The position numbers and the translations under genes were made by a program. The notes under the pieces are model-generated. The model worked only from the letters and a program-made list of their open reading frames with translations. It was not told where the DNA came from and ran no database searches. DNA of 64,000 bases, from the NCBI GenBank assembly GCA_038889235.1, contig JAWAHN010000001.1, positions 1-64,000 on the forward strand. Direction: 5' to 3'. Below are positions 1 through 64,000 of this stretch, piece after piece. Origin of the DNA: Candidatus Jordarchaeales archaeon. GTDB lineage: Archaea; Asgardarchaeota; Jordiarchaeia; Jordiarchaeales; Freyrarchaeaceae. The stretch's first letter is position 1. Each line of letters opens with the position of its first letter.

Positions 1-169
1 CCCGGCAAAAACAGAAACAAAAACAGTCCCCACAAATGGGGATTGAAAGACAACAAATAATACAGGCGGCCATAGAAGCCCGGCAAAAACAGAAACAAAA
101 ACAGTCCCCACAAATGGGGATTGAAAGACAACAAATAATACAGGCGGCCATAGAAGCCCGGCAAAAACA
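1..169 (+). repeat. Tandemly repeated CRISPR repeat-spacer unit (three copies of one spacer)
   Basis: The spacers at 50-91 and 128-169 are identical (42 bases), and bases 1-13 equal the last 13 bases of the same spacer. A 78-base repeat+spacer unit is therefore present at least three times in tandem, cut by the window edge. The end of this spacer (CAAAAACA) itself resembles the beginning of the repeat. Confidence 0.95.
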
Positions 170-748
170 GAAACAAAAACAGTCCCCACAAATGGGGATT
201 GAAAGTGTTCCTCTCACTTGTTTTTTAATGTTTGCAATGAAACATGAAACAAAAACAGTCCCCACAAATGGGGATTGAAAGCGGACGATTGACTCAACGT
301 CCTCGCCCGCCACTGGTTCCGCGAAACAAAAACAGTCCCCACAAATGGGGATTGAAAGTAGTTAAAGTCCACTCCGAACTCCCTGCGAAGCAGCTGGGAA
401 ACAAAAACAGTCCCCACAAATGGGGATTGAAAGCAAAATTCCCTCTCAGATTTGAACACATACCATTTTTCTGAAAGAAACAAAAACAGTCCCCACAAAT
501 GGGGATTGAAAGCAAAAACCGATCTGCCGGAGCGAAAGGCTAGGGGCGAGAAACAAAAACAGTCCCCACAAATGGGGATTGAAAGTTTAAAACAAGCGTA
601 CCGTTCCTGCCCCCCACCACCAAACTGAAAAACTTTCAAGAAACAAAAACAGTCCCCACAAATGGGGATTGAAAGGACGGCAACCAAGCGCTTCCCCCCT
701 CTGGGCAGCCTAGAAACAAAAACAGTCCCCACAAATGGGGATTGAAAG

Positions 749-858
749 AAAGATAATTGCGGACGCATCCCGCTTCACGATTCCAGAAACAAAAACAGTC
801 CCCACAAATGGGGATTGAAAGAAAGATAATTGCGGACGCATCCCGCTTCACGATTCCA
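749..858 (+). repeat. Duplicated CRISPR spacer
   Basis: Spacers 749-785 and 822-858 are identical over 37 bases and are separated by one repeat. This is a second, independent duplication of a repeat-spacer unit (73 bases) within the same array. Confidence 0.95.
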
Positions 859-1400
859 GAAACAAAAACAGTCCCCACAAATGGGGATTGAAAGTATAAC
901 TGCAGCTATCTTTTCCGCCTCGTCCCGTGTTTGAAACAAAAACAGTCCCCACAAATGGGGATTGAAAGTCTGCAGAAGAGATGTACCTTGAGTTTTTTGC
1001 TAAGTTGGTGCGAAACAAAAACAGTCCCCACAAATGGGGATTGAAAGTTTATATTTTTTTCGTCCATTGCCTAAACATGAGCTCTTGAAACAAAAACAGT
1101 CCCCACAAATGGGGATTGAAAGTTAGCTACAATATATGTATAGGGGTGGTTGGACTTACTGCCAAGAAACAAAAACAGTCCCCACAAATGGGGATTGAAA
1201 GTCTCGCCTGCGCCACCCATCCCACCCCTCACCCTAGCCAGAAACAAAAACAGTCCCCACAAATGGGGATTGAAAGATCCTCAGCAGAGTGTCGATGAGC
1301 TGGGTGAAGTCGCTGACCGGAAACAAAAACAGTCCCCACAAATGGGGATTGAAAGCCAAAGATGTCAAGATAGAAGACAATCTAGGAGAAGTTATCTCTA

Positions 1401-1437
1401 GAAACAAAAACAGTCCCCCACAAATGGGGATTGAAAG
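1401..1437 (+). repeat. Variant CRISPR repeat with one extra C
   Basis: This repeat has five Cs (GTCCCCCACAAATGGGG) where all other copies have four, so it is 37 bases long. It is the third repeat from the right end of the array. Confidence 0.9.
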
Positions 1438-1619
1438 TGCTACTAGTTTGCCTTTTTTAAGTTTTTTTGTCACGTAGAAACAAAAACAGTCCCCACAAAT
1501 GGGGATTGAAAGCCCGGTTTTAGGGAGATTACCCCGGCCATGTTTGCTACGAAACAAAAACAGTCCCCACAAATGGGGATTGAAAGTTTTCTCTATTTCA
1601 GGTACTTTCACTCGCACCA

Positions 1620-1790
1620 TTTTGAAGTAAAAGGAGTCTTCGCGTATGGGGGGTTGGAGGGTTTAGTTATTTTTGAGGTGGGATGTAAAGGTGGGGGTTT
1701 TGGTGGGGTTGTTTGGGGGTGGGTTTTGGGTTGGGTGGTGTTGGGGGGTTTGTTTGTTTTTATTTTTGTTTGAGTATTTGTTTGTATTGT
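1620..1790. other. Strongly G/T-skewed stretch after the CRISPR array
   Basis: The plus strand here is almost only G and T, with many runs of three to six Gs (for example GGTGGGGTTGTTTGGGGG). It lies between the last repeat and the stop codon of the next minus-strand gene and reaches into that gene. The G runs could form quadruplexes. A similar G/T-rich stretch lies at 2330-2470. No gene is supported in the gap itself. Confidence 0.6.
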
Positions 1791-2278
1791 TGTGCTAGTT
1801 GGGCGTAGCTTTCTGCGCTTAGTTTTATTGTTAGTTTGTGGTGTTCTTCGATTTTTTTGACTGGTTTTGCTGGGTTGCCGAGGACTAGGCTTTCGGGTGG
1901 GATTTGGGTGTTTGGTGTTATGACGGCTCCTGCTCCGATTATGCAGTTGTCTCCTATTGTTGCTCCGTCTAGTACTGTGCTGTTGATTCCTATTATTACG
2001 TAGTTTCCTATTGTTGCTCCGTGGATTACGGCTCCGTGTCCGACTGTTACGTAGTCTCCTATTGTGCATGGTGTTATTCCTGCGTGGATTGAGCAGTTGT
2101 CTTGTATGTTTGAGTATTTTCCTATTTTTATTGTTGAGAGGTCTCCTCTTACTACGGCGTAGTCGAAGATTGAGGATCCTTCGCCTAGTTCGACGTCTCC
2201 TGATACGAGGGCGTTTGGGCTGACGTATGCTGTGGGGTGGATTTTGGGGGTTTTGCCGAGGTATTCGATTATGGGCAT
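1760..2278 (-). CDS. Gamma-carbonic-anhydrase-like hexapeptide-repeat protein
   Basis: This is a 172-residue left-handed beta-helix protein with repeated hexapeptides (IGxxxxI pattern) through residues 20-140. His65, His81 and His86, in SIH and VGHGAVIHG, match the three zinc ligands of the gamma carbonic anhydrase family, so it may hydrate CO2 reversibly. The length is that of the short YrdA/PaaY/CaiE-like branch, which lacks the acidic loop of the Methanosarcina enzyme, and many such proteins have no proven carbonic anhydrase activity. Start ATG at 2278 follows AGGGGGACC. Codon use is unusual: A-ending codons (ATA, ACA, GGA, GTA) dominate, unlike genes further along, and the coding strand is A/C rich. 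Function is certain only at family level. Confidence 0.93.
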   Translation of the reverse strand: MPIIEYLGKTPKIHPTAYVSPNALVSGDVELGEGSSIFDYAVVRGDLSTIKIGKYSNIQDNCSIHAGITPCTIGDYVTVGHGAVIHGATIGNYVIIGINSTVLDGATIGDNCIIGAGAVITPNTQIPPESLVLGNPAKPVKKIEEHHKLTIKLSAESYAQLAQQYKQILKQK

Positions 2279-2464
2279 GTGTGGGTCCCCCTGGGGGGAG
2301 GGGTTTGCTGGCTATTTTAGAGGTTGTTTTTTGTCTTTAACTTTTCTGTTTTGGGTTTTGTTTCGGGTTTGGTTGTTGTGTTTCTTTTTCGGGTTTCTTG
2401 TTTGGCTTGTGTTTGGCGGGTTGTTTGGTTTGTGTTTTCGTGTTGGTGGGGGTAGGGGGTGTGT

Positions 2465-2893
2465 TTAGGGTTGCTTGGTTTCGGGTTTTACTTCTACGTT
2501 GACGGTTATTCCTTTGGTTACTGATTCTGTTACTGTGCAGTATTCTCTGAATATTTCGAAGCATCTTTCGGCTCTTTTTGGGATTTCTCCGGTGAAGACT
2601 GGCGAGAGGGTTACGTTGATTTCTTTGACTCTGAGTCTTCCTTCGGGTCTGTGTAGGGTTAGTTTTGCTTTTGCTGAGAAGGAGGCTGGCTCGGTTTTGG
2701 CTTTGCTGAGGCAGTATAGGAGGGAGCCTGACAGGCAGCCGGCTACTGCTGTTAGTAGGAAGTGGAGGGCGCTTGGGCCTTCGCTCTTTGCTTCTTCGAC
2801 CACGATTTTCTGTATCCCTTTGAACTCTACTGTGACTTTTCCGCCGCCGGCCCATTCTATGGTTGCTTCAATTGAGGGGGGTTCGGCGCTCAC
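2465..2893 (-). CDS. OsmC-family peroxiredoxin-like protein
   Basis: This 142-residue protein has the OsmC/Ohr fold pattern. Cys53 in VAGCLSGSLL and Cys119 in EYCTVTESV match the two redox-active cysteines of the family, which reduce organic or inorganic hydroperoxides with thiol cofactors. It is full length for the family. It starts at GTG 2893 after GGGTGG. The neighbours on the same strand are the carbonic-anhydrase-like gene downstream and a crotonase upstream (about 40 bases away). The exact substrate is not visible from sequence; some OsmC-like proteins have no known peroxidase activity. Confidence 0.92.
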   Translation of the reverse strand: MSAEPPSIEATIEWAGGGKVTVEFKGIQKIVVEEAKSEGPSALHFLLTAVAGCLSGSLLYCLSKAKTEPASFSAKAKLTLHRPEGRLRVKEINVTLSPVFTGEIPKRAERCFEIFREYCTVTESVTKGITVNVEVKPETKQP

Positions 2894-2932
2894 GTTAAAC
2901 CACCCGTGGCGACCGGTTTTCTTTAACGGTTT

Positions 2933-3724
2933 TTATTTCGGCGTTATTCCTGTAAATTTTTGCGGTGGCGTCTTCTTTTTTTCTAGGAAGTTTTTGCTTC
3001 TCTGCTTGAATTCTTCGGTTGCCCAGACCATTGCTGTCACGTCTCTGGCGAGCTGCCAGTTTAGCATTGCCAAGTCGGTCCAGAACTTTAGGGAGGACTT
3101 GATTACCCTGAATGCTTGGGGGCTTGCTTTCTCGACGACTTCTAGTGCGAGTTTCTCTGCTTCTGTTTCTGCTTCGCTGTCCTCGACGACCCTGTTCACT
3201 AGGCCGAGCTGGTAGGCTTCCTGCGCTGTTAGAAGTTTGGCGGTGAAGAGGAGTTCTCTCGCTCTCTTTTCTCCGACTATTAGTGGTAGGAGTTGGACTC
3301 CGCCGCCCAGCGCTGTGGATCCGACCGCTATTTCGGGCTGCCCCAGCTTGGCTGACTTGCCGGCGACTACTAGGTCGCACATCATGGCGAGCTCGTGGCC
3401 GGCGGCGACGCAGGCTCCTCTCACGCATGCGACCACGAGCTTTCCTGTGTCCCTGACGATGTCGATGAGCCTCTTGTAGGCGCTCTGCCACCTTAGCCCG
3501 GATTCGAAGTCGCTTTTTAGGAGCTCGTTGAGGTCTGCTCCCGCGCAGAAGTCGCTTCCCTCGCTGGTGAGGATTATGGCTTTCACGTCGTCGTCTCTGT
3601 CGGCTTTCACAAAGGCGTCGTAGAGCTCGTTTAGGAGGGAGGTGTTTAGCAGACACGGCTTCCCCTTGTACACTATCCTAATCCAGGCTAGGGGCCCCTT
3701 CTTCTCCAGTTTCACCTGCTCCAA
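2933..3724 (-). CDS. Enoyl-CoA hydratase/isomerase (crotonase) family protein
   Basis: This 263-residue crotonase probably hydrates or isomerises an enoyl-CoA. The oxyanion-hole segments are SDFCAGADL and GACVAAGHELAMMCD, and the second acidic position lies in KLGQPEIAVG. The C-terminal helical domain (from about residue 190) is present. Start TTG 3724 follows AGGTGAGCGG. The stop of the 3-hydroxyacyl-CoA dehydrogenase gene is 4 bases upstream, so the two form an operon that can do consecutive steps of beta-oxidation (hydration, then oxidation of the 3-hydroxyacyl-CoA). The specific acyl chain is not determined. Confidence 0.94.
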   Translation of the reverse strand: MEQVKLEKKGPLAWIRIVYKGKPCLLNTSLLNELYDAFVKADRDDDVKAIILTSEGSDFCAGADLNELLKSDFESGLRWQSAYKRLIDIVRDTGKLVVACVRGACVAAGHELAMMCDLVVAGKSAKLGQPEIAVGSTALGGGVQLLPLIVGEKRARELLFTAKLLTAQEAYQLGLVNRVVEDSEAETEAEKLALEVVEKASPQAFRVIKSSLKFWTDLAMLNWQLARDVTAMVWATEEFKQRSKNFLEKKKTPPQKFTGITPK

Positions 3725-3728
3725 CCGC

Positions 3729-4637
3729 TCACCTCCTCTCCTCTCTTTTCAGCCCGAAGAACTCGTACCATCCGCCCCTGCTTCCAGGGTTGAACTTCGG
3801 GTCGCCTAGGTAGCCTGAAAGGACTAGCTTTTTCAGGGTTACAGGCGGGGCGTATCGCTTCTCCCTTGTTTCCCTGTAAATGTACTCGCTGACTTGCAGC
3901 GCTGTGTGGAGCCCTGTGAAGTCCATTAGCTCGAAGGGGCCCATCGGGAAGCTGAAGGCGAGCTTGCACATCTCGTCGATCTCCTTTATTCCAGCTACCC
4001 CGGCCTCGAAAAGCCTTATAGCCTCCATGAACCAGCAGATCATGAATCTCGTCGTGAAGAATCCCGGCACGTCTTTTGCTTCTATCGGTGTCTTTCCAAG
4101 CCTCTTCGCCAGTTCTACTGTTAGCCTGTATGTTTCCTCAGACGTCAGTGCCCCCCTCACCACCTCCACTAGCTTCATCACGGGAGCCGGGTTGAACCAG
4201 TGCATGCCGATGAACCTGTCCTTCCTCTCGACGGCAGACGCGAGGTCACTTATCATTATAGCTGAGGTGCTTGAGGCGAAGACCACTTCCTCCCTGCATA
4301 TTTTGTCTAGCTCAGAGAAAACCTTCTTTTTCACCTCCACATCCTCTGGCACCGCTTCTACAACGAAGTCGACTCCTGCGAAGTCCCGCATGGAGGTTGT
4401 CGCCCTAATCCTGCTCATGATCTTCTCAACTTCGTCCGCCGCCAGGCGCCCCTTCTCGACGAGCCTCTCCAAGCCAAAGGCACCAGACCTTATCAGGGTC
4501 AACGCTCTCTTGAGTGTTTCCTCACTCCTGCTGAAGAGCACCACCTCGTACCCGCTTCTAGCACACACTTGAGCTATACCGTGCCCTATGGTGCCAGCTC
4601 CCAGAACACCAACTACTTTAATATCCTCTACCCTCAT
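3729..4637 (-). CDS. 3-hydroxyacyl-CoA dehydrogenase
   Basis: This NAD-dependent dehydrogenase oxidises 3-hydroxyacyl-CoA to 3-oxoacyl-CoA. The Rossmann nucleotide motif GVLGAGTIGHGIAQ is at the N-terminus, followed by SSTSA and the catalytic His in GMHWFNP. The C-terminal helical domain starts near DVPGFFTTR. The open frame extends to 4661, but ATG 4637 is preceded by GGAGGTG at 9 bases and gives the usual family N-terminus, so I prefer 302 residues. It is co-transcribed with the crotonase just downstream (4-base gap). No thiolase or acyl-CoA dehydrogenase is in the window. Confidence 0.95.
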   Translation of the reverse strand: MRVEDIKVVGVLGAGTIGHGIAQVCARSGYEVVLFSRSEETLKRALTLIRSGAFGLERLVEKGRLAADEVEKIMSRIRATTSMRDFAGVDFVVEAVPEDVEVKKKVFSELDKICREEVVFASSTSAIMISDLASAVERKDRFIGMHWFNPAPVMKLVEVVRGALTSEETYRLTVELAKRLGKTPIEAKDVPGFFTTRFMICWFMEAIRLFEAGVAGIKEIDEMCKLAFSFPMGPFELMDFTGLHTALQVSEYIYRETREKRYAPPVTLKKLVLSGYLGDPKFNPGSRGGWYEFFGLKREERR

Positions 4638-4705
4638 AGAAACCACCACCTCCACGAGCACGTAGAACTAAGGGGGAAAAGAGAGAGCCTTTTCTACAAA
4701 AAGGG

Positions 4706-4740
4706 GGCAAGCCGGGCCCTTAAAAAATAGGGGCCGGGTG
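4706..4740. terminator. Imperfect GC-rich hairpin between two minus-strand genes
   Basis: CCGGGCCC and GGGGCCGG flank TTAAAAAATA, giving about seven base pairs with one mismatch. The hairpin lies downstream of the RuBisCO-like gene and upstream of the dehydrogenase gene, so it may separate the two transcripts. This is an inference from position only. Confidence 0.35.
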
Positions 4741-4746
4741 CGTCTC

Positions 4747-6057
4747 TCACACTATCCTCGTCGCCTTCCAGGTTTTCAGCGCTACATCAAGTTCTTTGTG
4801 TTCTTTCGCCGCCTCCTCGAGCGGAATACCCTTCATAGTAGCCTCTACGGCTTGCCTGAAAGCCATGGCGCCCGCCCTGGGTCCCTGCGGGTGGGCGTGT
4901 ATTCCGCCCCCGACGCCTATCACTATGTCTGGTCCGAGGTCGAAGACTAGCAGGGGGACGTGTGAGGGTATTATTCCTCCAGACGGCATCGGGAAGACTT
5001 TCTTCAGGTGGTAGAACGGGTACCTTAGCACTTTAGCTATCTTGATGTAGTTTTCTCGCAGGAATGGGGCTTTGCCGTAGGGTGCAGGGTAGACGACTAT
5101 GTCGGCTCCAGCCATCCTCGGGAACTTGCCCATTATGAGGTGGGCGCTTAAACCGTACTCGGGTGACATGTATATCGCGCCCGTGAAGTCGGGGAGGTGT
5201 GCGAGTATCGGCACGTTTATGCTTGGGTCCTCGGCCAGGTCCCTTAGGGTTTCAAAGCCGACGGGGACGGCGTCCACCATAAGCGCGTTTCCGCCGAGCT
5301 CTATGACGCGGTCGGCTAGCTCTAGGACGCGGGAGGGCCTATCGGTTATGTTGACAGTGTAGAGCGTTTTCTCGCCTTTCTCCTCGTTCGCCCTGTCTAT
5401 CGCCTCCATGAACTTGACAACCCTATCCTCAACCCTATTGAGCTCCATGTCGGCTAGGAGCTCGTCGTCCTTTATTATGTCAACCCCTCCCGCGGCAACC
5501 TCGTAGGCGAGCTCGGCGCCTATGTCCGGAGGCGAGTAAACGCAGGGCTTTATCATGTTGTTTATGAGCGGTCTGTCCTTCACTCCGAGGATTTTCCTGA
5601 CGCCTTCTATGCCGAACTTAGCTCCCTTGAATCCCTCAACGAACTTTCTCGGGAAAGTTATGTCGAGCAGCTTTATTTTTCCCCCGGCCAGTATGTTGCC
5701 TGCAACGGTGGCAAGCAGGACGGGGAACTGGGAGCCGCAAAGGTTAACGAGCGGGAAGGCTATCTGGATTATGTACTGCCTCTCCTCTACGCCCTTGGGA
5801 AGCGACCACTGGTATGACGGGGCCTCGTAGACCCCGATCACCCTGGCAGCGTGTTTACGTTTAACTTCGGGAGTCTCCTTGGGTACCGGCGTCCAGGTTC
5901 CAGTGCTCTGCTCTATGGCGGCAGCCTGAGCCACCACGTTTGCATCCAGACCCGCGGGAAGCGAAACATAGTACGTCGCAACGACGTATTCTTCCGGGTC
6001 GAAGCCCTCGGGAAGCGCCTCGGGGGCGTCAATATACTCATACTCGAAGCCGCCCAT
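4747..6057 (-). CDS. RuBisCO-like protein (form IV, YkrW/MtnW-like)
   Basis: This is a full-length homologue of the RuBisCO large subunit, 436 residues from ATG 6057 (preceded by GGAGTGGTG); the frame extends to GTG 6072, used here for numbering. It keeps the TGTW and AGN motifs (residues 57-60 and 124-126), Lys175 (MIKP), the carbamylation and metal motif KDDE (201-204), a Lys in YGK (334), PSGG (363-366) and VGGGIHAHP. Three positions needed for carboxylation differ: IKPC instead of KPK, AHLP instead of HRAMH, and VVYPAPYGK instead of HSGTVVGK. The last two blocks resemble MtnW (2,3-diketo-5-methylthiopentyl-1-phosphate enolase). CO2 fixation is unlikely; an enolase or isomerase reaction is the family-based guess. 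No other methionine-salvage gene is nearby, so the substrate is open. Confidence 0.92.
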   Translation of the reverse strand: MGGFEYEYIDAPEALPEGFDPEEYVVATYYVSLPAGLDANVVAQAAAIEQSTGTWTPVPKETPEVKRKHAARVIGVYEAPSYQWSLPKGVEERQYIIQIAFPLVNLCGSQFPVLLATVAGNILAGGKIKLLDITFPRKFVEGFKGAKFGIEGVRKILGVKDRPLINNMIKPCVYSPPDIGAELAYEVAAGGVDIIKDDELLADMELNRVEDRVVKFMEAIDRANEEKGEKTLYTVNITDRPSRVLELADRVIELGGNALMVDAVPVGFETLRDLAEDPSINVPILAHLPDFTGAIYMSPEYGLSAHLIMGKFPRMAGADIVVYPAPYGKAPFLRENYIKIAKVLRYPFYHLKKVFPMPSGGIIPSHVPLLVFDLGPDIVIGVGGGIHAHPQGPRAGAMAFRQAVEATMKGIPLEEAAKEHKELDVALKTWKATRIV

Positions 6058-6072
6058 CTCACACCACTCCAC

Positions 6073-6903
6073 GGCCTTAAAAAGTCCTTCAAAATATTTG
6101 GGATATTATTAGTTATAAATTTGCCGAAAAAGGGGGAAGGCTTCTAGTCGGGCCGGCTGTAGAGTGGAGTGAATTCTTAGACACTGCTTGACTATTGAAG
6201 GTTGAGGCTGTTGACGCCAGCTTACTTTATGCTTAAAAGGGAGGGCTGTCTGCTCCATGTGGTGTGACGCCCCCACCCTTCAAACTTCCGCTTCCTCGCA
6301 GGTGGATGCGACCCGGCGCTCCAGAGTACCCGCGTCGTGAATGTTAGGAGGGGTTGTGGGCGCCGGGGGCTTTAACCCGTGTTACCCTTCCGTTGAAGGG
6401 GTGAAGCGTGGCTTGTGCGACCGCCCCCTCAGACTCAAATTTTCATCCTAGCTGCTCTTCAATCTCGTAGGTCGTGCTCCCTTCCCCCTGGGGGTCATAG
6501 AAACGGTGCGCCGAGTGTATTTGGGCGGCGTTCCTTCACGGCCGCTACTAACCCGGCTTAATCGTGGGGCGATGCGCGGTGCCAAAACTTTCTTTTAGCA
6601 GTGTGCAAGAGAGGCGCCTTCAGTGGCACGTGAGTTCGTTTCCACGATGGATGAGGAAAGGCCTCGCCCCTTCTTTTTAACGAAGTGTTCCTTTGAGGCT
6701 GTGAGCTCCCCGTCGGAGATGCATGCTTTCCTGGTAGGCTCAACCGGGCACGCATCTATGTGTAACAAACTTAAACCGCCAGGGGGAATTTAATTTCTAT
6801 GGGAAAGGAGGCGGAGCGCTTTAAAGGTGGGTTCGCGTGTTCGCCTACTGGCCTCGCGGATCCGCTGGAACCCTTATGCCTCTGTGGTTGAGGTTTCACT
6901 TTC
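6073..6903. other. Long gene-free region with GC-rich inverted repeats
   Basis: No convincing reading frame is present over about 830 bases. The stretch 6312-6400 can fold: CCCGGCGC (6312-6319) pairs with GCGCCGGG (6360-6367), and CCCTTC (6385-6390) pairs with GAAGGG (6395-6400) around CGTT. This could be part of an unrecognised structured RNA or the long leader of the radical SAM gene. I looked for and did not find the conserved elements of RNase P RNA, SRP RNA or a tRNA. Confidence 0.5.
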
Positions 6904-7962
6904 GTGGGGTGCTCGTTCTTGAGCGCGTATTGTAGCATGGTTAGGCAGGGTTATGCTTCAGGTAGCTGTATGGTTGAGATGGGCGACGGGTCGTTTAGGC
7001 CGGCGTGTAAGGCGACTCTTAGAAAGGAGGGGGACACCTGGTATAGGCTTATCAGGGCGGCTCACTTGTCTAGGCCGGAGGACTACCTCAGCATTTACCA
7101 GAGCGGGTGTAACCACAGCTGTTTGAAGTGCCACTCTTGGGATTTCTCGCAGAGGTATAATGGCTTCTGGGCTTCTGTTGAGGAGCTGGCTGAGATGGCG
7201 GCGGAGTACGAGGGGATTGTGACCGTCTGGGAACCTAGGGAGAGAGCGACAATGTTTCATGCCACCGACCTGTGCCACCACTGCGGCATGTGCGTCGTTT
7301 ACGGTGTGAGAGGGAGGCTTTGCCCCAGGAAGCTTAGGCGGGAGCAGGTTGTTTTGAGCCCGCAGGGGTATGGGCCTGCCAGGAACATTGTTTCGTTCAC
7401 CGGCGGCGACGTCGTCTGTCAGGCGGAGTTCTACGCTGAGGCGGCGGAGGCAATTAAGGACGCGTGCTCAAATATGTGGGTTCTCATTGAGACCAATGGT
7501 TACGGGCTCACGCCAAGGAACCTCGAGGTCCTAGCTTCCGGCGGGGTCGACTCTTTCTGGCTCGACATTAAGGCTTACGACGAGGAAGTTTATAGGCGCC
7601 TCTGCGGGACCACGAACAAGTGGATTCTGGAGGCGCCCGAGCTCATAGTTGACATGGGCTTCGTACTCGAGGTTCTAACGCTCTACATTCCGGGGTGGGT
7701 TGAAGTCGACCAGATCGTCAAGGTAGCTGAGCTCGTGCGCGACGTAGACCCGGAGATCCCCTTCACAGTCCTAGCATTCTTCCCAGCTTACAGGCTGTCT
7801 AACGTTAGGAGCCCAAGCCTTCTAGAGATGGTCAAAGCGTACCTCGCAGTCAAAGAGACGGGGCTGAAAAACGTTAAGCTGGGGAACTGCGGGGTCTTCG
7901 CGAGAACACGGGAGGACTGGGATATCCTCCTAGCAACCGTAGGACTGGAAGCCATAGGGTAG
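6904..7962 (+). CDS. Radical SAM protein, activase-like, with an extra Fe-S cysteine cluster
   Basis: This 352-residue radical SAM enzyme carries the CxxxCxxC cluster motif at Cys69, Cys73 and Cys76 (SGCNHSCLKC). A second group, Cys124, Cys127, Cys130 and Cys140, fits an auxiliary [4Fe-4S] cluster inserted as in glycyl-radical-enzyme activases. The SAM-binding GGD is in SFTGGDVV (about residues 160-168). Start GTG 6904 follows GAGGT at 9 bases. No glycyl radical enzyme gene lies beside it, so its target is unknown. The divergently placed RuBisCO-like gene is 0.8 kb away. Confidence 0.9.
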   Translation: MGCSFLSAYCSMVRQGYASGSCMVEMGDGSFRPACKATLRKEGDTWYRLIRAAHLSRPEDYLSIYQSGCNHSCLKCHSWDFSQRYNGFWASVEELAEMAAEYEGIVTVWEPRERATMFHATDLCHHCGMCVVYGVRGRLCPRKLRREQVVLSPQGYGPARNIVSFTGGDVVCQAEFYAEAAEAIKDACSNMWVLIETNGYGLTPRNLEVLASGGVDSFWLDIKAYDEEVYRRLCGTTNKWILEAPELIVDMGFVLEVLTLYIPGWVEVDQIVKVAELVRDVDPEIPFTVLAFFPAYRLSNVRSPSLLEMVKAYLAVKETGLKNVKLGNCGVFARTREDWDILLATVGLEAIG

Positions 7963-8060
7963 CCCAGTGAAAGCCGGCAAAATATTCCATCTACTCGCCT
8001 ACAACCACCGGCGGATTCCACCCAGGGGCGCCGCGCTAGGAGTCCATGCTGCGCTGGGCG

Positions 8061-8732
8061 TTAAAGCCAACCCTTCTCCTTCCAGTACTCGTAGTCCTTT
8101 TTGAAAAAGTCTCTCCCCTCGTATATGAGCTTCTTTAGCGCTTGGAAGTCCTTCGACTTCGCCACGAAAGCCTCCCAGTCAAACGTCTTCTTCTCCCTTA
8201 TAGCCTGAACCATCTCCCTGCCTAACCTAGCAGCTTTATCGAGGTCTTCTTCTGAGACGTCTATGATGTTTCGCGCCAGAGCGGTAACGGTGCCGACCGG
8301 GTACGCCCCCTGAAACGCGAGCAACATGAGCATGTAGCGCGCAACAGCCTCCACGTCCCCGACGCCGAGGTAAACGGATATGGCCGCCGCGTACTTCCCA
8401 TGCAAGCTAGGCCTGTGGCCCATGGGAAGACACCTATCGATGAAGTTTTTCATAAGCCCGGTTACGTGGAGAAAGTAGACGGGGCTAGCCATCACTATTC
8501 CGTCAGCACTCATCATCTTACCCTGAATGAGTTTCACGTCGTCCTTCTGGGGGCATTCTCCCTCAACCAGGCAGCGCCCACACCCCTTACAGTAGTTGAC
8601 CTTGTAGTCCTGCAACAAGACTATCTCTGTTTCGGCTCCTAGGGACGCGCACTCGTCAAGCATCCGCTTCGTAAGCCTATAAGTGCAACCCCAATCTTTA
8701 TGAGGGCTGCCAACTATGGCCAAAATCTTCAT
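8061..8732 (-). CDS. Iron-sulfur flavoprotein / NADPH-dependent FMN reductase family protein
   Basis: A flavodoxin-like fold is shown by the FMN phosphate-binding start ILAIVGSPHK and the MASPVYFLHVTGLMKNFIDR segment. The compact cysteine motif at Cys48, Cys51, Cys54 and Cys60 is that of archaeal iron-sulfur flavoproteins (Isf), which bind a [4Fe-4S] cluster and FMN and pass electrons, for example to O2 or peroxide. The 223-residue length fits. ATG 8732 has a strong AAGGAGGG site. A TATA-like element (8768-8778 on the minus strand) and a perfect 12-base palindrome lie just upstream. Confidence 0.93.
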   Translation of the reverse strand: MKILAIVGSPHKDWGCTYRLTKRMLDECASLGAETEIVLLQDYKVNYCKGCGRCLVEGECPQKDDVKLIQGKMMSADGIVMASPVYFLHVTGLMKNFIDRCLPMGHRPSLHGKYAAAISVYLGVGDVEAVARYMLMLLAFQGAYPVGTVTALARNIIDVSEEDLDKAARLGREMVQAIREKKTFDWEAFVAKSKDFQALKKLIYEGRDFFKKDYEYWKEKGWL

Positions 8733-8767
8733 GAAAAACCCTCCTTAAGGGCTGGTTTTAGGCAGAA

Positions 8768-8797
8768 ATAAAAAGTTTTTGCATTCCAGTGCACTGG
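8768..8797 (-). promoter_or_regulatory. Promoter of the flavoprotein gene with an upstream palindrome
   Basis: On the minus strand CTTTTTATTTC (8768-8778) is a good archaeal TATA element, about 40 bases before the ATG. Directly upstream is the perfect palindrome CCAGTGCACTGG (8786-8797), at the place where an activator or repressor would touch the TFB/TBP complex. No regulator can be assigned. Confidence 0.5.
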
Positions 8798-9120
8798 CTG
8801 CAGGCGCTAAGCCGGTCAACGCGTTGCTAGACGCGTCACAGCAAAAGAAGTGCACCACCTCCAGAACCCTTCTTCAACTGAGAGCGAGCGAAAACACGCC
8901 ACAGAAAATCTCAGCTTCAAGCAGACTTCGACCTTAAAACAAGCAGGCACCCGGGCTTAGCAGCGTCCAGAAAAGGGCGAGGTAAAGGTGTCTGAGCAAG
9001 TTTAACGCGTCCCAGCCAAGGGGCAGTCAAGGGTGCTGCAATAACCGTTCCAAGATTAAAAGCTCGACAAATGGAGGAGGCGGGAACGTGCTTCAACCAA
9101 ACAACAAGTCGGAGATCACA
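8798..9120. other. Intergenic region between two divergent genes
   Basis: No gene is seen here. The hexamer ACGCGT occurs at 8819-8824 and 8831-8836 and once more near 9005, but nothing else stands out. An open frame beginning at 9088 only extends the following acyl-CoA synthetase upstream of its promoter. Confidence 0.4.
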
Positions 9121-9123
9121 CAC

Positions 9124-9146
9124 CCTTTAAATAAATTTTATATATC
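9124..9146 (+). promoter_or_regulatory. TATA region of the acyl-CoA synthetase gene
   Basis: CCCTTTAAATAAATTTTATA is an AT-rich box with a BRE-like CCC start. It predicts transcription from about 9150-9170, which rules out the in-frame start at 9088 and supports a start near 9205. Confidence 0.55.
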
Positions 9147-9204
9147 GGCTATGTCTAAAGAGAATAGCTTAGGGTGGGGATTTGCTGTTAGGGGGAAGGT
9201 TGAG

Positions 9205-10872
9205 GTGAGTGTTGTAAAAGGGTTTCCCAGCACCATGATGGACGACTACCAGCTGAACGTGATAAAGGTCCTAGAGAACGCCGCTAAAATCTATGGTAAG
9301 AAGGAGGTTGTATCGAGGAGAGTAAGTGACGGGAGCATTTTCCGCTACACGTACAAGGATGCTTGGGAGAGGGTTCAGAGGGCTGCCAACTTCTTGGTTA
9401 ACGAGTTGGAAGTCAAGCCCGGAGATAGAGTTGGTGTCATAGGGTGGAATACGCACAGGTTCTTCGAGCTTTACTACGCTGTACCAGGCATAGGCGCCGT
9501 GGTGCACGAAATAAATCTTAGGTTGAGCCCGGACGACCTAGTGTACATAATAAACCATGCGGGCGACAAGGTACTTTTCCTAGACGACGGGCTTGTCAGA
9601 CTGCTGGTCGAAGGAATAAAGGATAGGCTTGAGACCGTTGAGAAGTTCGTGGTGATGAGTGACAGCAAAGAGGTTGAGACAAGCCTCAAGCCGGCCTACA
9701 ACTACGAGGCTTTAATGGATAGCGCAAAGCCGAGTTTCAAGTTCCCTGTTATAGACGAGCGCAGCGGCGCCGCAATGTGTTACACCACGGGCACGACTGG
9801 TAGGCCGAAGGGCGTTGTTTACAGTCACAGGGCGTTGATCCTCCACTCGATAGTGGCAGGTTTACCTTCAACCATAAATGTGAGTGAAAAGGACGCCATG
9901 CTGGTTTTAGTGCCCATGTTCCACGTCAACGCGTGGGGGATGCCGTACGGCGCCCCAGCGGTTGGAGCCAAGCTGATCTTCCCGGCACAGTTCTATGCAC
10001 CCGACATGATACTTGAACTCATAGAAAAGGAGAAGGCCACTATAGCGGCATCGGTTCCGACAATATGGATCATGGTAGTAGACTACTTGAAGAAGACGGG
10101 TAAAAAAGTTGATCTCACCGGTCTCAAAGTGGTTTTCGGCGGCAGCGAGCCGCCGCTGGCTCTCATGAAAGCTCTAGCCGAAATGGGAGCGACTGTCCAG
10201 CACGCCTGGGGGATGACGGAGACAACGCCTCTGGGAACGGCGAACATAATAAAGAGTTACCTTGAGGAGACTCTTTCAGAAGAGGAGAGGTGGAAGCTAA
10301 TGACCAAGCAGGGATTAGCTGCGCCGCTACTGGAGATCAAGATAGTCGACGAAGCTGGAAACGAGCTACCGTGGGACGGTAAAACACCGGGAGAGCTGCT
10401 GATAAGGGGGCCGTGGGTGACCAAGAGCTACTACAACGATGAAAGGTCTAAGGATGCACTTCTAGACGGGTGGTTCAGGACGGGCGACATAGCCACAATA
10501 GACCCCGAAGGATACGTCAAAATTGTCGATAGAGCTAAGGACTTGATCAAAAGTGGAGGGGAATGGATTAGCAGCGTTGACCTCGAAAATGCCATAATGG
10601 CTCACCCCGGCGTCAAGGAAGCCGCGGTGATAGCCGTCAAGCACCCGAAATGGCAGGAGAGACCCCTAGCCGTAGTTGTTCCGAGGGACGAGTACAAGGG
10701 CAAGCTGACAAAGGAGGAGATAATAGAGTTCATTAGACCGAAGTTCGCCAAGTGGTGGCTCCCAGACGACGTGATCTTCGTCAACGAAATACCCAAGACC
10801 AGTGTAGGGAAATTCGACAAAAAAGTTCTAAGAGAGAGGTACAAGGACTACAAGTTACCGACAGCCGAGTAA
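9205..10872 (+). CDS. AMP-forming acyl-CoA synthetase (fatty-acid CoA ligase family)
   Basis: This ligase activates a carboxylic acid to acyl-AMP and then acyl-CoA. It has the phosphate-binding [15 protein letters not shown] motif, the adenine/Mg motif [10 protein letters not shown], the hinge [30 protein letters not shown] and the catalytic lysine near the C-terminus in [12 protein letters not shown] choose GTG 9205 (555 residues) because GGGGGAAGG lies 5 bases before it and the TATA element lies at 9124-9146; ATG 9235 is also possible. The medium/long-chain branch is likely. Together with the crotonase and dehydrogenase genes it suggests fatty-acid or aromatic/short-chain acid oxidation. 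The exact substrate is unknown. Confidence 0.95.
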
Positions 10873-10932
10873 CCCCCTTTCTTCCCTTTTTCCAAAATAT
10901 TTTTCCAAAAATAGAATGAAGGGAGCAGCCCC

Positions 10933-11319
10933 CTATATTTCTAGGGGTGTGCTTTTCTCTATGCACTCCTTATGTCTTTGGAGCATGTCGTCGATGATCC
11001 TCTTCAGGTTTTCCTTCGGCATGAAGCCCACAACTTGACCTACGATTCTTCCAGCACAGAAGAAGACGAGGGTTGGTGTGCCCATAATACCGTAGTTTAG
11101 GGCCAGTCTCCTGTTCCCCGGGCTCTGAAGCACGTTAAGCTTAACAAACTTCACCTTCCCCTTGTACTCTTTTGCAAGCTCGTTTATCACAGGGTCAAGC
11201 ATAAGGCACCATCCACAGCGCTCATGCCAGAAATCCACAACGGTAAGCAACTCAGACTTCAAAACCTCGCTACCCCAGTTAATGTAATCTACGTCTAAAA
11301 CAGACAAGCAGACCACCAC
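10933..11319 (-). CDS. Thioredoxin-family protein with CGWC active site
   Basis: This 128-residue thioredoxin-fold protein has the active site HERCGWC at about residues 33-39 and the cis-proline in MGTPTLVFF. The usual site is CGPC; Trp in place of Pro is uncommon and would shift the redox potential. There is no signal peptide, so it is cytosolic. It lies alone on the minus strand, convergent with the acyl-CoA synthetase. GGAGGAG lies directly before the GTG start at 11319; the GTG or TTG codons slightly downstream are alternative starts. A disulfide reductase role is likely. Confidence 0.92.
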   Translation of the reverse strand: MVVCLSVLDVDYINWGSEVLKSELLTVVDFWHERCGWCLMLDPVINELAKEYKGKVKFVKLNVLQSPGNRRLALNYGIMGTPTLVFFCAGRIVGQVVGFMPKENLKRIIDDMLQRHKECIEKSTPLEI

Positions 11320-11573
11320 TCCTCCGGCTCACAGCTTCGACACCTATCTTTATTACCTTTAAAATTTAATCTTAAGCATTTCTATTTATTTCTTATATAC
11401 TGCTAACTTAACTTGTGAAATTCTTCGCGGGTGGTTTTGTGCATTTTATGTGTTGGATTGTTTTTGTGGCGGGCGTTTTGTGAGATTATTTAGTTGCTGG
11501 TTTCTGTGCTCTCAGCGGTTTTACGTGTGTTGGGGTTGCGGGGTTCTCGTATGAGGGGGGCTTGTGGCGGCTT
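11320..11573. other. Intergenic region with the thioredoxin gene promoter
   Basis: The part next to the thioredoxin gene is AT rich (11340-11400, with TTTAAAATTTAA) and probably holds its promoter. The rest (11420-11573) is G/T rich on the plus strand, like the stretches at 1620-1790 and 2330-2470. No gene is seen. Confidence 0.4.
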
Positions 11574-12998
11574 TTAGCGGTTTCTGTTTTCACGGATATC
11601 TTTTGGGTGGAGTTCTGTGGCTTTTTTGAGAGCGATTTGTCTGTACTTTGCTAGGTATGCTGCGGCTTTAGCTGCTCTTTCAGGGGTGGGGTATACTGGT
11701 ATCCCGTTTCTCTCAAGTTCCTCTATTTCACTTTTTAGCAGGTTGTGTGGCGAGTGGGCGGCGACGAGTACTGGTTTTCCGCTTTCCTTGGCTAGGGCTA
11801 CTAGTACTTTGGATAGTGAGGGGACTGCCGGGTGGAACAAGTGGAAGAATATGAGCATGTCTATGTTGCTGTCTTGCAACGCGAGCCTTACGGCTTCGAG
11901 TCCGAGCCTTGGATCGTAAGCGAAGGCTAAGTCTACTGGGTTCGACCTTATGGTCATTGGTGGAAGCAGGTTCTCTATTTTTTCTCTAGTCTCCCTGCTG
12001 AACTCGGGCACGTTTAAACCGTTGCTCTTGCAGACGTCTGATATTATTATGGCTGGGCCGGCTTGTACTGACACTATTGCGACGTTGCTGCCTCTTGGAG
12101 GTCTAGCCATGGATAGAGCTTTCGCAGCATCGTAGAGCTCGGTGATGCTCTCAACGGTTATCGCTCCCGCTTGCTTGAAGAGGGCGTCGTAGAGCCTGTA
12201 GTCTCCAGCCATCGACCCCGTGTGGGATAGGGCTTCCCTGTCAACCCTAGACCTCCCGACCTTGTACACTATCACGGGTTTAACCTTGACGGCCTCCCTC
12301 ACAGACCTGAGGAAGCTGCGAGGATCGTCTAGTCCCTCTATGTGTAACGCTATAACCTTGGTCTTCTCGTCGCGGGCAAGGTACTCCACCATCTCGGGGA
12401 AGTCTATGTCGCACCTGTTCCCGAGCCCGACGGCCAGCCTCACCCCTAACCCTTGAGTTATAGCTTCGTAGCAGAAGAGGTGGCATACGCCCCCGCTCTG
12501 CGTGACAACCGATATGTTCCCAGCTCTAAGCTCGCCTAACACGTCAGTGAATGTGGCGTTCACGCCCACGTGAGGGTTTACGAAGCCGAAGGTGTTTGGT
12601 CCGAGGATTCTCATGCCGGAGCGGCGGGCAACTTTAACCATCTCCTCCTGGAGCCTAGCGCCTTCCTCTCCGATCTCTCTGAAGCCCGCGGTTATAACCA
12701 CCACGCCCTTAACACCTTTATCCGCGCACTCCTCTACGACTTCGAGCACGTGCTGCGCCGGAGTCACAACAACGGCTAAGTCAACTTCACCTGGAATCTC
12801 GAGAACTGACGGGTAGGCTTTCAAACCTTGAACAGCATCCCTTGTCGGGTTAACCGGATAGAGCTTGCCCTTAAAGCTGAGCAGGCTTTTGACGCAGTAG
12901 TAGCCCATCTTGAACGGGTTGTCGGACGCACCTATAACTGCGACAGAGCTAGGATTAAACATCTTTTCTAGTGATTCAAATCTGCTTGAAGCAGTCAA
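11574..12998 (-). CDS. ADP-forming acyl-CoA synthetase, alpha-subunit-like
   Basis: The enzyme makes ATP (or GTP) from acyl-CoA by way of a phosphohistidine. The CoA-binding Rossmann domain begins FNPSSVAVIGASDNPFKMG. The two ligase-CoA domains follow, with VVTQSGG and the phosphorylated His in LSHTGSMAG. About 475 residues correspond to the alpha subunit; the ATP-grasp beta subunit is neither fused nor present in the window, so it must be encoded elsewhere. TTG 12998 has GGAGG seven bases before it; the frame continues to 13022. It would let the cell conserve energy from organic-acid or peptide fermentation. Confidence 0.93.
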   Translation of the reverse strand: MTASSRFESLEKMFNPSSVAVIGASDNPFKMGYYCVKSLLSFKGKLYPVNPTRDAVQGLKAYPSVLEIPGEVDLAVVVTPAQHVLEVVEECADKGVKGVVVITAGFREIGEEGARLQEEMVKVARRSGMRILGPNTFGFVNPHVGVNATFTDVLGELRAGNISVVTQSGGVCHLFCYEAITQGLGVRLAVGLGNRCDIDFPEMVEYLARDEKTKVIALHIEGLDDPRSFLRSVREAVKVKPVIVYKVGRSRVDREALSHTGSMAGDYRLYDALFKQAGAITVESITELYDAAKALSMARPPRGSNVAIVSVQAGPAIIISDVCKSNGLNVPEFSRETREKIENLLPPMTIRSNPVDLAFAYDPRLGLEAVRLALQDSNIDMLIFFHLFHPAVPSLSKVLVALAKESGKPVLVAAHSPHNLLKSEIEELERNGIPVYPTPERAAKAAAYLAKYRQIALKKATELHPKDIRENRNR

Positions 12999-13153
12999 CC
13001 TAACGCCTCCAGCCGCCTTCACGAGGAGCGCTCCTGGAAAGCGGGGAACCCGCCTTATAAAGCAGCTGTGCTTTTCACGCCACTTTTTAAGAGGTACGAG
13101 AAGTCCTTGACTTTAACGCTTAATAAGGGTGGTGGCGTAATTTCCTGTTTGGG

Positions 13154-13945
13154 GTGCAGCGCGTGAGCGTCATCTATGTAAGGAGGGAGAGCGGGGAGGT
13201 TCGGAGGGATGTTGAGGCCCTGCTTGAAAACGTAGGCGTCTCTGTTTCCGGCAGAGTTGTCTTGAAGCCCAACCTGATAAACTGTGAGCCGCCTCCGACA
13301 ACTACGCCGGTGGATATCGTTGAGGCGTTAGCAGATTTCTTCATAAGTGAGGGGTGCGAGGTTGTTGTGGCCGAGGGGTCGGGGTGGGAGGACACGTGGA
13401 GGGCGTACAAGGTTTTGGGGTATGCGAGGCTTGCCGAGAGGGGGGTTAAACTGGTGGACTTAAACTTGGATTCCTATGAGGTTGTCGAGGACGAGTCGGC
13501 CATGGTGTTGAAGAAGTTTGAGCTTCCATCGACGCTTAAAGGTGCATACGTCGTATCGGTTCCAGTCCTTAAAGAGCACTCGATAACAGGGGTTAGCTTG
13601 TCGCTGAAAAACATGCTTGGGGCAACGCTTGGCGAGAGGGGGAGGGTTTCGAAGAAGGGGCGCTTCCATAGGCTGGGTATAGACGAGAGCATAGTGGACA
13701 TAAACGCCTACATTAAGCCAAGGCTCGCGGTGATAGATGGCAGGGTGGCTGGTGTGGGGGGTGAGCTGGGATCAAAGCCTAAGAAGGTTGGAGTCATCAT
13801 AGCTTCCGAAGACCTTGTTGCAGCCGACGCCTACGCGTCCACGCTCCTAGGATGCAACCCCCTCAAAATAAGGCACCTAGTGCTAGCGTGGAAGAGGGGG
13901 CTTGGTAACATCAACCTCGAAGAAGTCGAAATAGTGGAAGTTTAG
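13154..13945 (+). CDS. DUF362 family protein
   Basis: This 263-residue protein has the DUF362 pattern: VVLKPNLIN near residue 38, TTPVDIVEAL, the SVPVLKEHSITGVSLSLKNMLG core and a C-terminal AADAYAS motif. DUF362 proteins often carry a ferredoxin-like domain, but here no CxxCxxC cluster is seen, so it is the short form. The biochemical role of this family is not firmly established. GTG 13154 is the start; it is divergent from the acyl-CoA synthetase subunit gene. Confidence 0.9.
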   Translation: MQRVSVIYVRRESGEVRRDVEALLENVGVSVSGRVVLKPNLINCEPPPTTTPVDIVEALADFFISEGCEVVVAEGSGWEDTWRAYKVLGYARLAERGVKLVDLNLDSYEVVEDESAMVLKKFELPSTLKGAYVVSVPVLKEHSITGVSLSLKNMLGATLGERGRVSKKGRFHRLGIDESIVDINAYIKPRLAVIDGRVAGVGGELGSKPKKVGVIIASEDLVAADAYASTLLGCNPLKIRHLVLAWKRGLGNINLEEVEIVEV

Positions 13946-14009
13946 GGGGTTGCAGTGGATGCTGAAGCGGTTAAAATGTTAACCTCAGAGCTCTTTTTCA
14001 CTTGTCCAC

Positions 14010-14246
14010 CTAGGATGGCTGACGCACTGCGAAGTGTGCGTTTTGCTCCATTTTTGCTTTCAGAGTTTTCTTGAGCCTCACTATAAGTGTGTAAAGGTCG
14101 CCTATCAACCTAAGGTCTTCGTCGGTCTTTTCAGCCTTTTCCCTCAACAGGCTGTTATAAACCTCCTCAAGCTCCCTGATGAGTGCGCGAATGTCTTCAA
14201 CGGTCATAGTTGACTCTACGGGTTTCGACGCGTCCAGCACCGTCAA
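14010..14246 (-). CDS. Small helical protein of unknown function
   Basis: This 78-residue protein of mostly charged, helix-forming sequence (residues 15-70) may be a two-helix hairpin or coiled coil. TTG 14246 has GGAGGGCGGG upstream. It is about 75 bases downstream of the PadR gene on the same strand and may be its operon partner. I do not recognise a family. Confidence 0.65.
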   Translation of the reverse strand: MTVLDASKPVESTMTVEDIRALIRELEEVYNSLLREKAEKTDEDLRLIGDLYTLIVRLKKTLKAKMEQNAHFAVRQPS

Positions 14247-14321
14247 GCACCCGCCCTCCTCGACAATTTATTTCACGATAATTTCATCGTCTTTATCTAT
14301 TTTTCGCGTTCACACCGCCCG

Positions 14322-14912
14322 TTACCGCGGAGGACTCCACTTGAACGGCGCACCAGCCTCACCCTCACTCTTCCCCTCCTTCGCCCGCCTAAGGATCTCC
14401 CTTATCTCGTCCACTGCCCTTCTCAGCACATCTTCAACCTCACTTACTACACCCGAATACTCCTCGCCCAGGCTTTGCAGCTCTTCAAAGAGGAGGTACG
14501 CCTCTCCAATGATCTTGCTAAGGGTGGACGAAGCAGCCTGAATCCACGGGGAAAGCATCCAGGAAAGTAACGGAGGCCCACGCCTGAAACATTTACACTC
14601 CTGCTTCCTAAGCTCCTCTAGCATCTGCTTTCCCTTGTCCGTCAGCGTGTACCTCTTCGACCCGTTTCCGAGTATCCTTTGAACCTCCTTTATGTAGCCG
14701 TTGTCCTGCAACCAAGCCAGGAGGGGATAGACTGATCCCGGGCTAGGCTTCCATACGCCGCCGCTCCTCCTGTAAATCTCCTCCATTATTTCTGCCCCCG
14801 ACATGGGCTTCTCTGACAAGAGCTGTAGGATGCTCATTTTGAGGTAGCCTTTGGGTACCGCTGCCATGTGCCTCAGCCATCTTCTAAACTCGTGGTGGTG
14901 CACTCCGACCAC
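14322..14912 (-). CDS. PadR-family transcriptional regulator
   Basis: The N-terminal winged helix (residues 15-100) has the PadR hallmarks: YLKMSILQLLSEKPMSGAEI, then SPGSVYPLLAWLQDNGYI in the recognition helix region and the wing GSKRYTLTDKGKQML. The C-terminal half is helical and probably dimerises. It contains CKC at about residue 106-108, which could sense metal or redox. Start may be GTG 14912 or GTG 14903 (AGGTGGTCGGA lies before the second). Three evenly spaced GATATC-like boxes cover its own transcription start, so autoregulation is likely. Confidence 0.94.
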   Translation of the reverse strand: MVGVHHHEFRRWLRHMAAVPKGYLKMSILQLLSEKPMSGAEIMEEIYRRSGGVWKPSPGSVYPLLAWLQDNGYIKEVQRILGNGSKRYTLTDKGKQMLEELRKQECKCFRRGPPLLSWMLSPWIQAASSTLSKIIGEAYLLFEELQSLGEEYSGVVSEVEDVLRRAVDEIREILRRAKEGKSEGEAGAPFKWSPPR

Positions 14913-14913
14913 C

Positions 14914-14943
14914 TATATCACACTTGATATCAATGTTGATATC
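14914..14943. promoter_or_regulatory. Candidate PadR operator: three GATATC-type boxes, 12-base period
   Basis: TATATC (14914), GATATC (14926) and GATATC (14938) each begin exactly 12 bases apart and are separated by six bases. The central box lies in the perfect palindrome TTGATATCAA (14924-14933). They sit between the TATA element and the PadR start codon, over the expected transcription start. Confidence 0.65.
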
Positions 14944-14950
14944 GAACTCG

Positions 14951-14966
14951 ATAAATAAAAATTTTT
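14951..14966 (-). promoter_or_regulatory. TATA element of the PadR gene
   Basis: The minus strand reads AAAAATTTTTATTTAT, a strong archaeal TATA box, about 40 bases before the start codon. Binding of a protein at 14914-14943 would block transcription initiation. Confidence 0.55.
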
Positions 14967-15004
14967 CCGACGATGTAAGCTGAAGCACTTCCCTCGACAG
15001 GAGA

Positions 15005-15631
15005 CTAGTCTATTAGGATCAGGCCTGTTAGCGTGACGACGTCACGGGTACCCCACGCAATGTGTAAGCCGGCATTATCCACGGTTTTTTGGACGTCTAT
15101 ACCTACGGCTTCCATGCTCGGCCGGGCCTCGAACGGGTGCTTGCATGGAGCACTCACATCGCACTCTTCGCAGAGCGGGCACGAGCCAGCGTTGAATCCG
15201 ACCGCAAACCTGTAGCCTCTCTTAAAGGACTCCCTTTCGACGCCGGAGACTATGGCGTTCAGCGACTTCCAGGCTTGCAGCCCTCTCTTCCTCAGGGCTT
15301 CACGAAAAGCACTGTCTGATAAGAGCTCCTCCAGCCTCACACCTGTCTGCACGTAGTTTTTGATGTCGTCTGTTAGGGGGACGTCCAGCTGGACTATTAA
15401 CGCATACTTGTACCTTGCAAGGTACTTCCTGAACTCCTCGGCGGTGGGCGTAAATGGGGGGCACATCTTGTTTCTCCCGTAAAATGGGCAGGGTGGAAAT
15501 CTGCACTTCAACTGGACGCGCTCGTCGACTACGATTAGGTCTACGGTTATTGGTTTAGCTCTGGTTGCCCCAAGCCTTACGGCGAGGCTTGAAAGCTCCT
15601 CTAGGTCTTCCTCGATGCCCAATTTCGGCAC
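15005..15631 (-). CDS. DUF2284 metal-binding protein
   Basis: This 208-residue protein has the cysteine pattern of the DUF2284 family: CRFPPCPFYGRNKMCPPFTPT around residues 38-58 and GSCPLCEECDVSAPCKHP around 152-170. These cysteines likely hold an Fe-S cluster or zinc. The family is common in anaerobes and has no proven function. The start GTG 15631 lies 16 bases from the stop of the GH1 gene upstream, so the two may be co-transcribed. Confidence 0.9.
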   Translation of the reverse strand: MPKLGIEEDLEELSSLAVRLGATRAKPITVDLIVVDERVQLKCRFPPCPFYGRNKMCPPFTPTAEEFRKYLARYKYALIVQLDVPLTDDIKNYVQTGVRLEELLSDSAFREALRKRGLQAWKSLNAIVSGVERESFKRGYRFAVGFNAGSCPLCEECDVSAPCKHPFEARPSMEAVGIDVQKTVDNAGLHIAWGTRDVVTLTGLILID

Positions 15632-15647
15632 GCCGCCCTGACCGTTT

Positions 15648-16949
15648 TCATCCGTAGCGTTCCAGGTGTTTGGGTAGTAGGGCGTTCGCCTCGACTATTT
15701 CTCTGTAGAGGCTGGCGCTTGGCCTGGGGCGCCTCTCTAGGGTTTCGAAGTCGACTTCAACTAAGCCGAACTTCATCTGGTAGCCGATCACCCATTCGAA
15801 GTTGTCTAGTAGGGACCAGTAAATGTAGCCTTTGACGTCTGCTCCCATCGATATAGCTTCGTGGACTGCCTTTAAGTGCCTCACGATATACCTGCACCTT
15901 TGCTCCTCGCTTCTCGTCGCTATGCCGTTTTCCGTCACCACAACCGGCTTACCGTACTTTTTGAGCGAAAGGATGACCTCTCTCAAACCTCTCGGGTAGA
16001 CCTCCCACCCGTAGTCTGAGACCTCCGCCCCCTCAGGGACCTCTATGAAGGGGAGAGGGAAAAACTCTCCTCGAGGCGTGCAGAGAGTCCTACTGTAATA
16101 GTTTACTCCCATGAAGTCGTACGACGATCTGAGGAAATCGTATTCCTCCCCGTTTCCGAGCGGCGGTTGAAAAACTCCGATACTTATTGCGTCGAGGAAG
16201 CACCCGTTGAAGAACCAGTCTCTCTTCCTAGCCTCTTCAACGTCTTCCTTCGAAGAGGGGTCGCGTGGCTCAAAGAACGGCATCTGCTTCACCAGCGCCA
16301 CCTGCGGCTTCGGGTAACCCATCTCCTTGCAGGTCTCGTGGATTGCCACGTACGCCCTCCCGTGGGCAAGCGCGAGGTTTCTAGCCACAGTCAAGCATTT
16401 CTCTAGGCTTTTCTCACCTGGAGGGAATATGCCGAAGAGGTAGCCCATCGTGGCGACGATCATGGGCTCATTTATCGTGTTGTAGAAGGGTATCAGGTCT
16501 CCCAAGTTTTCCACAACTTTCCTCACGAAGGACTCGAAAAATTCAGGGCTCTTTGGGTTGAGCCAACCCCCCTGCTCCTCAAACCATAAGGGGTTGGTGA
16601 AGTGGTGCAAGGTTATCATAGGCTTCATTCCACGCCTCAGCAGCGCGAGTAAGACGTTACGGTAATGCTCAACCTCCCTCATGTTTATAGTTCCAGGCTT
16701 AGGCTCTATCCTACTCCACTCTATTGACGTTCTGAAAACGTTTAGCTTTAGTGACGCGGCTATGTCGAAGTCTTCTTCGTATCTGTTGTAGTGGTCGCAT
16801 GCTTTTCCTGATTTGTCTAGTGTGTGTCCTTCTTGTTCCCATTTCCACCAGTTGTTGTTTGTGTTGTTTCCCTCAACTTGGTGCGCCGAGACAGCACAAC
16901 CCCAAAGAAAACCCCTAGGGAAAAAGAGGCCGTCACTCAAAAACCCCAC
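15648..16949 (-). CDS. Family GH1 beta-glycosidase
   Basis: This retaining glycosidase has 433 residues, close to GH1 length. It begins FFPRGFLWGCAVSAHQVEG and contains FRTSIEWSRIEP, the acid/base glutamate in NTINEP and the nucleophile glutamate in VVTENG. YWSLLDNFEWVIGYQMKFGLVEVD near the end is the typical aglycone region. No signal peptide is seen, so it acts in the cytosol on imported beta-glucosides or beta-galactosides. Galactose released could feed the galactokinase and GalT encoded at 50.8-53.1 kb. It is divergent from the amidohydrolase gene. Confidence 0.95.
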   Translation of the reverse strand: MGFLSDGLFFPRGFLWGCAVSAHQVEGNNTNNNWWKWEQEGHTLDKSGKACDHYNRYEEDFDIAASLKLNVFRTSIEWSRIEPKPGTINMREVEHYRNVLLALLRRGMKPMITLHHFTNPLWFEEQGGWLNPKSPEFFESFVRKVVENLGDLIPFYNTINEPMIVATMGYLFGIFPPGEKSLEKCLTVARNLALAHGRAYVAIHETCKEMGYPKPQVALVKQMPFFEPRDPSSKEDVEEARKRDWFFNGCFLDAISIGVFQPPLGNGEEYDFLRSSYDFMGVNYYSRTLCTPRGEFFPLPFIEVPEGAEVSDYGWEVYPRGLREVILSLKKYGKPVVVTENGIATRSEEQRCRYIVRHLKAVHEAISMGADVKGYIYWSLLDNFEWVIGYQMKFGLVEVDFETLERRPRPSASLYREIVEANALLPKHLERYG

Positions 16950-17002
16950 CCGGGAGATGTAGAAAAGTTTAACAAATTTAAAAGTTACCGAGGATTTGGG
17001 GG

Positions 17003-17827
17003 TTGTCCGTGGAGGGAGTTATCATAGATTTCCACGTTCACCCTTACTTCAACCACGGTGACGGGAAAAGTTTTAACTGGAGGGATTACTGGTCGCTGGA
17101 GTTCACTTACCGCTCTCTCAAACACCTTGGGATGAAAACCGGGGTGAGAGGGCTTTGCAGGTACTTCGAGGAGCGCATGAGAAGGAGGAGGGTGAAAAAG
17201 TGTGTTGTGTCAACGTTTTACACTCACCTTAACTGCGTCGTGAAAGCAATGGTGGAGCTTCGACCAGACCTCTTCGTAGGGTTCTGCAACGTTGATCCCA
17301 GGGAGGAAAACGCTGGAAGAAGCCTTGTGAGGCTTATCAGGCTGGAGGGGTTTAGGGGGTTGAAGCTTCACCCGCTCCACCAGAAGTTCCGCCCGCAGGA
17401 CGCGCTGAACGTGTGGGAAGCCGCCTCAAAGCTCAGGATCCCGGTGCTCGTCCACGCGGGGAAAATATGGAAGAGCGACCCAGACTACGCTGACCCATCC
17501 CACTTCCACGAGGTCCTCGACAGGTACCAGGGGTTCACGCTAATCTTGGCTCACATGGGGGGAAACTACGTGAGGGAGAGCGTTGAGCTCGCAAGGAGGT
17601 TTGACAACGTCTTCATGGATACCTCGGGTGCTTCAGCCAGGAGGATAATGTACAGCCTGGAGAGGCTTGGAGCCGAAAGGATACTTTACGGAAGCGACTC
17701 ACCATTCATACCTATGGGAGACCCGTTGCCAGAAATAGAGAAGGTCAAGAGCCTACCGATAAGTGAACGCGAAAAGGAGATGATCCTAGGAGAGAACGCC
17801 ATGAGGATACTCGAAGTACACCTCTAA
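17003..17827 (+). CDS. Amidohydrolase (metal-dependent TIM-barrel hydrolase)
   Basis: This 274-residue member of the amidohydrolase 2 family has the metal-binding HVH at the end of strand 1 (IIDFHVHPYF), GLKLHPLHQKF, LVHAGKIW, LILAHMGG and the catalytic aspartate in LYGSDSPF. The family includes decarboxylases and hydrolases acting on small aromatic or lactone substrates; which applies is not clear. TTG 17003 or GTG 17009 is the start. The TATA-like TTTAAAAG at 16976 is close enough that the transcript may have almost no leader. Confidence 0.9.
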   Translation: MSVEGVIIDFHVHPYFNHGDGKSFNWRDYWSLEFTYRSLKHLGMKTGVRGLCRYFEERMRRRRVKKCVVSTFYTHLNCVVKAMVELRPDLFVGFCNVDPREENAGRSLVRLIRLEGFRGLKLHPLHQKFRPQDALNVWEAASKLRIPVLVHAGKIWKSDPDYADPSHFHEVLDRYQGFTLILAHMGGNYVRESVELARRFDNVFMDTSGASARRIMYSLERLGAERILYGSDSPFIPMGDPLPEIEKVKSLPISEREKEMILGENAMRILEVHL

Positions 17828-18171
17828 ACTAAAATGCGGGAAACATTTCACCCTTTTTTCTTCAAAAATTGCTCCACCTTCTGCTTTTAGCTTCTCCCAA
17901 ATGACGACACTGCCACCTCCTACTCTACCCACCTCACTGTTTAGGCTCAGTTCCCCCTGATTTTCACATGTTTTTGCAGAATGCTTGAAGGTTTATTGGG
18001 TTGCAAGCGTTCAGGGGCAACTTTTACTAGTAGGCAGCTTTCTGCTTCTGCGCCCCACTCAGTTTCCCTTTATCCTTTTAATCACATGGACTTTACCTGC
18101 GTGAGGAATTCAGCCCCCTCAGTGCAGCTTCCAAAAGTCTCCGCTTGAACGGCTTTTCATGCAATGACGAT

Positions 18172-18192
18172 TTTCACTAAAAGTTAGTGAAA
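18172..18192. promoter_or_regulatory. Perfect 9-base inverted repeat
   Basis: TTTCACTAA and TTAGTGAAA flank AAG. It could be a dimeric repressor site or a small RNA hairpin. It is far from any start codon (next gene starts are more than 1 kb away on the left). Confidence 0.5.
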
Positions 18193-18293
18193 TACATATG
18201 CTTCCAACCAGAACCACTCAAATAACTAAGACCTAAAAAAGCGGAGAAGAAGCACTAGGGGACAAAAGGTTCTCGAATTCTTTAAGCAAAAAA

Positions 18294-18450
18294 TTAACTT
18301 CCTTTTTCTTAAAGAAGTTAGTCCAGCGAAAAACGGTGGGAGGGGGTATTGTGGATAAATGGGTAAAAGTTTATGGGGGCGAGCTAGGGTTTAAAGGGAA
18401 GGAAATTCCTTTGTCGAGCTCGCCTCCCCCTAAAATTTTCTCTTTTTAAA
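18294..18450 (+). ncRNA. Candidate structured RNA or terminator array (unidentified)
   Basis: Three helices can be drawn in 150 bases: TAACTTC/GAAGTTA (18295-18301 with 18314-18320), ATAAA/TTTAT (around 18355-18374) and GGGGGCGAGCT with AGCTCGCCTCCCCC (18375-18385 with 18417-18430), the last enclosing AAGG/CCTT. The final stem is followed by a T-rich run (TAAAATTTTCTCTTTTTAAA), like a strong terminator. Direction and identity are inferred. Confidence 0.35.
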
Positions 18451-18625
18451 AGGGCACTTTGATACTCGTATTTTTCGCATGGAGTTCTCTCTTGTGATTA
18501 CTAGTAAGTGGCTTTTCCGTTGCAGCCATGGGCACCCTTACGTACCTATGATTTGCACGCGCATCGCTCCTAGGTTAACGCTTCATTGAGCCCCTCAGCA
18601 ATATTAACGAGCCCATTGGAGGATC

Positions 18626-18689
18626 CATATAAGGGGGCTTTTTCACTGCGAACCTGCCATGCTTTGACGCCTTTCCTGTGTGGCAGGTT
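18626..18689 (+). ncRNA. Candidate small RNA start: TATA-like box followed by a hairpin
   Basis: CATATAAGG (18626-18634) resembles a TATA element. About 25 bases downstream, where transcription would begin, lies AACCTGCCA (18651-18659), which pairs perfectly with TGGCAGGTT (18681-18689). There is no following reading frame. The RNA is hypothetical. Confidence 0.35.
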
Positions 18690-19039
18690 TATGACTGCTC
18701 CATTGGTGGAAGAGTGAGACGGATGGTGTAAGTTTTTAGAAGTCGGCTAGGTCTTCTGAGTTGGCCTTAAACTGTCACTTAGCCCTCTAGGGTGGTGGGG
18801 CCGCCGCAAGCAAAACTACGGCTAATTTAGAAGTTTCGTATTTTAAGTTGATGAGGCACTATGGTGGTTGCTTCCTTCGCGGCACGAACATATTTTATGT
18901 TGTAGTGCAGTTTTCTCTAGCCTTTGGCCGGGGGGCATTAACACTGTCTCCAAGCACCTAAAGAGGACTGGTGAGGGCTAAACTGGCGGTTTTCGTGCCG
19001 CGTGCCGTCGAGCCCGGCCTCTTTAGGACCCTTTCTTTT

Positions 19040-19651
19040 TTAGAAACCCATTTCGAGCATTGTTAAGAGAACTTCGCTCGGGTGGAGCTCTAGGTTTTCC
19101 ACTTCGATTTCCACTATTTTTCTGAGTTTAACCTCTTCGCCGCTTACTATTTCTGCTATTTTCGCGTCGGCGAGCTGTTGACAGAGCTGCACCACCCTCC
19201 ACCTTTCAAGCCCCAACGTTCTAGCTATGGTTGTAAAGGACAAGTGTTGACCCTTCTTGTGGGCGTCGAGGAGCATGTCGTATATCTCTGCCCTCTTTTC
19301 GTGCGAGAGGGCGAAGCCCAGCGTTGCTGCTTCGTCCGCCGACATGTCGTCTAGAGTTTTCACCGACCCGTCTTCAACGTCGATAAGCTTGATTTTCAGT
19401 TTCTTATTCAAGAAGAAAACTACTCCTAGGTGGACGGCTTTGAGAACGCCTCCCAGACTAGGCTTGGACAGAAACCTGAGCTGGTCGTAGACATACTTGG
19501 ATGACTTGCCAGTCTTTTTCTTCATCCAGTTGGGGTTAACCACTTTCTTGTCGAACACTTCCTTCAGTATTTCCACTCTTGTCGGATGCGCTAGGGCCTT
19601 GAAGTACGGCACAGCGTTTTTCATGGAGTCGGTCAACAAGCACACCTCCAC
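19040..19651 (-). CDS. ArsR-like winged-helix DNA-binding protein, paired with the Rad50-like gene
   Basis: The N-terminal part (residues 12-75) contains YFKALAHPTRVEILKEV, the usual first helix of ArsR-type winged helices. A second HTH-like segment lies in SFTTIARTLGLERWRVVQLCQQLADAKI (about 133-160). The C-terminus is acidic and hydrophobic. The open frame starts at GTG 19651, overlapping the Rad50-like stop by one base, but a GGAGGTG box points to TTG 19636 or ATG 19624. Tight coupling suggests it works with, or regulates, the ATPase gene. No metal-binding cysteines are seen. Confidence 0.85.
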   Translation of the reverse strand: MEVCLLTDSMKNAVPYFKALAHPTRVEILKEVFDKKVVNPNWMKKKTGKSSKYVYDQLRFLSKPSLGGVLKAVHLGVVFFLNKKLKIKLIDVEDGSVKTLDDMSADEAATLGFALSHEKRAEIYDMLLDAHKKGQHLSFTTIARTLGLERWRVVQLCQQLADAKIAEIVSGEEVKLRKIVEIEVENLELHPSEVLLTMLEMGF

Positions 19652-22164
19652 TAGAGTGGTTCAACAGTTAAGGGGCCGGGCTTTGAGAAGATGAAGCCCG
19701 GCTGGAGGCAGTTCATTTCTCGAAGAACGTTTGCAAGGTTTAGTGCGGTCTCCTCGTCTATGGGGACGTCGAGCACTAGGAAGCGCTTCTTTTTCCTTCC
19801 ACTCCAGGCGCCGAAGAGCCCCGATATCAGTGAGAGGAGAGAGATGAATTCTCCGTCGCTCAGAGTGTGAATCTTTTGGGAGACACGTCTCCCGAGGACC
19901 AGTCGTTCCAGGACGCCTACGTCGACGTGGAAGTCCTTTATCCCAAGGATCTCGCCGATTTTCGGCAGGTCTTTGGAGAGCATGTTGAAGAACTCCCTTT
20001 TGGCATTGTCCTCTGTCCGGCTTAGGAAGCCCGCCACGATATCTGCGAGCTTGGCGCACCTCTCCACTGACGCTACGCGACTCTCCCGCTTTTCAATTTC
20101 CCTCGAGAGCGTGAGGAAGCGCTCCGCTTTGACCTCAAGCTCCTTGATCCGGTCCTCAAGGTTCTTCTTTGAAGCCTTAATCTGACTGACCTTCCTCTTA
20201 AGCTCAGCAGCCTCCTTCTTCACTTCCTCGTAGTTTTCTGTGGCGTACTGCTGCTTCAAGGACTCGAGCTTCCGCTCCTCTTCTTCAAGGTCCTTTCTCA
20301 TTTTTGCAGCTTTCTCACGCATATCCGCCAGCTGCGCTTCAGCACTTACTATCCTAGCCCTCAGAGACTCGATAACCCTTAAGCCTTCATCCCTCTCCCT
20401 TTTCGCCTTCTCAAGCTCACTCCTCAGCTTGAACCGCTCCTTTTCAAGCTCTTTTGCTGCCTCGTCGAGACCCCCAAGCTTCATCCTAACGGCGTCAAGC
20501 CTTAACTCGTATGTTTTTAACTCCTCCTCAGCCTCCTGAACCCTCCTCCTCAACTCGTTCACTTCTAGCTCCTTGCTCTTAACGGAGGCGCTGAGCTCAA
20601 CGTAACTCCTTTGAAGCTCTATCGCCTTGTCCACCTCCCTCAATATGTCTTGCAGCTCCTTCTGCCTGAACTGCAAGCTCCTAAGCTTCCTCTCAATCTC
20701 TCCTATGTGGCTTTCCAGCTCCTTGACTTCCCTTGAAAGGTTGACTGTTTCAGCGTGGCATAGGGGACAGAAACCTTTCTTCTCAAGCCAGCACTTGAAG
20801 TCCCGGAGGAAACGCGCCTCGGACGATAAGGAGCCTATGAATGGCTTAACGGATCTCTCGAGCTCGTCAGAGAGGCGCTCTCTGAGGGAGACGAGTGACA
20901 TGGTGTCGCTTATCTGTTCGGGGAGCTCAGCCACTTTAGCTCTGAGAGAGGCGTAAGAGTTGACGATCCTCTGAAGAGATATCATGTCCTTGTTCAGGTT
21001 AAACTCCTTGACGCGTAGCTGCTCCCTTAAATTCTCCAGCTCCGGCTTGAGACGGGATATGGCTTCGACAAGCTGCTTCTCCCTTTCAATGTAAACCCCC
21101 TTATCTTCCAAGGGTGTTTCCTTAGAGAGCTCAGCATCCACCACTTCCATTTTCCTACTGAGGGAGACTATCTCCTCTTCAGCGCTCCTAACCCTCTCCT
21201 CAGCCCTCTTGAGGTCGCCCTTCAACAACTCTACTTCTTTCTCGAGCTGGGCGACCCTCCTCGCCACGTCTTCAAACGTCTTCCTCATGAGGTCTACCTG
21301 TTCTTCCTTCACTCTGATGCTGTTAGCGAGGTTTTCCAGGCTAGACTTCTTAGCTTCAAGCTCCTCTATCCTAGCTGAGAGAGAAAGCTGCTCTTTCTCC
21401 ATGGAAATAATTTTCTCTCTGAGCTCGCCCGCCTCCCTTGCAAGTTTCGACGTAAGACCTAGGAAGGCTGCCTTAAGCTGGCTGACGTACTCTGAAAGGC
21501 TGCCTCCCCTGCTGGGAGAGGGCACGCCCTCCTCTGACAAGTACTCCTCGAAGCTCGTAACTTCGCTCTCAAGCTCTTCAAGCCGCATTTTTAGGCTCGT
21601 CCTCAGCGATTCTATGTCGCTTCTAAGCTGTTCAAGCAGGTCGAGGTAGGTTAGAGACCTCACCTTCTCTTTGAGCTGCTGGTAGCTCTTCTCCAGGTCG
21701 CCTCTTAGGATGAACACGTCCTTAATGTTACCTAGCACGGTCTCACCGGTGAACTTCTCGAGGAATGCTTCGACATCCCTGCCCTCAGCCAGAATCTCTC
21801 CTGTCTCCGGGTTCACCACGCGGCTCTCGACGTAGACCGCGCCATCCGGGGAGCGGGAAACCCTTCTGATCACCCTGATGAGTCTCAGCTCGCTGCTCGA
21901 AGGATTTGCAAGCTCGAGCTCAACTACACCGGTGTCCCCGGCAAGGTAGTCTTCGACTATTTTGACGTCTCCGACTATGCCGAAGAGTATGAGACGTGCC
22001 GTGGAGGTTTTGCCCGCCCCCATGCGGCCGGATATCTTGAAGGGGCCTCTAGGGAACGTGTACCACTTCGCTGGCTCATCGAAGCCGCTAAAACCTGCCA
22101 CACGGAAGCCGTTAATGAATACTCCATCTTCTACTTGAACGTCGGCATGCGGTCTTTCAACCAA
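19651..22164 (-). CDS. Rad50/SMC-like ATPase with zinc hook
   Basis: This 837-residue protein is arranged like Rad50: P-loop GRMGAGKT at residues 46-53, long coiled coil (about 170-460), zinc-hook cysteines in GFCPLCHAE near 465-468, a returning coiled coil (about 470-720), then LSDGE near 766 and LVLDVPIDE near 796. Rad50 bridges DNA ends and drives Mre11 nuclease. Here the signature is LSDGE instead of LSGGE, and the residue after the Walker B aspartate is Val instead of the catalytic Glu (LDVP for LDEP). No mre11, herA or nurA gene is adjacent; the partner is a winged-helix gene. It may be a diverged Rad50-like family with another role. TTG 22164 follows GAGGTG. Confidence 0.9.
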   Translation of the reverse strand: MVERPHADVQVEDGVFINGFRVAGFSGFDEPAKWYTFPRGPFKISGRMGAGKTSTARLILFGIVGDVKIVEDYLAGDTGVVELELANPSSSELRLIRVIRRVSRSPDGAVYVESRVVNPETGEILAEGRDVEAFLEKFTGETVLGNIKDVFILRGDLEKSYQQLKEKVRSLTYLDLLEQLRSDIESLRTSLKMRLEELESEVTSFEEYLSEEGVPSPSRGGSLSEYVSQLKAAFLGLTSKLAREAGELREKIISMEKEQLSLSARIEELEAKKSSLENLANSIRVKEEQVDLMRKTFEDVARRVAQLEKEVELLKGDLKRAEERVRSAEEEIVSLSRKMEVVDAELSKETPLEDKGVYIEREKQLVEAISRLKPELENLREQLRVKEFNLNKDMISLQRIVNSYASLRAKVAELPEQISDTMSLVSLRERLSDELERSVKPFIGSLSSEARFLRDFKCWLEKKGFCPLCHAETVNLSREVKELESHIGEIERKLRSLQFRQKELQDILREVDKAIELQRSYVELSASVKSKELEVNELRRRVQEAEEELKTYELRLDAVRMKLGGLDEAAKELEKERFKLRSELEKAKRERDEGLRVIESLRARIVSAEAQLADMREKAAKMRKDLEEEERKLESLKQQYATENYEEVKKEAAELKRKVSQIKASKKNLEDRIKELEVKAERFLTLSREIEKRESRVASVERCAKLADIVAGFLSRTEDNAKREFFNMLSKDLPKIGEILGIKDFHVDVGVLERLVLGRRVSQKIHTLSDGEFISLLSLISGLFGAWSGRKKKRFLVLDVPIDEETALNLANVLREMNCLQPGFIFSKPGPLTVEPL

Positions 22165-22382
22165 TATTGCGACACCTCAGTCATTAGCATTGAAGGAAAA
22201 ACGAGACTGCGAGCGCGCGTCGTTGCCTTAAGGTCCTCAGTTTTTTCACAATTTCCGTGAGAAAGAGGAAGGGGATGAGATATAAACTTATCGTGAAATA
22301 GCCTCGCGGGCAGCGAGGTTAGGGCTTCCGGAAGATAAATAAAGTCTCATGATCAAATATTTTGTGCGCTTGGGGGGTAGAA

Positions 22383-22610
22383 TTGACAGGACTTAAGCTA
22401 GTCGAGAAGAGGTTTCCTCGCAACGACGAAGTCATATGGCATGACGACAGTGTGAAGGAGGCTATCAGTAGACTTGAGAAGGGAGAGGATGTATGGGTTT
22501 GCTCGAGGAAGCTATCGCTCCTAATAAAGATGTACGGCAAAAGAGTGGTGGTGGAACCTTTAAGCTGGAAGAGGAAGATGATCTTTAAGGTGTCCCGTGC
22601 CGAATCCTAG
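22383..22610 (+). CDS. Small protein of unknown function
   Basis: This small protein of about 75 residues is rich in Lys, Arg, Trp and Val; it ends with SWKRKMIFKVSRAES. TTG 22383 has GGGGGGT just before it, and a TATA-like ATAAATAAA lies at about 22336. It is divergent from the Rad50-like gene and convergent with the U32 gene. No family is recognised; the size and the good ribosome site are the evidence that it is real. Confidence 0.55.
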   Translation: MTGLKLVEKRFPRNDEVIWHDDSVKEAISRLEKGEDVWVCSRKLSLLIKMYGKRVVVEPLSWKRKMIFKVSRAES

Positions 22611-22627
22611 GGCACGGCCTCCATTGG

Positions 22628-24883
22628 TTAGGCGACACCTCTGAAGAAGTGCCCTCTTGTGAGGGGGGATAGCTTCCTCAGCCTTTCCTTGAGTGGTGAC
22701 GGATCCTCGCCGTCTAAGGCGGACCGGTACGCTCTAACGACTTCTTCTACGTAGCTTGAACTCCTTGCTCGGCAGTCCAATCTAACGACGTTAATGCCTG
22801 CTTCAGCCAGCTTTCCAAGGGCGTCTATCATGCAAAGGTCTCTTGAGTTGAGGACGTGCATTCTGCAGTTTTGGTCGAATGCTAAGGGGAAGCGGAACCC
22901 CCTTTCGTCCTCAATGAACAGAGATAGCTTGAAGCATGGCCTATCGCACCTCCCTTCAGGGTGAAAGACGCTCCTAGCGGTGCAGTGCTCTGAGACCATA
23001 AGCTCCAGCAACCCGTGGGCGAGGCATTCAACCTCCACGCCCCCCTTGCGCATCGACGAGATCTGCTTGAGTGTGAGTTCCGGGCTTAGCGTAACCCCTC
23101 TAATCCCCAAGCGTCTAAGCACGCTTAAGGAGACGGAGTTCGTTATGTTTAGGAAGTAGTCCGCATATACGGGGGCGACCGACGCTTCAAGTAACAAGTT
23201 AAGTGTGCCGTAGTTGCCTGCGATTACACCGTCGGGCTTAAGCGCCGCTAAATCCTTTAGGGAGGACGAAATTGAGGCGACATCGCTGTTCCGCGTTATT
23301 CTCGGAGTGGATAGCATAAACTCAGCACCGTGATCCCTGCAGTAATCCCTGCCCTCGCCGAGCTCTTCAAAACTCAAGGGGGAGCGGGGCTTGAAGTAGT
23401 CTCCTCCTATGACGACGCGGTCCGCTCCGTAGTCGACAGCTAGTTTGAGCAGCTCTAGGCAGTCGACACGCACGGATAGTTTAAGCTGACCGCTGCTTGT
23501 GGATGCGTCTGGAAACCGGTCGGGGGTGTGGGGGAAGGCAAGGGGTCCTTTCCCAGTGTCCCAGTGAGCTGTGAGGAGCCGAGCATCTTTACCGTCGGTG
23601 CCCCCCGGAGCATGGGGGCTTCTTAGGGATTGGTTGGAGCACCATTGTGTTGTACGACCGGCGGAGCCAGCCATTTTACAGCCAGCTTTCTCTAGAATGC
23701 GCTCGACCCAGCTGACTACTTGGGAGTCACGTGTCCTGTAAACTTTACAGCCTACGTGTGCCTCCCCGTCGAACGGCATACTTACGGTCTCGCCCGCCTC
23801 CGCGCGCTCGACCCGCCCATGCTTGGTGAGTATTTCGCTCACGATGAAGCCCGTCTTCCCCCATTCCCCGACTATTTCTAAGCCATCCCCGACACGTAGC
23901 TCCCTTGAGAGGCGCACTTTCAAGACACCCTTCTTGAGACCTGTAACCACGCCAACCTCGACGCCCACGTTGTCTGGTCTCTCGTAGTTCATCAGCTCTC
24001 TTCCAGGGTTGCCGTCCAGGTAGCCCTCGGTGAACCCCCTGTTGAAAACCGACATAAGCCTCTCCACGGCTCCTCTCTCAGGTGCCTTGCCCTTGAGAGC
24101 CCTCTCCAGTGCACGCTTGTAAACGTCAACAACGACCGCAACGTACTCCGGTCGCCTCATCCTACCCTCTATCTTGAGGCCGTTAACGCCCGCGTCCACG
24201 AGGTCGCGCAAACGGTTGACTAGGCACAGATCCTTAGTGCTGAGCAGGTGGCCTTCAGCGAGCACCCTCCCCGACTGATCGATTAGCTTGTAGCGCTTGC
24301 GGCACGGCTGAGCGCACCTACCCCTGTTCCCACTCCTCCCCCCTATTATGCTGCTCATGAGGCAGGCTCCTGAATAGGAGAAGCATAGGGCTCCGTGGAC
24401 GAACACTTCCAGCCACATGTCCGTAGTCGACCTAATTTTCCGGATCTCCCCCAGCGAAAGCTCCCGTGCAAGTATGACCCCGTGCGCTCCAAGCTTTTCA
24501 AGAAACTTGGCGGCCTCAGCGTTGTGGGTTGTTGTCTGCGTGCTCGCTATCAGCTTCAGTCCCTGCAAGCGTTTTCCCATCTCTAACACTGCTAGATCCT
24601 GGAATATGATGGCGTCCGCTCCTGCCCTGTGAAGCTCTTCAAGGTGGTGGGCGACCTCGCCGAGTTCCTCGTCGAATACCAGCGTGTTAACAGTGACGTA
24701 GACTTCGACACCGCGTGTATGAGCGTACCTTACGGCCTCCTTTATCTCTTCCATTGTGAAGTTTTCAGCGTACTGCCTTGCATTGAAAGACTTTCCACCA
24801 AGGTAGACCACGTCCGCTCCACACTCCACCGCTGCAAGGAAAGACTTCCACTCGCCTGCCGGAGCTAGGATCTTTGGCCGCAT
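22628..24883 (-). CDS. U32 family protein (RNA hydroxylation / peptidase U32 type), with an internal insert
   Basis: The N-terminal half has the U32 signature: LAPAGEWKSFLAAVECGADVVY start, LEVFVHGALCFSYSG, CLMSSIIGGRSGNRGRCAQPC. A second, weaker U32-like TIM barrel follows (about 480-750, with VECLAHGLLELMVSEHC). Homologues TrhP and RlhA hydroxylate tRNA or 23S rRNA. The double-barrel layout with a middle domain is like RlhA. ATG 24883 is preceded by GGAGG (frame extends to 24901). Residues about 405-470 are unlike the rest (rich in Pro, Gly, Ser, Thr) and are encoded by about 200 bases of different character, probably an inserted element kept in frame. Confidence 0.9.
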   Translation of the reverse strand: MRPKILAPAGEWKSFLAAVECGADVVYLGGKSFNARQYAENFTMEEIKEAVRYAHTRGVEVYVTVNTLVFDEELGEVAHHLEELHRAGADAIIFQDLAVLEMGKRLQGLKLIASTQTTTHNAEAAKFLEKLGAHGVILARELSLGEIRKIRSTTDMWLEVFVHGALCFSYSGACLMSSIIGGRSGNRGRCAQPCRKRYKLIDQSGRVLAEGHLLSTKDLCLVNRLRDLVDAGVNGLKIEGRMRRPEYVAVVVDVYKRALERALKGKAPERGAVERLMSVFNRGFTEGYLDGNPGRELMNYERPDNVGVEVGVVTGLKKGVLKVRLSRELRVGDGLEIVGEWGKTGFIVSEILTKHGRVERAEAGETVSMPFDGEAHVGCKVYRTRDSQVVSWVERILEKAGCKMAGSAGRTTQWCSNQSLRSPHAPGGTDGKDARLLTAHWDTGKGPLAFPHTPDRFPDASTSSGQLKLSVRVDCLELLKLAVDYGADRVVIGGDYFKPRSPLSFEELGEGRDYCRDHGAEFMLSTPRITRNSDVASISSSLKDLAALKPDGVIAGNYGTLNLLLEASVAPVYADYFLNITNSVSLSVLRRLGIRGVTLSPELTLKQISSMRKGGVEVECLAHGLLELMVSEHCTARSVFHPEGRCDRPCFKLSLFIEDERGFRFPLAFDQNCRMHVLNSRDLCMIDALGKLAEAGINVVRLDCRARSSSYVEEVVRAYRSALDGEDPSPLKERLRKLSPLTRGHFFRGVA
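23500..23690 (-). repeat. Possible inserted element within the U32 gene
   Basis: The segment between the two U32 domains codes for a low-complexity, proline- and glycine-rich linker (containing NQSLRSPHAPGGTDGKDA and GPLAFPHTPDRFPDASTSSG). The DNA contains short inverted pieces such as CCGGTC/GACCGG and GGAGC/GCTCC. It has a C-rich composition unlike the flanks and contains no stop codon. Confidence 0.4.
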
Positions 24884-25009
24884 GAACCACCGTTCCTCCA
24901 AGGAAAGCGTGGGATGGAAAACCTAAAACGCTTGCTCCAACCATCCTGGAGCGGCTAGCAACCTTTATAAGCGTCCACTCACGTCTAACCTCGATAAGAT
25001 TGGTGAAGG

Positions 25010-25465
25010 GTGGGTTTTTTGAGCAAGTACCTTTCTCCCCCCAGTAAAGCCGACGCTGAGCTCTTCGAAAAGATGCTTAAGAACGTTGGGGTTGAAGAGT
25101 TCCTGGACGCTGCGAGGAGCGCCGCCGACTCGGTGAGTGCAAGGCTCAAGGAAGGAGACATGAAGGGGGCCGCCGAGTACGTGTTTGACATGGTGGTTCA
25201 GTCGCTCATGGTGAACGAGCTCGAAGCCCCAAGGAAGGTTATAGATTTGCTTAAGAAGAGAGGGGATAGGTTCAGGGAGCTTGTTGATAACCCGGTCTTC
25301 AAGGTGAGCGACGAGCTGTTGGCGTCATTCGAGAAAAAAGATGTGAAGCTCTTCGCCGACGCTATGAGCAAGGTGGAGAGCGAGGTAATGGGAAAAACAA
25401 GCCTCGACATCAGGTTCTCCATAGTTAAGGACATACACTGTGCTTTTTACAAGTATGCCCGCTAA
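25010..25465 (+). CDS. Helical protein of unknown function
   Basis: This 151-residue protein is almost all alpha-helix forming, with pairs of amphipathic helices (for example EEFLDAARSAADSVSARLKEGD). No family is recognised; it could be a small TPR-like or HEPN-like fold, which I cannot confirm. A TATA box CTTTATAAG lies at about 24962. GTG 25011 or TTG 25020 after GGGTGG is the start. It overlaps the convergent membrane-protein gene by 4 bases. Confidence 0.7.
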   Translation: MGFLSKYLSPPSKADAELFEKMLKNVGVEEFLDAARSAADSVSARLKEGDMKGAAEYVFDMVVQSLMVNELEAPRKVIDLLKKRGDRFRELVDNPVFKVSDELLASFEKKDVKLFADAMSKVESEVMGKTSLDIRFSIVKDIHCAFYKYAR

Positions 25466-25824
25466 CCAGTCAGCTCGCTTTCCTCTTTACACTCCTCCCT
25501 CTCCTTCTTTGAAAGGTAGAGAGATACTATAAAGAGGCTCTGAAGAAAGAGAAGGGTCAGGATCAAGGCAACCCCGACGAGCACTTGGACCTTTAACGGA
25601 ACGGGGTAGAACTCAGGGGGAACGAACCTGGCCCACCAGTTGGATAGGAAAAAGGTGTTGACGGTGACCGCACCTATCACTATGAAGTAAACGAGGTACC
25701 CTACGGCTAGCTGAGTTTTAAGGATCCTGCCGGCTAGTCTAGCCCACTTTCCCAAGGCCAAACACGAAACCCTCCTGTTTTCAGGGCGGTTGAGGAGTGA
25801 GATCCGTAGTCTGGCCCTTTCCAA
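25462..25824 (-). CDS. Small membrane protein, two transmembrane segments
   Basis: This 120-residue protein has hydrophobic segments at about 39-60 (AVGYLVYFIVIGAVTVNTFF) and 80-103 (VGVALILTLLFLQSLFIVSLY), with a basic N-terminus and an acidic tail (EREECKEESE). No family is recognised. It lies 6 bases downstream of the metallophosphoesterase gene on the same strand and is probably in one operon with it. Confidence 0.7.
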   Translation of the reverse strand: MERARLRISLLNRPENRRVSCLALGKWARLAGRILKTQLAVGYLVYFIVIGAVTVNTFFLSNWWARFVPPEFYPVPLKVQVLVGVALILTLLFLQSLFIVSLYLSKKEREECKEESELTG

Positions 25825-25830
25825 GAGAGG

Positions 25831-26574
25831 TCACCCTTCGAGCTTCACGTTACACAGCACGCTCTTCTCGAGTGTTTCCGAGTTCACTCTTTCAACGGTG
25901 ATCAAGTCCCTTGTGACAGTTATTATGTTGAACGACGGCGGCATGCGGGCTTTAAGGCGGAGCGTGGTAGCCGTCCCCGCGTTTATGATGAACATTTCGT
26001 TGAGCTTCCAAGTCCAAGGGACGTGCTTGTGTCCGCATAATACCATGTGAACTTTGAGGTCTGAGAGGAGCTTTAGGAAGTCGCCTGAGTCCGACGGTAT
26101 GTTTCTCTCCCTGCCAGTTCCAGGGATTGGTATGAGGTGATGATGGAGCACAACCATTCTGACGCCTTTGAAGTCCCTAAGCTCTTCTTCGACCATGCGG
26201 TAGGCTAAGCGGCCTACATGCCCGTCGTCGAGGTCCGGCTCTGTCGAGTCGACCCCGACAACCTTGACTGATCCAACCTCAGCGCTTGGGTAGCGGGTGC
26301 CGAAAAATTCTTCGAAGAGCATGTATCCAGCGTTCCTCGAGTCGTGGTTTCCCAGGACGACCAGTATACGTCCAGCATTAAACCTGTCGAGGAACGCCTT
26401 TGCCTCCATGTACTCGTGTAGGTGGCCGTTGTCTGTTATGTCCCCGCTGACCACTATTAGGTCCGGGTTCAATCTGTTCGCTTCGTTGACGACGTTCTCC
26501 CCCAGCCTGCTCGAGAAGTACTGCGAAGTGACGTGTATGTCGGATATGTGAACCAACACTATTTTGTCCTTCAC
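25831..26574 (-). CDS. Calcineurin-like metallophosphoesterase
   Basis: All metal-binding motifs are present: DIH (HISDIHVT), GD (VVSGDITD), GNHD, the His in VVLHHH and GHKH. The 247-residue length fits small Icc/CpdA-like phosphodiesterases. The substrate could be a cyclic nucleotide, a nucleotide or a lipid-linked phosphate. GTG 26574 has a perfect GGAGGTG. The operon partner downstream is a two-TM protein; the gene upstream is a glycolipid-type membrane protein. It does not look like Mre11, which is longer and has a capping domain. Confidence 0.92.
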   Translation of the reverse strand: MKDKIVLVHISDIHVTSQYFSSRLGENVVNEANRLNPDLIVVSGDITDNGHLHEYMEAKAFLDRFNAGRILVVLGNHDSRNAGYMLFEEFFGTRYPSAEVGSVKVVGVDSTEPDLDDGHVGRLAYRMVEEELRDFKGVRMVVLHHHLIPIPGTGRERNIPSDSGDFLKLLSDLKVHMVLCGHKHVPWTWKLNEMFIINAGTATTLRLKARMPPSFNIITVTRDLITVERVNSETLEKSVLCNVKLEG

Positions 26575-26607
26575 GAAAGCACCTCCATCACGTTTAATAC
26601 TGCCAGA

Positions 26608-27795
26608 CTAGCGAGTTTTGGGTTTTTCGTTTACGAAGCCAAGGACAGCGGAGCTCACCCTCACCCCGTTGTGAACCAGTGAGGGGACGCCAGCCGCCGA
26701 GCAGTACGTTAGCCGGGCCATGTGGTCAAGCAGGGCTACTGCTAACCCTAGGTTTAGTGGAAGGCTCGTCACACCCAAAACCAACGCTATGACAATCTCG
26801 TACACACCGAAGCCTCCGGGGATCACTGGGAAGAACTTCGAGGCAAACCCTAGGAGGGCAGCCAGCATGCAGATCTCAACAGATATGGAAGAGAACGGTT
26901 GAGTGAAGAGAGCTAGAGTCACGGTGTCTACGAGAAGGATGCTTGGGTAGACGCCTGCTAGCACTGCTAGCATTACGGCTTGGGCGAGCCACGGGATCCC
27001 CGCCGCGTTGAGGAATATATATATGGAGAGGGCGTCGGTGAACCATATTGGAAGGGAAAGTAACGTGGCAGCGGTCAAAGCTTTAGGGTTCTTGGAAAGC
27101 TTTTGAATTCCTTCTTTAATGCCGAGCGCCAAACCCTGCAACATGTTGTAAATTCTCTCCGATATCTTGCGCACCCTGAGGGAGTCAATTACTCCTGGCC
27201 CGGCTACGCAGAGAGCAAGGGTCAAAGCTACTATCACAGCTAAGATTGCAAAGAGGATGAGCGCCACTAGTTTTATGTGAAGGGGGATGAATGGGGCAAG
27301 GTTCGCTGCGGACAGAATTATCGAGGAGATTATGGCTATCGATACGACGTCGAGTGCCCTCTCAACCGCTATCGTCGACGTACTTTCACCTAGTGGCAGA
27401 CCCCCCTGAGAGGACAGCAGAGATATCCTGAGTAAATCTCCAACCTTGGCGGGGGTCACCTCGTTGATGAGCCACCCGGAGAAGTTGATCGTCATAAGCC
27501 TGAAAACGCTCACATTACCTCCTGCAGCGTCCACGATGATCTTCCACCTGACAGCCCTCAGAACAAAGGATAACGTGTAGACAGCGATGAACGTGAGAAC
27601 CCAAGCCGGGTGGAGTCTCGAAGCCAAACCTAGGAACAAGTCTACCCCTACCACCCATAGGACTAGGACTATGAAGGCAACCGAGAGAAGCAAGGCTACA
27701 GCCTTTAGCACCATTCCTCTGTTAACCAACAGCGCACCCCCAACTAGGAAGCCACTTCCCCTCTTTTCAGCCTTTCTCTTCCTTTGGAACAGCAC
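26608..27795 (-). CDS. AglD/UPF0104-like integral membrane protein (flippase-like)
   Basis: This protein of about 395 residues has about eight hydrophobic segments and the conserved block GFASKFFPVIPGGFGVYEIV near residue 310-330, typical of the lysylphosphatidylglycerol synthase TM / UPF0104 family. Archaeal members are implicated in surface glycan or lipid-linked sugar handling. The N-terminal 25 residues before MVLKAVALL may not be translated. It is divergent from a GT2 glycosyltransferase gene, which supports a role in glycan assembly. Confidence 0.88.
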   Translation of the reverse strand: MLFQRKRKAEKRGSGFLVGGALLVNRGMVLKAVALLLSVAFIVLVLWVVGVDLFLGLASRLHPAWVLTFIAVYTLSFVLRAVRWKIIVDAAGGNVSVFRLMTINFSGWLINEVTPAKVGDLLRISLLSSQGGLPLGESTSTIAVERALDVVSIAIISSIILSAANLAPFIPLHIKLVALILFAILAVIVALTLALCVAGPGVIDSLRVRKISERIYNMLQGLALGIKEGIQKLSKNPKALTAATLLSLPIWFTDALSIYIFLNAAGIPWLAQAVMLAVLAGVYPSILLVDTVTLALFTQPFSSISVEICMLAALLGFASKFFPVIPGGFGVYEIVIALVLGVTSLPLNLGLAVALLDHMARLTYCSAAGVPSLVHNGVRVSSAVLGFVNEKPKTR

Positions 27796-27861
27796 CGATC
27801 AAAAAGCTTTTTACATAGTCTCGCTCAGAGACTGATAAGCCTCGCTTAAAAGGGTGGGCTT

Positions 27862-28548
27862 TTGAGAGACAAAGTGTCAATAATTATTCCATGTTTCAAC
27901 GAGGAGGGGACAATTTCAGAGGTCATAGAGAGAGTTAAGAAAGTGGACCTAGGACTGGAGAAGGAGATAGTGGTGGTCGACGACGGGTCAACAGACTCCT
28001 CTTTCGAGAAAGCCAGCAGACATGGCGACGTGAAGGTTATCAGGCATGAGAGAAACATGGGGAAGGGGGCGGCGGTCAAGACTGGGATAGCTCACTCCAC
28101 GGGGAGCATAATAGTGATACAGGACGCAGACCTAGAATACCTCCCAGAGGACATACCGGGCCTCCTAGCCCCAATAATCCGCGGAGAAGCTGACGCCGTT
28201 TACGGTTCACGCTTCACGGGCAACATAGAGGGGATGTCGCTGAGCCACAGGTTTGGCAACAGGGTTCTCTCGTGGGCCACACGCGTGCTTTTCAGAGCAA
28301 AGATAACCGACATGATGACCGGCTACAAAGTTTTCAAGAGAGAGGTCGTCGACGGGCTGAAACTGAGGGCGAGGAGGTTCGAGTTTGAACCAGAAGTCAC
28401 AGCGAAACTCCTCAAAAGAGGGGTGAGGATAGTCGAGGTCCCTATAAGGTATAGTGTGAGAAAGATTGGAGAGGCAAAGATAAAGTGGAAGGACGGGTTA
28501 ATCTGCCTCTGGTGGCTGCTGAAAGAGAGGCTTAGAAAGGAGGCGTAA
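27862..28548 (+). CDS. Family 2 glycosyltransferase, dolichyl-phosphate-sugar synthase-like
   Basis: The 228-residue GT-A enzyme starts SIIIPCFNEEGTISEVIER. It has IVVVDDGSTD and the QDADLEY metal site of dolichyl-phosphate mannose/glucose synthases, then YGSRF and the acceptor-site region MMTGYKVFKRE. It lacks the C-terminal TM segments of some homologues, so it sits on the inner face of the membrane. TTG 27862 follows GGGTGG. The stop is 5 bases before the GT39 gene, whose enzyme could use the lipid-linked sugar it makes. Confidence 0.94.
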   Translation: MRDKVSIIIPCFNEEGTISEVIERVKKVDLGLEKEIVVVDDGSTDSSFEKASRHGDVKVIRHERNMGKGAAVKTGIAHSTGSIIVIQDADLEYLPEDIPGLLAPIIRGEADAVYGSRFTGNIEGMSLSHRFGNRVLSWATRVLFRAKITDMMTGYKVFKREVVDGLKLRARRFEFEPEVTAKLLKRGVRIVEVPIRYSVRKIGEAKIKWKDGLICLWWLLKERLRKEA

Positions 28549-28553
28549 AAGAT

Positions 28554-30059
28554 ATGCGTTCGCCGATCGAAGCGGCCTCGCGTTTTCTAAGGGAGTGCCG
28601 CAGTGACTGGGCTGTAGCGCTCATCACGGTTACAGTGATAGTTAGGGGGCTACTATCCCTGATCCTCGTGCCGGTAACTTGGGACGAAGCGGTCTACGCT
28701 AACCTCGCAAGGGACTTCTACTTCTTCGGCTTCTACTTCTACTTCCCCCAGCAGGTCATACTGGACTTTTCCAGAGCCCCGGTAACCCCGCTATCAATAT
28801 ACTTAGCCTATCTTTTGACCGGGCCAAATCACATTGTAGCTCAGCTGGTGACTTACGCTTACTCCTTGGCAACCATATACACCGTCTACCTTTTGGGCAA
28901 AGAGATGTTTGACGAGAAGGTTGGGAGGCTTTCCGCCCTAGCGGTAGCCTGCAACCCCTTCCTCTTAGTCTCGTCCTGGGGGATCCTCAGCGAGCCGCCT
29001 TGCATGTTCTTCTCAACACTCTTCCTACTACTGGTTTACAGGGCGCAGAGGAACCCGCGCTACTATGTACCAGCCGGCGCAGCGCTGACCCTTGCCACGC
29101 TGTCAAGGTACCCTGCGTTCCTCATGATCGCCGTTGCGCTCTTCATGGTTTCAGCGTCTGGAAACTTGAAAAAGGCTTTTAAGTCTCCTTGGCTGTACGC
29201 TGGCCTAGCTGTGGCCATAGCTACTGCAATACCCTGGCTCTTCTCAAGCAAGAGCTTGACGGGCTCCTACACTGGATTCCTCCAGATCTTCTTCGAGTCA
29301 ACCCAGCAATGGATGAGGGAGCCTTACACCATGCTACTTTTAGGAGTCACACCGTTGGATTACCTAGTCAGTGCAGGGTACGACGTTTTAGCCGTAGCGG
29401 CGCTTCCGGGGGCTCTCGTATCATACTTCCTGTGGGGGGCTAGGCTTGGCAAGAGGAGCGCGGAGGGTAGGACGCTCCTGTTCTGGGTGCTCTTCTTCGC
29501 CGTCGCTTACGGTCTCCTAATGAGAGCCGCGCGCTTAGTCGACTACATGAGGTATAATGAGACGTCGCTTCCAGCGGTCGCGGTTCTCTCAGCGGTAGGC
29601 TTAGCGGTGCTCCTCAAGGAAGGGGGAGGAGTGAAAGTTGAGGGCGTGCGCTCCATCCTTTACGGGAAGAAGAAGGTGGCATTAGCGCTCATAGCAATAA
29701 ACATCGCGGCTGGCTTCGCTGGAGCCGCCGTGGTTAGGGGGGAAGCGGCTGCAAGCGAGTCCGGTATATCTATTCCTGTTCCGGTTTACGAGTTCCTGGC
29801 GGTGGCAACGCCCCCTGACGGCTCAATACTGTCGAACATTTACCCCATAGTGAGCTACTACACGGATAGGGTGTGCATGTGGTTCCCGCAAGTGGATTGG
29901 CTGAGGGATTACACGTTCAAGCATCTCAACGTCAAGTACGTGCTCTTCAACCTCAACAGATACTGCCCGTTGGACGCTCTGATCTACGTCGAGTCCCACC
30001 CTGAAACCTTTGAGAGGCTGCTTGTGTATGGTGGGCTAGTGCTTTACAGGGTTAAGTGA
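28554..30059 (+). CDS. Family 39-type membrane glycosyltransferase (PMT/ArnT-like)
   Basis: This 501-residue protein has about ten membrane segments and the acidic first-loop motif TWDEAVYANLARDFYFFG of PMT/ArnT-type (GT-C) enzymes, which take sugars from polyprenyl phosphates. It most probably adds a sugar to a protein or lipid outside the membrane. It is five bases after the dolichyl-phosphate synthase-like gene. The C-terminal 120 residues form a soluble domain. ATG 28554. Confidence 0.92.
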   Translation: MRSPIEAASRFLRECRSDWAVALITVTVIVRGLLSLILVPVTWDEAVYANLARDFYFFGFYFYFPQQVILDFSRAPVTPLSIYLAYLLTGPNHIVAQLVTYAYSLATIYTVYLLGKEMFDEKVGRLSALAVACNPFLLVSSWGILSEPPCMFFSTLFLLLVYRAQRNPRYYVPAGAALTLATLSRYPAFLMIAVALFMVSASGNLKKAFKSPWLYAGLAVAIATAIPWLFSSKSLTGSYTGFLQIFFESTQQWMREPYTMLLLGVTPLDYLVSAGYDVLAVAALPGALVSYFLWGARLGKRSAEGRTLLFWVLFFAVAYGLLMRAARLVDYMRYNETSLPAVAVLSAVGLAVLLKEGGGVKVEGVRSILYGKKKVALALIAINIAAGFAGAAVVRGEAAASESGISIPVPVYEFLAVATPPDGSILSNIYPIVSYYTDRVCMWFPQVDWLRDYTFKHLNVKYVLFNLNRYCPLDALIYVESHPETFERLLVYGGLVLYRVK

Positions 30060-30082
30060 GCTCAGGAGCACACCCTCCTTTC

Positions 30083-30781
30083 TCACATTTTTCTAGCTTT
30101 GACTATGATTACGTCGCTCAGCGTCGGCATCAGGCTTCCGAGAGGGCTTAGGATGAACTTTTTGAAGGGCTCCTTCATCAAGGGACCTGGGGCTGGTAGG
30201 AAGTTGCCTGTCAGCTTTTCGACCTTGAAGCCGTGCCGTCTTAGTTGGAGCTTAAGCACGCCTGTAGTGTAGTAGCGGACGTGGCCGACGCCTTCATTAC
30301 TGTACTGGAGGTGGTTTGGGTATTTTCCCAAGAGGAGCTTGACCCTGTTTGTGAGGGACGCGATGTTGGGCGTTGAGAGGATGAGCACGCCGCCCGGCTT
30401 CAGCACCCTGTTTATCTCGCTCAGCAGAAAGTCGGTGTCTAGGACATGTTCTATTATTTCTTCAGCCCATACGGCGTCGAAGAAACAGTCCTCGAAGGGG
30501 AGACCCTCCTCCACGTTGTGGCGCACGCATTTCACGCCGCGCTCCGCGGCCACCTTGTAGGACTCCGAGAGCTCGACACCGTAGCACTCCCACCCTGCTT
30601 TCATTAGTGGGAGCATGGCTCCGCCTGCGAGGCAGCCGACGTCGAGTATCCTTCCAGGACGCTCGTCTTCGAGAAGCTTGTAGGACTTAAGGAAGCGGTA
30701 CTTGTCGAGCTCCCACGTGAGTAGCTCGATGAAGCGCCAGCCTTCGCTGTAAAAGTTGAGCGCGCGGTGGTCGCTCCTCAA
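30083..30781 (-). CDS. SAM-dependent methyltransferase (class I)
   Basis: This 232-residue methyltransferase has motif I ILDVGCLAGGAM, acidic post-I VELSES, motif II-like FDAVWAEEIIEHV and LKPGGVLILSTPN. It belongs to the methyltransferase 11/UbiE-like group; substrate unknown. It is convergent with the glycosyltransferase pair, so a surface-glycan or lipid substrate is plausible but not shown. TTG start at 30781. Confidence 0.92.
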   Translation of the reverse strand: MRSDHRALNFYSEGWRFIELLTWELDKYRFLKSYKLLEDERPGRILDVGCLAGGAMLPLMKAGWECYGVELSESYKVAAERGVKCVRHNVEEGLPFEDCFFDAVWAEEIIEHVLDTDFLLSEINRVLKPGGVLILSTPNIASLTNRVKLLLGKYPNHLQYSNEGVGHVRYYTTGVLKLQLRRHGFKVEKLTGNFLPAPGPLMKEPFKKFILSPLGSLMPTLSDVIIVKARKM

Positions 30782-30867
30782 CTTACGCCACCAGTAAATA
30801 GTTTTTTCTGGGTAAGTTATAAAAGCATGGTCTTCGAAGCTACGAGCGGTACCCGGGGGGGTTCGAC

Positions 30868-32676
30868 ATGTGGCACGACGTTTTCACTAGGCTCAGAGAT
30901 GCCCGCCTCGACTTAAGGTTTGGAGACGACGTTCTAGGAGTTTTAGCCGTGATTCCAGCGGTTTACGGTGACTTCGAGAATGCTGTAGAAGTGCTGAGCA
31001 GGATAAGAGACGAGCACACCTACATCGCTGCCTCGCTGAGGGTTGCCGTCGAGCTTTTCTGGAAGGGGGACGTTGACAGGGCTGAGATGCTGGTCAACGA
31101 GTGCGTGGACCACGTGGAGAAACTTGGTTCAGTCGATTTAATGGCGCTTGTCCCAAGCGTCGCGTATGCTAAAACGCTTATTGGGGGTTTACAGGAGGGG
31201 GTTGCCGTCGCCTACAAGGCTGAGGGGGTGTGGCTCTGCCGCGCAATACTAGCCGTCGCCTCGGCAGCCGCTGAGATGGGTGTAGGCGACCTCGAGCCGC
31301 TGCTCGGCGACCTTGAAGGCTGCCTTAAGCGGGTGTTCGACGAGGAAAGAGCACGAATACTCCTAGAGGCTGGAAGAACTATGCTTGAAGCCGGTAGGTG
31401 TGATGAAGCCAGAAAGCTGCTTGAAACGGCGGCCGAGGTTGCTATGAACCTCTACGACGGATTCTCGAAGAGACTGATTCTCTCGGAGCTCGTCCCCTTA
31501 ATGATTGACGCCGGTTTGCTCGCAAAAGCCGTTGTTTTGTCAAGCGTCCTAGATCTGGCTGGCCTACAATTCCTGGAAGAAATCGGAGAAAAGGCTGGCC
31601 TACACGTCCTAGAGATGCCGTTGGACGCGCTTGACAGGTACGGGAGAGCGGTTCTGGTCCTAAGAGGGGCTGAGACAAGCTTGAGCAGGGAGGTTACTGT
31701 TAAGGCCTCCGAGTACATTGCGGCTGTTTCAGGTTGCCTGCGTTACCCTGAACTCCTAGCTAGGCTTGCCGCCGTGCAAGCGAAGATTGGGATGCGTGAG
31801 GGGGAGGAGGGTGCTGAAGCCGCTGTGAACGCGGCGAGGGGACTGCAGCTCGTAAGGGTCGCTGAGGCGGTCGCTGAGCACTATGCAAGCCACGCTGAGA
31901 GGGCGCTTGAGAAAGCTTGCAAAGAGGCTGAGGGCATGAAGGATGAGGAGAAAGTCCTAGTGTTGATGAGGGCGGCAGCAGTGTGGTCGAAGATTAAAAG
32001 GTTTGAGAGGGCGGTTGAGTGTTTTAGGGAGGCCGCTAGGCTGGTAGTTGAGCTTGGGTCGCATGAGCTTATCGTTGAGCTCTCTAGAAACCTAGCGTCG
32101 TGCGCGAGCCCGGAACTGGTGTTCGATCTGCTGAACCGGTTCCCCGATGTGGAAAGCAGGTTGGATCTTTTAGCCGGCACAGCCTACTTTCTTTTGAGGG
32201 AGGGCAAGGAGTACGGGGTTGAGCTGGCTGAAAAAGTCGCATCCATTGCGGGGGGAGCGGCGACACTGCTTGTGGCGAGGTTGGCCGCCCTCCTTTCAAG
32301 GGTGGGGAGGGTGCGAGAAGCGGGGAGGCTAGTTCCAGCTGTAGTTGAGGAAGTGGTGAGGGGGGCTGAGGGGAGGAGTTCGAACGTCCAGCGCTTTTTA
32401 GGCATCATACTGGAGATTATGCCACGCTTGAAGCTGCGCTTCACGGGGGATGAAGAGGCTCTCTTGGTCAACGAAGGGGGGAGCTGCCTCAACATGGTTA
32501 TAAAACAAAAGGATTTCACGCTGCCTCTTGGTGAGCTAAAAAGTGGGGGGAGTGTGGTTTTAAACTTGAAGGGGCTTCCCGCGCCCACCGGGGAAGTTAA
32601 AGTGGTTTTTGAGGACGCTTTCGGCGTTGAGGAGTGCACGCTAAGGATTCCCCTAGCCAGGCAGCTGGGAACGTGA
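30868..32676 (+). CDS. Large helical-repeat (TPR-like) protein
   Basis: This 602-residue protein is nearly all helical, with repeated pairs such as KLLETAAEVAMNLYDGFSKR and AVECFREAARLVVELGSHEL that resemble TPR units. A short beta-rich tail starts near residue 530 (SLPLGELKSGGSVVLNLKGLPAPTGEVKVVFED), perhaps an Ig-like domain. A scaffold role is likely; no enzymatic motif is seen. ATG 30868 follows a G run. Neighbours give no functional hint. Confidence 0.85.
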   Translation: MWHDVFTRLRDARLDLRFGDDVLGVLAVIPAVYGDFENAVEVLSRIRDEHTYIAASLRVAVELFWKGDVDRAEMLVNECVDHVEKLGSVDLMALVPSVAYAKTLIGGLQEGVAVAYKAEGVWLCRAILAVASAAAEMGVGDLEPLLGDLEGCLKRVFDEERARILLEAGRTMLEAGRCDEARKLLETAAEVAMNLYDGFSKRLILSELVPLMIDAGLLAKAVVLSSVLDLAGLQFLEEIGEKAGLHVLEMPLDALDRYGRAVLVLRGAETSLSREVTVKASEYIAAVSGCLRYPELLARLAAVQAKIGMREGEEGAEAAVNAARGLQLVRVAEAVAEHYASHAERALEKACKEAEGMKDEEKVLVLMRAAAVWSKIKRFERAVECFREAARLVVELGSHELIVELSRNLASCASPELVFDLLNRFPDVESRLDLLAGTAYFLLREGKEYGVELAEKVASIAGGAATLLVARLAALLSRVGRVREAGRLVPAVVEEVVRGAEGRSSNVQRFLGIILEIMPRLKLRFTGDEEALLVNEGGSCLNMVIKQKDFTLPLGELKSGGSVVLNLKGLPAPTGEVKVVFEDAFGVEECTLRIPLARQLGT

Positions 32677-32732
32677 GTTGTGGATAAGCTGGTTAACCAG
32701 GTGGCTGCGGCGTGAGACGCTCGTTCCCGGGT

Positions 32733-33449
32733 TTACGTGTGTGGTTTCGATACGAAGTAGCTTTCGAGCCTACCTGCAAGCGTGGCCCTCGCCACCTTGT
32801 CAGTGGCTTTTACTGCTTCTTCGAGGAGGCTCACCGGGACTCCTGGAACACCGTATGCTATGAGGAGCGCTTCGCGCGTGTCCTCGGTTACCTTTGTCCT
32901 CTCCGAGTCTCTGTGAGGGTATATCGAGATTATTCCTTCGTGGTCTGAGACTACTACTTCGTTCCCATTCAGCGGCTTCGGGGCCGGCATCCCTATTCCC
33001 TGAAAGAGCTCACCCGGCTCCGCGAACCTTACAACGAGTCCGCCTCTAATCTTCCCCATGTCGTAGGCTCCCAGAGTGATTCCAGTCATAGCTGACGCGA
33101 GGTTGTAGGCGTTCACGAACTTGTTCACGCGCCAGATGTTTCCGCCGCCGAGAACCCTACGTATGAGGGCCTCTGACGCCGGCCTCTGCTTCGTCGGGTC
33201 TATTGAGAGACGCCAGTAAAAGTCCCTGTAAGCTCTAATTATCGGGTCGTTTTTAAGCGATTCAAGCGTGTACTTCCGCTTTATATCCTCGAATACCTCG
33301 ACTTCCAGCTTCTCTATTTCGTCGAAGCGCTTTTCAGCGTTGACGTCGACGAATCTCGCTACGACTATTACGAGTGAAGGATATGAGGATGCAACCCGGG
33401 GATGCCACTTAACGTCGATGAAGCCGCCCACGTGCAACGAGACCACCAT
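32733..33449 (-). CDS. B3/B4 tRNA-binding domain protein
   Basis: This 238-residue protein resembles the B3/B4 (editing-like) domain of phenylalanyl-tRNA synthetase beta, found alone in many archaea: RASEALIRRVLGGGNIWRVNKFVNAYNLAS followed by GAYDMGKIRGG and the C-terminal VTEDTREALLIAYG. Such proteins may edit mischarged tRNA or act on free amino acids. The ATG is at 33449. Confidence 0.9.
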   Translation of the reverse strand: MVVSLHVGGFIDVKWHPRVASSYPSLVIVVARFVDVNAEKRFDEIEKLEVEVFEDIKRKYTLESLKNDPIIRAYRDFYWRLSIDPTKQRPASEALIRRVLGGGNIWRVNKFVNAYNLASAMTGITLGAYDMGKIRGGLVVRFAEPGELFQGIGMPAPKPLNGNEVVVSDHEGIISIYPHRDSERTKVTEDTREALLIAYGVPGVPVSLLEEAVKATDKVARATLAGRLESYFVSKPHT

Positions 33450-33516
33450 AAGGCGGTACGAGAGAAAAGGAGATATGCTTTTGGGTTGATGCGAAAATTA
33501 GGTGGAGGGAGCGAAA

Positions 33517-34272
33517 ATGAAGGTCGTCTACCATGAAAAGTACAGAACCGTTTACTCCAGTGACCCTGCTTCAGCCCCGGGGAGAATAGAGGCGATATAC
33601 GAGGCGTTAAAGGACGAGTTCGAGTTCGTCGAGGCGAGGCCGGCCAGTGAGAAAGACTTGGAGCTGATACACGAGAGACACCACATAGACTATGTTAAAC
33701 GGGACAGTCTTTTATTCGAAGTGGCGTTGCTCGCAGTTGGAGGAGCCATAATGGCGTCGGAGATAGCCATGGAGGGTGACGCTGCCTTCGGCCTCATAAG
33801 GCCTCCCGGACACCATGCGAGCCCCGGGTCTAGTTGGGGTTTCTGCTACTTCAACAACATAGCGATAGCTGTGGAGAGGCTCATAAGAAGGGGGGAAGTC
33901 AAGAGGGTTCTCATAGTGGACTTCGACCTCCACTACGGTGACGGGACGGACAACGCGTTCTCCGGGAGAACGGACGTCAAATACATACACCCCGAGGGCG
34001 ACAGCAGAGAGGTTTACATGGAAAACACTAGGATGGCGCTCTCCCTGCTAAGAGGGGACTTCGACCTCCTAGGCGTGTCCGCTGGGTTCGACAGGCATGT
34101 GGAAGACTGGGGCGGACTACTCACCACGGAAGATTACAAGGAGCTGGGCGTTGTTCTGAGAGAGTTTTCGGAGGAGAGGTGCAAGGGTAGAAGGTTCGCA
34201 GTCCTGGAAGGAGGGTACAACCACAAGGTTCTGGGGAGGAACGTGAAAGCCTTCCTCGAGGGATTTAAGTGA
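33517..34272 (+). CDS. Histone deacetylase-superfamily protein (class II type)
   Basis: This zinc-dependent amidohydrolase has about 251 residues. RPPGHHASPGSSWGFCYFNN carries the catalytic His pair; the zinc ligands are in DFDLHYGDG and in SAGFD. Related archaeal proteins deacetylate acetyl-lysines or polyamines. ATG 33517 with GGTGGAGGG before it fits better than GTG 33502. The short length and missing C-terminal loops resemble acetylpolyamine amidohydrolases, so a small-molecule substrate is also possible. A Pat-like acetyltransferase is encoded at 45.2 kb. Confidence 0.94.
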   Translation: MKVVYHEKYRTVYSSDPASAPGRIEAIYEALKDEFEFVEARPASEKDLELIHERHHIDYVKRDSLLFEVALLAVGGAIMASEIAMEGDAAFGLIRPPGHHASPGSSWGFCYFNNIAIAVERLIRRGEVKRVLIVDFDLHYGDGTDNAFSGRTDVKYIHPEGDSREVYMENTRMALSLLRGDFDLLGVSAGFDRHVEDWGGLLTTEDYKELGVVLREFSEERCKGRRFAVLEGGYNHKVLGRNVKAFLEGFK

Positions 34273-34406
34273 GCTTTCAGGTACAGAAAAATTCGCGCTT
34301 CCACTTAAAACGGCTCGGGGGTCGCGTGACATGCAGTAAGAAATTTAGCCAGCGTTTTCTTTAAGTTTGTTTGTGGGGTTGTAGCGTGCTGCTCGGGGGT
34401 GGGGGG

Positions 34407-35528
34407 TTGGCTGTACAGCTGAGGGAGAAAATAGTCGATTTCGTTCGGGGAAACGTGAAGTTGTCCATGATTATGGAGGAGGGCTTGGGCGACGTCGTGG
34501 GGTTGATTAGTGAACCCTATGAGCACTTCCTTTCGAGACGTCTACAAGACTTATTAATGAGGCAGTATGAGGGCGCTTACCTCTTACTGAGCTTCCTGGA
34601 GAACTACGTCTCCACGTGCCTTACCGTTAAAAGGCTTTTCCTGGACGTGCTTTACAGTTTAGGGTTGGCGGATGATTACCGCAACGTGCTACAAGACGGC
34701 AGCTTCTTCGATAGGGTTAGAGTAAGTGTGCCAGACGAAACTTTCCTGAGACTGTACTTGAAGGCGTCGATAAACGCCCTAGCCCCCTCCATAGACTCAA
34801 CACTCAATGAGCTACCCCTAGGGAAGCTGGAGGAGGAAGCTAGAAGGTTTGAATCTAGGTTTCTACAAGAGCTTATTTTAATGGCCAGAGTGCAGTCTGA
34901 CCGCTGGAACATGTGCAGGGAAGACTTAAGCACACTATTGGAGAAGATTGAAGCCGGAAATACTGGAGAGGTGGTCGAGGCAGTAATGAGCATTCTCAAG
35001 ACGTTGAGGCCCTCCGTTGTGGAAGCAGAGGGGTTGCTTAGATGTATGGCGTCTAAGCTAGGTGCCGGCGAGGAGGGTGAGGTTATCTCGCTTATGGGAG
35101 AGGTGTTAAGGGAGTTCAAGAACTTCGTCGAGAGGTGGGAGGAGGCGCACAGGACTGCTGTGAACTATTTGAGGTTCGTCATAACTATGGTTTGGGGTGA
35201 CGTTAAAGAAGGATTAGAAAAATTGAAGAGAGTTGTCAAGGGAGAAAGCGTTGAAGAGCTGGTTCCCAAGAAGCTAGCCCCGATGGATGTCGCCTTTGCA
35301 GCTTCTCGGGCGATGATAGAGCTGGGAGAGGCAGTCGACATAAGTAAAGCGCAGATGGAGAATTTCCATTTCTTCCTTTTGGCTGCAGATCTGCTTGAAA
35401 GCCCCCTTTTAGCGTCGGCTGCGAGGAACATGGAAAAGAGGTTTAGGGCGCTCTGCGAGTTTCAGCAGGAAATGTTCGAAGAGCTTGAAGAGATAAGAAT
35501 GCTGGCGGAAGAACAAGCCCGACTGTGA
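34407..35528 (+). CDS. Helical protein of unknown function
   Basis: This protein of about 374 residues is almost entirely alpha-helical, with stretches likely to form coiled coils (DVKEGLEKLKRVVKGESVEEL and EMFEELEEIRMLAEEQ). TTG 34407 directly follows the G-rich run GGGGGTGGGGGG; the frame extends to 34371. It is not recognised as a known family. It is in the same direction as the deacetylase gene, but 130 bases away. Confidence 0.75.
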   Translation: MAVQLREKIVDFVRGNVKLSMIMEEGLGDVVGLISEPYEHFLSRRLQDLLMRQYEGAYLLLSFLENYVSTCLTVKRLFLDVLYSLGLADDYRNVLQDGSFFDRVRVSVPDETFLRLYLKASINALAPSIDSTLNELPLGKLEEEARRFESRFLQELILMARVQSDRWNMCREDLSTLLEKIEAGNTGEVVEAVMSILKTLRPSVVEAEGLLRCMASKLGAGEEGEVISLMGEVLREFKNFVERWEEAHRTAVNYLRFVITMVWGDVKEGLEKLKRVVKGESVEELVPKKLAPMDVAFAASRAMIELGEAVDISKAQMENFHFFLLAADLLESPLLASAARNMEKRFRALCEFQQEMFEELEEIRMLAEEQARL

Positions 35529-35659
35529 TTCGTTCTAAGAAAGTTGGGCGTCGTATGGTGACAGGTTAGATGCTAGAGTGGATGGCAACATTTAAGCGCA
35601 TACTTCGCGTCGAACAGCGGTTCATGTTTTAGTGCGCAAGCCCCCTTCCAAACCTGCTC

Positions 35660-36574
35660 TCACAAGCGTTGTCTGAGGTGTTCGGGTTGGAGTAAGCGGC
35701 GGCCTAGCTCCGGGTCTGATTCAAGTATGTCTATGTGGAGGTCTAAGAAGTTTAGGAGGTCTTCCTTATCTTCAGGAAGCTTACCGTTGACTGGCAGGTA
35801 GTTGGAAACGTGGTCGCTCAAGAACCAGCTTGAAACGTTCAGCCTTTCTATTAGGAGCCTCGTCTCTTTTAGCACTTCAAGGGGGGAGGAAACCTTGAAC
35901 TCCCCGCTGGCAACCTTCTCGTAGAGGGGGGTTCCGGGTATCGGGACGAGGGTTCTAACTCTTATGAAGGTCGGGTTTATCTTATTCAGCGCCTTAGCAG
36001 TCTCCACAGCGTGTTTCTCCCATCCGTCTCTCCCACCCAGACCGAGTATGACGTACTCCGTGAGCTCGAAGCCAGCTTCCATAGCCTTCCTTCCTGCCTC
36101 CACCATTTCGCTCGACGTGGCACCCTTACACATGTACTTCAAAAGCTGGTCGTCGCCGGTCTCAAGACCTACATGCAACCTGGTTAGCCCCGCCTCTCTG
36201 AGCGCTACGAGATCCTCTATGGGCTTGCGAAGTATTGTCTTAGCCCTAGCGTAGCTCGTTATCCTCTTTAGACCCGGGAAAACTTCGCGGGCGAACCTTA
36301 GTACTTCGAGAAGCTCCTCTGTTTTCATCACAAGGGAGTTGCTGTCGCCGATGAACATTGTTGGGCGTGGGCCGAAAATGCTTCTAGCGGCCAAAATGTC
36401 CCTCTTGATTTCCTCGACCGACTTGCGGGAGAAACGCATACCCTTATACATGATGCAGAAAGCACACTTGTTCCACGGGCAGCCACGGGTAGCCCTCAGT
36501 AGGATGCTCTCAGCTTCGGATGGAGGTCTGAAGGGAGGGAAGTCGTAGCCCATCTCGGAAGACAATAAAATCAC
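35660..36574 (-). CDS. Radical SAM protein (Elp3/MiaB-like or coproporphyrinogen oxidase-like)
   Basis: The CxxxCxxC cluster motif is in RGCPWNKCAFCIMYKG (about residues 31-45), followed by FIGDSNSLV, LHVGLETGDDQLLKYM and the GGRDG loop, typical for HemN/YgiQ-like radical SAM enzymes. The 304-residue length lacks the extra domains of tRNA-modifying family members. Its substrate is unknown. Start GTG 36574. Confidence 0.9.
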   Translation of the reverse strand: MILLSSEMGYDFPPFRPPSEAESILLRATRGCPWNKCAFCIMYKGMRFSRKSVEEIKRDILAARSIFGPRPTMFIGDSNSLVMKTEELLEVLRFAREVFPGLKRITSYARAKTILRKPIEDLVALREAGLTRLHVGLETGDDQLLKYMCKGATSSEMVEAGRKAMEAGFELTEYVILGLGGRDGWEKHAVETAKALNKINPTFIRVRTLVPIPGTPLYEKVASGEFKVSSPLEVLKETRLLIERLNVSSWFLSDHVSNYLPVNGKLPEDKEDLLNFLDLHIDILESDPELGRRLLQPEHLRQRL

Positions 36575-36679
36575 CAGAACACGTTTAAGCTCAGATACCT
36601 TTAAAGGATTACCTCTCCACCAGCTGCCACTATAAAAAGTTGGGAGGGTAGGTTGTTTCAGCTAGCGGTGAAAGCCTCC

Positions 36680-37159
36680 TTAGGAGTAAACAAGGTATTC
36701 CTTCTTTTTTAGCCCTACGGCCACCTCTGCGACGTATACTAGGGCGGTTGCCGCCGTAACGTAAGCTAGGAGCATTATGACGCCCCTGACGTCCAATAGG
36801 GCGGTGACGCCAACCCCCTGCACGACAGACTCGATAGGGTAGAATGTGTTGACGAAGAGCAGACCTGGGAACGAGGACAGCCACAGTGCAGTTGCGAGGC
36901 TTCTAGCAACACCTGCCACGCCATGCCACACGCATTCCCCTCTGAGCAAGCCCATTGGGAAAAGCGTGCCCGCAGCAGCGACACCAAAGAGAACAACGGG
37001 GACGGGGTTGAAGGGGTAGAAAATCCCCCACTTCAACAACACTTGCTGGGATAAATCCACGACCCACAGGGGGGCGACAACGTGCCCCAAAATTCCGAGA
37101 AGCATCCAAACGAAGCCTTTAACAAACGCCTTGCGCGCTCCCAAAGCCATCTCCCTCAA
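36680..37159 (-). CDS. Membrane protein of unknown function (four TM segments)
   Basis: This 159-residue protein has hydrophobic stretches at about 14-35, 46-70, 80-107 and 121-148. TTG 37159 overlaps the previous stop by three bases, or ATG 37150 may be used. It lies next to and probably in one operon with the N-terminally anchored protein upstream. I do not recognise it. Confidence 0.75.
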   Translation of the reverse strand: MREMALGARKAFVKGFVWMLLGILGHVVAPLWVVDLSQQVLLKWGIFYPFNPVPVVLFGVAAAGTLFPMGLLRGECVWHGVAGVARSLATALWLSSFPGLLFVNTFYPIESVVQGVGVTALLDVRGVIMLLAYVTAATALVYVAEVAVGLKKKEYLVYS

Positions 37160-37953
37160 ATGCTAAACTCGTGGGTCAAGCTGAAGACGAACGGCTTAGT
37201 AAAGTTGAAGACCACGGTGTATGTTCCTGGAGGAAGAGAGGGGCTAGTCAAAGTATAGGTTATAGTTTCGTTGAAACTCCCTAGGGGTACGTTTTTAGAG
37301 TAGGGTGCATCGCTCGTTACTTTATCTCTAGTGGAGTTTAACACGTACGAGGTGAACTCAAGTTGGTATGGTTGAAACTTGTTTGTAAAGGAGAAGCTCA
37401 CGTTCACTTGAGTCGGCGAAATAACACTAACCTCGGTTATCGTGAAGTTGTAGAGAGGTGAACCTATTTTCAGGGGGATCCTGACCGCTCCTAGAAAGCC
37501 TATCCTCGAGTGGAGATACCTTAACGTTACGAGTGCCTCGTACTGAAAGTATAAGCTGGAGTTTATGAACCTCTCAATAACATCCTCAGTGGCGCCTGAA
37601 AAGTCGACGTAGAACGAAATTCTTAGTGGAATAATAGACTTAGCCGGGATCAGCGCGGCTACACGTGGAACCTCTATCAGCGGCCTTCCAGAATCATCCA
37701 CCATCCTGAAGCGTATCAGAACATCGTTTATCGGGGAGAAACCCGCGTTGACCACCAAGACTGGAAGTGTCGCGTTGAATGCGCCTTCGCCTGTCTCCAC
37801 GGATGGATGTTCAAAGGGGGATGGAACCACGGCGACGTTCGGCGGCAGGAGAAAGAGGACGCCAAGCAGCAGGTAGAGGAATACTGATGCGATGGCGACG
37901 AAGCCGGCAAACTTCAAGATGCGCATGAGCCAAGCCAAGCTTCCACTCTTCAA
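37156..37953 (-). CDS. Membrane-anchored extracellular beta-rich protein
   Basis: A single hydrophobic anchor at about residues 10-33 ([20 protein letters not shown]) is followed by about 230 residues of beta-strand pattern, with repeats of [19 protein letters not shown] type. It looks like two Ig-like domains facing outside. This is probably a surface protein in a pair with the four-TM protein. No family is recognised. Confidence 0.75.
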
Positions 37954-38079
37954 ACTTTCCTCATAGCATTATGTAAGTAAGGCTTCCTAGGAAAATAAAG
38001 CTTTTTTATCGAGGAGGGGGTAGGGTTGAATGAAGACCTAAGCTTTGATCTTTCGAGGGCGCTGGAGGGAAGGTGACAG

Positions 38080-38685
38080 TTGGGGGAGAACGCGCTCAGG
38101 GCGCTGGAGGAGCTTAAGGCTAAAGCCGAGAAGTGCACCAAGTGTCCTTTGTCGTCCACGCGCAGGAAGGTGGTCTTCGGGGAGGGAGGAGTCGAGCTGC
38201 GTGTAATGATGATAGGTGAAGCCCCCGGGAGGGAGGAGGACGAGCAAGGTAGGCCGTTCGTTGGACGTGCCGGGAAGCTGCTTAACGAGTTGCTCCGCGG
38301 CGTCGGAGTAAGTAGGGAGAGCGTTTACATAACTAACGTGGTCAAATGTAGACCTCCGGGGAATAGGCCTCCAAGGGAAAGCGAGGTTGAAGCGTGCAGG
38401 GAGTACCTTTTAGGGCAAATTGACGCGGTAAAACCGAGGATCGTAGTGCTCCTGGGAGGGGTTGCACTTAAAGCAGTGCTCGGCGAAACGTGCTCTGTGA
38501 CCTCGGCCAGGGGGAAACTTGTGGAGAGAGAAGGGGTGGTCTTTCTCCCAACACTGCACCCTGCTTCAGCCCTATACAACCCTAGAAACAGGGAGCTGCT
38601 TGAAGAGGATATGAGGAGGTTCAGGGAGTTGCTCGACGGGTTAGTTCGCGGAGGAGGGGGGTGCCCTTCTCCTCTGGAGTGTTAA
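38080..38685 (+). CDS. Uracil-DNA glycosylase, family 4 (Fe-S)
   Basis: This DNA repair enzyme removes uracil arising from cytosine deamination. It has [11 protein letters not shown] (first Fe-S cysteines), the catalytic motif [31 protein letters not shown] and the second active-site motif HPASALYNP. The 201-residue length is typical. TTG 38080 is preceded by GGAGGGAAGGTG. Its last 45 bases overlap the convergent MFS gene. Confidence 0.95.
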
Positions 38686-39795
38686 GAGGAGGAATGATGC
38701 TAGGGCTGCCGCGCACCCTGCCACGGCAAAGATCATCGTCGACCTATAACCGTAAATTTGGCTTATGGTTCCTCCTATGATTGGGCCCACCGTGGTTGCA
38801 AGCCCTCTAACTGTTCCTAGGAAGCCTACAGCTGTCCCCCTTTCATTCCCCTTCTCTGCGACGTATGTTAGGGACCCTATGTAGAGGAGCGACCATGAGA
38901 GGGCAAGTAGCAGTTGCGCTGGAAGCACGTGGATGTAGCTCCCCGAGACCAGGTATGCGAGGAAGGTTACTGTTGAAAAGATGAGGCCCCAGGAGACGAG
39001 ACGACCGCTCCTAAACCTGTCTATAAGGGGCATTATTGCGAACTGGGAAAACGTGTTAATCGCGTATATTACGCCGATCCAGAATTCGTTCGCTCCTACC
39101 TCTTCTAAGAAAAGGGGGAAGATGGCCCACACCGCATTCGCGCTTGTGTGCCTAATGAGGAAGGAGACGTAAACCGGCAGCCCCCTTTTAATCACGTCCA
39201 CTGGGAGCAATGGTACTTCAAGCTTGACGTCTTTCACGTCGAGCTTTAGGGATATCAGGAACCCCAGCGCGAAGAGAGCGCCGGAAGAAATGAAAACGTC
39301 CCTGTAACTGTATGCGAACGATATGAAGAGGCTGCCGAAGCCCCATCCGAGCGCGCCGAAAGATATGAGGCGGCCGAGGCGGCCCCTTCTCTCGTACCCC
39401 TGCACTGCCAGCACGGTTGGGTAAACACCCGCACAGACCCCCGATAGACCTCTAACAACTAGAAGGTGAAGAGGGGTGGGGGATAACGCGTGAAGTGGGA
39501 ACACTATGGCTGCTATGGCCATGCTGGCCTTAAGCAGCTTCCCCCTACTGAAGACATCTGAAACCCACCCTGAAACATACGACGAGACGAGCAGAGACAA
39601 ACCATAGATGGCACCTATCAATCCTATTTCGAAGTTCGAGGCACCGAGAGATCTGGCGAAGAGAGGGGTAACCACGATTGAGGCTGAAACAGCACAGTCG
39701 GAGAGGAAGAGAGCAACGTCCTCCTTTAACTCTGAGACCAAAGTACGCTTACGCCAGTTCTCATACATGGAGACCACGCCCACTGCCACGTTCAC
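38641..39795 (-). CDS. Major facilitator superfamily transporter
   Basis: This 384-residue protein has about twelve hydrophobic segments. The loop GWVSDVFSRGKLLKAS between segments 2 and 3 matches the MFS signature, and SGVCAGVYPTVLAV is a typical motif-C-like stretch. It is a permease for a small solute or drug export; substrate unknown. The start may be ATG at about 39771 rather than GTG 39795. Its end overlaps the uracil glycosylase gene by 45 bases. Confidence 0.9.
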   Translation of the reverse strand: MNVAVGVVSMYENWRKRTLVSELKEDVALFLSDCAVSASIVVTPLFARSLGASNFEIGLIGAIYGLSLLVSSYVSGWVSDVFSRGKLLKASMAIAAIVFPLHALSPTPLHLLVVRGLSGVCAGVYPTVLAVQGYERRGRLGRLISFGALGWGFGSLFISFAYSYRDVFISSGALFALGFLISLKLDVKDVKLEVPLLPVDVIKRGLPVYVSFLIRHTSANAVWAIFPLFLEEVGANEFWIGVIYAINTFSQFAIMPLIDRFRSGRLVSWGLIFSTVTFLAYLVSGSYIHVLPAQLLLALSWSLLYIGSLTYVAEKGNERGTAVGFLGTVRGLATTVGPIIGGTISQIYGYRSTMIFAVAGCAAALASFLLLTLQRRRAPPSSAN

Positions 39796-40104
39796 GTCTT
39801 CCGCAGCACTCTTACAATACGCAAAGGCTGCATCTTTTAGACTTCAGGAGAGCCTTCGCACTCCTAACCTAGAGAGGAGCACTAAATTTTTCGTCCAACT
39901 TTCCCAGAGGGAATGAACACCCGTCCTTTAAGTCCCTAAATCGCGGGCATCCTTTAAACGTTTCTAGCAACTTTACGAATCCTACCGCACAACAGAAGAA
40001 CCCATACAAGTAAAGTAAAACCTGCCACTTTTTTCACAGAAAGCAGGCAAATAGAAAGATGCTGCGAAAAGCCGAACGCCCCCCGGGGATCTGGCAGAAA
40101 GAGT
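39796..40104. other. Intergenic region without visible gene
   Basis: About 310 bases between two minus-strand genes. I see no reading frame, strong hairpin or repeat. It should hold the promoter of the MFS gene. Confidence 0.4.
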
Positions 40105-40572
40105 TCAACTCGAATCTACCAGCTTCACACCGTTCTCGCAAAAGGAGCCTTTTCTCGCTTCAACTATCTTTTCGGCGAGCTTTTCAACGCAACTCAAAAG
40201 TGTGTCTCTATCGCCAGCCATTACAGCTCTCACTATGATTAACGCGTCGAAATTAGGGAGGTACCGCTCAACAAGCTCTTCTACAATGCAGATGATCAAA
40301 GCCTTGGCAGAGCTTTCAAATCCGCCGAGCGCCCTGACCATCTTTTCGAATGACCCTCTAGGGTTTTCCAAGAAACTTTTCATAACTTCAATAGAGTCCT
40401 CTGAGCCGAACTCGTCCATTATCATGTCACATAACGTCTTAATGCAAATGGAGCCGTAAGCCAGTTTAGAATTCTTCAAGCATTCGTCAATCTCCATTAA
40501 GATTATTTTAGAGATATTTAACAAGTCCATAATGTCAGTCACCACATTCGTGCAAAATAAACACGACATCAA
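40105..40572 (-). CDS. Helical protein of unknown function in an AT-rich patch
   Basis: This 155-residue protein is helical, with several cysteines (CLFC near the N-terminus, CIKTLC near 43-48). No family is recognised. The beginning is AT rich, and its upstream region (40573-40720) has the lowest GC of the window. The first 14 residues may be untranslated (ATG at MDLLNISK is possible). Confidence 0.6.
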   Translation of the reverse strand: MMSCLFCTNVVTDIMDLLNISKIILMEIDECLKNSKLAYGSICIKTLCDMIMDEFGSEDSIEVMKSFLENPRGSFEKMVRALGGFESSAKALIICIVEELVERYLPNFDALIIVRAVMAGDRDTLLSCVEKLAEKIVEARKGSFCENGVKLVDSS

Positions 40573-40818
40573 GCATTAATAAATATTTCCATTAGAATAG
40601 TTTAAAATATAATCAAATACATTGACGTGGCAGATAATTTATTTATTTTTTATTGTTTTTGGATAAAAATGTGAAAAATTTTGAAATAGTTGTGATTTTT
40701 GGTGATTTTCTGTATTATGATTCCTTTCTCGTCTTGGGTGTTGTGACCCGCGGGGGAAAACTTTTTTCTTTTGGTGTACGGCTTCTGTTGTCATGGTTAC
40801 CGCTGGCGGGGGCGGTAG
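40573..40818. other. AT-rich intergenic region
   Basis: The sequence 40573-40720 is strongly A/T, with many TATA-like runs (TTATTTATTTTTTATT), then becomes G-rich towards the YjbQ gene. It probably holds the divergent promoters of the flanking genes. A short open frame at 40653 is not convincing. Confidence 0.45.
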
Positions 40819-41241
40819 TTGTTGGCGGTCATCTCCAAGCGAGTTAGGTTTTCGACGAAGGGAGAGGTGGACATGATCGATATTACAGGTGTTGTTCAGA
40901 AGGCTGTCGAGGAGTCGGGGCTGAAAAAGGGTATTGTGACGGTTTTTGTTCCAGGGTCAACGGGGGCGGTAACCACTATAGAGTACGAGCCCGGGCTTGT
41001 CAAGGATTTCTCGAGGGTGCTTGAGAGGGTGGCTCCTAGAAACGAGGAGTATGAGCATCATTTGAGGTGGCACGACTGGAACGGGCACAGCCATTGCAGG
41101 GCTGCTCTGCTAGGCCCAAGTCTCACCGTCCCGTTTGACGGGGGTGTTCTCCAGCTTGGAACCTGGCAGCAGATAGTTTTCGTGGAGCTCGATGTTAGGC
41201 CGAGGGAAAGAGAGTTAATACTCCAGATAATCGGTGAGTAG
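40819..41241 (+). CDS. YjbQ/UPF0047 family protein
   Basis: This 140-residue protein has the UPF0047 pattern: VTVFVPGSTGAVTTIEYEP, HHLRWHDWNGHSHCRAALLGPS and GTWQQIVFVELD. These His and Asp residues form the metal site of the family. Bacterial members have weak thiamine-phosphate-synthase-like activity in mutants; the normal role is unknown. TTG 40819 is a possible start; ATG 40873 is too internal. Confidence 0.93.
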   Translation: MLAVISKRVRFSTKGEVDMIDITGVVQKAVEESGLKKGIVTVFVPGSTGAVTTIEYEPGLVKDFSRVLERVAPRNEEYEHHLRWHDWNGHSHCRAALLGPSLTVPFDGGVLQLGTWQQIVFVELDVRPRERELILQIIGE

Positions 41242-41259
41242 TTTCTCTCCGCTTAAGGG

Positions 41260-42135
41260 ATGCTGGCCATGAAGGTTGGCAGGAAGGCGTTCAAGCGGTT
41301 GTTAGATGAACTGGAATTCGATAGCCTCCTCCAATTGATGACTAGTTGGGGGATTAGCGTTGGAGGAGTTGAGGATAGGGAGGAGGTGTTTAGGAGGGTT
41401 TGGGAGGCGGGGGTAACGCCCGTCAGGCTTGAGGACCTACTGGCGGTTCTCGACCTGAAGCAAAGCTTAGCGTCCACTTTTTGGCGTGTTTATACTTTTC
41501 AGCGCTCTGGCGGCCTTATTAGAGCTGGAACTGTGGAGCGTAGACTTAACAGGGAGCTAAGCAAGAGACTTAATGGAGCCAGCGGTACCGGCTACTTTAG
41601 GGCTCTGAACATGAGCGGGTTCGTCTACGTCTTTTACAGGTTTGAGAGGGATGAGCTTGTTGGAGAAGCGGAGGGGGTTAGGATAGGGCGCAGAGTTTGC
41701 CACATGAAGTCCATCGTGGGTGACAGATTGCTTCTGGTTGAAGACGCCGGGTGGCTTGAGTGGGTTTTAGACCTGTTTTCGATTGCCCTAAGAGCCGAGC
41801 TTAACGTAGTGACATTCCCCCCTTTCCTGCTGAGGGAGATCGCTGAGCGGAGCATTGTCAAGCGTGCAGTCCTTTTCCTCGACGGACAGATAACAGGCGC
41901 CCCGGGGCTAAGCAGGGTGACCGTGGAAGGGGATAACGTCGTTAAGGGAGCCGAGAAGCTTAGATCACGTCAGGAACTAAACTTTTGGTCCGCCGGCCCC
42001 CTTCTCGAGGTAGAAACCGACGAGTTCGCGTTTTCAGCGGACGGGCGGGTGAAGGTAAAAGAGGGGGGAATAGCTGGAGTAAAGAAGATGCTGCTGTTCA
42101 TAAAGGATCTGCTAGAATCCCTAGAGAAAACGTAG
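41260..42135 (+). CDS. Protein of unknown function (mixed alpha/beta)
   Basis: This 291-residue protein begins with a helical region (about 1-75, with EVFRRVWEAGVTPVRLEDLL) and has alternating strands and helices afterwards. The start is ATG 41260 or ATG 41269. It is transcribed with YjbQ. I recognise no family and no catalytic motif. It lies just before the KaiC/longin cluster but is separated from it by 230 bases. Confidence 0.75.
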   Translation: MLAMKVGRKAFKRLLDELEFDSLLQLMTSWGISVGGVEDREEVFRRVWEAGVTPVRLEDLLAVLDLKQSLASTFWRVYTFQRSGGLIRAGTVERRLNRELSKRLNGASGTGYFRALNMSGFVYVFYRFERDELVGEAEGVRIGRRVCHMKSIVGDRLLLVEDAGWLEWVLDLFSIALRAELNVVTFPPFLLREIAERSIVKRAVLFLDGQITGAPGLSRVTVEGDNVVKGAEKLRSRQELNFWSAGPLLEVETDEFAFSADGRVKVKEGGIAGVKKMLLFIKDLLESLEKT

Positions 42136-42366
42136 TGCTCATTCTGGGCGGCCATAGCAGTGCTTCCACAAGCACGGCGCCCTATAAGCTTCGAAAATTT
42201 ATGCTCTGAAAGGGACCTAAAATTCTAACGAAAGTTTTATTAAATTTTTTATTTCACTCTAATTGCTGAACAAGGTGAAACTAGCTGGAAGTTTTGGGGC
42301 CCTTAGAGCCGATTGATGATCTGACACTTGTGCGGTGTTAAGATTGTTTGAAGTGGAGGTTTTGTT
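42136..42366. promoter_or_regulatory. Promoter region of the KaiC/longin cluster
   Basis: The AT-rich stretch around 42228-42260 (AGTTTTATTAAATTTTTTAT) is a likely promoter before the first ATPase gene. No clear operator was found. Confidence 0.45.
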
Positions 42367-43086
42367 TTGGAGCGAGTGAAAACTGGAGTTGAAGGGCTTG
42401 ACAAAATTCTTGGTGGAGGAGTTCCCAAGGGCTCGAGCGTGTTGGTGACTGGTGGGACGGGTACTGGTAAGACGACGCTTGTTATGCAGTTCCTGATGGA
42501 AGGGTTGCGGAACGGTGAAAGCTGCCTCCTGATTACGTGCGAGGAGGAGCCGCGCAGGCTGTACATAGAGATGAAGCAGCTCGGGTGGGATTTCGAAAAG
42601 TTTGAGAAAGAGGGGAAGCTTGTGGTGATTGACGCCGCAAGCACTAAAGTCGGTATGCCGACCACCACTATATATAAAGAGTTACAGCCGAAAAGCACTA
42701 GCATAGACATGGACCTAGTAGTCCTCATAGGTAAAGCGATAAAGGAATGCAATGTTAAGAGGGTTGCCCTTGACTCTGTGCCAGCGCTAGCCCTAAGGGT
42801 TAGAAAAGCAGAGACGTTGAGGGAGTTGTTGTTCAGGGTGTACTCTATGTTGGAGCGCTTTGATTGCACGAGCTTTGTTGTGACGGAGATACCGGAGGGG
42901 AAGAGCGCCCTTAGCAGGTATGGTGTGGAGGAGTTCCTCTCGAGTGGAGTTATAAAGCTCTCCCTTCAGAAGGAGGGGGAAAAGTGGGTTAGGAAGATGC
43001 AAGTGGTGAAGATGAGGGGGACGAAGCACGACCTTAACGAGCACACGTTTGAAATAGCGGAGGGAGGGATAAGGCTTAAGGATTAA
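42367..43086 (+). CDS. KaiC-like RecA-superfamily ATPase, single domain
   Basis: This 239-residue protein has the KaiC-family start TGVEGLDKILGGGVPKG, Walker A GGTGTGKT (29-36), ITCEEEPRR, and the Walker B-like RVALDSVPAL. It is one KaiC domain. Such archaeal proteins act as ATP-driven regulators; the circadian KaiA/KaiB partners are absent. TTG 42367 has GGAGGT seven bases before. It ends 28 bases before a two-domain relative and heads a cluster with longin, acetyltransferase and roadblock genes. Confidence 0.93.
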   Translation: MERVKTGVEGLDKILGGGVPKGSSVLVTGGTGTGKTTLVMQFLMEGLRNGESCLLITCEEEPRRLYIEMKQLGWDFEKFEKEGKLVVIDAASTKVGMPTTTIYKELQPKSTSIDMDLVVLIGKAIKECNVKRVALDSVPALALRVRKAETLRELLFRVYSMLERFDCTSFVVTEIPEGKSALSRYGVEEFLSSGVIKLSLQKEGEKWVRKMQVVKMRGTKHDLNEHTFEIAEGGIRLKD

Positions 43087-43113
43087 TTTGAGGAGCACCT
43101 AAGTCTCCCTCTG

Positions 43114-44514
43114 ATGGGTGAAATATCTATGGAGAAACAGATGGGCGCCGGGGAGGAGTTGAAGGGTGGAGTTGTTAAGAGCGGGATTGAAGGCTTAGAT
43201 GAAATCCTCGACGGCGGATTTGACCCGGGAAACGTTACTCTCCTAGCAGGCCCTCCCGGCTCCGGTAAGAGCATAATGTCAGCTCAGTTTATCTACAATG
43301 GCGTAGTGATGTATGGTGAAACTGGTATCTACGTGAACTTCAGCGAGAGCAAAAGCGACTTCATGAGGAACATGGCGAGGCTTGGAATGGATTTTAGCCG
43401 CCTTGAGGAGGAAGGGCGCTTCAAGTTCATTGACGCTTACAACATTTTCAGTAAGAGGAGCCTGGACCTTATAGTATCTCACATATTAGACGAGATTACA
43501 ACATTTAGGATTAGAAGAATGGTGTTAGACCCAATAAACGCCATTACGGCACTAATGGATAAGGAGGAGCTTAGAGCATTCGTAATCACCACAATTATGG
43601 GTATCTGTAAGGTTAACAATGTGACATGCATGCTCGTGAGCAATCAGCACCAAGGAATGGTGGATGAGAAGCTCGCCGAGCTGGCTTTCATGTGTGACGT
43701 TGTAATCAGGCTTGAAACCAAAATGGTAGGGGACGTCGTTGAAAGGTTTCTCGTTGTGGAGAAGGCTAGAGGGAAGAGGAACATTGTTTCGAGGACGGAG
43801 TACCTTATAACTGATAGCGGTATAGTAGTTTTCACGCTTCCATCGAGGCCTCTCGCAAAAGAGAGGTGGTTGGAGGAGAGTGTCGGCATAGGACACGTGG
43901 AGTTTGACGAGAAAGTGTTAATGGGAGGCGTTAAGAGGGGGACTGTGACGCTTATCTCAGGGCCGGGAGGGGTGGGAAAAAGTGTTTTGCTGGTTGAGTT
44001 CGCCGCTTCGGGAGTTCTCAGAGGGGAAAGAGTGCTCTATGTCACGTTCAGGGATTTGAAAGGAGTGGAGAAGGCTTTCAGTGGTAGGGGTTATAATATT
44101 GAAGAGCTTAAGAGGACTGGGTTAAAGCTCATCGAGTTCCAACCATTTAAGGTTACTCCTGGAATGATGTTGGTAACGTTGAAAAAGGTGTTGGACGACT
44201 TCCAGCCAAGTAGGGTGGTGGTGGAGGAAGTAGCGTCATTAAGATGGCTTCCTAGAGAAGAGTACTGCCGACTGATAAACAAAATGGTATCCCTCTTTAA
44301 GAGCTACAATGTAACCGCGATGATAAGTTCCGGAATTGATACGAACGTTATGGAGGCTGATGAATTCATGGCAGCCGACAACGTGATCCATATTTGGAGG
44401 GAGAGGAAAGGGGGAGAAGCCGTTAGAAAGATTTCCGTTATCAAAATGAAGGGTGTTCATGACAGGAGAATAAGGGAGCTTGTTTACGGGGAAGGAGAGA
44501 TTAAGGTTTTCTAG
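43114..44514 (+). CDS. KaiC-like ATPase with two RecA domains
   Basis: This 466-residue protein has two KaiC domains. The first has SGIEGLDEILDGGFDPGN and GPPGSGKS (46-53); the second has VEFDEKVLMGGVKRGTVTLI and GPGGVGKS near residues 283-290. Both Walker A motifs are intact. The start is ATG 43114 or ATG 43129. It is probably the central ATPase of the cluster, acting as a ring. No autophosphorylation site can be assigned from sequence. Confidence 0.93.
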   Translation: MGEISMEKQMGAGEELKGGVVKSGIEGLDEILDGGFDPGNVTLLAGPPGSGKSIMSAQFIYNGVVMYGETGIYVNFSESKSDFMRNMARLGMDFSRLEEEGRFKFIDAYNIFSKRSLDLIVSHILDEITTFRIRRMVLDPINAITALMDKEELRAFVITTIMGICKVNNVTCMLVSNQHQGMVDEKLAELAFMCDVVIRLETKMVGDVVERFLVVEKARGKRNIVSRTEYLITDSGIVVFTLPSRPLAKERWLEESVGIGHVEFDEKVLMGGVKRGTVTLISGPGGVGKSVLLVEFAASGVLRGERVLYVTFRDLKGVEKAFSGRGYNIEELKRTGLKLIEFQPFKVTPGMMLVTLKKVLDDFQPSRVVVEEVASLRWLPREEYCRLINKMVSLFKSYNVTAMISSGIDTNVMEADEFMAADNVIHIWRERKGGEAVRKISVIKMKGVHDRRIRELVYGEGEIKVF

Positions 44515-44548
44515 GCTTTGAAGGAGGCTGAGTGAAGGAGGAGTGAAC

Positions 44549-45187
44549 TTGTTTAGAGGAGTGGTTGTTGTGAGCTTTGACTACAAGCTTGGACCTATCG
44601 TGGAGGCAACGTTCCCCGAAGGGGTTGTTCCGAAGGAGTCCTTATGGGACCTAGCTGTGGATGTTTGGATGAGCATTTTTTCAGGGGAGATAACTGAGGA
44701 TTCCAACCAGAAAATTTACGGTAACCTTGGAAGACTCGCATTTATATCTTTCTGCGAGAACAGCGAGAACTACGCCGTGATCGCTTTGTTCGATGAAAGT
44801 GACGGGGGGACAGTTTGGCAGTTCAAAGACACGTTAAAAGAAGTTATAGGTAGAGCAGTTGAAAACCTAAGGAAGGGAACTAGAAGTACGGACGTTGCAC
44901 GAACCGTTTACGAAGAGATAAACGGGATAATCGCCGGGCCAAGAAAATTGCCGATCGAAGTGTACAATGACGTTACGAGGATGTACGACGCGTTAGGGAA
45001 CATTCTGAAACTAGTGAACGAGGTCAAGGAGAGTGATGTTAAAAATAAGTTGATCACTGCTGTGGCGGAGTTGTCTGATAGAATAGCGGACCTCGTGCTC
45101 AACCTGGCTTCACTCTGGGGGGACAGAGAAATTATAAATTCACTAATCCGCAAAGCGGAGGGGGCGGAGTTGAAAGGGGTGAGATAA
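44549..45187 (+). CDS. Longin-like domain protein, paralogue A
   Basis: About 212 residues. The N-terminal 120 residues (RGVVVVSFDYKLGPIVEATFPEGVVPKESLWDLAVDVWMSIFSG and a long strand/helix pattern) fit a longin or profilin-like fold like those in archaeal trafficking and GTPase-partner proteins. It is followed by a helical tail. A paralogue lies at 45819. TTG 44549 has GGAGG seven bases upstream. The fold is my inference from the pattern; I cannot confirm it without a structure search. Confidence 0.7.
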   Translation: MFRGVVVVSFDYKLGPIVEATFPEGVVPKESLWDLAVDVWMSIFSGEITEDSNQKIYGNLGRLAFISFCENSENYAVIALFDESDGGTVWQFKDTLKEVIGRAVENLRKGTRSTDVARTVYEEINGIIAGPRKLPIEVYNDVTRMYDALGNILKLVNEVKESDVKNKLITAVAELSDRIADLVLNLASLWGDREIINSLIRKAEGAELKGVR

Positions 45188-45189
45188 AA

Positions 45190-45705
45190 TTGCGTCCGTC
45201 GGAAATCCAGTGTTTTCAGAGGAGGATAGTGTTGAGGGACGGGTCAAGGGTTTTGATAAGGGCGCTGACTCCTGCTGATGCGGCAAAGCTGCTGAGATTC
45301 TACAGCTTGCTGTCGACCGAGACAAATTACTTGCGCTTCCTTAATTACAGGCCTTCTTCGAGCTGGGTACTGGAGGGGCTTGCAAACGTCAACTTCGAGG
45401 ATAATGTAGCCCTTGGAGCTTTCACCGAGGATGGGGAGCTGATTGGCGACGCAAGGTTCTCGCTTGACAGGAAAACCGGGAGAGCTGAAATAGGGATAGT
45501 AGTTGCAGACGAGTGGCAAGGGAAGGGGTTGGGGCTGAACATGATCCAGACGCTTGGCTACATAGCTATGAGGATGGGTGTTAGGACGCTTTACGCAACA
45601 GTATCCCCAGTCAACTACTTCGTAGCCGCAGCCCTTAGAAGCGCAGGGTTTAGAAGGGTTAAAGCCGAAATATTGGAAGAAAGAATTTTTGAGGCAGACC
45701 TCTGA
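45190..45705 (+). CDS. Pat-like GNAT protein lysine acetyltransferase
   Basis: This 171-residue GNAT enzyme begins RRIVLRDGSRVLIRALTPADAAKLLRFY, close to the acetyltransferase domain of bacterial PatZ/Pat and Sulfolobus Pat. The acetyl-CoA-binding QGKGLG is in DEWQGKGLGLNMIQTLGYIA, and VSPVNYFVAAALRSAGFRRV ends the fold. Pat enzymes acetylate lysines in acyl-CoA synthetases and, in Sulfolobus, in Alba. It starts 2 bases after the longin gene stop, between two longin paralogues. The window encodes AMP-forming and ADP-forming acyl-CoA synthetases and a deacetylase-fold enzyme that could be functionally linked. Confidence 0.88.
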   Translation: MRPSEIQCFQRRIVLRDGSRVLIRALTPADAAKLLRFYSLLSTETNYLRFLNYRPSSSWVLEGLANVNFEDNVALGAFTEDGELIGDARFSLDRKTGRAEIGIVVADEWQGKGLGLNMIQTLGYIAMRMGVRTLYATVSPVNYFVAAALRSAGFRRVKAEILEERIFEADL

Positions 45706-45818
45706 AAAAGCTTCAGTTCGCAAGCATCACGGCAGTTTTCAAAAAAAATCGCAATATCTGAGAGAAAAAATAAAAATTTTAAGTGAATGACCAACTATAT
45801 TTTGTCGGAGGCGTTCGT

Positions 45819-46460
45819 TTGAGTTCGACTGTCGAGATAAAATTTCAGGTTCAATGCCGTGGAGTTATGCTCATAAGGTTTGATTACATTGTAGGACCAT
45901 TGGTGGAGAAAATCTTTCCTCACGGCATCATACCCGAGGAATTGTTGTGGAATCTCGCCCTCGATGTTTGGATGAGCATGGGAACTAAAAGCATGGAGGA
46001 AGGGTATAGTACCACAGTGTTTCTTAAGGACATTAACATGTTCGCCTGCCTGGTTTCAGGGGGGAGTGGCGGAGGGACACCGTACGTCATGGCAGCCCTA
46101 TTTAACCCTGAGGGTATGGGCAGCTTCTGGAGTGTTAGAGATAAAGTTGCTGGAGCCCTACTTGAACACATTAAAAGGATTAGGAGAGGAGAGGACGTTG
46201 AAAAAGTAGTTACAGAGGCGTACGACGCGGTGGTTAAAACCACGTTGGGCCCTGTGAACGTGGGAATTTCCAGCACCTTTCTACATGACACGGCGAAGTT
46301 CGTCGCAAAACTGGTGTTCCACGTTCAAAGCACAGGCAAGTGGGACAACGAACTAAGAGAGATGCTGAGAAGTTACGTGGAGCGCCTCGCAGACGAAGCA
46401 AGCAAGACAAGTAACAACGAAGTACTCAGAGAGCTTGTCAAATTGAAACCTTTCTTGTAG
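45819..46460 (+). CDS. Longin-like domain protein, paralogue B
   Basis: This paralogue of the gene at 44549 has RGVMLIRFDYIVGPLVEKIFPHGIIPEELLWNLALDVWMSM in the same positions and a similar helical tail. About 213 residues from TTG 45819 (GGAGG seven bases before); the open frame runs to 45783. It differs from paralogue A by a glycine-rich loop (GGSGGGTPYVMAAL). The duplication flanks the acetyltransferase gene. A helper in protein complexes or GTPase regulation is a family-based guess. Confidence 0.7.
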   Translation: MSSTVEIKFQVQCRGVMLIRFDYIVGPLVEKIFPHGIIPEELLWNLALDVWMSMGTKSMEEGYSTTVFLKDINMFACLVSGGSGGGTPYVMAALFNPEGMGSFWSVRDKVAGALLEHIKRIRRGEDVEKVVTEAYDAVVKTTLGPVNVGISSTFLHDTAKFVAKLVFHVQSTGKWDNELREMLRSYVERLADEASKTSNNEVLRELVKLKPFL

Positions 46461-46701
46461 GTAGGACTTTAACTTGGGAAATTTTGTCGAGTGAGGGTTT
46501 AGTTTCTCAGCCGACCACTCCAAGTGGCTAAACAGTTTTCATTCATGAACCTGCACTCATTATTGTTTTTTAACAGTTTCATTCATGCATTGTGTTTCTT
46601 TTTACATTTGTTGCGAAATTTTTATCACACTTACTTTTCTCCAAAATACTTATATCGAAGTGAAACCTTTTAAAAATACGAGAAAGGTTGGGGTAGTAAA
46701 A
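46461..46701. promoter_or_regulatory. Regulatory gap with two near-identical direct repeats
   Basis: AACAGTTTTCATTCATG (46531-46547) and AACAGTTTCATTCATG (46572-46587) are spaced 41 bases apart. CCACT-CCA-AGTGG forms a small hairpin at 46515-46527. A TATA-like ACTTATAT lies near 46648, about 50 bases before the ATG of the next gene. The repeats may be operator sites, but lie somewhat upstream of the promoter. Confidence 0.45.
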
Positions 46702-47190
46702 ATGATTCACAACGTTTACATCATGAGAAGGAGCGGCGAGTGCTTAGTGAGCAGAAAGTACGGTAGTCTCGAGGCGGATGACGACCTCGTTACAGGATTC
46801 CTTAGCGCCATACTAAACTTCAGCGAACAGATAGACGGGGAACGAGTTGAAAGCATAATAATGGGTAACAAGAAGTTCGTCTACACCATAATGAACGACG
46901 TCATATTCATAGCTTACGCAGATAAAGAAGACTCGGTTAAGGAGAGCCTGGAACTTCTAGGACAGAGGTTCTTAGAGAAGTACGGTGATGCGCTCAAAAA
47001 CTGGAGTGGAGACAAGAGCATATTTGAGGACTTCACGAGCACCATGGACGAAATATTGGGGGAGAAGGGAGGGAGCAGGGACCTGAAACTGGATGAGGTT
47101 ATTGATAAGCTGAAGAAAGGTACGATCTCGGCGACAGAGGCGACACAGCATCTCGTCGAATTCTTCCTCAAAAAAGTTAAAAGTAAGTGA
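46702..47190 (+). CDS. Third longin-like protein
   Basis: ATG 46702 has AAGGTTGGGG upstream and gives 162 residues. The N-terminus MIHNVYIMRRSGECLVSRKYGS, with two more strands and helix, resembles longin domains where the first strand carries I-Y-x-x-G. The C-terminal 50 residues are helical (DEVIDKLKKGTISATEATQHLVEFFLKK). It shares only a general pattern with paralogues A and B. The fold is inferred, not proven. Confidence 0.65.
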   Translation: MIHNVYIMRRSGECLVSRKYGSLEADDDLVTGFLSAILNFSEQIDGERVESIIMGNKKFVYTIMNDVIFIAYADKEDSVKESLELLGQRFLEKYGDALKNWSGDKSIFEDFTSTMDEILGEKGGSRDLKLDEVIDKLKKGTISATEATQHLVEFFLKKVKSK

Positions 47191-47328
47191 GCAAGCGAAC
47201 AGTAAGGAAAGAGTAGTGTAGAAAGGGGGCGCTCAAAGTTAGTTGACAAGTTCTCCATCGTTTTAAAAACGTGATTTTAAAGCTGCAATTTTCAAATGGT
47301 TTAAATTATTTTGGGTGTTCGAACAGTT

Positions 47329-47706
47329 TTACGACAGTACTTTTGCGAGCTTCTCTTTAGTTACACCTAGCTCTGTTATAATTAGTCCCATGTTGGCGTC
47401 TGGTCGGGTGACTGCGGCTAGGATGTGCTTGTCGTCAACTCCCATTATTACCACTATTCCCGCCCTGCCACTCACTACAATTCGCTGAATTTCTCCTAGT
47501 GAGAGTTCTTTGATCGCCCTAAGCCCTATGTTGTAGATGGCGGCGCTCATCGCAGCTATGAGGTTTTCGTCTCCATACTTTATCGCGGATGCCAAGATGA
47601 GGCCGTCTTTTCTAACTACCGCCGAGGCTTCTATGTCCGGGTCAGATGCCTCCATCTCTTCTAACACGTTTACCAGTTTTTCTTTAAGAGCTTTCATTTT
47701 CATCAT
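47329..47706 (-). CDS. Roadblock/LC7 (MglB-like) protein
   Basis: This 125-residue protein is a single roadblock/LC7 domain: DPDIEASAVVRKDGLILASAI, AMSAAIYNIGLRAIKELS, RIVVSGRAGIVVIMGVDDKHILAAVTRPDANMGLI. Family members dimerise and bind small GTPases or longin partners; MglB is a GTPase-activating protein. It is convergent with the longin cluster. No small GTPase gene is in the window. Starts at ATG 47706. Confidence 0.92.
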   Translation of the reverse strand: MMKMKALKEKLVNVLEEMEASDPDIEASAVVRKDGLILASAIKYGDENLIAAMSAAIYNIGLRAIKELSLGEIQRIVVSGRAGIVVIMGVDDKHILAAVTRPDANMGLIITELGVTKEKLAKVLS

Positions 47707-47811
47707 CCTTCAAGAACATTTTAAAAGACTTTGAGTAGCTTTACATTTAAATCTTTCGTCTGAACCTGCGACTTTAACAATAAATTGCATTGATTATTGA
47801 GACATTTTCAT

Positions 47812-48594
47812 TCACTTGCCCTTCAAGCGCTTAACGTATTCTTTAACCCTCTTTGGGACGTCTTCGTTCTGGATGCACACCCTCTGGGCTAGAGCTGTGT
47901 AGTCGAGCAGTGTTTCCATATCCACGTCGAAGCTTAAGTTTAGTATTTTCTTGGATAAGGAGACTGCGAGGGGGCTATTCATCATCATGGCCCTAGCTGT
48001 GATGAGGGTTTCTTCTTCAAGCTTGTCGGCTGGAACAACCTTGTTGACTAAGCCTATCTTTTCCGCTTCCCGTGCATCTATTATTTTAGCGGTCATCACT
48101 AGCTCTTTCGCCCTCCCTAATCCAACTATGCGAGGGAGTCTCTGACACCCCGCTAGGTCGGGTACTATGCCCACAGCAACCTCTGGAAGCCCGAATATCG
48201 CGTTTTCAGACGCTATCCTCATGTCGCACACTAGGGCCAGCTCCAGCCCTCCGCCCAAGGCTGGCCCGTTGATTGCCGCTATCACGGGCTTCTCCATAGA
48301 CTCGATCTGGTTGTAAATTCCCTGAGCGAATTTCACCGCTCTATACAACTCGTTTAAACCCATCTTTCCGAGTTCCTCGAGGAGACTGAAGTCCATCCCA
48401 GAGGAGAAGGCTTTTCCAGCACCGGTCAAAACAACCACTTTAACACTTTCATCGCTTCCAGCAATCCTGAACGCTTCACTTAGCTCCGCCAGCATCTTGG
48501 AATTTATGGCGTTTAGCACCTCAGGTCTGTTGAGAACTATTCTCGTTATACCCTCACTTTTTTCGTAGGAAACCGTCTCAAAGTTCAAGTTCAA
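47812..48594 (-). CDS. Enoyl-CoA hydratase (crotonase family)
   Basis: This 260-residue crotonase has oxyanion-hole segments AFSSGMDFSLL and GPALGGGLELALVCD, catalytic Glu in GGGLELAL and in FGLPEVAVGIVPDLAG. It is full length and has a complete C-terminal trimerisation region. A hydratase for an enoyl-CoA is most likely; 3-hydroxypropionyl or other CoA substrates cannot be excluded. The ATG/TTG start region at 48594 follows GGAGGG. It is not near the other beta-oxidation genes. Confidence 0.95.
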   Translation of the reverse strand: MNLNFETVSYEKSEGITRIVLNRPEVLNAINSKMLAELSEAFRIAGSDESVKVVVLTGAGKAFSSGMDFSLLEELGKMGLNELYRAVKFAQGIYNQIESMEKPVIAAINGPALGGGLELALVCDMRIASENAIFGLPEVAVGIVPDLAGCQRLPRIVGLGRAKELVMTAKIIDAREAEKIGLVNKVVPADKLEEETLITARAMMMNSPLAVSLSKKILNLSFDVDMETLLDYTALAQRVCIQNEDVPKRVKEYVKRLKGK

Positions 48595-48638
48595 CCCTCC
48601 GGCACTGGTCTAAGACTTAGACTAGGGTATAAGGCTTT

Positions 48639-49517
48639 CTAGTAAAACTCCTTGTCCGGTGGGTGGAGTAACTTGAAGTACGAGAGAGGTTGCTTTGAGA
48701 GCTTCACTACGCGGCGGGCGAACTGTTTAACGCGCCTCTCGCGGTGGGAGAGGTATGGGAGTATTGGGCGGGTCCCCTTAGCTTTGACTATGTACGCCAA
48801 CGCGTTCACTGCAGCGACCCTTAACTGCGGGTTTTCTGAGAGGAGGGCTAGCTTCACGAGAGGCTTAACCGCTCTCTCATCTCCTATGCGAGCTGCCAAA
48901 CCCAAGTGTTCTAGCGTGAAATTCCCTCTCTCTAGCTCTGAAACCACGACGTCGTTAACTCTCTCGTCTCCTATGTCTGCGAGTGCCACCAGCGCCGCGG
49001 TGGAAAGCTGCCGGTCTCCCGAAACTTTTTGGAAAAAGCCCCACACCATGTCTGCTGCTTCCCTGTCTTTTAGCACGCCGAGAACTATGCACGCTTGAGC
49101 CTTAACGCTGGCTGGAAGTCTCTCGAAAACCTCCCTTATCTTCTCGGCTACGGGCAGCCCGTCTTCCAAGCCGAGCTTCCCCAAGGCCACTAGTAGGTCG
49201 CCGCTGATTTTCTCGTACTCCGGCTTCTCCAGCATTGAGAGAAGCCTGCTTTGCGCTTCACTGCTTCTGGCGAGCTCCGCGAGCTTCGACACCGCTTCAA
49301 ACCTGGCAAGACCATGAGCTTCGGGAATTAAGGGGATGAGCTCGTCTATGGAGGACGCTTTCGAAATCGACGATATAAGGGTGCCCTCACCCTTTGCAGG
49401 AGGCTTGAGCGCCAGCACAGCCTCCAACTCCGACTTGAACCACGGAAGGAGGAGGCTCCTTAAAGCCACGTATGGGCTTATAGATAGCTGCGACCCACTA
49501 GACTCCATGCCTACCAC
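48639..49517 (-). CDS. HEAT-repeat protein
   Basis: This 292-residue protein is built from helical pairs with HEAT/PBS-lyase-like spacing: DREAADMVWGFFQKVSGDRQLSTAALVALADIGDERVNDVVV and ERAVKPLVKLALLSENPQLRVAAVNALAYI. No catalytic motif is visible. It probably acts as a protein-binding scaffold. The stop is about 45 bases from the crotonase start, and the two genes are in the same direction. Confidence 0.88.
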   Translation of the reverse strand: MVGMESSGSQLSISPYVALRSLLLPWFKSELEAVLALKPPAKGEGTLISSISKASSIDELIPLIPEAHGLARFEAVSKLAELARSSEAQSRLLSMLEKPEYEKISGDLLVALGKLGLEDGLPVAEKIREVFERLPASVKAQACIVLGVLKDREAADMVWGFFQKVSGDRQLSTAALVALADIGDERVNDVVVSELERGNFTLEHLGLAARIGDERAVKPLVKLALLSENPQLRVAAVNALAYIVKAKGTRPILPYLSHRERRVKQFARRVVKLSKQPLSYFKLLHPPDKEFY

Positions 49518-49546
49518 CCAACTCTACGAGCCCATAAAACTTCCCC

Positions 49547-49556
49547 GGGGGGGGGG
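49547..49556. repeat. Run of ten G
   Basis: The ten-base G tract lies in the short gap between the HEAT and ferredoxin genes. It is the longest mononucleotide run noticed here and could vary by slippage or sequencing error. It does not affect a coding frame. Confidence 0.6.
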
Positions 49557-49584
49557 TCAACCATTCTCCCGGAGACCCAGACGG

Positions 49585-50658
49585 CTACCTCTTACTCCGC
49601 TTCTTTCCCTCTAGTATTGCCATGCCGAGCTCTACCACCCTGTTGAAGGGTTCTTCCCACTTTTCCCTCAGCTTTATTGATATAGCATTAGCCGGGCACT
49701 TTGTAGCGCACAGGCCGCAGCCGAGACACCTCTCCTCGTTAACCACTGCTACCTCTTCGAGTGTTACCGCCCCGACGGGGCATCTTTCGACGCACGTGCC
49801 ACACCCTATGCAGGACTCTGGGTCGACGACGGATCTGAATATTGCGTTAATGTATTTATGGACTTCGTAGCCCCTCTTCGTTATCCCCTTGAGGGAGGCG
49901 CAACAGCAGGGGCAACAGTTGCACACGTTTGAGAGGTGCTTTGCGTTGACGGAGGCGTGGACGAGGCCCGCATCGTCAGCCTCCCTTATGATTTTCACAG
50001 CTTCCTCGGGCTTTATCTCCTCCGCCCACCCGTTCTCAATGTAGTATTCGGCTGCAACTCCGAAGCTCAAGCACGTCTCGAGCGGGTATTCGCACCCTTC
50101 ACCGTTGAGCCTAGCCTCTTTCCTGCAAATGCACTCTGTTACTGCAGCCACGCGGGCGTTCCTTACCAGCTCCTCCAGCTTAAGGTAGGGGAGGAGAACC
50201 GTCCCGGCGGCTATGTTCTTTTCGAGCGGGAGGACTTTAAAGCCTGGGACATTGCTCGCCCCCATCTCGTCCACGTACTTTGTCTCGTAGTACTCTTTGT
50301 ATAGCCGGGCGAGCTCCTCGTCTATCTTCTTCACCGAGTACTCGTATAAGCCTATCATGAATGGGGCGGCGTTATAGAACACCTTGCCTTCACGCCTGAT
50401 GCGGAAAACAAGCCCCTTCCTTGACATGGACTCAAGCATCTCTGCAAGGCTTTTCTCGTCTATACCGGTGCGCTCAGCTATCTGGGAGACTTCCTCGGGG
50501 AAGGGAGAGAGGAGGACGAAGAGGCGTGCCTCATCTTCGCTGAAAAGCCTCTTAAGTATCTTAAGCTCGACGCCGCTGGGCGTGGCTGGAAAACCTAGAG
50601 GGAACTTGTCTAGGAACTCGCGTAGCTTTACGTAGGCATCGTCAGACAAAACCACCAC
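49585..50658 (-). CDS. Winged-helix and multi-cluster ferredoxin fusion protein
   Basis: Residues 1-115 look like a winged helix (FPEEVSQIAERTGIDEKSLAEMLESMSRKGLVFRI). The middle has CICRKEARLNGEGCEYPLETC and CNCCPCCC, a cysteine-rich core. The C-terminus has two [4Fe-4S] motifs, CIGCGTCVERCP and CLGCGLCATKCP. It may be a redox-responsive DNA-binding protein or an electron carrier in an anaerobic dehydrogenase system. Similar ferredoxin-like proteins with a CNCC motif occur widely in anaerobes with unknown function. Start GTG 50658 or the TTG shortly after. Confidence 0.88.
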   Translation of the reverse strand: MVVLSDDAYVKLREFLDKFPLGFPATPSGVELKILKRLFSEDEARLFVLLSPFPEEVSQIAERTGIDEKSLAEMLESMSRKGLVFRIRREGKVFYNAAPFMIGLYEYSVKKIDEELARLYKEYYETKYVDEMGASNVPGFKVLPLEKNIAAGTVLLPYLKLEELVRNARVAAVTECICRKEARLNGEGCEYPLETCLSFGVAAEYYIENGWAEEIKPEEAVKIIREADDAGLVHASVNAKHLSNVCNCCPCCCASLKGITKRGYEVHKYINAIFRSVVDPESCIGCGTCVERCPVGAVTLEEVAVVNEERCLGCGLCATKCPANAISIKLREKWEEPFNRVVELGMAILEGKKRSKR

Positions 50659-50828
50659 CGGTTACCAGAAGAACAAGAGAGTATTTAACGGTTCTGAGAG
50701 GTTACAAGGTCTCCGAGAGGCGGCCGAACAATGTTGGGCGGCTGGAGGGAAGACCACTCAACAGATGTTTTCGAGTTGCTTGGACGCTGCGACACGCTTA
50801 AAGTCTTCCTTCCGAGACTGGCGTGGAT

Positions 50829-52040
50829 TTATGAAGGCGCCTTATTTTCGTGGATTTTTGCCGGTTCTCCTGGAGGGGAGAGCCATCCTTTCACCGCTCC
50901 AGCCTTAAGGCCCGCCTCTAAGATTGAAGAAGCCTCGTTTTCGTCTACTAGGGCAATTAGGCTTCCCCCCATTCCGGCGCCCGAAAGCTTTGCCCCGTAA
51001 GCTCCAGCCCTGAGGACCGCGCTCCTTATTTCTTCCAGTTTGGGGTGGCTTACCTCGTAAAGGTCTCTCAACAGCTCATGCTGGTAGTTCATGATTTCCC
51101 CCAGCGCCTCTATTCTAGATGCGCCCTTAATTTTGTCGAGAAGCTCGTCTTCCACTAGTGTCGGAGACTCGCCCTTTAACAGTTTCACCGCCACTAAAGT
51201 GGACGACTGCATTTTTAGGGTGAAGAGTATTCGCTTCGCAGAAGCCTCGTCCAGCATGCTAAGGTATGGTTCAAGCTCGCCTACAGATAGCTCATCCCAC
51301 TTTGGCTCGAAGTACCTGTACCCCAGCTTGGCTTTAACCTCCTTGGGGATGTTCATTTCCATGAACGCTTTAAGCCCTTCATCTATCTCCCTTTGCCTTA
51401 CGGGGTGTATAAGTGCCGTGGAGTGCCTCACCCCTGAGTCGAATATCGCGAAGAACAGTCCATCAGAGGGGAGGCGCTCAACTCTGAATGGCGGCCTGCA
51501 CTCTAGCAGAATTATACCTCCGAAGGCTGAGCCATACTGGTCCAAGCGGCCGCAGGGTATCCCCATCTCGTCGTGCTCCGCCACGTATGCAAGCTCCGCT
51601 ATGTCACGTGTCGAGAGCCCTAAATCGTAGAGCCCGTTCAGAAGGGTTAGGAACGAGACCTCTAGCGCCGCACTGCTCGACAACCCGGAGCCGACTGGAA
51701 CCTGGCTTTCAACCCAGATCTCAGCGCCCTCAACACCTTTAAAGTAGCCCTCCTTGACAAGGACGTTAACCACGGCCCGGAAGTAATTGCCGAACCAACC
51801 TTTCCCTAGCAAGGGTCCTCCAGCCTGGAAGGAGTCGGCGAATGGTTCTCCAAGATCCTTCATGTTCAACGACACCACTTTGAACCCTGGTTCCCTCCTA
51901 AGCGCGCCGGACACGTAAGTCCTAAGCTTGATGGCAACTGGCACTACAGGCAGCCCCTTGTAGTCCTGGTGAGTGTTCAGGAAGTCAGCTCTCCCAGGCG
52001 CGGAAGCCAGAAGCCAGCCCTCACCCACAGGTATCCTCAT
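50829..52040 (-). CDS. galK: Galactokinase-like GHMP kinase
   Basis: This 403-residue kinase phosphorylates galactose, or a similar sugar, at C1. The galactokinase signature GRADFLNTHQDYKGLPVVP, the ATP motif PVGSGLSSSAAL and the catalytic Asp in GRLDQYGSAFGG are visible, and GAKLSGAGMGGSLIALV is the third GHMP motif. ATG 52040 has GGGGAGG upstream and gives the right N-terminus; the frame goes on to 52073. It is divergent from GalT, so the pair forms the Leloir entry steps. No epimerase (galE) is in the window. Substrate could also be N-acetylgalactosamine. Confidence 0.92.
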   Translation of the reverse strand: MRIPVGEGWLLASAPGRADFLNTHQDYKGLPVVPVAIKLRTYVSGALRREPGFKVVSLNMKDLGEPFADSFQAGGPLLGKGWFGNYFRAVVNVLVKEGYFKGVEGAEIWVESQVPVGSGLSSSAALEVSFLTLLNGLYDLGLSTRDIAELAYVAEHDEMGIPCGRLDQYGSAFGGIILLECRPPFRVERLPSDGLFFAIFDSGVRHSTALIHPVRQREIDEGLKAFMEMNIPKEVKAKLGYRYFEPKWDELSVGELEPYLSMLDEASAKRILFTLKMQSSTLVAVKLLKGESPTLVEDELLDKIKGASRIEALGEIMNYQHELLRDLYEVSHPKLEEIRSAVLRAGAYGAKLSGAGMGGSLIALVDENEASSILEAGLKAGAVKGWLSPPGEPAKIHENKAPS

Positions 52041-52153
52041 AGTGCCAGCCTCCCCTAGGTGGACAACCAACAACCTTTTTACTGAACAAGTGAAATCGCT
52101 ATAATTAATTTTCTGGAGGAATGATCGGTGAAGCTGAAGGGTGACCGGCGGGT

Positions 52154-53134
52154 GTGAGGTGTCCGGCTTTGCAGGAGTTAAGGTGGAACCCCGTTTTAGG
52201 GGAATGGGTCATTGTCGCGGCACACCGCAAAGAGCGCCCGGTTGACGGCATAGACGCGGCGAGGCGGTGCCCTTTCTGTCCCGGTAGTCCGGAAGTCGAG
52301 GGAGAATGGGAGGTTCTAAGTCTCCCCAACAAGTTTCCGTCGCTTGTGCCGAACCCCGCAAAGCCTACCAGGCATAGGTTCTACAGAACTAGGCCGGCCG
52401 TCGGCGTGTGTGAGGTCATATTGGAGACGAAGGAGCACGAGGGCGACCTCTGCGACCTTATACTAGAGAGAGCGAAGAAACTCGTTGACCTCTACGCTGA
52501 AAGATACAGCAAGCTTGGCGAGCTCAGCTACGTGAAGTACGTGTTCATATTCAGAAACAAAGGGGAAGTTATAGGTGTGACGCTACACCACCCTCACTCG
52601 CAGCTTTACGCCTTCCCGTTCATACCTCCCCTGGTGGCTAGAGAGCTGGAGAACAGCAAACGGTATTACAAGAGGAGGGGGGAGTGCTTGTTCTGCAGAA
52701 TTAGAGAGGTTGAGGAGGAGGACGCTGTTAGAGTTGTTTACACCAACAAGGACTTCACCTGCTTCCTCCCATTTTACGCTAAGTGGCCCTACGAGGTGCA
52801 CATTTACCCTAAGAGACACGTCCAGTCGCTTCCAGAGCTCACGGAGGAGGAAAGGTTTTCGCTGGCAGACGCACTCAGGATGGTTACGGCGACTTACAAT
52901 AACCTTTTCGGCTTCTCCATGCCTTACGTTATGGCGATACACCAGAAGCCGACTGACGGCAGGAACTACGAGTACTACCACTTGCACGTCGAGTTTTACC
53001 CACCTTACAGAAGCAGGGATAAGCTCAAGTTCCCGGCGGGGACAGAAAGAGGGGCGGGGGCGTGGACTTACGACGCCGCACCGGAGGAGAAAGCCGAAGA
53101 GCTGAGAAAAACAGCACAGCGAATAAAATTATGA
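52154..53134 (+). CDS. galT: Galactose-1-phosphate uridylyltransferase
   Basis: The 326-residue transferase swaps galactose-1-phosphate with UDP-glucose. Zinc-binding CPFC is followed by the catalytic HHPHSQ motif, then LFCRI and KRHVQSL. The N-terminus matches other archaeal GalT proteins (LRWNPVLGEWVIVAAHR). GTG 52154 is the start. The gene is divergent from galK and the two promoters share 113 bases. Confidence 0.95.
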   Translation: MRCPALQELRWNPVLGEWVIVAAHRKERPVDGIDAARRCPFCPGSPEVEGEWEVLSLPNKFPSLVPNPAKPTRHRFYRTRPAVGVCEVILETKEHEGDLCDLILERAKKLVDLYAERYSKLGELSYVKYVFIFRNKGEVIGVTLHHPHSQLYAFPFIPPLVARELENSKRYYKRRGECLFCRIREVEEEDAVRVVYTNKDFTCFLPFYAKWPYEVHIYPKRHVQSLPELTEEERFSLADALRMVTATYNNLFGFSMPYVMAIHQKPTDGRNYEYYHLHVEFYPPYRSRDKLKFPAGTERGAGAWTYDAAPEEKAEELRKTAQRIKL

Positions 53135-53182
53135 GAAAGTTTAATAGGTTAAAAGAACATTCAAATGCGAGGTACGGGTTCC

Positions 53183-54319
53183 ATGGATCGAGTTAAAAGT
53201 AATGAGTGGGCGGGGGGAAAGTTGCTGGACGGTGTTTGCCTCGCCATAGCGGATGAGATAAGAGGGCCTACGTGCATCCACAGTGTGGGGTTAAGCCCTA
53301 GGCTGGCTGACCGTGCCACGATGAAGGCGCTGATAGGAACGATCTCTATCGGAACACGTGTAGCTGAAGAGGAGATATCGATCATCCCATTGCAGGATGA
53401 GGGCAAAAGCATCTTTTCGTACGTTTTCCCCTACGAGGACAGGACGGCTAGGGGCGGCGCGAGAATCCTCGCAATAATACTAGTCACTGACAAGAAGAAC
53501 ATGGCGTTTCTTTACAGGTTCGCACCTGTTATCTACGACAAGGTGAGGAGGGTTGCCGAGGATATTAAAGCATACTATAAACCACCGCTCCACTTCGAGG
53601 AGGAAGGCCTAAAGAAAATTGAGAGCCTCATGGAGATAGACGTTTCAATGGTGACCCCGCTTAAACTCAAGGAGTACTTGATACAGCTTTACCTTTCTCG
53701 CTCAGACGAGAGAAGGAGGGGGCTCCTTGCGAGGACGGCCAGTATAGCTAGAGGGGTTATGCTTAGCGGTGAGAAAGTGGACTTAGTTGGGCTGGGGAAG
53801 GACGGGAAACCCCTATGGGTCCTCCTATCGACTAACATAGTCACTGGGGGGAGCGAGAAGCTCGTTGAGTGCTACAAGACTGTTAAGGAGCTTAGGGAGA
53901 GGAATCCATGGGTTGAGGTCTTCTTCCTCCTCGACGAGTTAAGGTACTCTGAAAAGATAGCCCTCCCCGACATAGAGCTTGACAAAACGGAGAACGTCGG
54001 AGTGGTGCAGGACAGTGAGGGGAAGGTAAAGCTCCTAGGGCTAGGTGAAAGAGGGAAGCTCCTCTGGGTATTCACTCCCGTAAAACTGATCGCTAGCCCG
54101 GAGGAGCAGGAAGCGGAAAGAAGGAAGATTTACGAGAAGAAAGCAGATAACCCAGACTTGGAAGCTATCTTCATGCTGTGCGAAATATTCTCGGACACTG
54201 AAATAAGAGTGCCAGAAGAGGTGCGCGAACCCGGAGTCAGGATAACCTTGATAAAGAAGAAGATGGGGTTGAGGGAGCGATATAAGAAGATCATAGAGAA
54301 GCTGCGTGGCGAGGACTAA
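53183..54319 (+). CDS. Protein of unknown function with a longin-like N-terminus
   Basis: About 378 residues from ATG 53183 (GAGGT nine bases upstream; the frame extends to 53165). Residues about 10-130 (LDGVCLAIADEIRGPTCIHSVGL ... ILAIILVTDKKNMAFLYRFAPVIYDKVRRV) have a strand/helix pattern like longin or profilin-like domains. The C-terminal part has two similar blocks (LVGLGKDGKPLWVLLSTN and LLGLGERGKLLWVFTPVK), probably an internal repeat, each ending in FFLLDE / IFMLCE. No family is recognised. The last base is adjacent to the convergent wtpC stop. Confidence 0.7.
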   Translation: MDRVKSNEWAGGKLLDGVCLAIADEIRGPTCIHSVGLSPRLADRATMKALIGTISIGTRVAEEEISIIPLQDEGKSIFSYVFPYEDRTARGGARILAIILVTDKKNMAFLYRFAPVIYDKVRRVAEDIKAYYKPPLHFEEEGLKKIESLMEIDVSMVTPLKLKEYLIQLYLSRSDERRRGLLARTASIARGVMLSGEKVDLVGLGKDGKPLWVLLSTNIVTGGSEKLVECYKTVKELRERNPWVEVFFLLDELRYSEKIALPDIELDKTENVGVVQDSEGKVKLLGLGERGKLLWVFTPVKLIASPEEQEAERRKIYEKKADNPDLEAIFMLCEIFSDTEIRVPEEVREPGVRITLIKKKMGLRERYKKIIEKLRGED

Positions 54320-54320
54320 C

Positions 54321-55451
54321 TTAACCTAAAAGCTGTACTGATGACGCTTTAAACGCCAAGTACACTTTTTCCTCCCTATTAATGTCTAGATCCTTAGCTG
54401 AGACTTTCGTCATCAATGCTTCAACTTTAAACCCTCCAGCTGAAGCAACAATCCTAATAAATGGGCCTTGCGGAAGTACATCAGTTACCGTGGCTTCCAG
54501 GATGTTGCGTGCGCTCGTTTCCGGTTTAGACCTAGCTACGATGATGTCTTCCGGCCTCACCAAGAAGCTGACGGTTCTACCCCTCTCTAGTTCCGGATTG
54601 TATGGTATCGCAATGGTGTAGCCCTCAACGTTGAGCAGGGTGACGCCGCTATCCTGGTCGTGCAGCTCGACAACACCTGACAACACGTTCCCAAGGTTCA
54701 TGAAGGACGCCACGAAGCTGCTTCGAGGACGCTCCATTAATTCTTTCATGCTTCCAACTTGCTCTATTGATCCATCCCTCATCAAGGCAACCCTGTCTGC
54801 TAGTACACGCGCATCCACAAGGCTATGTGTAACGTAAACCATCGTTATACCAGTGCTTTTATGAACCCTGAGAATCAGCTCTCTGGCGGTGTTCCTAGAC
54901 TGAGGGTCGAGGCTGCTTAGCGGCTCATCAAGTAGAAGGAGGCGGGGCTCCGTTACAAGCGCCCTAGCTAAGGAAACCCTCTGCTTCTCGCCGCCACTAA
55001 GAGACGACGGCATCCTGTCCTCAAGTCCACTGATGCCCAGCTCCTCTAATACCTCCCTAGCCCTCCTAGCAGCCTCGCTCTCCTTAACTCCGCGCACCTT
55101 CAAACCGTAGGTGACGTTTTCGAGGACCGTCATGTGGGGGAACAGGGCGAAGTCCTGGAAGACCATGCCCACGTTCCTCTTCTCCGGGGGGAGGTTGTCT
55201 ACAAGCTTTCCATCAATGAACACGTGCCCTCTTTCCTGCCTCGTCAAACCTGCTATCACGTTGAGGAGCGTTGTTTTCCCGCAGCCCGTCGGCCCGAGAA
55301 CCACGAAGAGCTCCCCATCGTCGACCTCCAAGTTGACATCCTTGAGCACTTGAAGGCTCCTCCTCTTCCCTCTGATAAGCATCATGAGGGGGGTTGGCAG
55401 CGGGTAGGACTTGCAAACAGACTCGAGCCTTAAGGACATACGGCCCTTCAC
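54321..55451 (-). CDS. wtpC: Tungstate/molybdate ABC transporter ATPase
   Basis: This ATP-binding subunit has GPTGCGKTT (Walker A), SSLSGGEKQRVSLARAL (signature), LLLLDEPLSSLDP (Walker B) and THS. The C-terminal 100 residues hold a TOBE-like domain that can bind the oxyanion and regulate transport. ATG at 55439 or GTG 55451 is the start. It overlaps wtpB by four bases, so it is translationally coupled. The three genes form a complete importer. Confidence 0.93.
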   Translation of the reverse strand: MKGRMSLRLESVCKSYPLPTPLMMLIRGKRRSLQVLKDVNLEVDDGELFVVLGPTGCGKTTLLNVIAGLTRQERGHVFIDGKLVDNLPPEKRNVGMVFQDFALFPHMTVLENVTYGLKVRGVKESEAARRAREVLEELGISGLEDRMPSSLSGGEKQRVSLARALVTEPRLLLLDEPLSSLDPQSRNTARELILRVHKSTGITMVYVTHSLVDARVLADRVALMRDGSIEQVGSMKELMERPRSSFVASFMNLGNVLSGVVELHDQDSGVTLLNVEGYTIAIPYNPELERGRTVSFLVRPEDIIVARSKPETSARNILEATVTDVLPQGPFIRIVASAGGFKVEALMTKVSAKDLDINREEKVYLAFKASSVQLLG

Positions 55452-56386
55452 CTCTCAACGAAGACTTTTAACGCCAGGAGGACTAGGAACGACACAGCGA
55501 GGAGTATCAGGGACGCTGCGATGCTGTGGTAGATGCCTCCAGCCCAAAACCTCCAATATATAGCAGTGGTTAGAGTGTAGCTTTGCCCCGGGATGTTGTT
55601 TGAGAGCATTATGGTCGCACCAAACTCGCCCATAGCCCTAGCCCACATGGTAGCCCAGCCGGCGGCTAGCCCCCTCGCTGAGAGGGGGAGCGTAACTGAG
55701 CGGAAAACCTTGAACCTAGATGCCCCCAAGCTTCTCGCAGCAAGTTCAAGGCTTACCGGGACCTCTTCGAAGGAAGTTATCGCGGACCGGATAAAAAAGG
55801 GTGACGCGACGAATATTTGAGCCAGTATTATCCCGCGCCAAGTGAAGACCAGTTCTAATCCAACCTGCTTTAAGAGGGAGCCGAGCGGGGTGTTGGGTCC
55901 GAGTAGCAAGATTAAGCTTATGCCTACTACGACGGGCGGGAGAACAATGGGGAGCTCGACGAGCGCTTTAAGCACATGCCTCCCGGGGAAGTTGTAGCGG
56001 GCGAGCAGGTAGGCTAAGGGGAGGCCGAAACATGTGCAGACCAGGCATGAAACAGTAGATGTTACGAGGCTGACCCTCAACGCGCTCACCAAAACTTCGT
56101 CTTGGAACGCTGAAAGGATAGGGTTCCCAGCGTAGTTCCAGAGCTCTGAAAGAAAGGCTTCGAAGTCCCCGGACGCGAGGAAACCGTACAATCGTTGGAG
56201 GGATGCTGGGTCTGCGTAGGCTGGGTTTAGCAACGAGTAGACCAGCGTGCCTATGGGCGCGAGAAAAACTGCGGCGAAAAAGGAAAAGCCCAGCAATATC
56301 ACGCAGAGCGTGAAAAGCGGAATTTCACGCCTGCACCCAACTTTGACCTCTTCGCTTTGATGCGTCAACGTCAACCCTCCACGCAC
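55448..56386 (-). CDS. wtpB: Tungstate/molybdate ABC transporter permease
   Basis: This 312-residue permease has six or more TM segments and the inner-membrane loop ELAARSLGASRFKVFRSVTLPLSARGLAAGWA, the ATPase-contact motif of molybdate/sulfate permeases. Segments VVGISLILLLGPNTPLGSLL and WARAMGEFGATIMLS are typical for ModB/WtpB. It overlaps wtpA by 16 bases and wtpC by 4. Confidence 0.94.
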   Translation of the reverse strand: MRGGLTLTHQSEEVKVGCRREIPLFTLCVILLGFSFFAAVFLAPIGTLVYSLLNPAYADPASLQRLYGFLASGDFEAFLSELWNYAGNPILSAFQDEVLVSALRVSLVTSTVSCLVCTCFGLPLAYLLARYNFPGRHVLKALVELPIVLPPVVVGISLILLLGPNTPLGSLLKQVGLELVFTWRGIILAQIFVASPFFIRSAITSFEEVPVSLELAARSLGASRFKVFRSVTLPLSARGLAAGWATMWARAMGEFGATIMLSNNIPGQSYTLTTAIYWRFWAGGIYHSIAASLILLAVSFLVLLALKVFVER

Positions 56387-57438
56387 ACCTCTCTTATTTG
56401 GAGAGGTGCAAGGTGAGCGTTACCCATTAGGATGGGTGGTGAGACCACCGGTTGGTAGTTTCTCTCAATTATCGATGACCCCTCCGTCAGCACGAAGCGC
56501 AGGAAGATAGTAGCCCAGTACGGGTTGCTGGCGGTGGTAGGAATGGAGGCAGCGTAAGCTATTGATGAACCACGGTAGGTTTTACCGCTCTCCGTAGTGA
56601 TCGTGAAACGCGAGTACCACTCGTTGAACTCGCTCGACGGATCCCCCAGGCTGACGTTTCTAGGCAACCTTATGTAGGGGAGCCCGTGCTGCTTGGCTAG
56701 GGAGAGGTACGTCCAGCCGGCGTCCAACCGGCCGGTTTGAAGCGCGACAAGTAAATCGAACTCCTTCGCAGCCACGAAAACGTTCCCAGGGTTAGCTAAG
56801 TACAGCGTTTGAACTATGCCGGCCTGAGGATACCCCGGGTACTCGTCTCTGTGATCTGGGTAGTAGGCGTCACATATGTTGAAAACTATGAGCGTCCTGT
56901 AGCCACACGGGTCGCTGTCGGGGTTCGCCCTCCCCCATTTCTTAACTATGTTTGGGTCTGCAAGCTTCCAGTACCAGTTTTTCTCGTCGAGCCCGGCGGG
57001 GTTTCCGGGGGCTAGCGCGAGAACTATCTCGTTCCTAGCGAAGACAACCCACCAGTCACAGTAGCGCCTTGCGAGGCCGGGAACGTAGCTTTTAAACAGT
57101 TCTTCCTCCACCACCATGTAGTCTGACACAAAGACCACGTCGCACCGCGCCCCGGCTTTCACCAAGCGGGCGCACTCGAGAGAGCCGCGCGCGAAGAAGT
57201 GAATCTTCACGTAGGGATATCTGGCTTCAAAGGCGTCGGCAAGCTCGCTCATCACGTTCGCCAGGCTCCCTGCACACAGCACGTGCACTTCTATGTAACC
57301 TCCAAACGGATAACCCCACTGGAGCTCCTGCAAGTATACGCCGTACGCGGAGGAGCCGACCAGAACGAGTAGGGCTACCAGAGTTATCTTCGACCTACGT
57401 GGGAGGAGCATCCTTCTAACCTCGTTATGAACAGCCAT
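56371..57438 (-). CDS. wtpA: Tungstate/molybdate-binding protein
   Basis: This extracellular oxyanion-binding protein has 355 residues. A membrane anchor at about 15-35 (KITLVALLVLVGSSAYGVY) precedes the binding domain that begins VHVLCAGSLANVMSELADAFEARYP, the WtpA start with the conserved GSL and the residues later in FVSDYMVVEE and ARNEIVLALAPGNP. The family binds tungstate and molybdate with high affinity for use in aldehyde/formate oxidoreductases. It heads the operon. The GTG or ATG start at 57438 is preceded by a gap with the divergent aminotransferase gene. Confidence 0.94.
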   Translation of the reverse strand: MAVHNEVRRMLLPRRSKITLVALLVLVGSSAYGVYLQELQWGYPFGGYIEVHVLCAGSLANVMSELADAFEARYPYVKIHFFARGSLECARLVKAGARCDVVFVSDYMVVEEELFKSYVPGLARRYCDWWVVFARNEIVLALAPGNPAGLDEKNWYWKLADPNIVKKWGRANPDSDPCGYRTLIVFNICDAYYPDHRDEYPGYPQAGIVQTLYLANPGNVFVAAKEFDLLVALQTGRLDAGWTYLSLAKQHGLPYIRLPRNVSLGDPSSEFNEWYSRFTITTESGKTYRGSSIAYAASIPTTASNPYWATIFLRFVLTEGSSIIERNYQPVVSPPILMGNAHLAPLQIREVCVEG

Positions 57439-57678
57439 ACATATCGGAACGACATGACCCTAAAAACTTATTGCTGGTACCCAACTTTCTGCAGAGGGAC
57501 ATGCCAAATAACAGTGGAAGTTGGCGGCTTGTTTTCGGCGACCTGAGACGCTTCAATTGAGAGAACTACCTCTAGTAGCCGAGCGGCGCCGGCGTCCACG
57601 CATATGTAAAGGGAGGAAGGATTAAAGTTATAACTTCAATTGGGGTTCTATGTAGATTGGTTCGCGGGGGGTTTGGAC

Positions 57679-58830
57679 TTGCTGATGTTCACTCCTGGGC
57701 CCACTGAGGTTCCATTAAGGGTTCTTAGGGCTATGGTGAGGGAGCTGCAGAACCCTGACTTGGATGAGGGGTTCGCCGAGTTCTACGACGGGCTTTGTGG
57801 TAAGTTAAAGAGGATTATGCGTACCAGTGGAGATGTCATAATTCACTCTGGTGAGGCGATAATGGGGCTTGAGGCGGCTGTCTATAGCTTGGTCAACCCG
57901 GGCGAGAAGGTTTTGACCATGACTTCCGGCGTTTATGGCGATGGTTTCATAAACTTCGTGAGGATGTATGGTGGCGTGCCTGTCGAAGTTAGAGTGGAGT
58001 ACGATGAGGTTGTCTTCCCGGAGAAAGTTGAGGAGACTTTGAGGAGGGAGAAGGATGTGAGTGTTGCGACGCTCGTGCACTGTGAGACGCCCAGTGGGAC
58101 GCTTAACCCTCTTGAAGAGATAGGGAGGATATGTGAGGAGCATGGGGTTCTACTTGTGGTTGACGCTGTGAGCAGTGTTGGGGGGGTGAACGTCGACGTT
58201 GACAGGTGGGGGGTGGACATTTGCATAGTTGGGTCCCAGAAGTGTTTCAGCGCGCCTCCCGGGCTTGGCATAATGACTGTGAGCGAGAAGGCTTGGGAAA
58301 AGATGGAGGAGAGACGGGGGAAGATGGGTGGCTTCTACTTGAATGTCCTTGTTTGGCGCGACTGGTGGTTTGAGAAGAGGATTTTTCCATACACGCACTC
58401 CGTTTCCCTGCTTTACGCCCTCGACGAGGCTTGCAACATTATTCTCGAGGAAGGACTGGAAAAAGTCTTCAGGAGGCACGAAGTTGTGGCGAAGGCCACG
58501 CGTGAAGGCGTTAAAGCGATGGGGCTCAAGCTTTTCCCGAAGTCGGAGGACTATTGTTCTCCCACGGTTACAGCTGTCGAGTCCCCTAGGGGGGTAAACG
58601 AGGCTGAACTGAGGCGTCGGATGAGGGAAAAATATGGGGTGATGATAGCTGGTAGCTGGGGGAAGCTGGCGGGCAGAGTGTTCAGGCTTGGGCACATGGG
58701 TTATAACGCTCAGCCATCGAAGGCGCTTGTGGCACTCGCGGCACTTTCACGTGCACTGTCGGACATGGGGTTCCCTTCGAAGACGCGGGAGGCGTTGAGC
58801 GCGGCTGAAGACGTCCTTTACGGCGACTAG
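57679..58830 (+). CDS. Class V aminotransferase (alanine/serine-glyoxylate type)
   Basis: This PLP enzyme has about 384 residues. It begins MFTPGPTEVP and has HSGEAIMGLEA, HCETPSGTLNPLEEIG, VVDAVSSVGG and the PLP-binding lysine in VGSQKCFSAPPG, all typical of serine-pyruvate/alanine-glyoxylate aminotransferases. A role in glyoxylate or serine metabolism is likely. TTG 57679 has a GGGGGGT box six bases before; the frame continues to 57640. It is convergent with the DHH gene and overlaps it by four bases. Confidence 0.94.
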   Translation: MLMFTPGPTEVPLRVLRAMVRELQNPDLDEGFAEFYDGLCGKLKRIMRTSGDVIIHSGEAIMGLEAAVYSLVNPGEKVLTMTSGVYGDGFINFVRMYGGVPVEVRVEYDEVVFPEKVEETLRREKDVSVATLVHCETPSGTLNPLEEIGRICEEHGVLLVVDAVSSVGGVNVDVDRWGVDICIVGSQKCFSAPPGLGIMTVSEKAWEKMEERRGKMGGFYLNVLVWRDWWFEKRIFPYTHSVSLLYALDEACNIILEEGLEKVFRRHEVVAKATREGVKAMGLKLFPKSEDYCSPTVTAVESPRGVNEAELRRRMREKYGVMIAGSWGKLAGRVFRLGHMGYNAQPSKALVALAALSRALSDMGFPSKTREALSAAEDVLYGD

Positions 58831-59735
58831 CCTGACGCCGCCGGGTTTGGCGGCTGGAGCCTTAGGTATAAGACTGTTTTTGTCTGCGAGTGCTCGGCAA
58901 ATGCGCGGAGAAGCCACAGCATGTCTTTTTCCTCAACAGTTGCCCCTGCAGCTTTCGCGTGCCCCCCGCCTCCGAAGGGCTCGGTTATTATCCTCGCGTC
59001 AATACTGCTTTCTTCTCCAACTCTTACGGATAGTTTAACTTTCCCCGGACTTTCCGGGTTCTTGTAGGCCACGATTACTGCGCTGCACCCTTTGGCGAGC
59101 AACTTGTGGGCTATGTCCTTGGCCATGTAGTAGGGGACTGCGTCGACCTCGTCGACGAACACGAGGGCGCCGTTAACGTTTCCCAGGGAGGCTACTACTG
59201 AGTTAAGCCATTCCTCGAGTTTCTCGATGTCCTTTAATTTCGAGTACTGTTCTTTGAACCACTCGTCTTCAATGAAGGATGCACCTTTCTCCGCTAGGAT
59301 TTTTGCTAGCCTCCTTCTACCTTCGTCGTCGTCATGGAGGAATTTTATCACCCTGTCAAGTTTGAGGGTCTTATCGGTGTGCTTGCCTGTGTCCGCTGCA
59401 ACCGCCATTTCAACTAGTTCGTCGGCGACGCCACCCTTGAGGTTAAAGTACTCGGCAACGAGCTTAGCTGCAGCGGGAGCGGATGGTATGACTAGGTCTT
59501 TCTCTGTGAGGCGTCCCTCTTCAACCAACTTGCGGTAGTTGCTTTCGTGGTGGTCGATGTTAGCCTTGCAGTTTGGAGACTTAGGTAGGTCTGCTACGAC
59601 GTCTAAAGTCTCCATTAATGATAAGGCGTCCTTTGGATTGTTCACGAACAGGATTTCCGCATCTGGGTCCTTGAGCAGGATTAGAGCAGCAGATATTATA
59701 CCGTCACAGTCAGTGCCGTGAACTGCGACCTTCAA
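58827..59735 (-). CDS. DHH-superfamily phosphoesterase
   Basis: This 302-residue phosphoesterase has the metal motif HGTDCDGIISA, VVADLPKSPN and the DHH of IDHHESNYRK, and a DHHA1-type tail in EPFGGGGHAKAAGATVEE. It could hydrolyse oligonucleotides (nanoRNase), bis-phosphates or cyclic dinucleotides. The active-site motifs are complete, so the enzyme should be active, but the substrate is not clear. Start TTG 59735 or nearby. Confidence 0.93.
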   Translation of the reverse strand: MKVAVHGTDCDGIISAALILLKDPDAEILFVNNPKDALSLMETLDVVADLPKSPNCKANIDHHESNYRKLVEEGRLTEKDLVIPSAPAAAKLVAEYFNLKGGVADELVEMAVAADTGKHTDKTLKLDRVIKFLHDDDEGRRRLAKILAEKGASFIEDEWFKEQYSKLKDIEKLEEWLNSVVASLGNVNGALVFVDEVDAVPYYMAKDIAHKLLAKGCSAVIVAYKNPESPGKVKLSVRVGEESSIDARIITEPFGGGGHAKAAGATVEEKDMLWLLRAFAEHSQTKTVLYLRLQPPNPAASG

Positions 59736-59916
59736 TACACGTCAACCTCCGGGAACCTTACCTACTTACGAAAAACAACTTTTAAAACGTTGTGAAGTGA
59801 GTGAAGTGGGCTTCATGTACGACTTTTCGGGTGCTAACTCCCGGTATTCGTAAACTATATTAGAGCTCTTGTGGAGGATGAGCATGTGCAAAGCCTAAAC
59901 CTTTAGGAGGGATTTA

Positions 59917-60936
59917 TTGAGGGACCCTAAGGAGCTACTTGTCTACCTCCTTCTTCGCTCGATGAAAGAGGCCACTCTGGATGAGCTTGCTGAGGCTGCG
60001 GGGATCCCGCGTAGGAATGCTATTAGGATCCTTAGGTCGTTTATTAGGCGTGGGGTTGCGAGGGAAGTTGGGGGAAAGGTGCTTTTCAACCCTCAACGTC
60101 CCAAAGGGTTTAAGGCTCCCTTCGGCGGTGAAGTCATCGAACTAAGCGTTTCGGTGGATAGAGACTTTATGAACGTTGGGGAGGTAAAGGTTCACCGGGG
60201 AGGAGAGCTCGTAGCTTCCATGCCGTGCGTGTTTAGCGAGGAGGGGTTCGTTGTCGACCTAAGCGACTTCCTCGCGTTCTACAGCGACGCTGCAAAGAGG
60301 AGCGGTTCACCCTTCTCGGTCAAGAAGGCGTACAACGTTTTCAGGAGACTAATGGAGGGGCGGGGAAACGTTAAAAATGCAGGACAGTGGGAGATAGATG
60401 CCGCCCTCGGAGCCATACTGATTTGCGGAGCTATATCGGAGGAGCTTGGACTAGACTATGTAATGACCACGATAGATTCGGCGAGCATCCCTAGGAGGGT
60501 CGAAGGCAAGGAGCTCGAGGAGATTAAAAGCACCACGGGGATCGACATTGTAGCAGGCTACTCTTTCCCCACGAAGCATGGCAGAGGGCTTCTGCTATTC
60601 GATAAAGCAGGCAAGATCTACTTCTCAATCAAGGGGGAGCTTTTAGCCGACCTAGAAGTCAAAGAGGAGGAGAACATTATAGAGATAGACTTCACGAAAC
60701 TGATTGAGGCTTACGCCAAGGTTGCCGAGAAGAAGAAAATGTGCTTCTCGGTTGAAAAAGTGGTTGACAACTTTTTCGCAATGCTTGAAAACGAGGGGAA
60801 GATTGAAGACTACTTGAAGTTGGTGAACCGTGACGAAGGCCTCCTCCTGGAGGCAATGTACAGGATAAGCGTGATATTCATGAGACTTAAAGGTAAGGAC
60901 GTCACGGCGAAGGTTGCCTATCCGTCCTCCAGCTAG
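59917..60936 (+). CDS. Winged-helix protein of unknown function
   Basis: The N-terminus (residues 1-55) is a winged helix: SMKEATLDELAEAAGIPRRNAIRILRSFIRRGVAREV. The rest (about 60-339) has mixed alpha/beta structure with a strand-rich part (GRGLLLFDKAGKIYFSIKGELLADLEVKEEENIIEI) and a helical end. TTG 59917 follows AGGAGGGA. It overlaps the next gene on the other strand by four bases. No family is recognised. It may be a regulator that senses something with its C-terminal domain. Confidence 0.75.
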   Translation: MRDPKELLVYLLLRSMKEATLDELAEAAGIPRRNAIRILRSFIRRGVAREVGGKVLFNPQRPKGFKAPFGGEVIELSVSVDRDFMNVGEVKVHRGGELVASMPCVFSEEGFVVDLSDFLAFYSDAAKRSGSPFSVKKAYNVFRRLMEGRGNVKNAGQWEIDAALGAILICGAISEELGLDYVMTTIDSASIPRRVEGKELEEIKSTTGIDIVAGYSFPTKHGRGLLLFDKAGKIYFSIKGELLADLEVKEEENIIEIDFTKLIEAYAKVAEKKKMCFSVEKVVDNFFAMLENEGKIEDYLKLVNRDEGLLLEAMYRISVIFMRLKGKDVTAKVAYPSSS

Positions 60937-61967
60937 CTTGAAAGCACCCTTTCAACAGACATTAAGCGCATCTTCCACCTTTCGATAGACGAGAGGAACT
61001 CTTTTTTGAGCATTTCAAAGTCGCTGGGCGTGGCCTCCTTGAAAAGCCTATAATAGGACTTCATCTCGTAGAGTGATGGGTGAATGTACCCTATCGTCCT
61101 AACCAGCTGGTTTACCACATTGTTAAGTGTTTCCGCAACCTCGCTTGGAGATCCACCAGTCTCGATTATGTTTTTCAACTTGTTCATGGCTTCCTCGACG
61201 GCGGACGGCTTCGACAATTCCCTGGAAGAGATGATAGTCTCTCTTACGCTCCTCAGCATCTCCAGAAGCTTCTCCGAGTAGTTTTTCATCGACTCAAGGG
61301 CGTTTGCAAGAGAAAACGTCAGCTCGCTGAGTCTCCCTATGTCTCGCGAGTAGCCCTCCAGCTGCTCTAGGATTTTCTTGAAGGCATTAAGGGAACTCTC
61401 CAGGCGCTGCGCCGCGGATGCAAGCGTGCCGAGGTCGCTAATCATAGAGCTACCGGCCAACATGCTTTCCGCCCTCAACACGGCTTCCCTAAACAGCTTT
61501 AAAGCAGACTCAGCCATCTCGTATGGATCTTTAGCCACACTCCTCGCCTCTATGACCGGGCGCTCTACCATAGGAACCTCCACGTCTTCTAACGGTTTGC
61601 CTTCTATCATCGATTCAACCCTCTGGAGGACCAGTTCCTCGTCTCTTCCAAGTACCGGTATGGCTGTCTTATCCATGACGAGAACTATGTAGAGCTCAGC
61701 TCCCAGCTGGCGGAAAATGTAGTTGGCTTCGCCCAGCGACAACGCTATAGTCACACTTTTTCCATTTAGCTTCAGTTCCGACCTAATCCTGTCCACAACT
61801 ATTTTAACCCAGTTCGCAATGACCAGTGTCTTGTTTATCTCGTCCTCAGCCTCGAAACTCGTATCAACCAGGAACCCGTGTTCGCTAACCAACACGAAAC
61901 CCTTAAAGGGGTCTCTAACCAACTTACTGAGCTCGCCGTGAACTTCAAATATGGGGAAAAAGGACAA
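60933..61967 (-). CDS. Coiled-coil protein with a roadblock-like N-terminal domain
   Basis: About 344 residues from TTG 61967 (GGTGG upstream; frame extends to 62000). Residues about 10-110 (KGFVLVSEHGFLVDTSFEAEDEINKTLVIANWVKIVVDRI ... YIVLVMDKTAIP) resemble a roadblock/LC7 or longin fold. The C-terminal half (150-340) is a long helical region with heptad-like spacing (LESMKNYSEKLLEMLRSVRE). It could be a scaffold. The fold is my inference. A membrane-protein gene follows on the same strand upstream. Confidence 0.65.
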   Translation of the reverse strand: MSFFPIFEVHGELSKLVRDPFKGFVLVSEHGFLVDTSFEAEDEINKTLVIANWVKIVVDRIRSELKLNGKSVTIALSLGEANYIFRQLGAELYIVLVMDKTAIPVLGRDEELVLQRVESMIEGKPLEDVEVPMVERPVIEARSVAKDPYEMAESALKLFREAVLRAESMLAGSSMISDLGTLASAAQRLESSLNAFKKILEQLEGYSRDIGRLSELTFSLANALESMKNYSEKLLEMLRSVRETIISSRELSKPSAVEEAMNKLKNIIETGGSPSEVAETLNNVVNQLVRTIGYIHPSLYEMKSYYRLFKEATPSDFEMLKKEFLSSIERWKMRLMSVERVLSS

Positions 61968-62075
61968 TGCACACCACCAGCCCAAACATACTTCAAACAC
62001 AACTATAAAATTTACGTGTAATTTCAGAGCATGTCGTAAATTTTCCGAAATATATTATCCATGAATGGGAATATT

Positions 62076-63068
62076 TTAACTCCCCTCCACTTTTAGCAAG
62101 AGCTCCCTAATTTTAACGAACACTACTAGTAATATGAGTGAGCCAGTGACCAGCTTGAAAACGAGTAGGAGGAACGTAAGGGGCACCGTGCTGATCACTA
62201 AAACCGCGTTACACACAAGGGAGGATGCGTAAACACCCGCTGCAAAGAGAGCATAGAGGTTCTCGACTTCGTGTGATGGAAGCTGGAGGAAAGATAGAGT
62301 TGCAAGCCCGATTGAAAGCAGAAGGAGGGCCGCTCCTTCTATGCGTGGGTCGCCGCCGAAAAGAGAGGAAGGAAGTATCATGTAGCCTGCATTAAGCTCT
62401 CTAAAGGCGAAAGAGTAGGGTGAGAGAAACTCTGAGAGGGATGCCAGGATCGAGGATATGGTGCCTGTGATGTAGAAAACTTTTTTGTCGATGCCCCACC
62501 CTTTCAGGAAAGAAGATAGTGTTGCAAGAAGACCCAATAAGAGGAGGAAGAGAGAGGAGGCGAGCAGGAGGTTGCCGCTTAGAGTTGAAAACTGGAATTC
62601 AGCTTTCAGTCCAAGGGATGCACCGTACCCTGATGGGGGAGAAAACTGGATGACTAGGGTTAAGGCGGCCTCATATATGCTCGCTGGGAGAGCTGAAAAA
62701 AGCGTGATGGCTTTCGTTAAGGCTATCGCTGTCGACAGTTCGCTCCTCGCTAGCGAAGTGGAGAAAAGGTAGAGGGCGGCTAGCAGGAAGGATATTACGA
62801 GTATCTTTTCCTTGAACATCGAAGCTTTAGTGTAGTTTGCCACTACATATAGAACCATAACACACCCGGTTACTCCTAACAGGGATAAAGTCGCCGTGAT
62901 CGTGGGAGAGGAGGCTGCTTGCAGGAGAATGAGGGCAGGAAAGCCGGTGACGAGGAGATAGTATAACATCGATGTGGAAGTTGATGCAAAAGCGACTATT
63001 GCTTCGAGCGCGAACATGGCCCCGACGAAACCAATAGTCAGATGCCAGTGCCTACTAACAATGGACAT
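62076..63068 (-). CDS. Polytopic membrane protein of unknown function
   Basis: This 330-residue protein has about nine or ten hydrophobic segments of 18-22 residues and very short loops, with a negative/positive balance that does not point to a known transporter. ATG 63068 has GGAGGTTTC just upstream. No family is recognised. It is upstream of, and same-strand with, the roadblock-like coiled-coil gene. Confidence 0.8.
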   Translation of the reverse strand: MSIVSRHWHLTIGFVGAMFALEAIVAFASTSTSMLYYLLVTGFPALILLQAASSPTITATLSLLGVTGCVMVLYVVANYTKASMFKEKILVISFLLAALYLFSTSLARSELSTAIALTKAITLFSALPASIYEAALTLVIQFSPPSGYGASLGLKAEFQFSTLSGNLLLASSLFLLLLGLLATLSSFLKGWGIDKKVFYITGTISSILASLSEFLSPYSFAFRELNAGYMILPSSLFGGDPRIEGAALLLLSIGLATLSFLQLPSHEVENLYALFAAGVYASSLVCNAVLVISTVPLTFLLLVFKLVTGSLILLVVFVKIRELLLKVEGS

Positions 63069-63094
63069 TATCGAAACCTCCTACTAACACCCCA

Positions 63095-63112
63095 ACCCCC
63101 TTTGGAGGGGGT
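63095..63112. promoter_or_regulatory. Perfect 7-base-pair hairpin upstream of the membrane-protein gene
   Basis: ACCCCCT (63095-63101) pairs with AGGGGGT (63106-63112) around TTGG. It lies 27 bases before the ATG at 63068 in its 5' leader, so it may affect translation or be a terminator on the minus strand. A second inverted repeat, CTGCA with TGCAG, lies at about 63139-63157. Confidence 0.45.
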
Positions 63113-63322
63113 CCGCCTCGCTCAACGGGTAATCTAAGCTGCAGTGCACGAAGCAGTGCAGATTCCACGTAACATTAGATGTTCATGCTACTTAGTTGCG
63201 ACGCTGTCAGAGTAACTTTTAGGCTTGGGGTTGCAAGGGAAGGCATTGAGCACCGAAGTTACCGCGAATTAATCAAATCAGTTAGGTGGTGGTTTAATAG
63301 ATAAATATTGTGTTTTTCAGAT

Positions 63323-63922
63323 CTAGATGAGAGTTACCTCAACCGACCCTTTGTCTATGGTTGCGACGGCGCCCCCCTCAGAGCACTTGCCAACGTTTAC
63401 CACGATCGTATTGCCTAGCTGGCAGCGCCCCCGGGACTCGTGCACGTGGCCGCAGAAAACTATGTCCGGCATAACTGACTCCACGAAAGACTTGAGATAC
63501 TTGTTTCCAATGTTCATCCCATTCCAGGCTTTGTCGCAGCACCCTCTTGGAGGCTCGTGGGAAACGACGACCATAGGCTTCTCGCCTTTCTGTATCGAGG
63601 AAAGGATTTTGGGGTCGAAATTAGCGCTGAGACCGACGAAGTCTACTCCCTTGAAGCTCACCACTTTCCCGTGAATGCACTCCATGCCCTCTAGTGGGAG
63701 CTGCAGGTTGCGGCCCACGGAGTCCATGTTACCCCAGACATAGTACACGCGGAGACCCTCTAACACCTTTAAAACTTGTAGTGCGACCTCAGCTCCCCCA
63801 AGATGGGTTATGTCTCCACACAAAACGACGACGTCCGGCTCAACCCGGTTAATAATTCTTTCCCTTGCATCCCTCAGCACGGCGACATTTCCGTGAATGT
63901 CGGAGAAAGCCACCACCTTCAT
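63323..63922 (-). CDS. YfcE/MJ0936-type metallophosphoesterase
   Basis: This 199-residue phosphodiesterase has all metal motifs: FSDIHGN, LCGDITHLGG, GNMD, VSHEPP and GHVHESRG. It is of the short YfcE group, active on model phosphodiesters. ATG 63922 has GAGGTG six bases before; the frame continues to GTG 63928. It is the last gene of the window. The natural substrate is unknown. Confidence 0.92.
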   Translation of the reverse strand: MKVVAFSDIHGNVAVLRDARERIINRVEPDVVVLCGDITHLGGAEVALQVLKVLEGLRVYYVWGNMDSVGRNLQLPLEGMECIHGKVVSFKGVDFVGLSANFDPKILSSIQKGEKPMVVVSHEPPRGCCDKAWNGMNIGNKYLKSFVESVMPDIVFCGHVHESRGRCQLGNTIVVNVGKCSEGGAVATIDKGSVEVTLI

Positions 63923-64000
63923 CAGCACACCTCACCGGAAAATGATAGTTCGAAGTTAATAACTTTTTAGGGAGACTTCAAAAAGGCACGCTCTCCAGCA

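Follow-up and report, generated by a model that had tools for sequence, protein, structure and literature searches.

Introduction

Small GTPases of eukaryotes dock on platforms made of longin and roadblock proteins. KaiC is known as the ATPase of the cyanobacterial clock. In archaea, KaiC proteins, whose superfamily includes the GvpD-like ATPases, were reportedly proposed as signalling hubs by Makarova, Galperin and Koonin in mBio in 2017. The hub idea is cited in PMC5847659. In MK-D1, GTPase genes generally lie outside operons with roadblock or longin genes (PMC10933270), and that paper makes no mention of KaiC. A literature search found no paper joining KaiC and longin, with the proviso that the 2017 hub proposal may itself mention roadblock or longin partners.

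Here, we describe a cluster of seven genes in the window, the 64,000-nucleotide stretch of a Jordarchaeales genome that was analysed. We suggest that these genes specify a signalling module of Asgard archaea, with KaiC-family ATPases coupled to longin/roadblock platforms. This reading is based on sequences, gene neighbourhoods and predicted folds, and we assign it a probability of about one half.

Gene order and conservation

An earlier note on this DNA had described a cluster of KaiC, longin, Pat-like and roadblock genes, and all seven genes were found there, in the order KaiC1, KaiC2d, LonA, Pat-like GNAT, LonB, LonC and Robl. The first four, all on the plus strand, encode a single-domain KaiC ATPase (KaiC1, 42367..43086; PF06745 E 4.9e-71), a double-domain KaiC matched by PF06745 in two stretches (KaiC2d, 43114..44514; E 1.9e-73), a predicted longin (LonA, 44543..45187) and a putative Pat-like GNAT lysine acetyltransferase (45190..45705). 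Their gaps of 27, 28 and 2 bp agree with the small gaps noted before for this first part. LonB, a paralogue of LonA (45819..46460, plus strand), follows after 113 bp, and LonC, a predicted longin of the adaptin-sigma/SNARE kind (46702..47190, plus strand), after a further 241 bp, using revised starts. The LonB reading frame opens at 45783, but the start is most likely the TTG at 45819, since the same start is kept in relatives. Likewise, the LonC frame opens at 46585, but the relatives and the position of the promoter make the ATG at 46702 the most likely start. Robl, a roadblock/LC7 protein (47329..47706; PF03259 E 8.7e-11), is encoded on the minus strand, convergent to LonC. Scanning the window for Rfam families and tRNAs gave no match.

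The three relatives of the same genus all share this gene order as far as their contigs reach; G002 shares the spacing too, and G003 and G001 cover the cluster in part. Among five genomes, a longin gene lay no more than 3 kb away at eight KaiC loci, where 2.2 would be expected (P 2e-3); the enrichment is modest, includes the starting locus and is based on Poisson expectations that ignore contig ends. Because the order is kept within the genus, together with the spacing in G002, and KaiC–longin adjacency recurs in other families, the cluster is more than chance; conservation in relatives had been put forward beforehand as a check on the idea of a module.

Predicted properties of the KaiC, longin and roadblock proteins

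Against PF06745 (cut-off 26.6 bits), KaiC1 scored 239 bits and KaiC2d 247 bits. In alignments, KaiC1, which is 84% identical in G002, has an intact Walker A motif (GGTGTGKT) and catalytic-glutamate stretch (CEEE). The first domain of KaiC2d has a Walker A motif (GPPGSGKS), with SE replacing EE. The second has RD and no glutamate pair; G002 has lost the Walker A motif of this domain (GMGGAEEK), and G003 has an altered one (GPGGTGKR). KaiC1 would be an active ATPase, and KaiC2d perhaps a partly inactive partner or adaptor.

LonA and LonB are 31% identical (E 2.6e-21). An AF2 model of LonA from five sequences (pLDDT 78) displayed longin topology, with a longin domain at residues 1–131 and a helical C-terminal extension. 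The best Foldseek match was 8yqg, a Lokiarchaeal roadblock-longin protein/longin (E 1.4e-4), followed by GATOR1, FLCN, SMCR8/C9orf72 and DENND1A; the alignments to GATOR1, FLCN and DENN proteins covered mainly the longin part, with TM scores of 0.2–0.5, and LonA is not filed in those families. The AF2 model of LonC, made from a single sequence (pLDDT 68), also had longin topology and matched AP-2 sigma, Sec22b and COPI zeta (E 6e-6 to 1e-4). Longins were recognised by a β-β-α-β-β-β-α-α topology together with a fold match to solved longins; LonA and LonC qualify by predicted fold, and LonB by homology to LonA. Matches by sequence to Pfam longin families were sub-threshold only (Afi1 docking domain at 0.04–0.08 for LonA, Fuz_longin_1 at 0.11 for LonC). 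The Pfam longin models are tuned to eukaryotic members. When a profile of the LonA family was compared with PDB sequences, it matched designed helical proteins and the like through the helical C-terminal half, which was uninformative. With no sequence profile above threshold, it is the predicted folds and the GTPase fusions of relatives that support the assignment of LonA and LonC as longins. The LonA family is present in 179 of 228 Asgard genomes, and relatives of LonC in 220.

Robl belongs to the roadblock/LC7 family by its Pfam score (PF03259, Robl_LC7; 41.9 bits, cut-off 23) and by its matches to solved roadblocks (PDB 7f8m, a Thorarchaeal roadblock, 6.7e-13). The earlier note had proposed checking both folds against structure-based profiles; the AlphaFold and Foldseek results support the longin fold for LonA and LonC, and the matches to PF03259 and 7f8m uphold the roadblock fold.

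The Pat-like acetyltransferase

The closest curated model to the GNAT protein was the acetyltransferase Pat (NCBIfam, 1.6e-18), a match far below the cut-off of that full-length model. PDB matches were 4nxy/4u5y and mycobacterial Pat (4ava), and the acetyl-CoA motif QGKGLG is intact, consistent with a GNAT domain closest to Pat. The module had been suggested to have a protein-acetylation output. Support for this part is weak, since the placement of the GNAT gene between longins is limited to this genus, and neither KaiC nor longin genes adjoin its relatives in the sister family; a general acetylation output is unsupported outside the genus.

It comes close to an even bet that the protein has a housekeeping role as a Pat-like acetyltransferase, with substrates such as acyl-CoA synthetases or Alba, and simply rides in the operon. 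Apart from the neighbourhoods in the sister family, its much slower evolution favours this explanation: it is 91–92% identical in two relatives, compared to 54–67% for LonA, LonB and KaiC2d. However, its gene lies 2 bp from LonA and is flanked by the two paralogous longin genes in three species, and in G009 the loose neighbourhood of a relative includes a GvpD-like ATPase, a KaiC and an acyl-CoA synthetase. A housekeeping role would concern the GNAT protein alone and is compatible with a KaiC–longin module. Otherwise, the GNAT protein could be an effector whose lysine acetylation the module would switch, which is the least certain step of the scheme.

Related arrays in other Asgard archaea

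Relatives of LonA and LonC repeatedly adjoin Arf, Rag or Rab GTPases or form fusions with them, and a LonA-type gene adjoins a longin-Arf gene in families f1, f2, f3, f5 and others. Two species of Odinarchaea have an operon of LonC-like, LonA-type and KaiC genes, with gaps of 12 and 11 bp. In two species of Baldrarchaeota, a gene for a GvpD-like double ATPase adjoins the LonA-type gene lon210 (at a distance of 18 bp in L008); two further LonA-type genes and a Rab-like GTPase gene lie nearby. Three species of family f18 combine a GvpD-like ATPase, a Rab-like GTPase and a Lon(-Rag) gene, and 19 kb in the sister family f2 hold a KaiC, a GvpD-like ATPase, a Rab-like GTPase, a LonC-like protein, three longin-Arf fusions and a Lon-TackOD1 protein. 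Family f19 is the largest, and none of the LonA-type genes inspected there had a KaiC gene as neighbour. KaiC2d and the GvpD-like ATPases belong to different subfamilies, and some of the associations with longins may, for that reason, have arisen separately.

The cluster itself contains no small GTPase gene. The window and the Odinarchaeal operon both have LonA-type, LonC-type and KaiC genes without one, and the same LonA/LonC pair carries an Arf domain elsewhere, as would be expected if the longin/roadblock platform served KaiC itself, in place of Arf, Rag or Rab and with no small GTPase involved. We consider this unlikely. Outside the cluster, the genome contains 14 Arf/Ras-type GTPase matches. 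It also encodes, as does a genome of the sister family (G007), a cluster of KaiB-like, KaiC, KaiC–GTPase fusion and roadblock proteins, and the fusion with its roadblock partner suggests that the two switches work together. That this genome encodes a KaiC–small GTPase fusion next to a roadblock protein also strengthens the case for a KaiC-centred signalling module, which was a fair inference in the earlier note, with the folds now supported and the order conserved in relatives.

Transcription units and remaining alternatives

The earlier suggestion of one operon reaching at least to 45705 fits the gaps of 2–28 bp between the first four genes. Beyond the fourth gene a single operon is doubtful, because each of LonB, LonC and Robl is preceded by a promoter-like sequence, probably a promoter of its own. 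A TCGCA element is common to these three regions in four species. Upstream of LonB it reads TCGCAAT (45749..45755, plus strand) and is kept in all four. Upstream of LonC it lies on the minus strand (46611..46617, TTGCGAA on the plus strand), with TTGCGA kept in all four species and a perfect inverted pair, ATTGCGA-N10-TCGCAAT, in G003; a TATA-like CTTATAT in front of the gene (46649..46655, plus strand) is equally conserved. The region upstream of Robl (47745..47771, minus strand) has the element at 47765–47771, followed by a BRE/TATA-like ACGAAAGATTTAAAT at 47745–47759, again in all four species with small changes. TCGCAAT was not in excess over the whole window (8 against 5.5 expected), and a comparison restricted to intergenic sequence gave modest odds (7.5e-3 for G002); the interest of the element is positional only.

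Separate promoter-like sequences, and the position of Robl on the other strand, could mean that two or three unrelated units lie side by side: KaiC, LonA and GNAT would form an operon, LonB and LonC would regulate GTPases in general, and the roadblock gene would go with the enoyl-CoA hydratase side. With 11 LonC-type and 12 roadblock matches in the genome, both kinds of gene are common enough for some proximity to be expected. However, the conserved order within the genus, the element common to three promoters and the independent KaiC–LonA–LonC operon in Odinarchaea make such a juxtaposition improbable. A circadian KaiABC clock was rejected, as KaiA and KaiB are absent from the cluster and the scores are far under the circ_KaiC and PRK09302 equivalog cut-offs (134 and 129 bits against 546, and 181 and 217 bits against 408). 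A KaiB-like gene is located elsewhere in the genome (G000:C1, about 430.7–431.1 kb). A phage or defence system was likewise rejected, with PHROGs giving no longin matches and PADLOC only P-loop matches (mads_8, 1.6e-11, KaiC2d).

Discussion

In the KaiC-coupled module that we favour, LonA and LonB (GATOR1/FLCN/DENN-like) and LonC would pair into longin dimers, perhaps beside Robl dimers. These platforms would sense which nucleotide KaiC carries or how it is oligomerised and, as GEF/GAP-like regulators, relay this to small GTPases encoded elsewhere; such a regulatory role would fit the genomic linkage and the GTPase fusions of relatives. More speculatively, KaiC ATPases and small GTPases might be alternative or joint switches on one longin/roadblock platform, the LonA family being an archaeal relative of the GATOR1/FLCN/DENN longins, and eukaryotic nutrient and membrane-traffic GTPase regulation might have grown from a platform first shared with KaiC signalling.

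The recurrence of KaiC–longin pairs in several Asgard lineages that are only distantly related points to a type of signalling module not described before. If this is correct, orphan KaiC proteins of archaea would have named partners, and the pre-eukaryotic state of GTPase control (GATOR1, FLCN, DENN, adaptins) would be represented by a testable complex.

Among known systems, the GNAT domain is most like the Streptomyces and mycobacterial Pat lysine acetyltransferases, but the cluster protein, of only 171 amino acids and with predicted acetylation activity, has no cNMP-binding or acyl-CoA-synthetase-like domain. The nearest eukaryotic longins to the LonA fold are GATOR1 (NPRL2/NPRL3), FLCN–FNIP, C9orf72–SMCR8 and DENN, and relatives of LonA are fused to Gtr/Rag GTPases; the likeness lies in the longin part and the predicted fold, at ~10–16% sequence identity. 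We know of no KaiC partner for these eukaryotic longins. The Asgard longin, roadblock and small GTPase proteins (PMC10933270) share both folds with the cluster and include longin, roadblock and GTPase fusions. In the MglA–MglB polarity system, too, a roadblock protein regulates a Ras-like GTPase, whereas the Asgard cluster has no GTPase and has longins and KaiC in addition. As in the proposed archaeal KaiC hubs, KaiC-family ATPases, some with inactive domains, occur here in arrays with signalling proteins, but their partners are longins and roadblocks, joined in relatives by Arf, Rag and Rab GTPases.

Gene Order and Conservation of the Cluster

All seven genes of the cluster claimed in the earlier note are present as described. 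The single-domain KaiC ATPase gene KaiC1 (42367-43086) is first, followed after 27 bp by the double-domain KaiC2d (43114-44514), after another 28 bp by the longin gene LonA (44543-45187), and 2 bp later by the gene for a Pat-like GNAT acetyltransferase (45190-45705). LonB, a paralogue of LonA, and the third longin gene, LonC, lie on the same strand as the preceding genes and most likely start at 45819 and 46702, respectively; the roadblock/LC7 gene Robl (47329-47706) is on the opposite strand, convergent to LonC. The neighbourhood proved to be conserved within the genus. In G002, the whole order is kept, from the gene upstream of KaiC1 to that of a ferredoxin-like protein (window positions 49585-50658), and in G003 and G001 it is kept from LonA and from LonB onwards, respectively, as far as the contig ends. 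G003 also has KaiC1 and KaiC2d, both on one separate small contig. Identity to the G002 proteins was 84% for KaiC1, 64% for KaiC2d, 66% for LonA, 91% for GNAT, 64% for LonB, 80% for LonC and 82% for Robl. The upstream gene (41260-42135) encodes a 291-aa protein, kept in G002, without a Pfam match; a small cysteine-containing protein (40105-40572) has a weak saposin-B-like match (E = 0.074).

Conserved TATA-like sequences precede LonC and Robl in four species, with an A/T-rich sequence in the equivalent place before LonB, and a TCGCA core is found upstream of LonB, LonC and Robl in all four. The four TCGCAAT sites that G002 has within 18 kb are all found before KaiC1, LonB, LonC and Robl. G003 has three, every one of them preceding LonB or LonC; two of these make up a perfect inverted repeat ahead of LonC. 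A shared regulator acting through this element, if real, would link Robl to the cluster. We consider this regulatory tie a lead, because no excess of TCGCAAT was found over the whole window and the species compared are related. Elsewhere in the window's genome, a Rab-like GTPase gene and a roadblock gene are likewise preceded by TCGCAAT sites (L157, G000:C2:238000-252000, 4506 and 7808).

Longin, Roadblock and KaiC Proteins

The longin-like and roadblock folds proposed earlier are supported by structure prediction and matching. In an AlphaFold2 model of LonA, made with four homologues (pLDDT 78), the elements follow the longin order beta-beta-alpha-beta-beta-beta-alpha-alpha, and a helical extension comes after them. 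Its best PDB match in Foldseek was 8yqg, a roadblock-longin protein from Lokiarchaea matched in its longin domain (E = 1.4e-4, probability 1.00), followed by weaker matches to the GATOR1/SEA, FLCN, SMCR8-C9orf72, DENND1A and Lst4 longins. The predicted model of LonC, folded alone (pLDDT 68), matched the adaptin sigma and mu, Sec22b, COPI zeta and VAMP7 longins (E = 6e-6 to 1e-3), and Robl matched solved roadblocks. Given the differing fold matches of LonA and LonC, the models place two longin kinds in the window.

KaiC1 has an intact Walker A motif and glutamate stretch. KaiC2d may be partly inactive, because its first domain, which retains Walker A, has SE instead of EE, and its second is without the glutamates; in this second domain, one relative has lost Walker A and another has an altered version. 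Both proteins scored below the cut-off of circadian KaiC models. A GvpD-like ATPase gene lies immediately 5' of a KaiC2d paralogue in the same genome (L122, G000:C3:206000-222000, 6278-9312).

Association of KaiC, Longins and Small GTPases

Among 228 Asgard genomes, eight of them from the class of the window's genome, a profile search found LonA-type longins in 179; LonC relatives occur in 220. Both types are tied to GTPases by gene adjacency and fusions. In families f1, f2, f3, f5 and several others, a LonA-type gene has a LonC-Arf fusion gene as its neighbour, 6 to 29 bp away in the first three. LonA-type domains are fused to Rag, Rab-like GTPases (by phmmer), a TrmB-type helix-turn-helix or a TackOD1 output domain. 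Pairs of a LonA-type gene, some with a TrmB-like helix-turn-helix, and a longin-Arf fusion gene are conserved in many Asgard families (L173, 5925-7999; L168-L172; L176, 4088-6067; L028, 6992-8922). In L136 (G009:C70, 462-2408), a gene judged actin-like from its sequence start adjoins a LonA-type gene.

KaiC joins such genes elsewhere. Two putatively Odinarchaeal genomes have an operon of LonC-like, LonA-type and KaiC genes, then a 1297-aa protein; two Baldrarchaeota genomes have a LonA-type gene adjoining a degenerate GvpD-like double ATPase; and three f18 genomes hold together a GvpD-like ATPase, a Rab-like GTPase and a LonA-type gene. The last carries a Rag domain, which Pfam recognized in one of the three genomes (L163) and similarity or profile searches in the remaining two. 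The 1297-aa protein has a signal-peptide-like start (L153, 1170-7316; L167, 4104-10254). Within 19 kb, the sister family has KaiC, a GvpD-like ATPase, a double KaiC, a Rab-like GTPase, a LonC-like gene, three longin-Arf fusions and a Lon-TackOD1 gene, and in G009, KaiC, a coiled-coil protein and a longin-Arf fusion are consecutive. A separate row common to the window's genome (L123, G000:C1:420000-438000, 8327-11141) and the sister family (L127, G007:C50:196000-210000, 5577-9080) contains KaiB-like, KaiC, KaiC-small GTPase fusion (379-387 aa) and roadblock genes. This fusion, of which we know no description, is the clearest sign of KaiC and small GTPases acting together here.

Could the association be fortuitous? 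In five genomes, eight KaiC loci had a longin gene within 3 kb versus 2.2 expected (P = 2e-3), and 13 versus 5 expected were near a longin, GTPase or roadblock gene, in counts that include the starting locus and ignore contig ends. Inspected LonA-type loci of f19, the largest family, were without KaiC adjacency. Chance adjacency of KaiC and any LonA-type gene is ≈3-7% per genome; recurrence in four families, kept between species, is therefore unlikely to be due to chance on this reckoning, which is uncorrected for phylogeny.

The earlier note proposed a KaiC-driven signalling module with a protein-acetylation output. This is partly supported: the core of KaiC, longin, roadblock and small GTPase is wider and better supported than foreseen, but the acetylation part is weaker. 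GNAT is Pat-like by sequence, and such an output is possible. GNAT relatives in the sister family lack KaiC or longin neighbours; G009 offers a loose parallel, where the distance from a GNAT relative to a GvpD-like ATPase is 0.6 kb, and to an acyl-CoA synthetase-like gene 1.5 kb. KaiC-family genes lie near acyl-CoA synthetase-like genes in L158 (G000:C1:184000-196000, 3242-6812) and L200 (G009:C12, 1517-7373), in the latter with a GNAT between them.

Comparison with Known Systems

Full-text literature searches, which did not extend to the original KaiC-hub paper, returned no paper joining KaiC with longins or with Asgard small GTPases. The KaiC-hub idea is cited in PMC5847659. The folds of Asgard longins, roadblocks and GTPases have been described, as have fusions, and in MK-D1 the GTPase genes are generally not in operons with roadblock or longin genes (PMC10933270).
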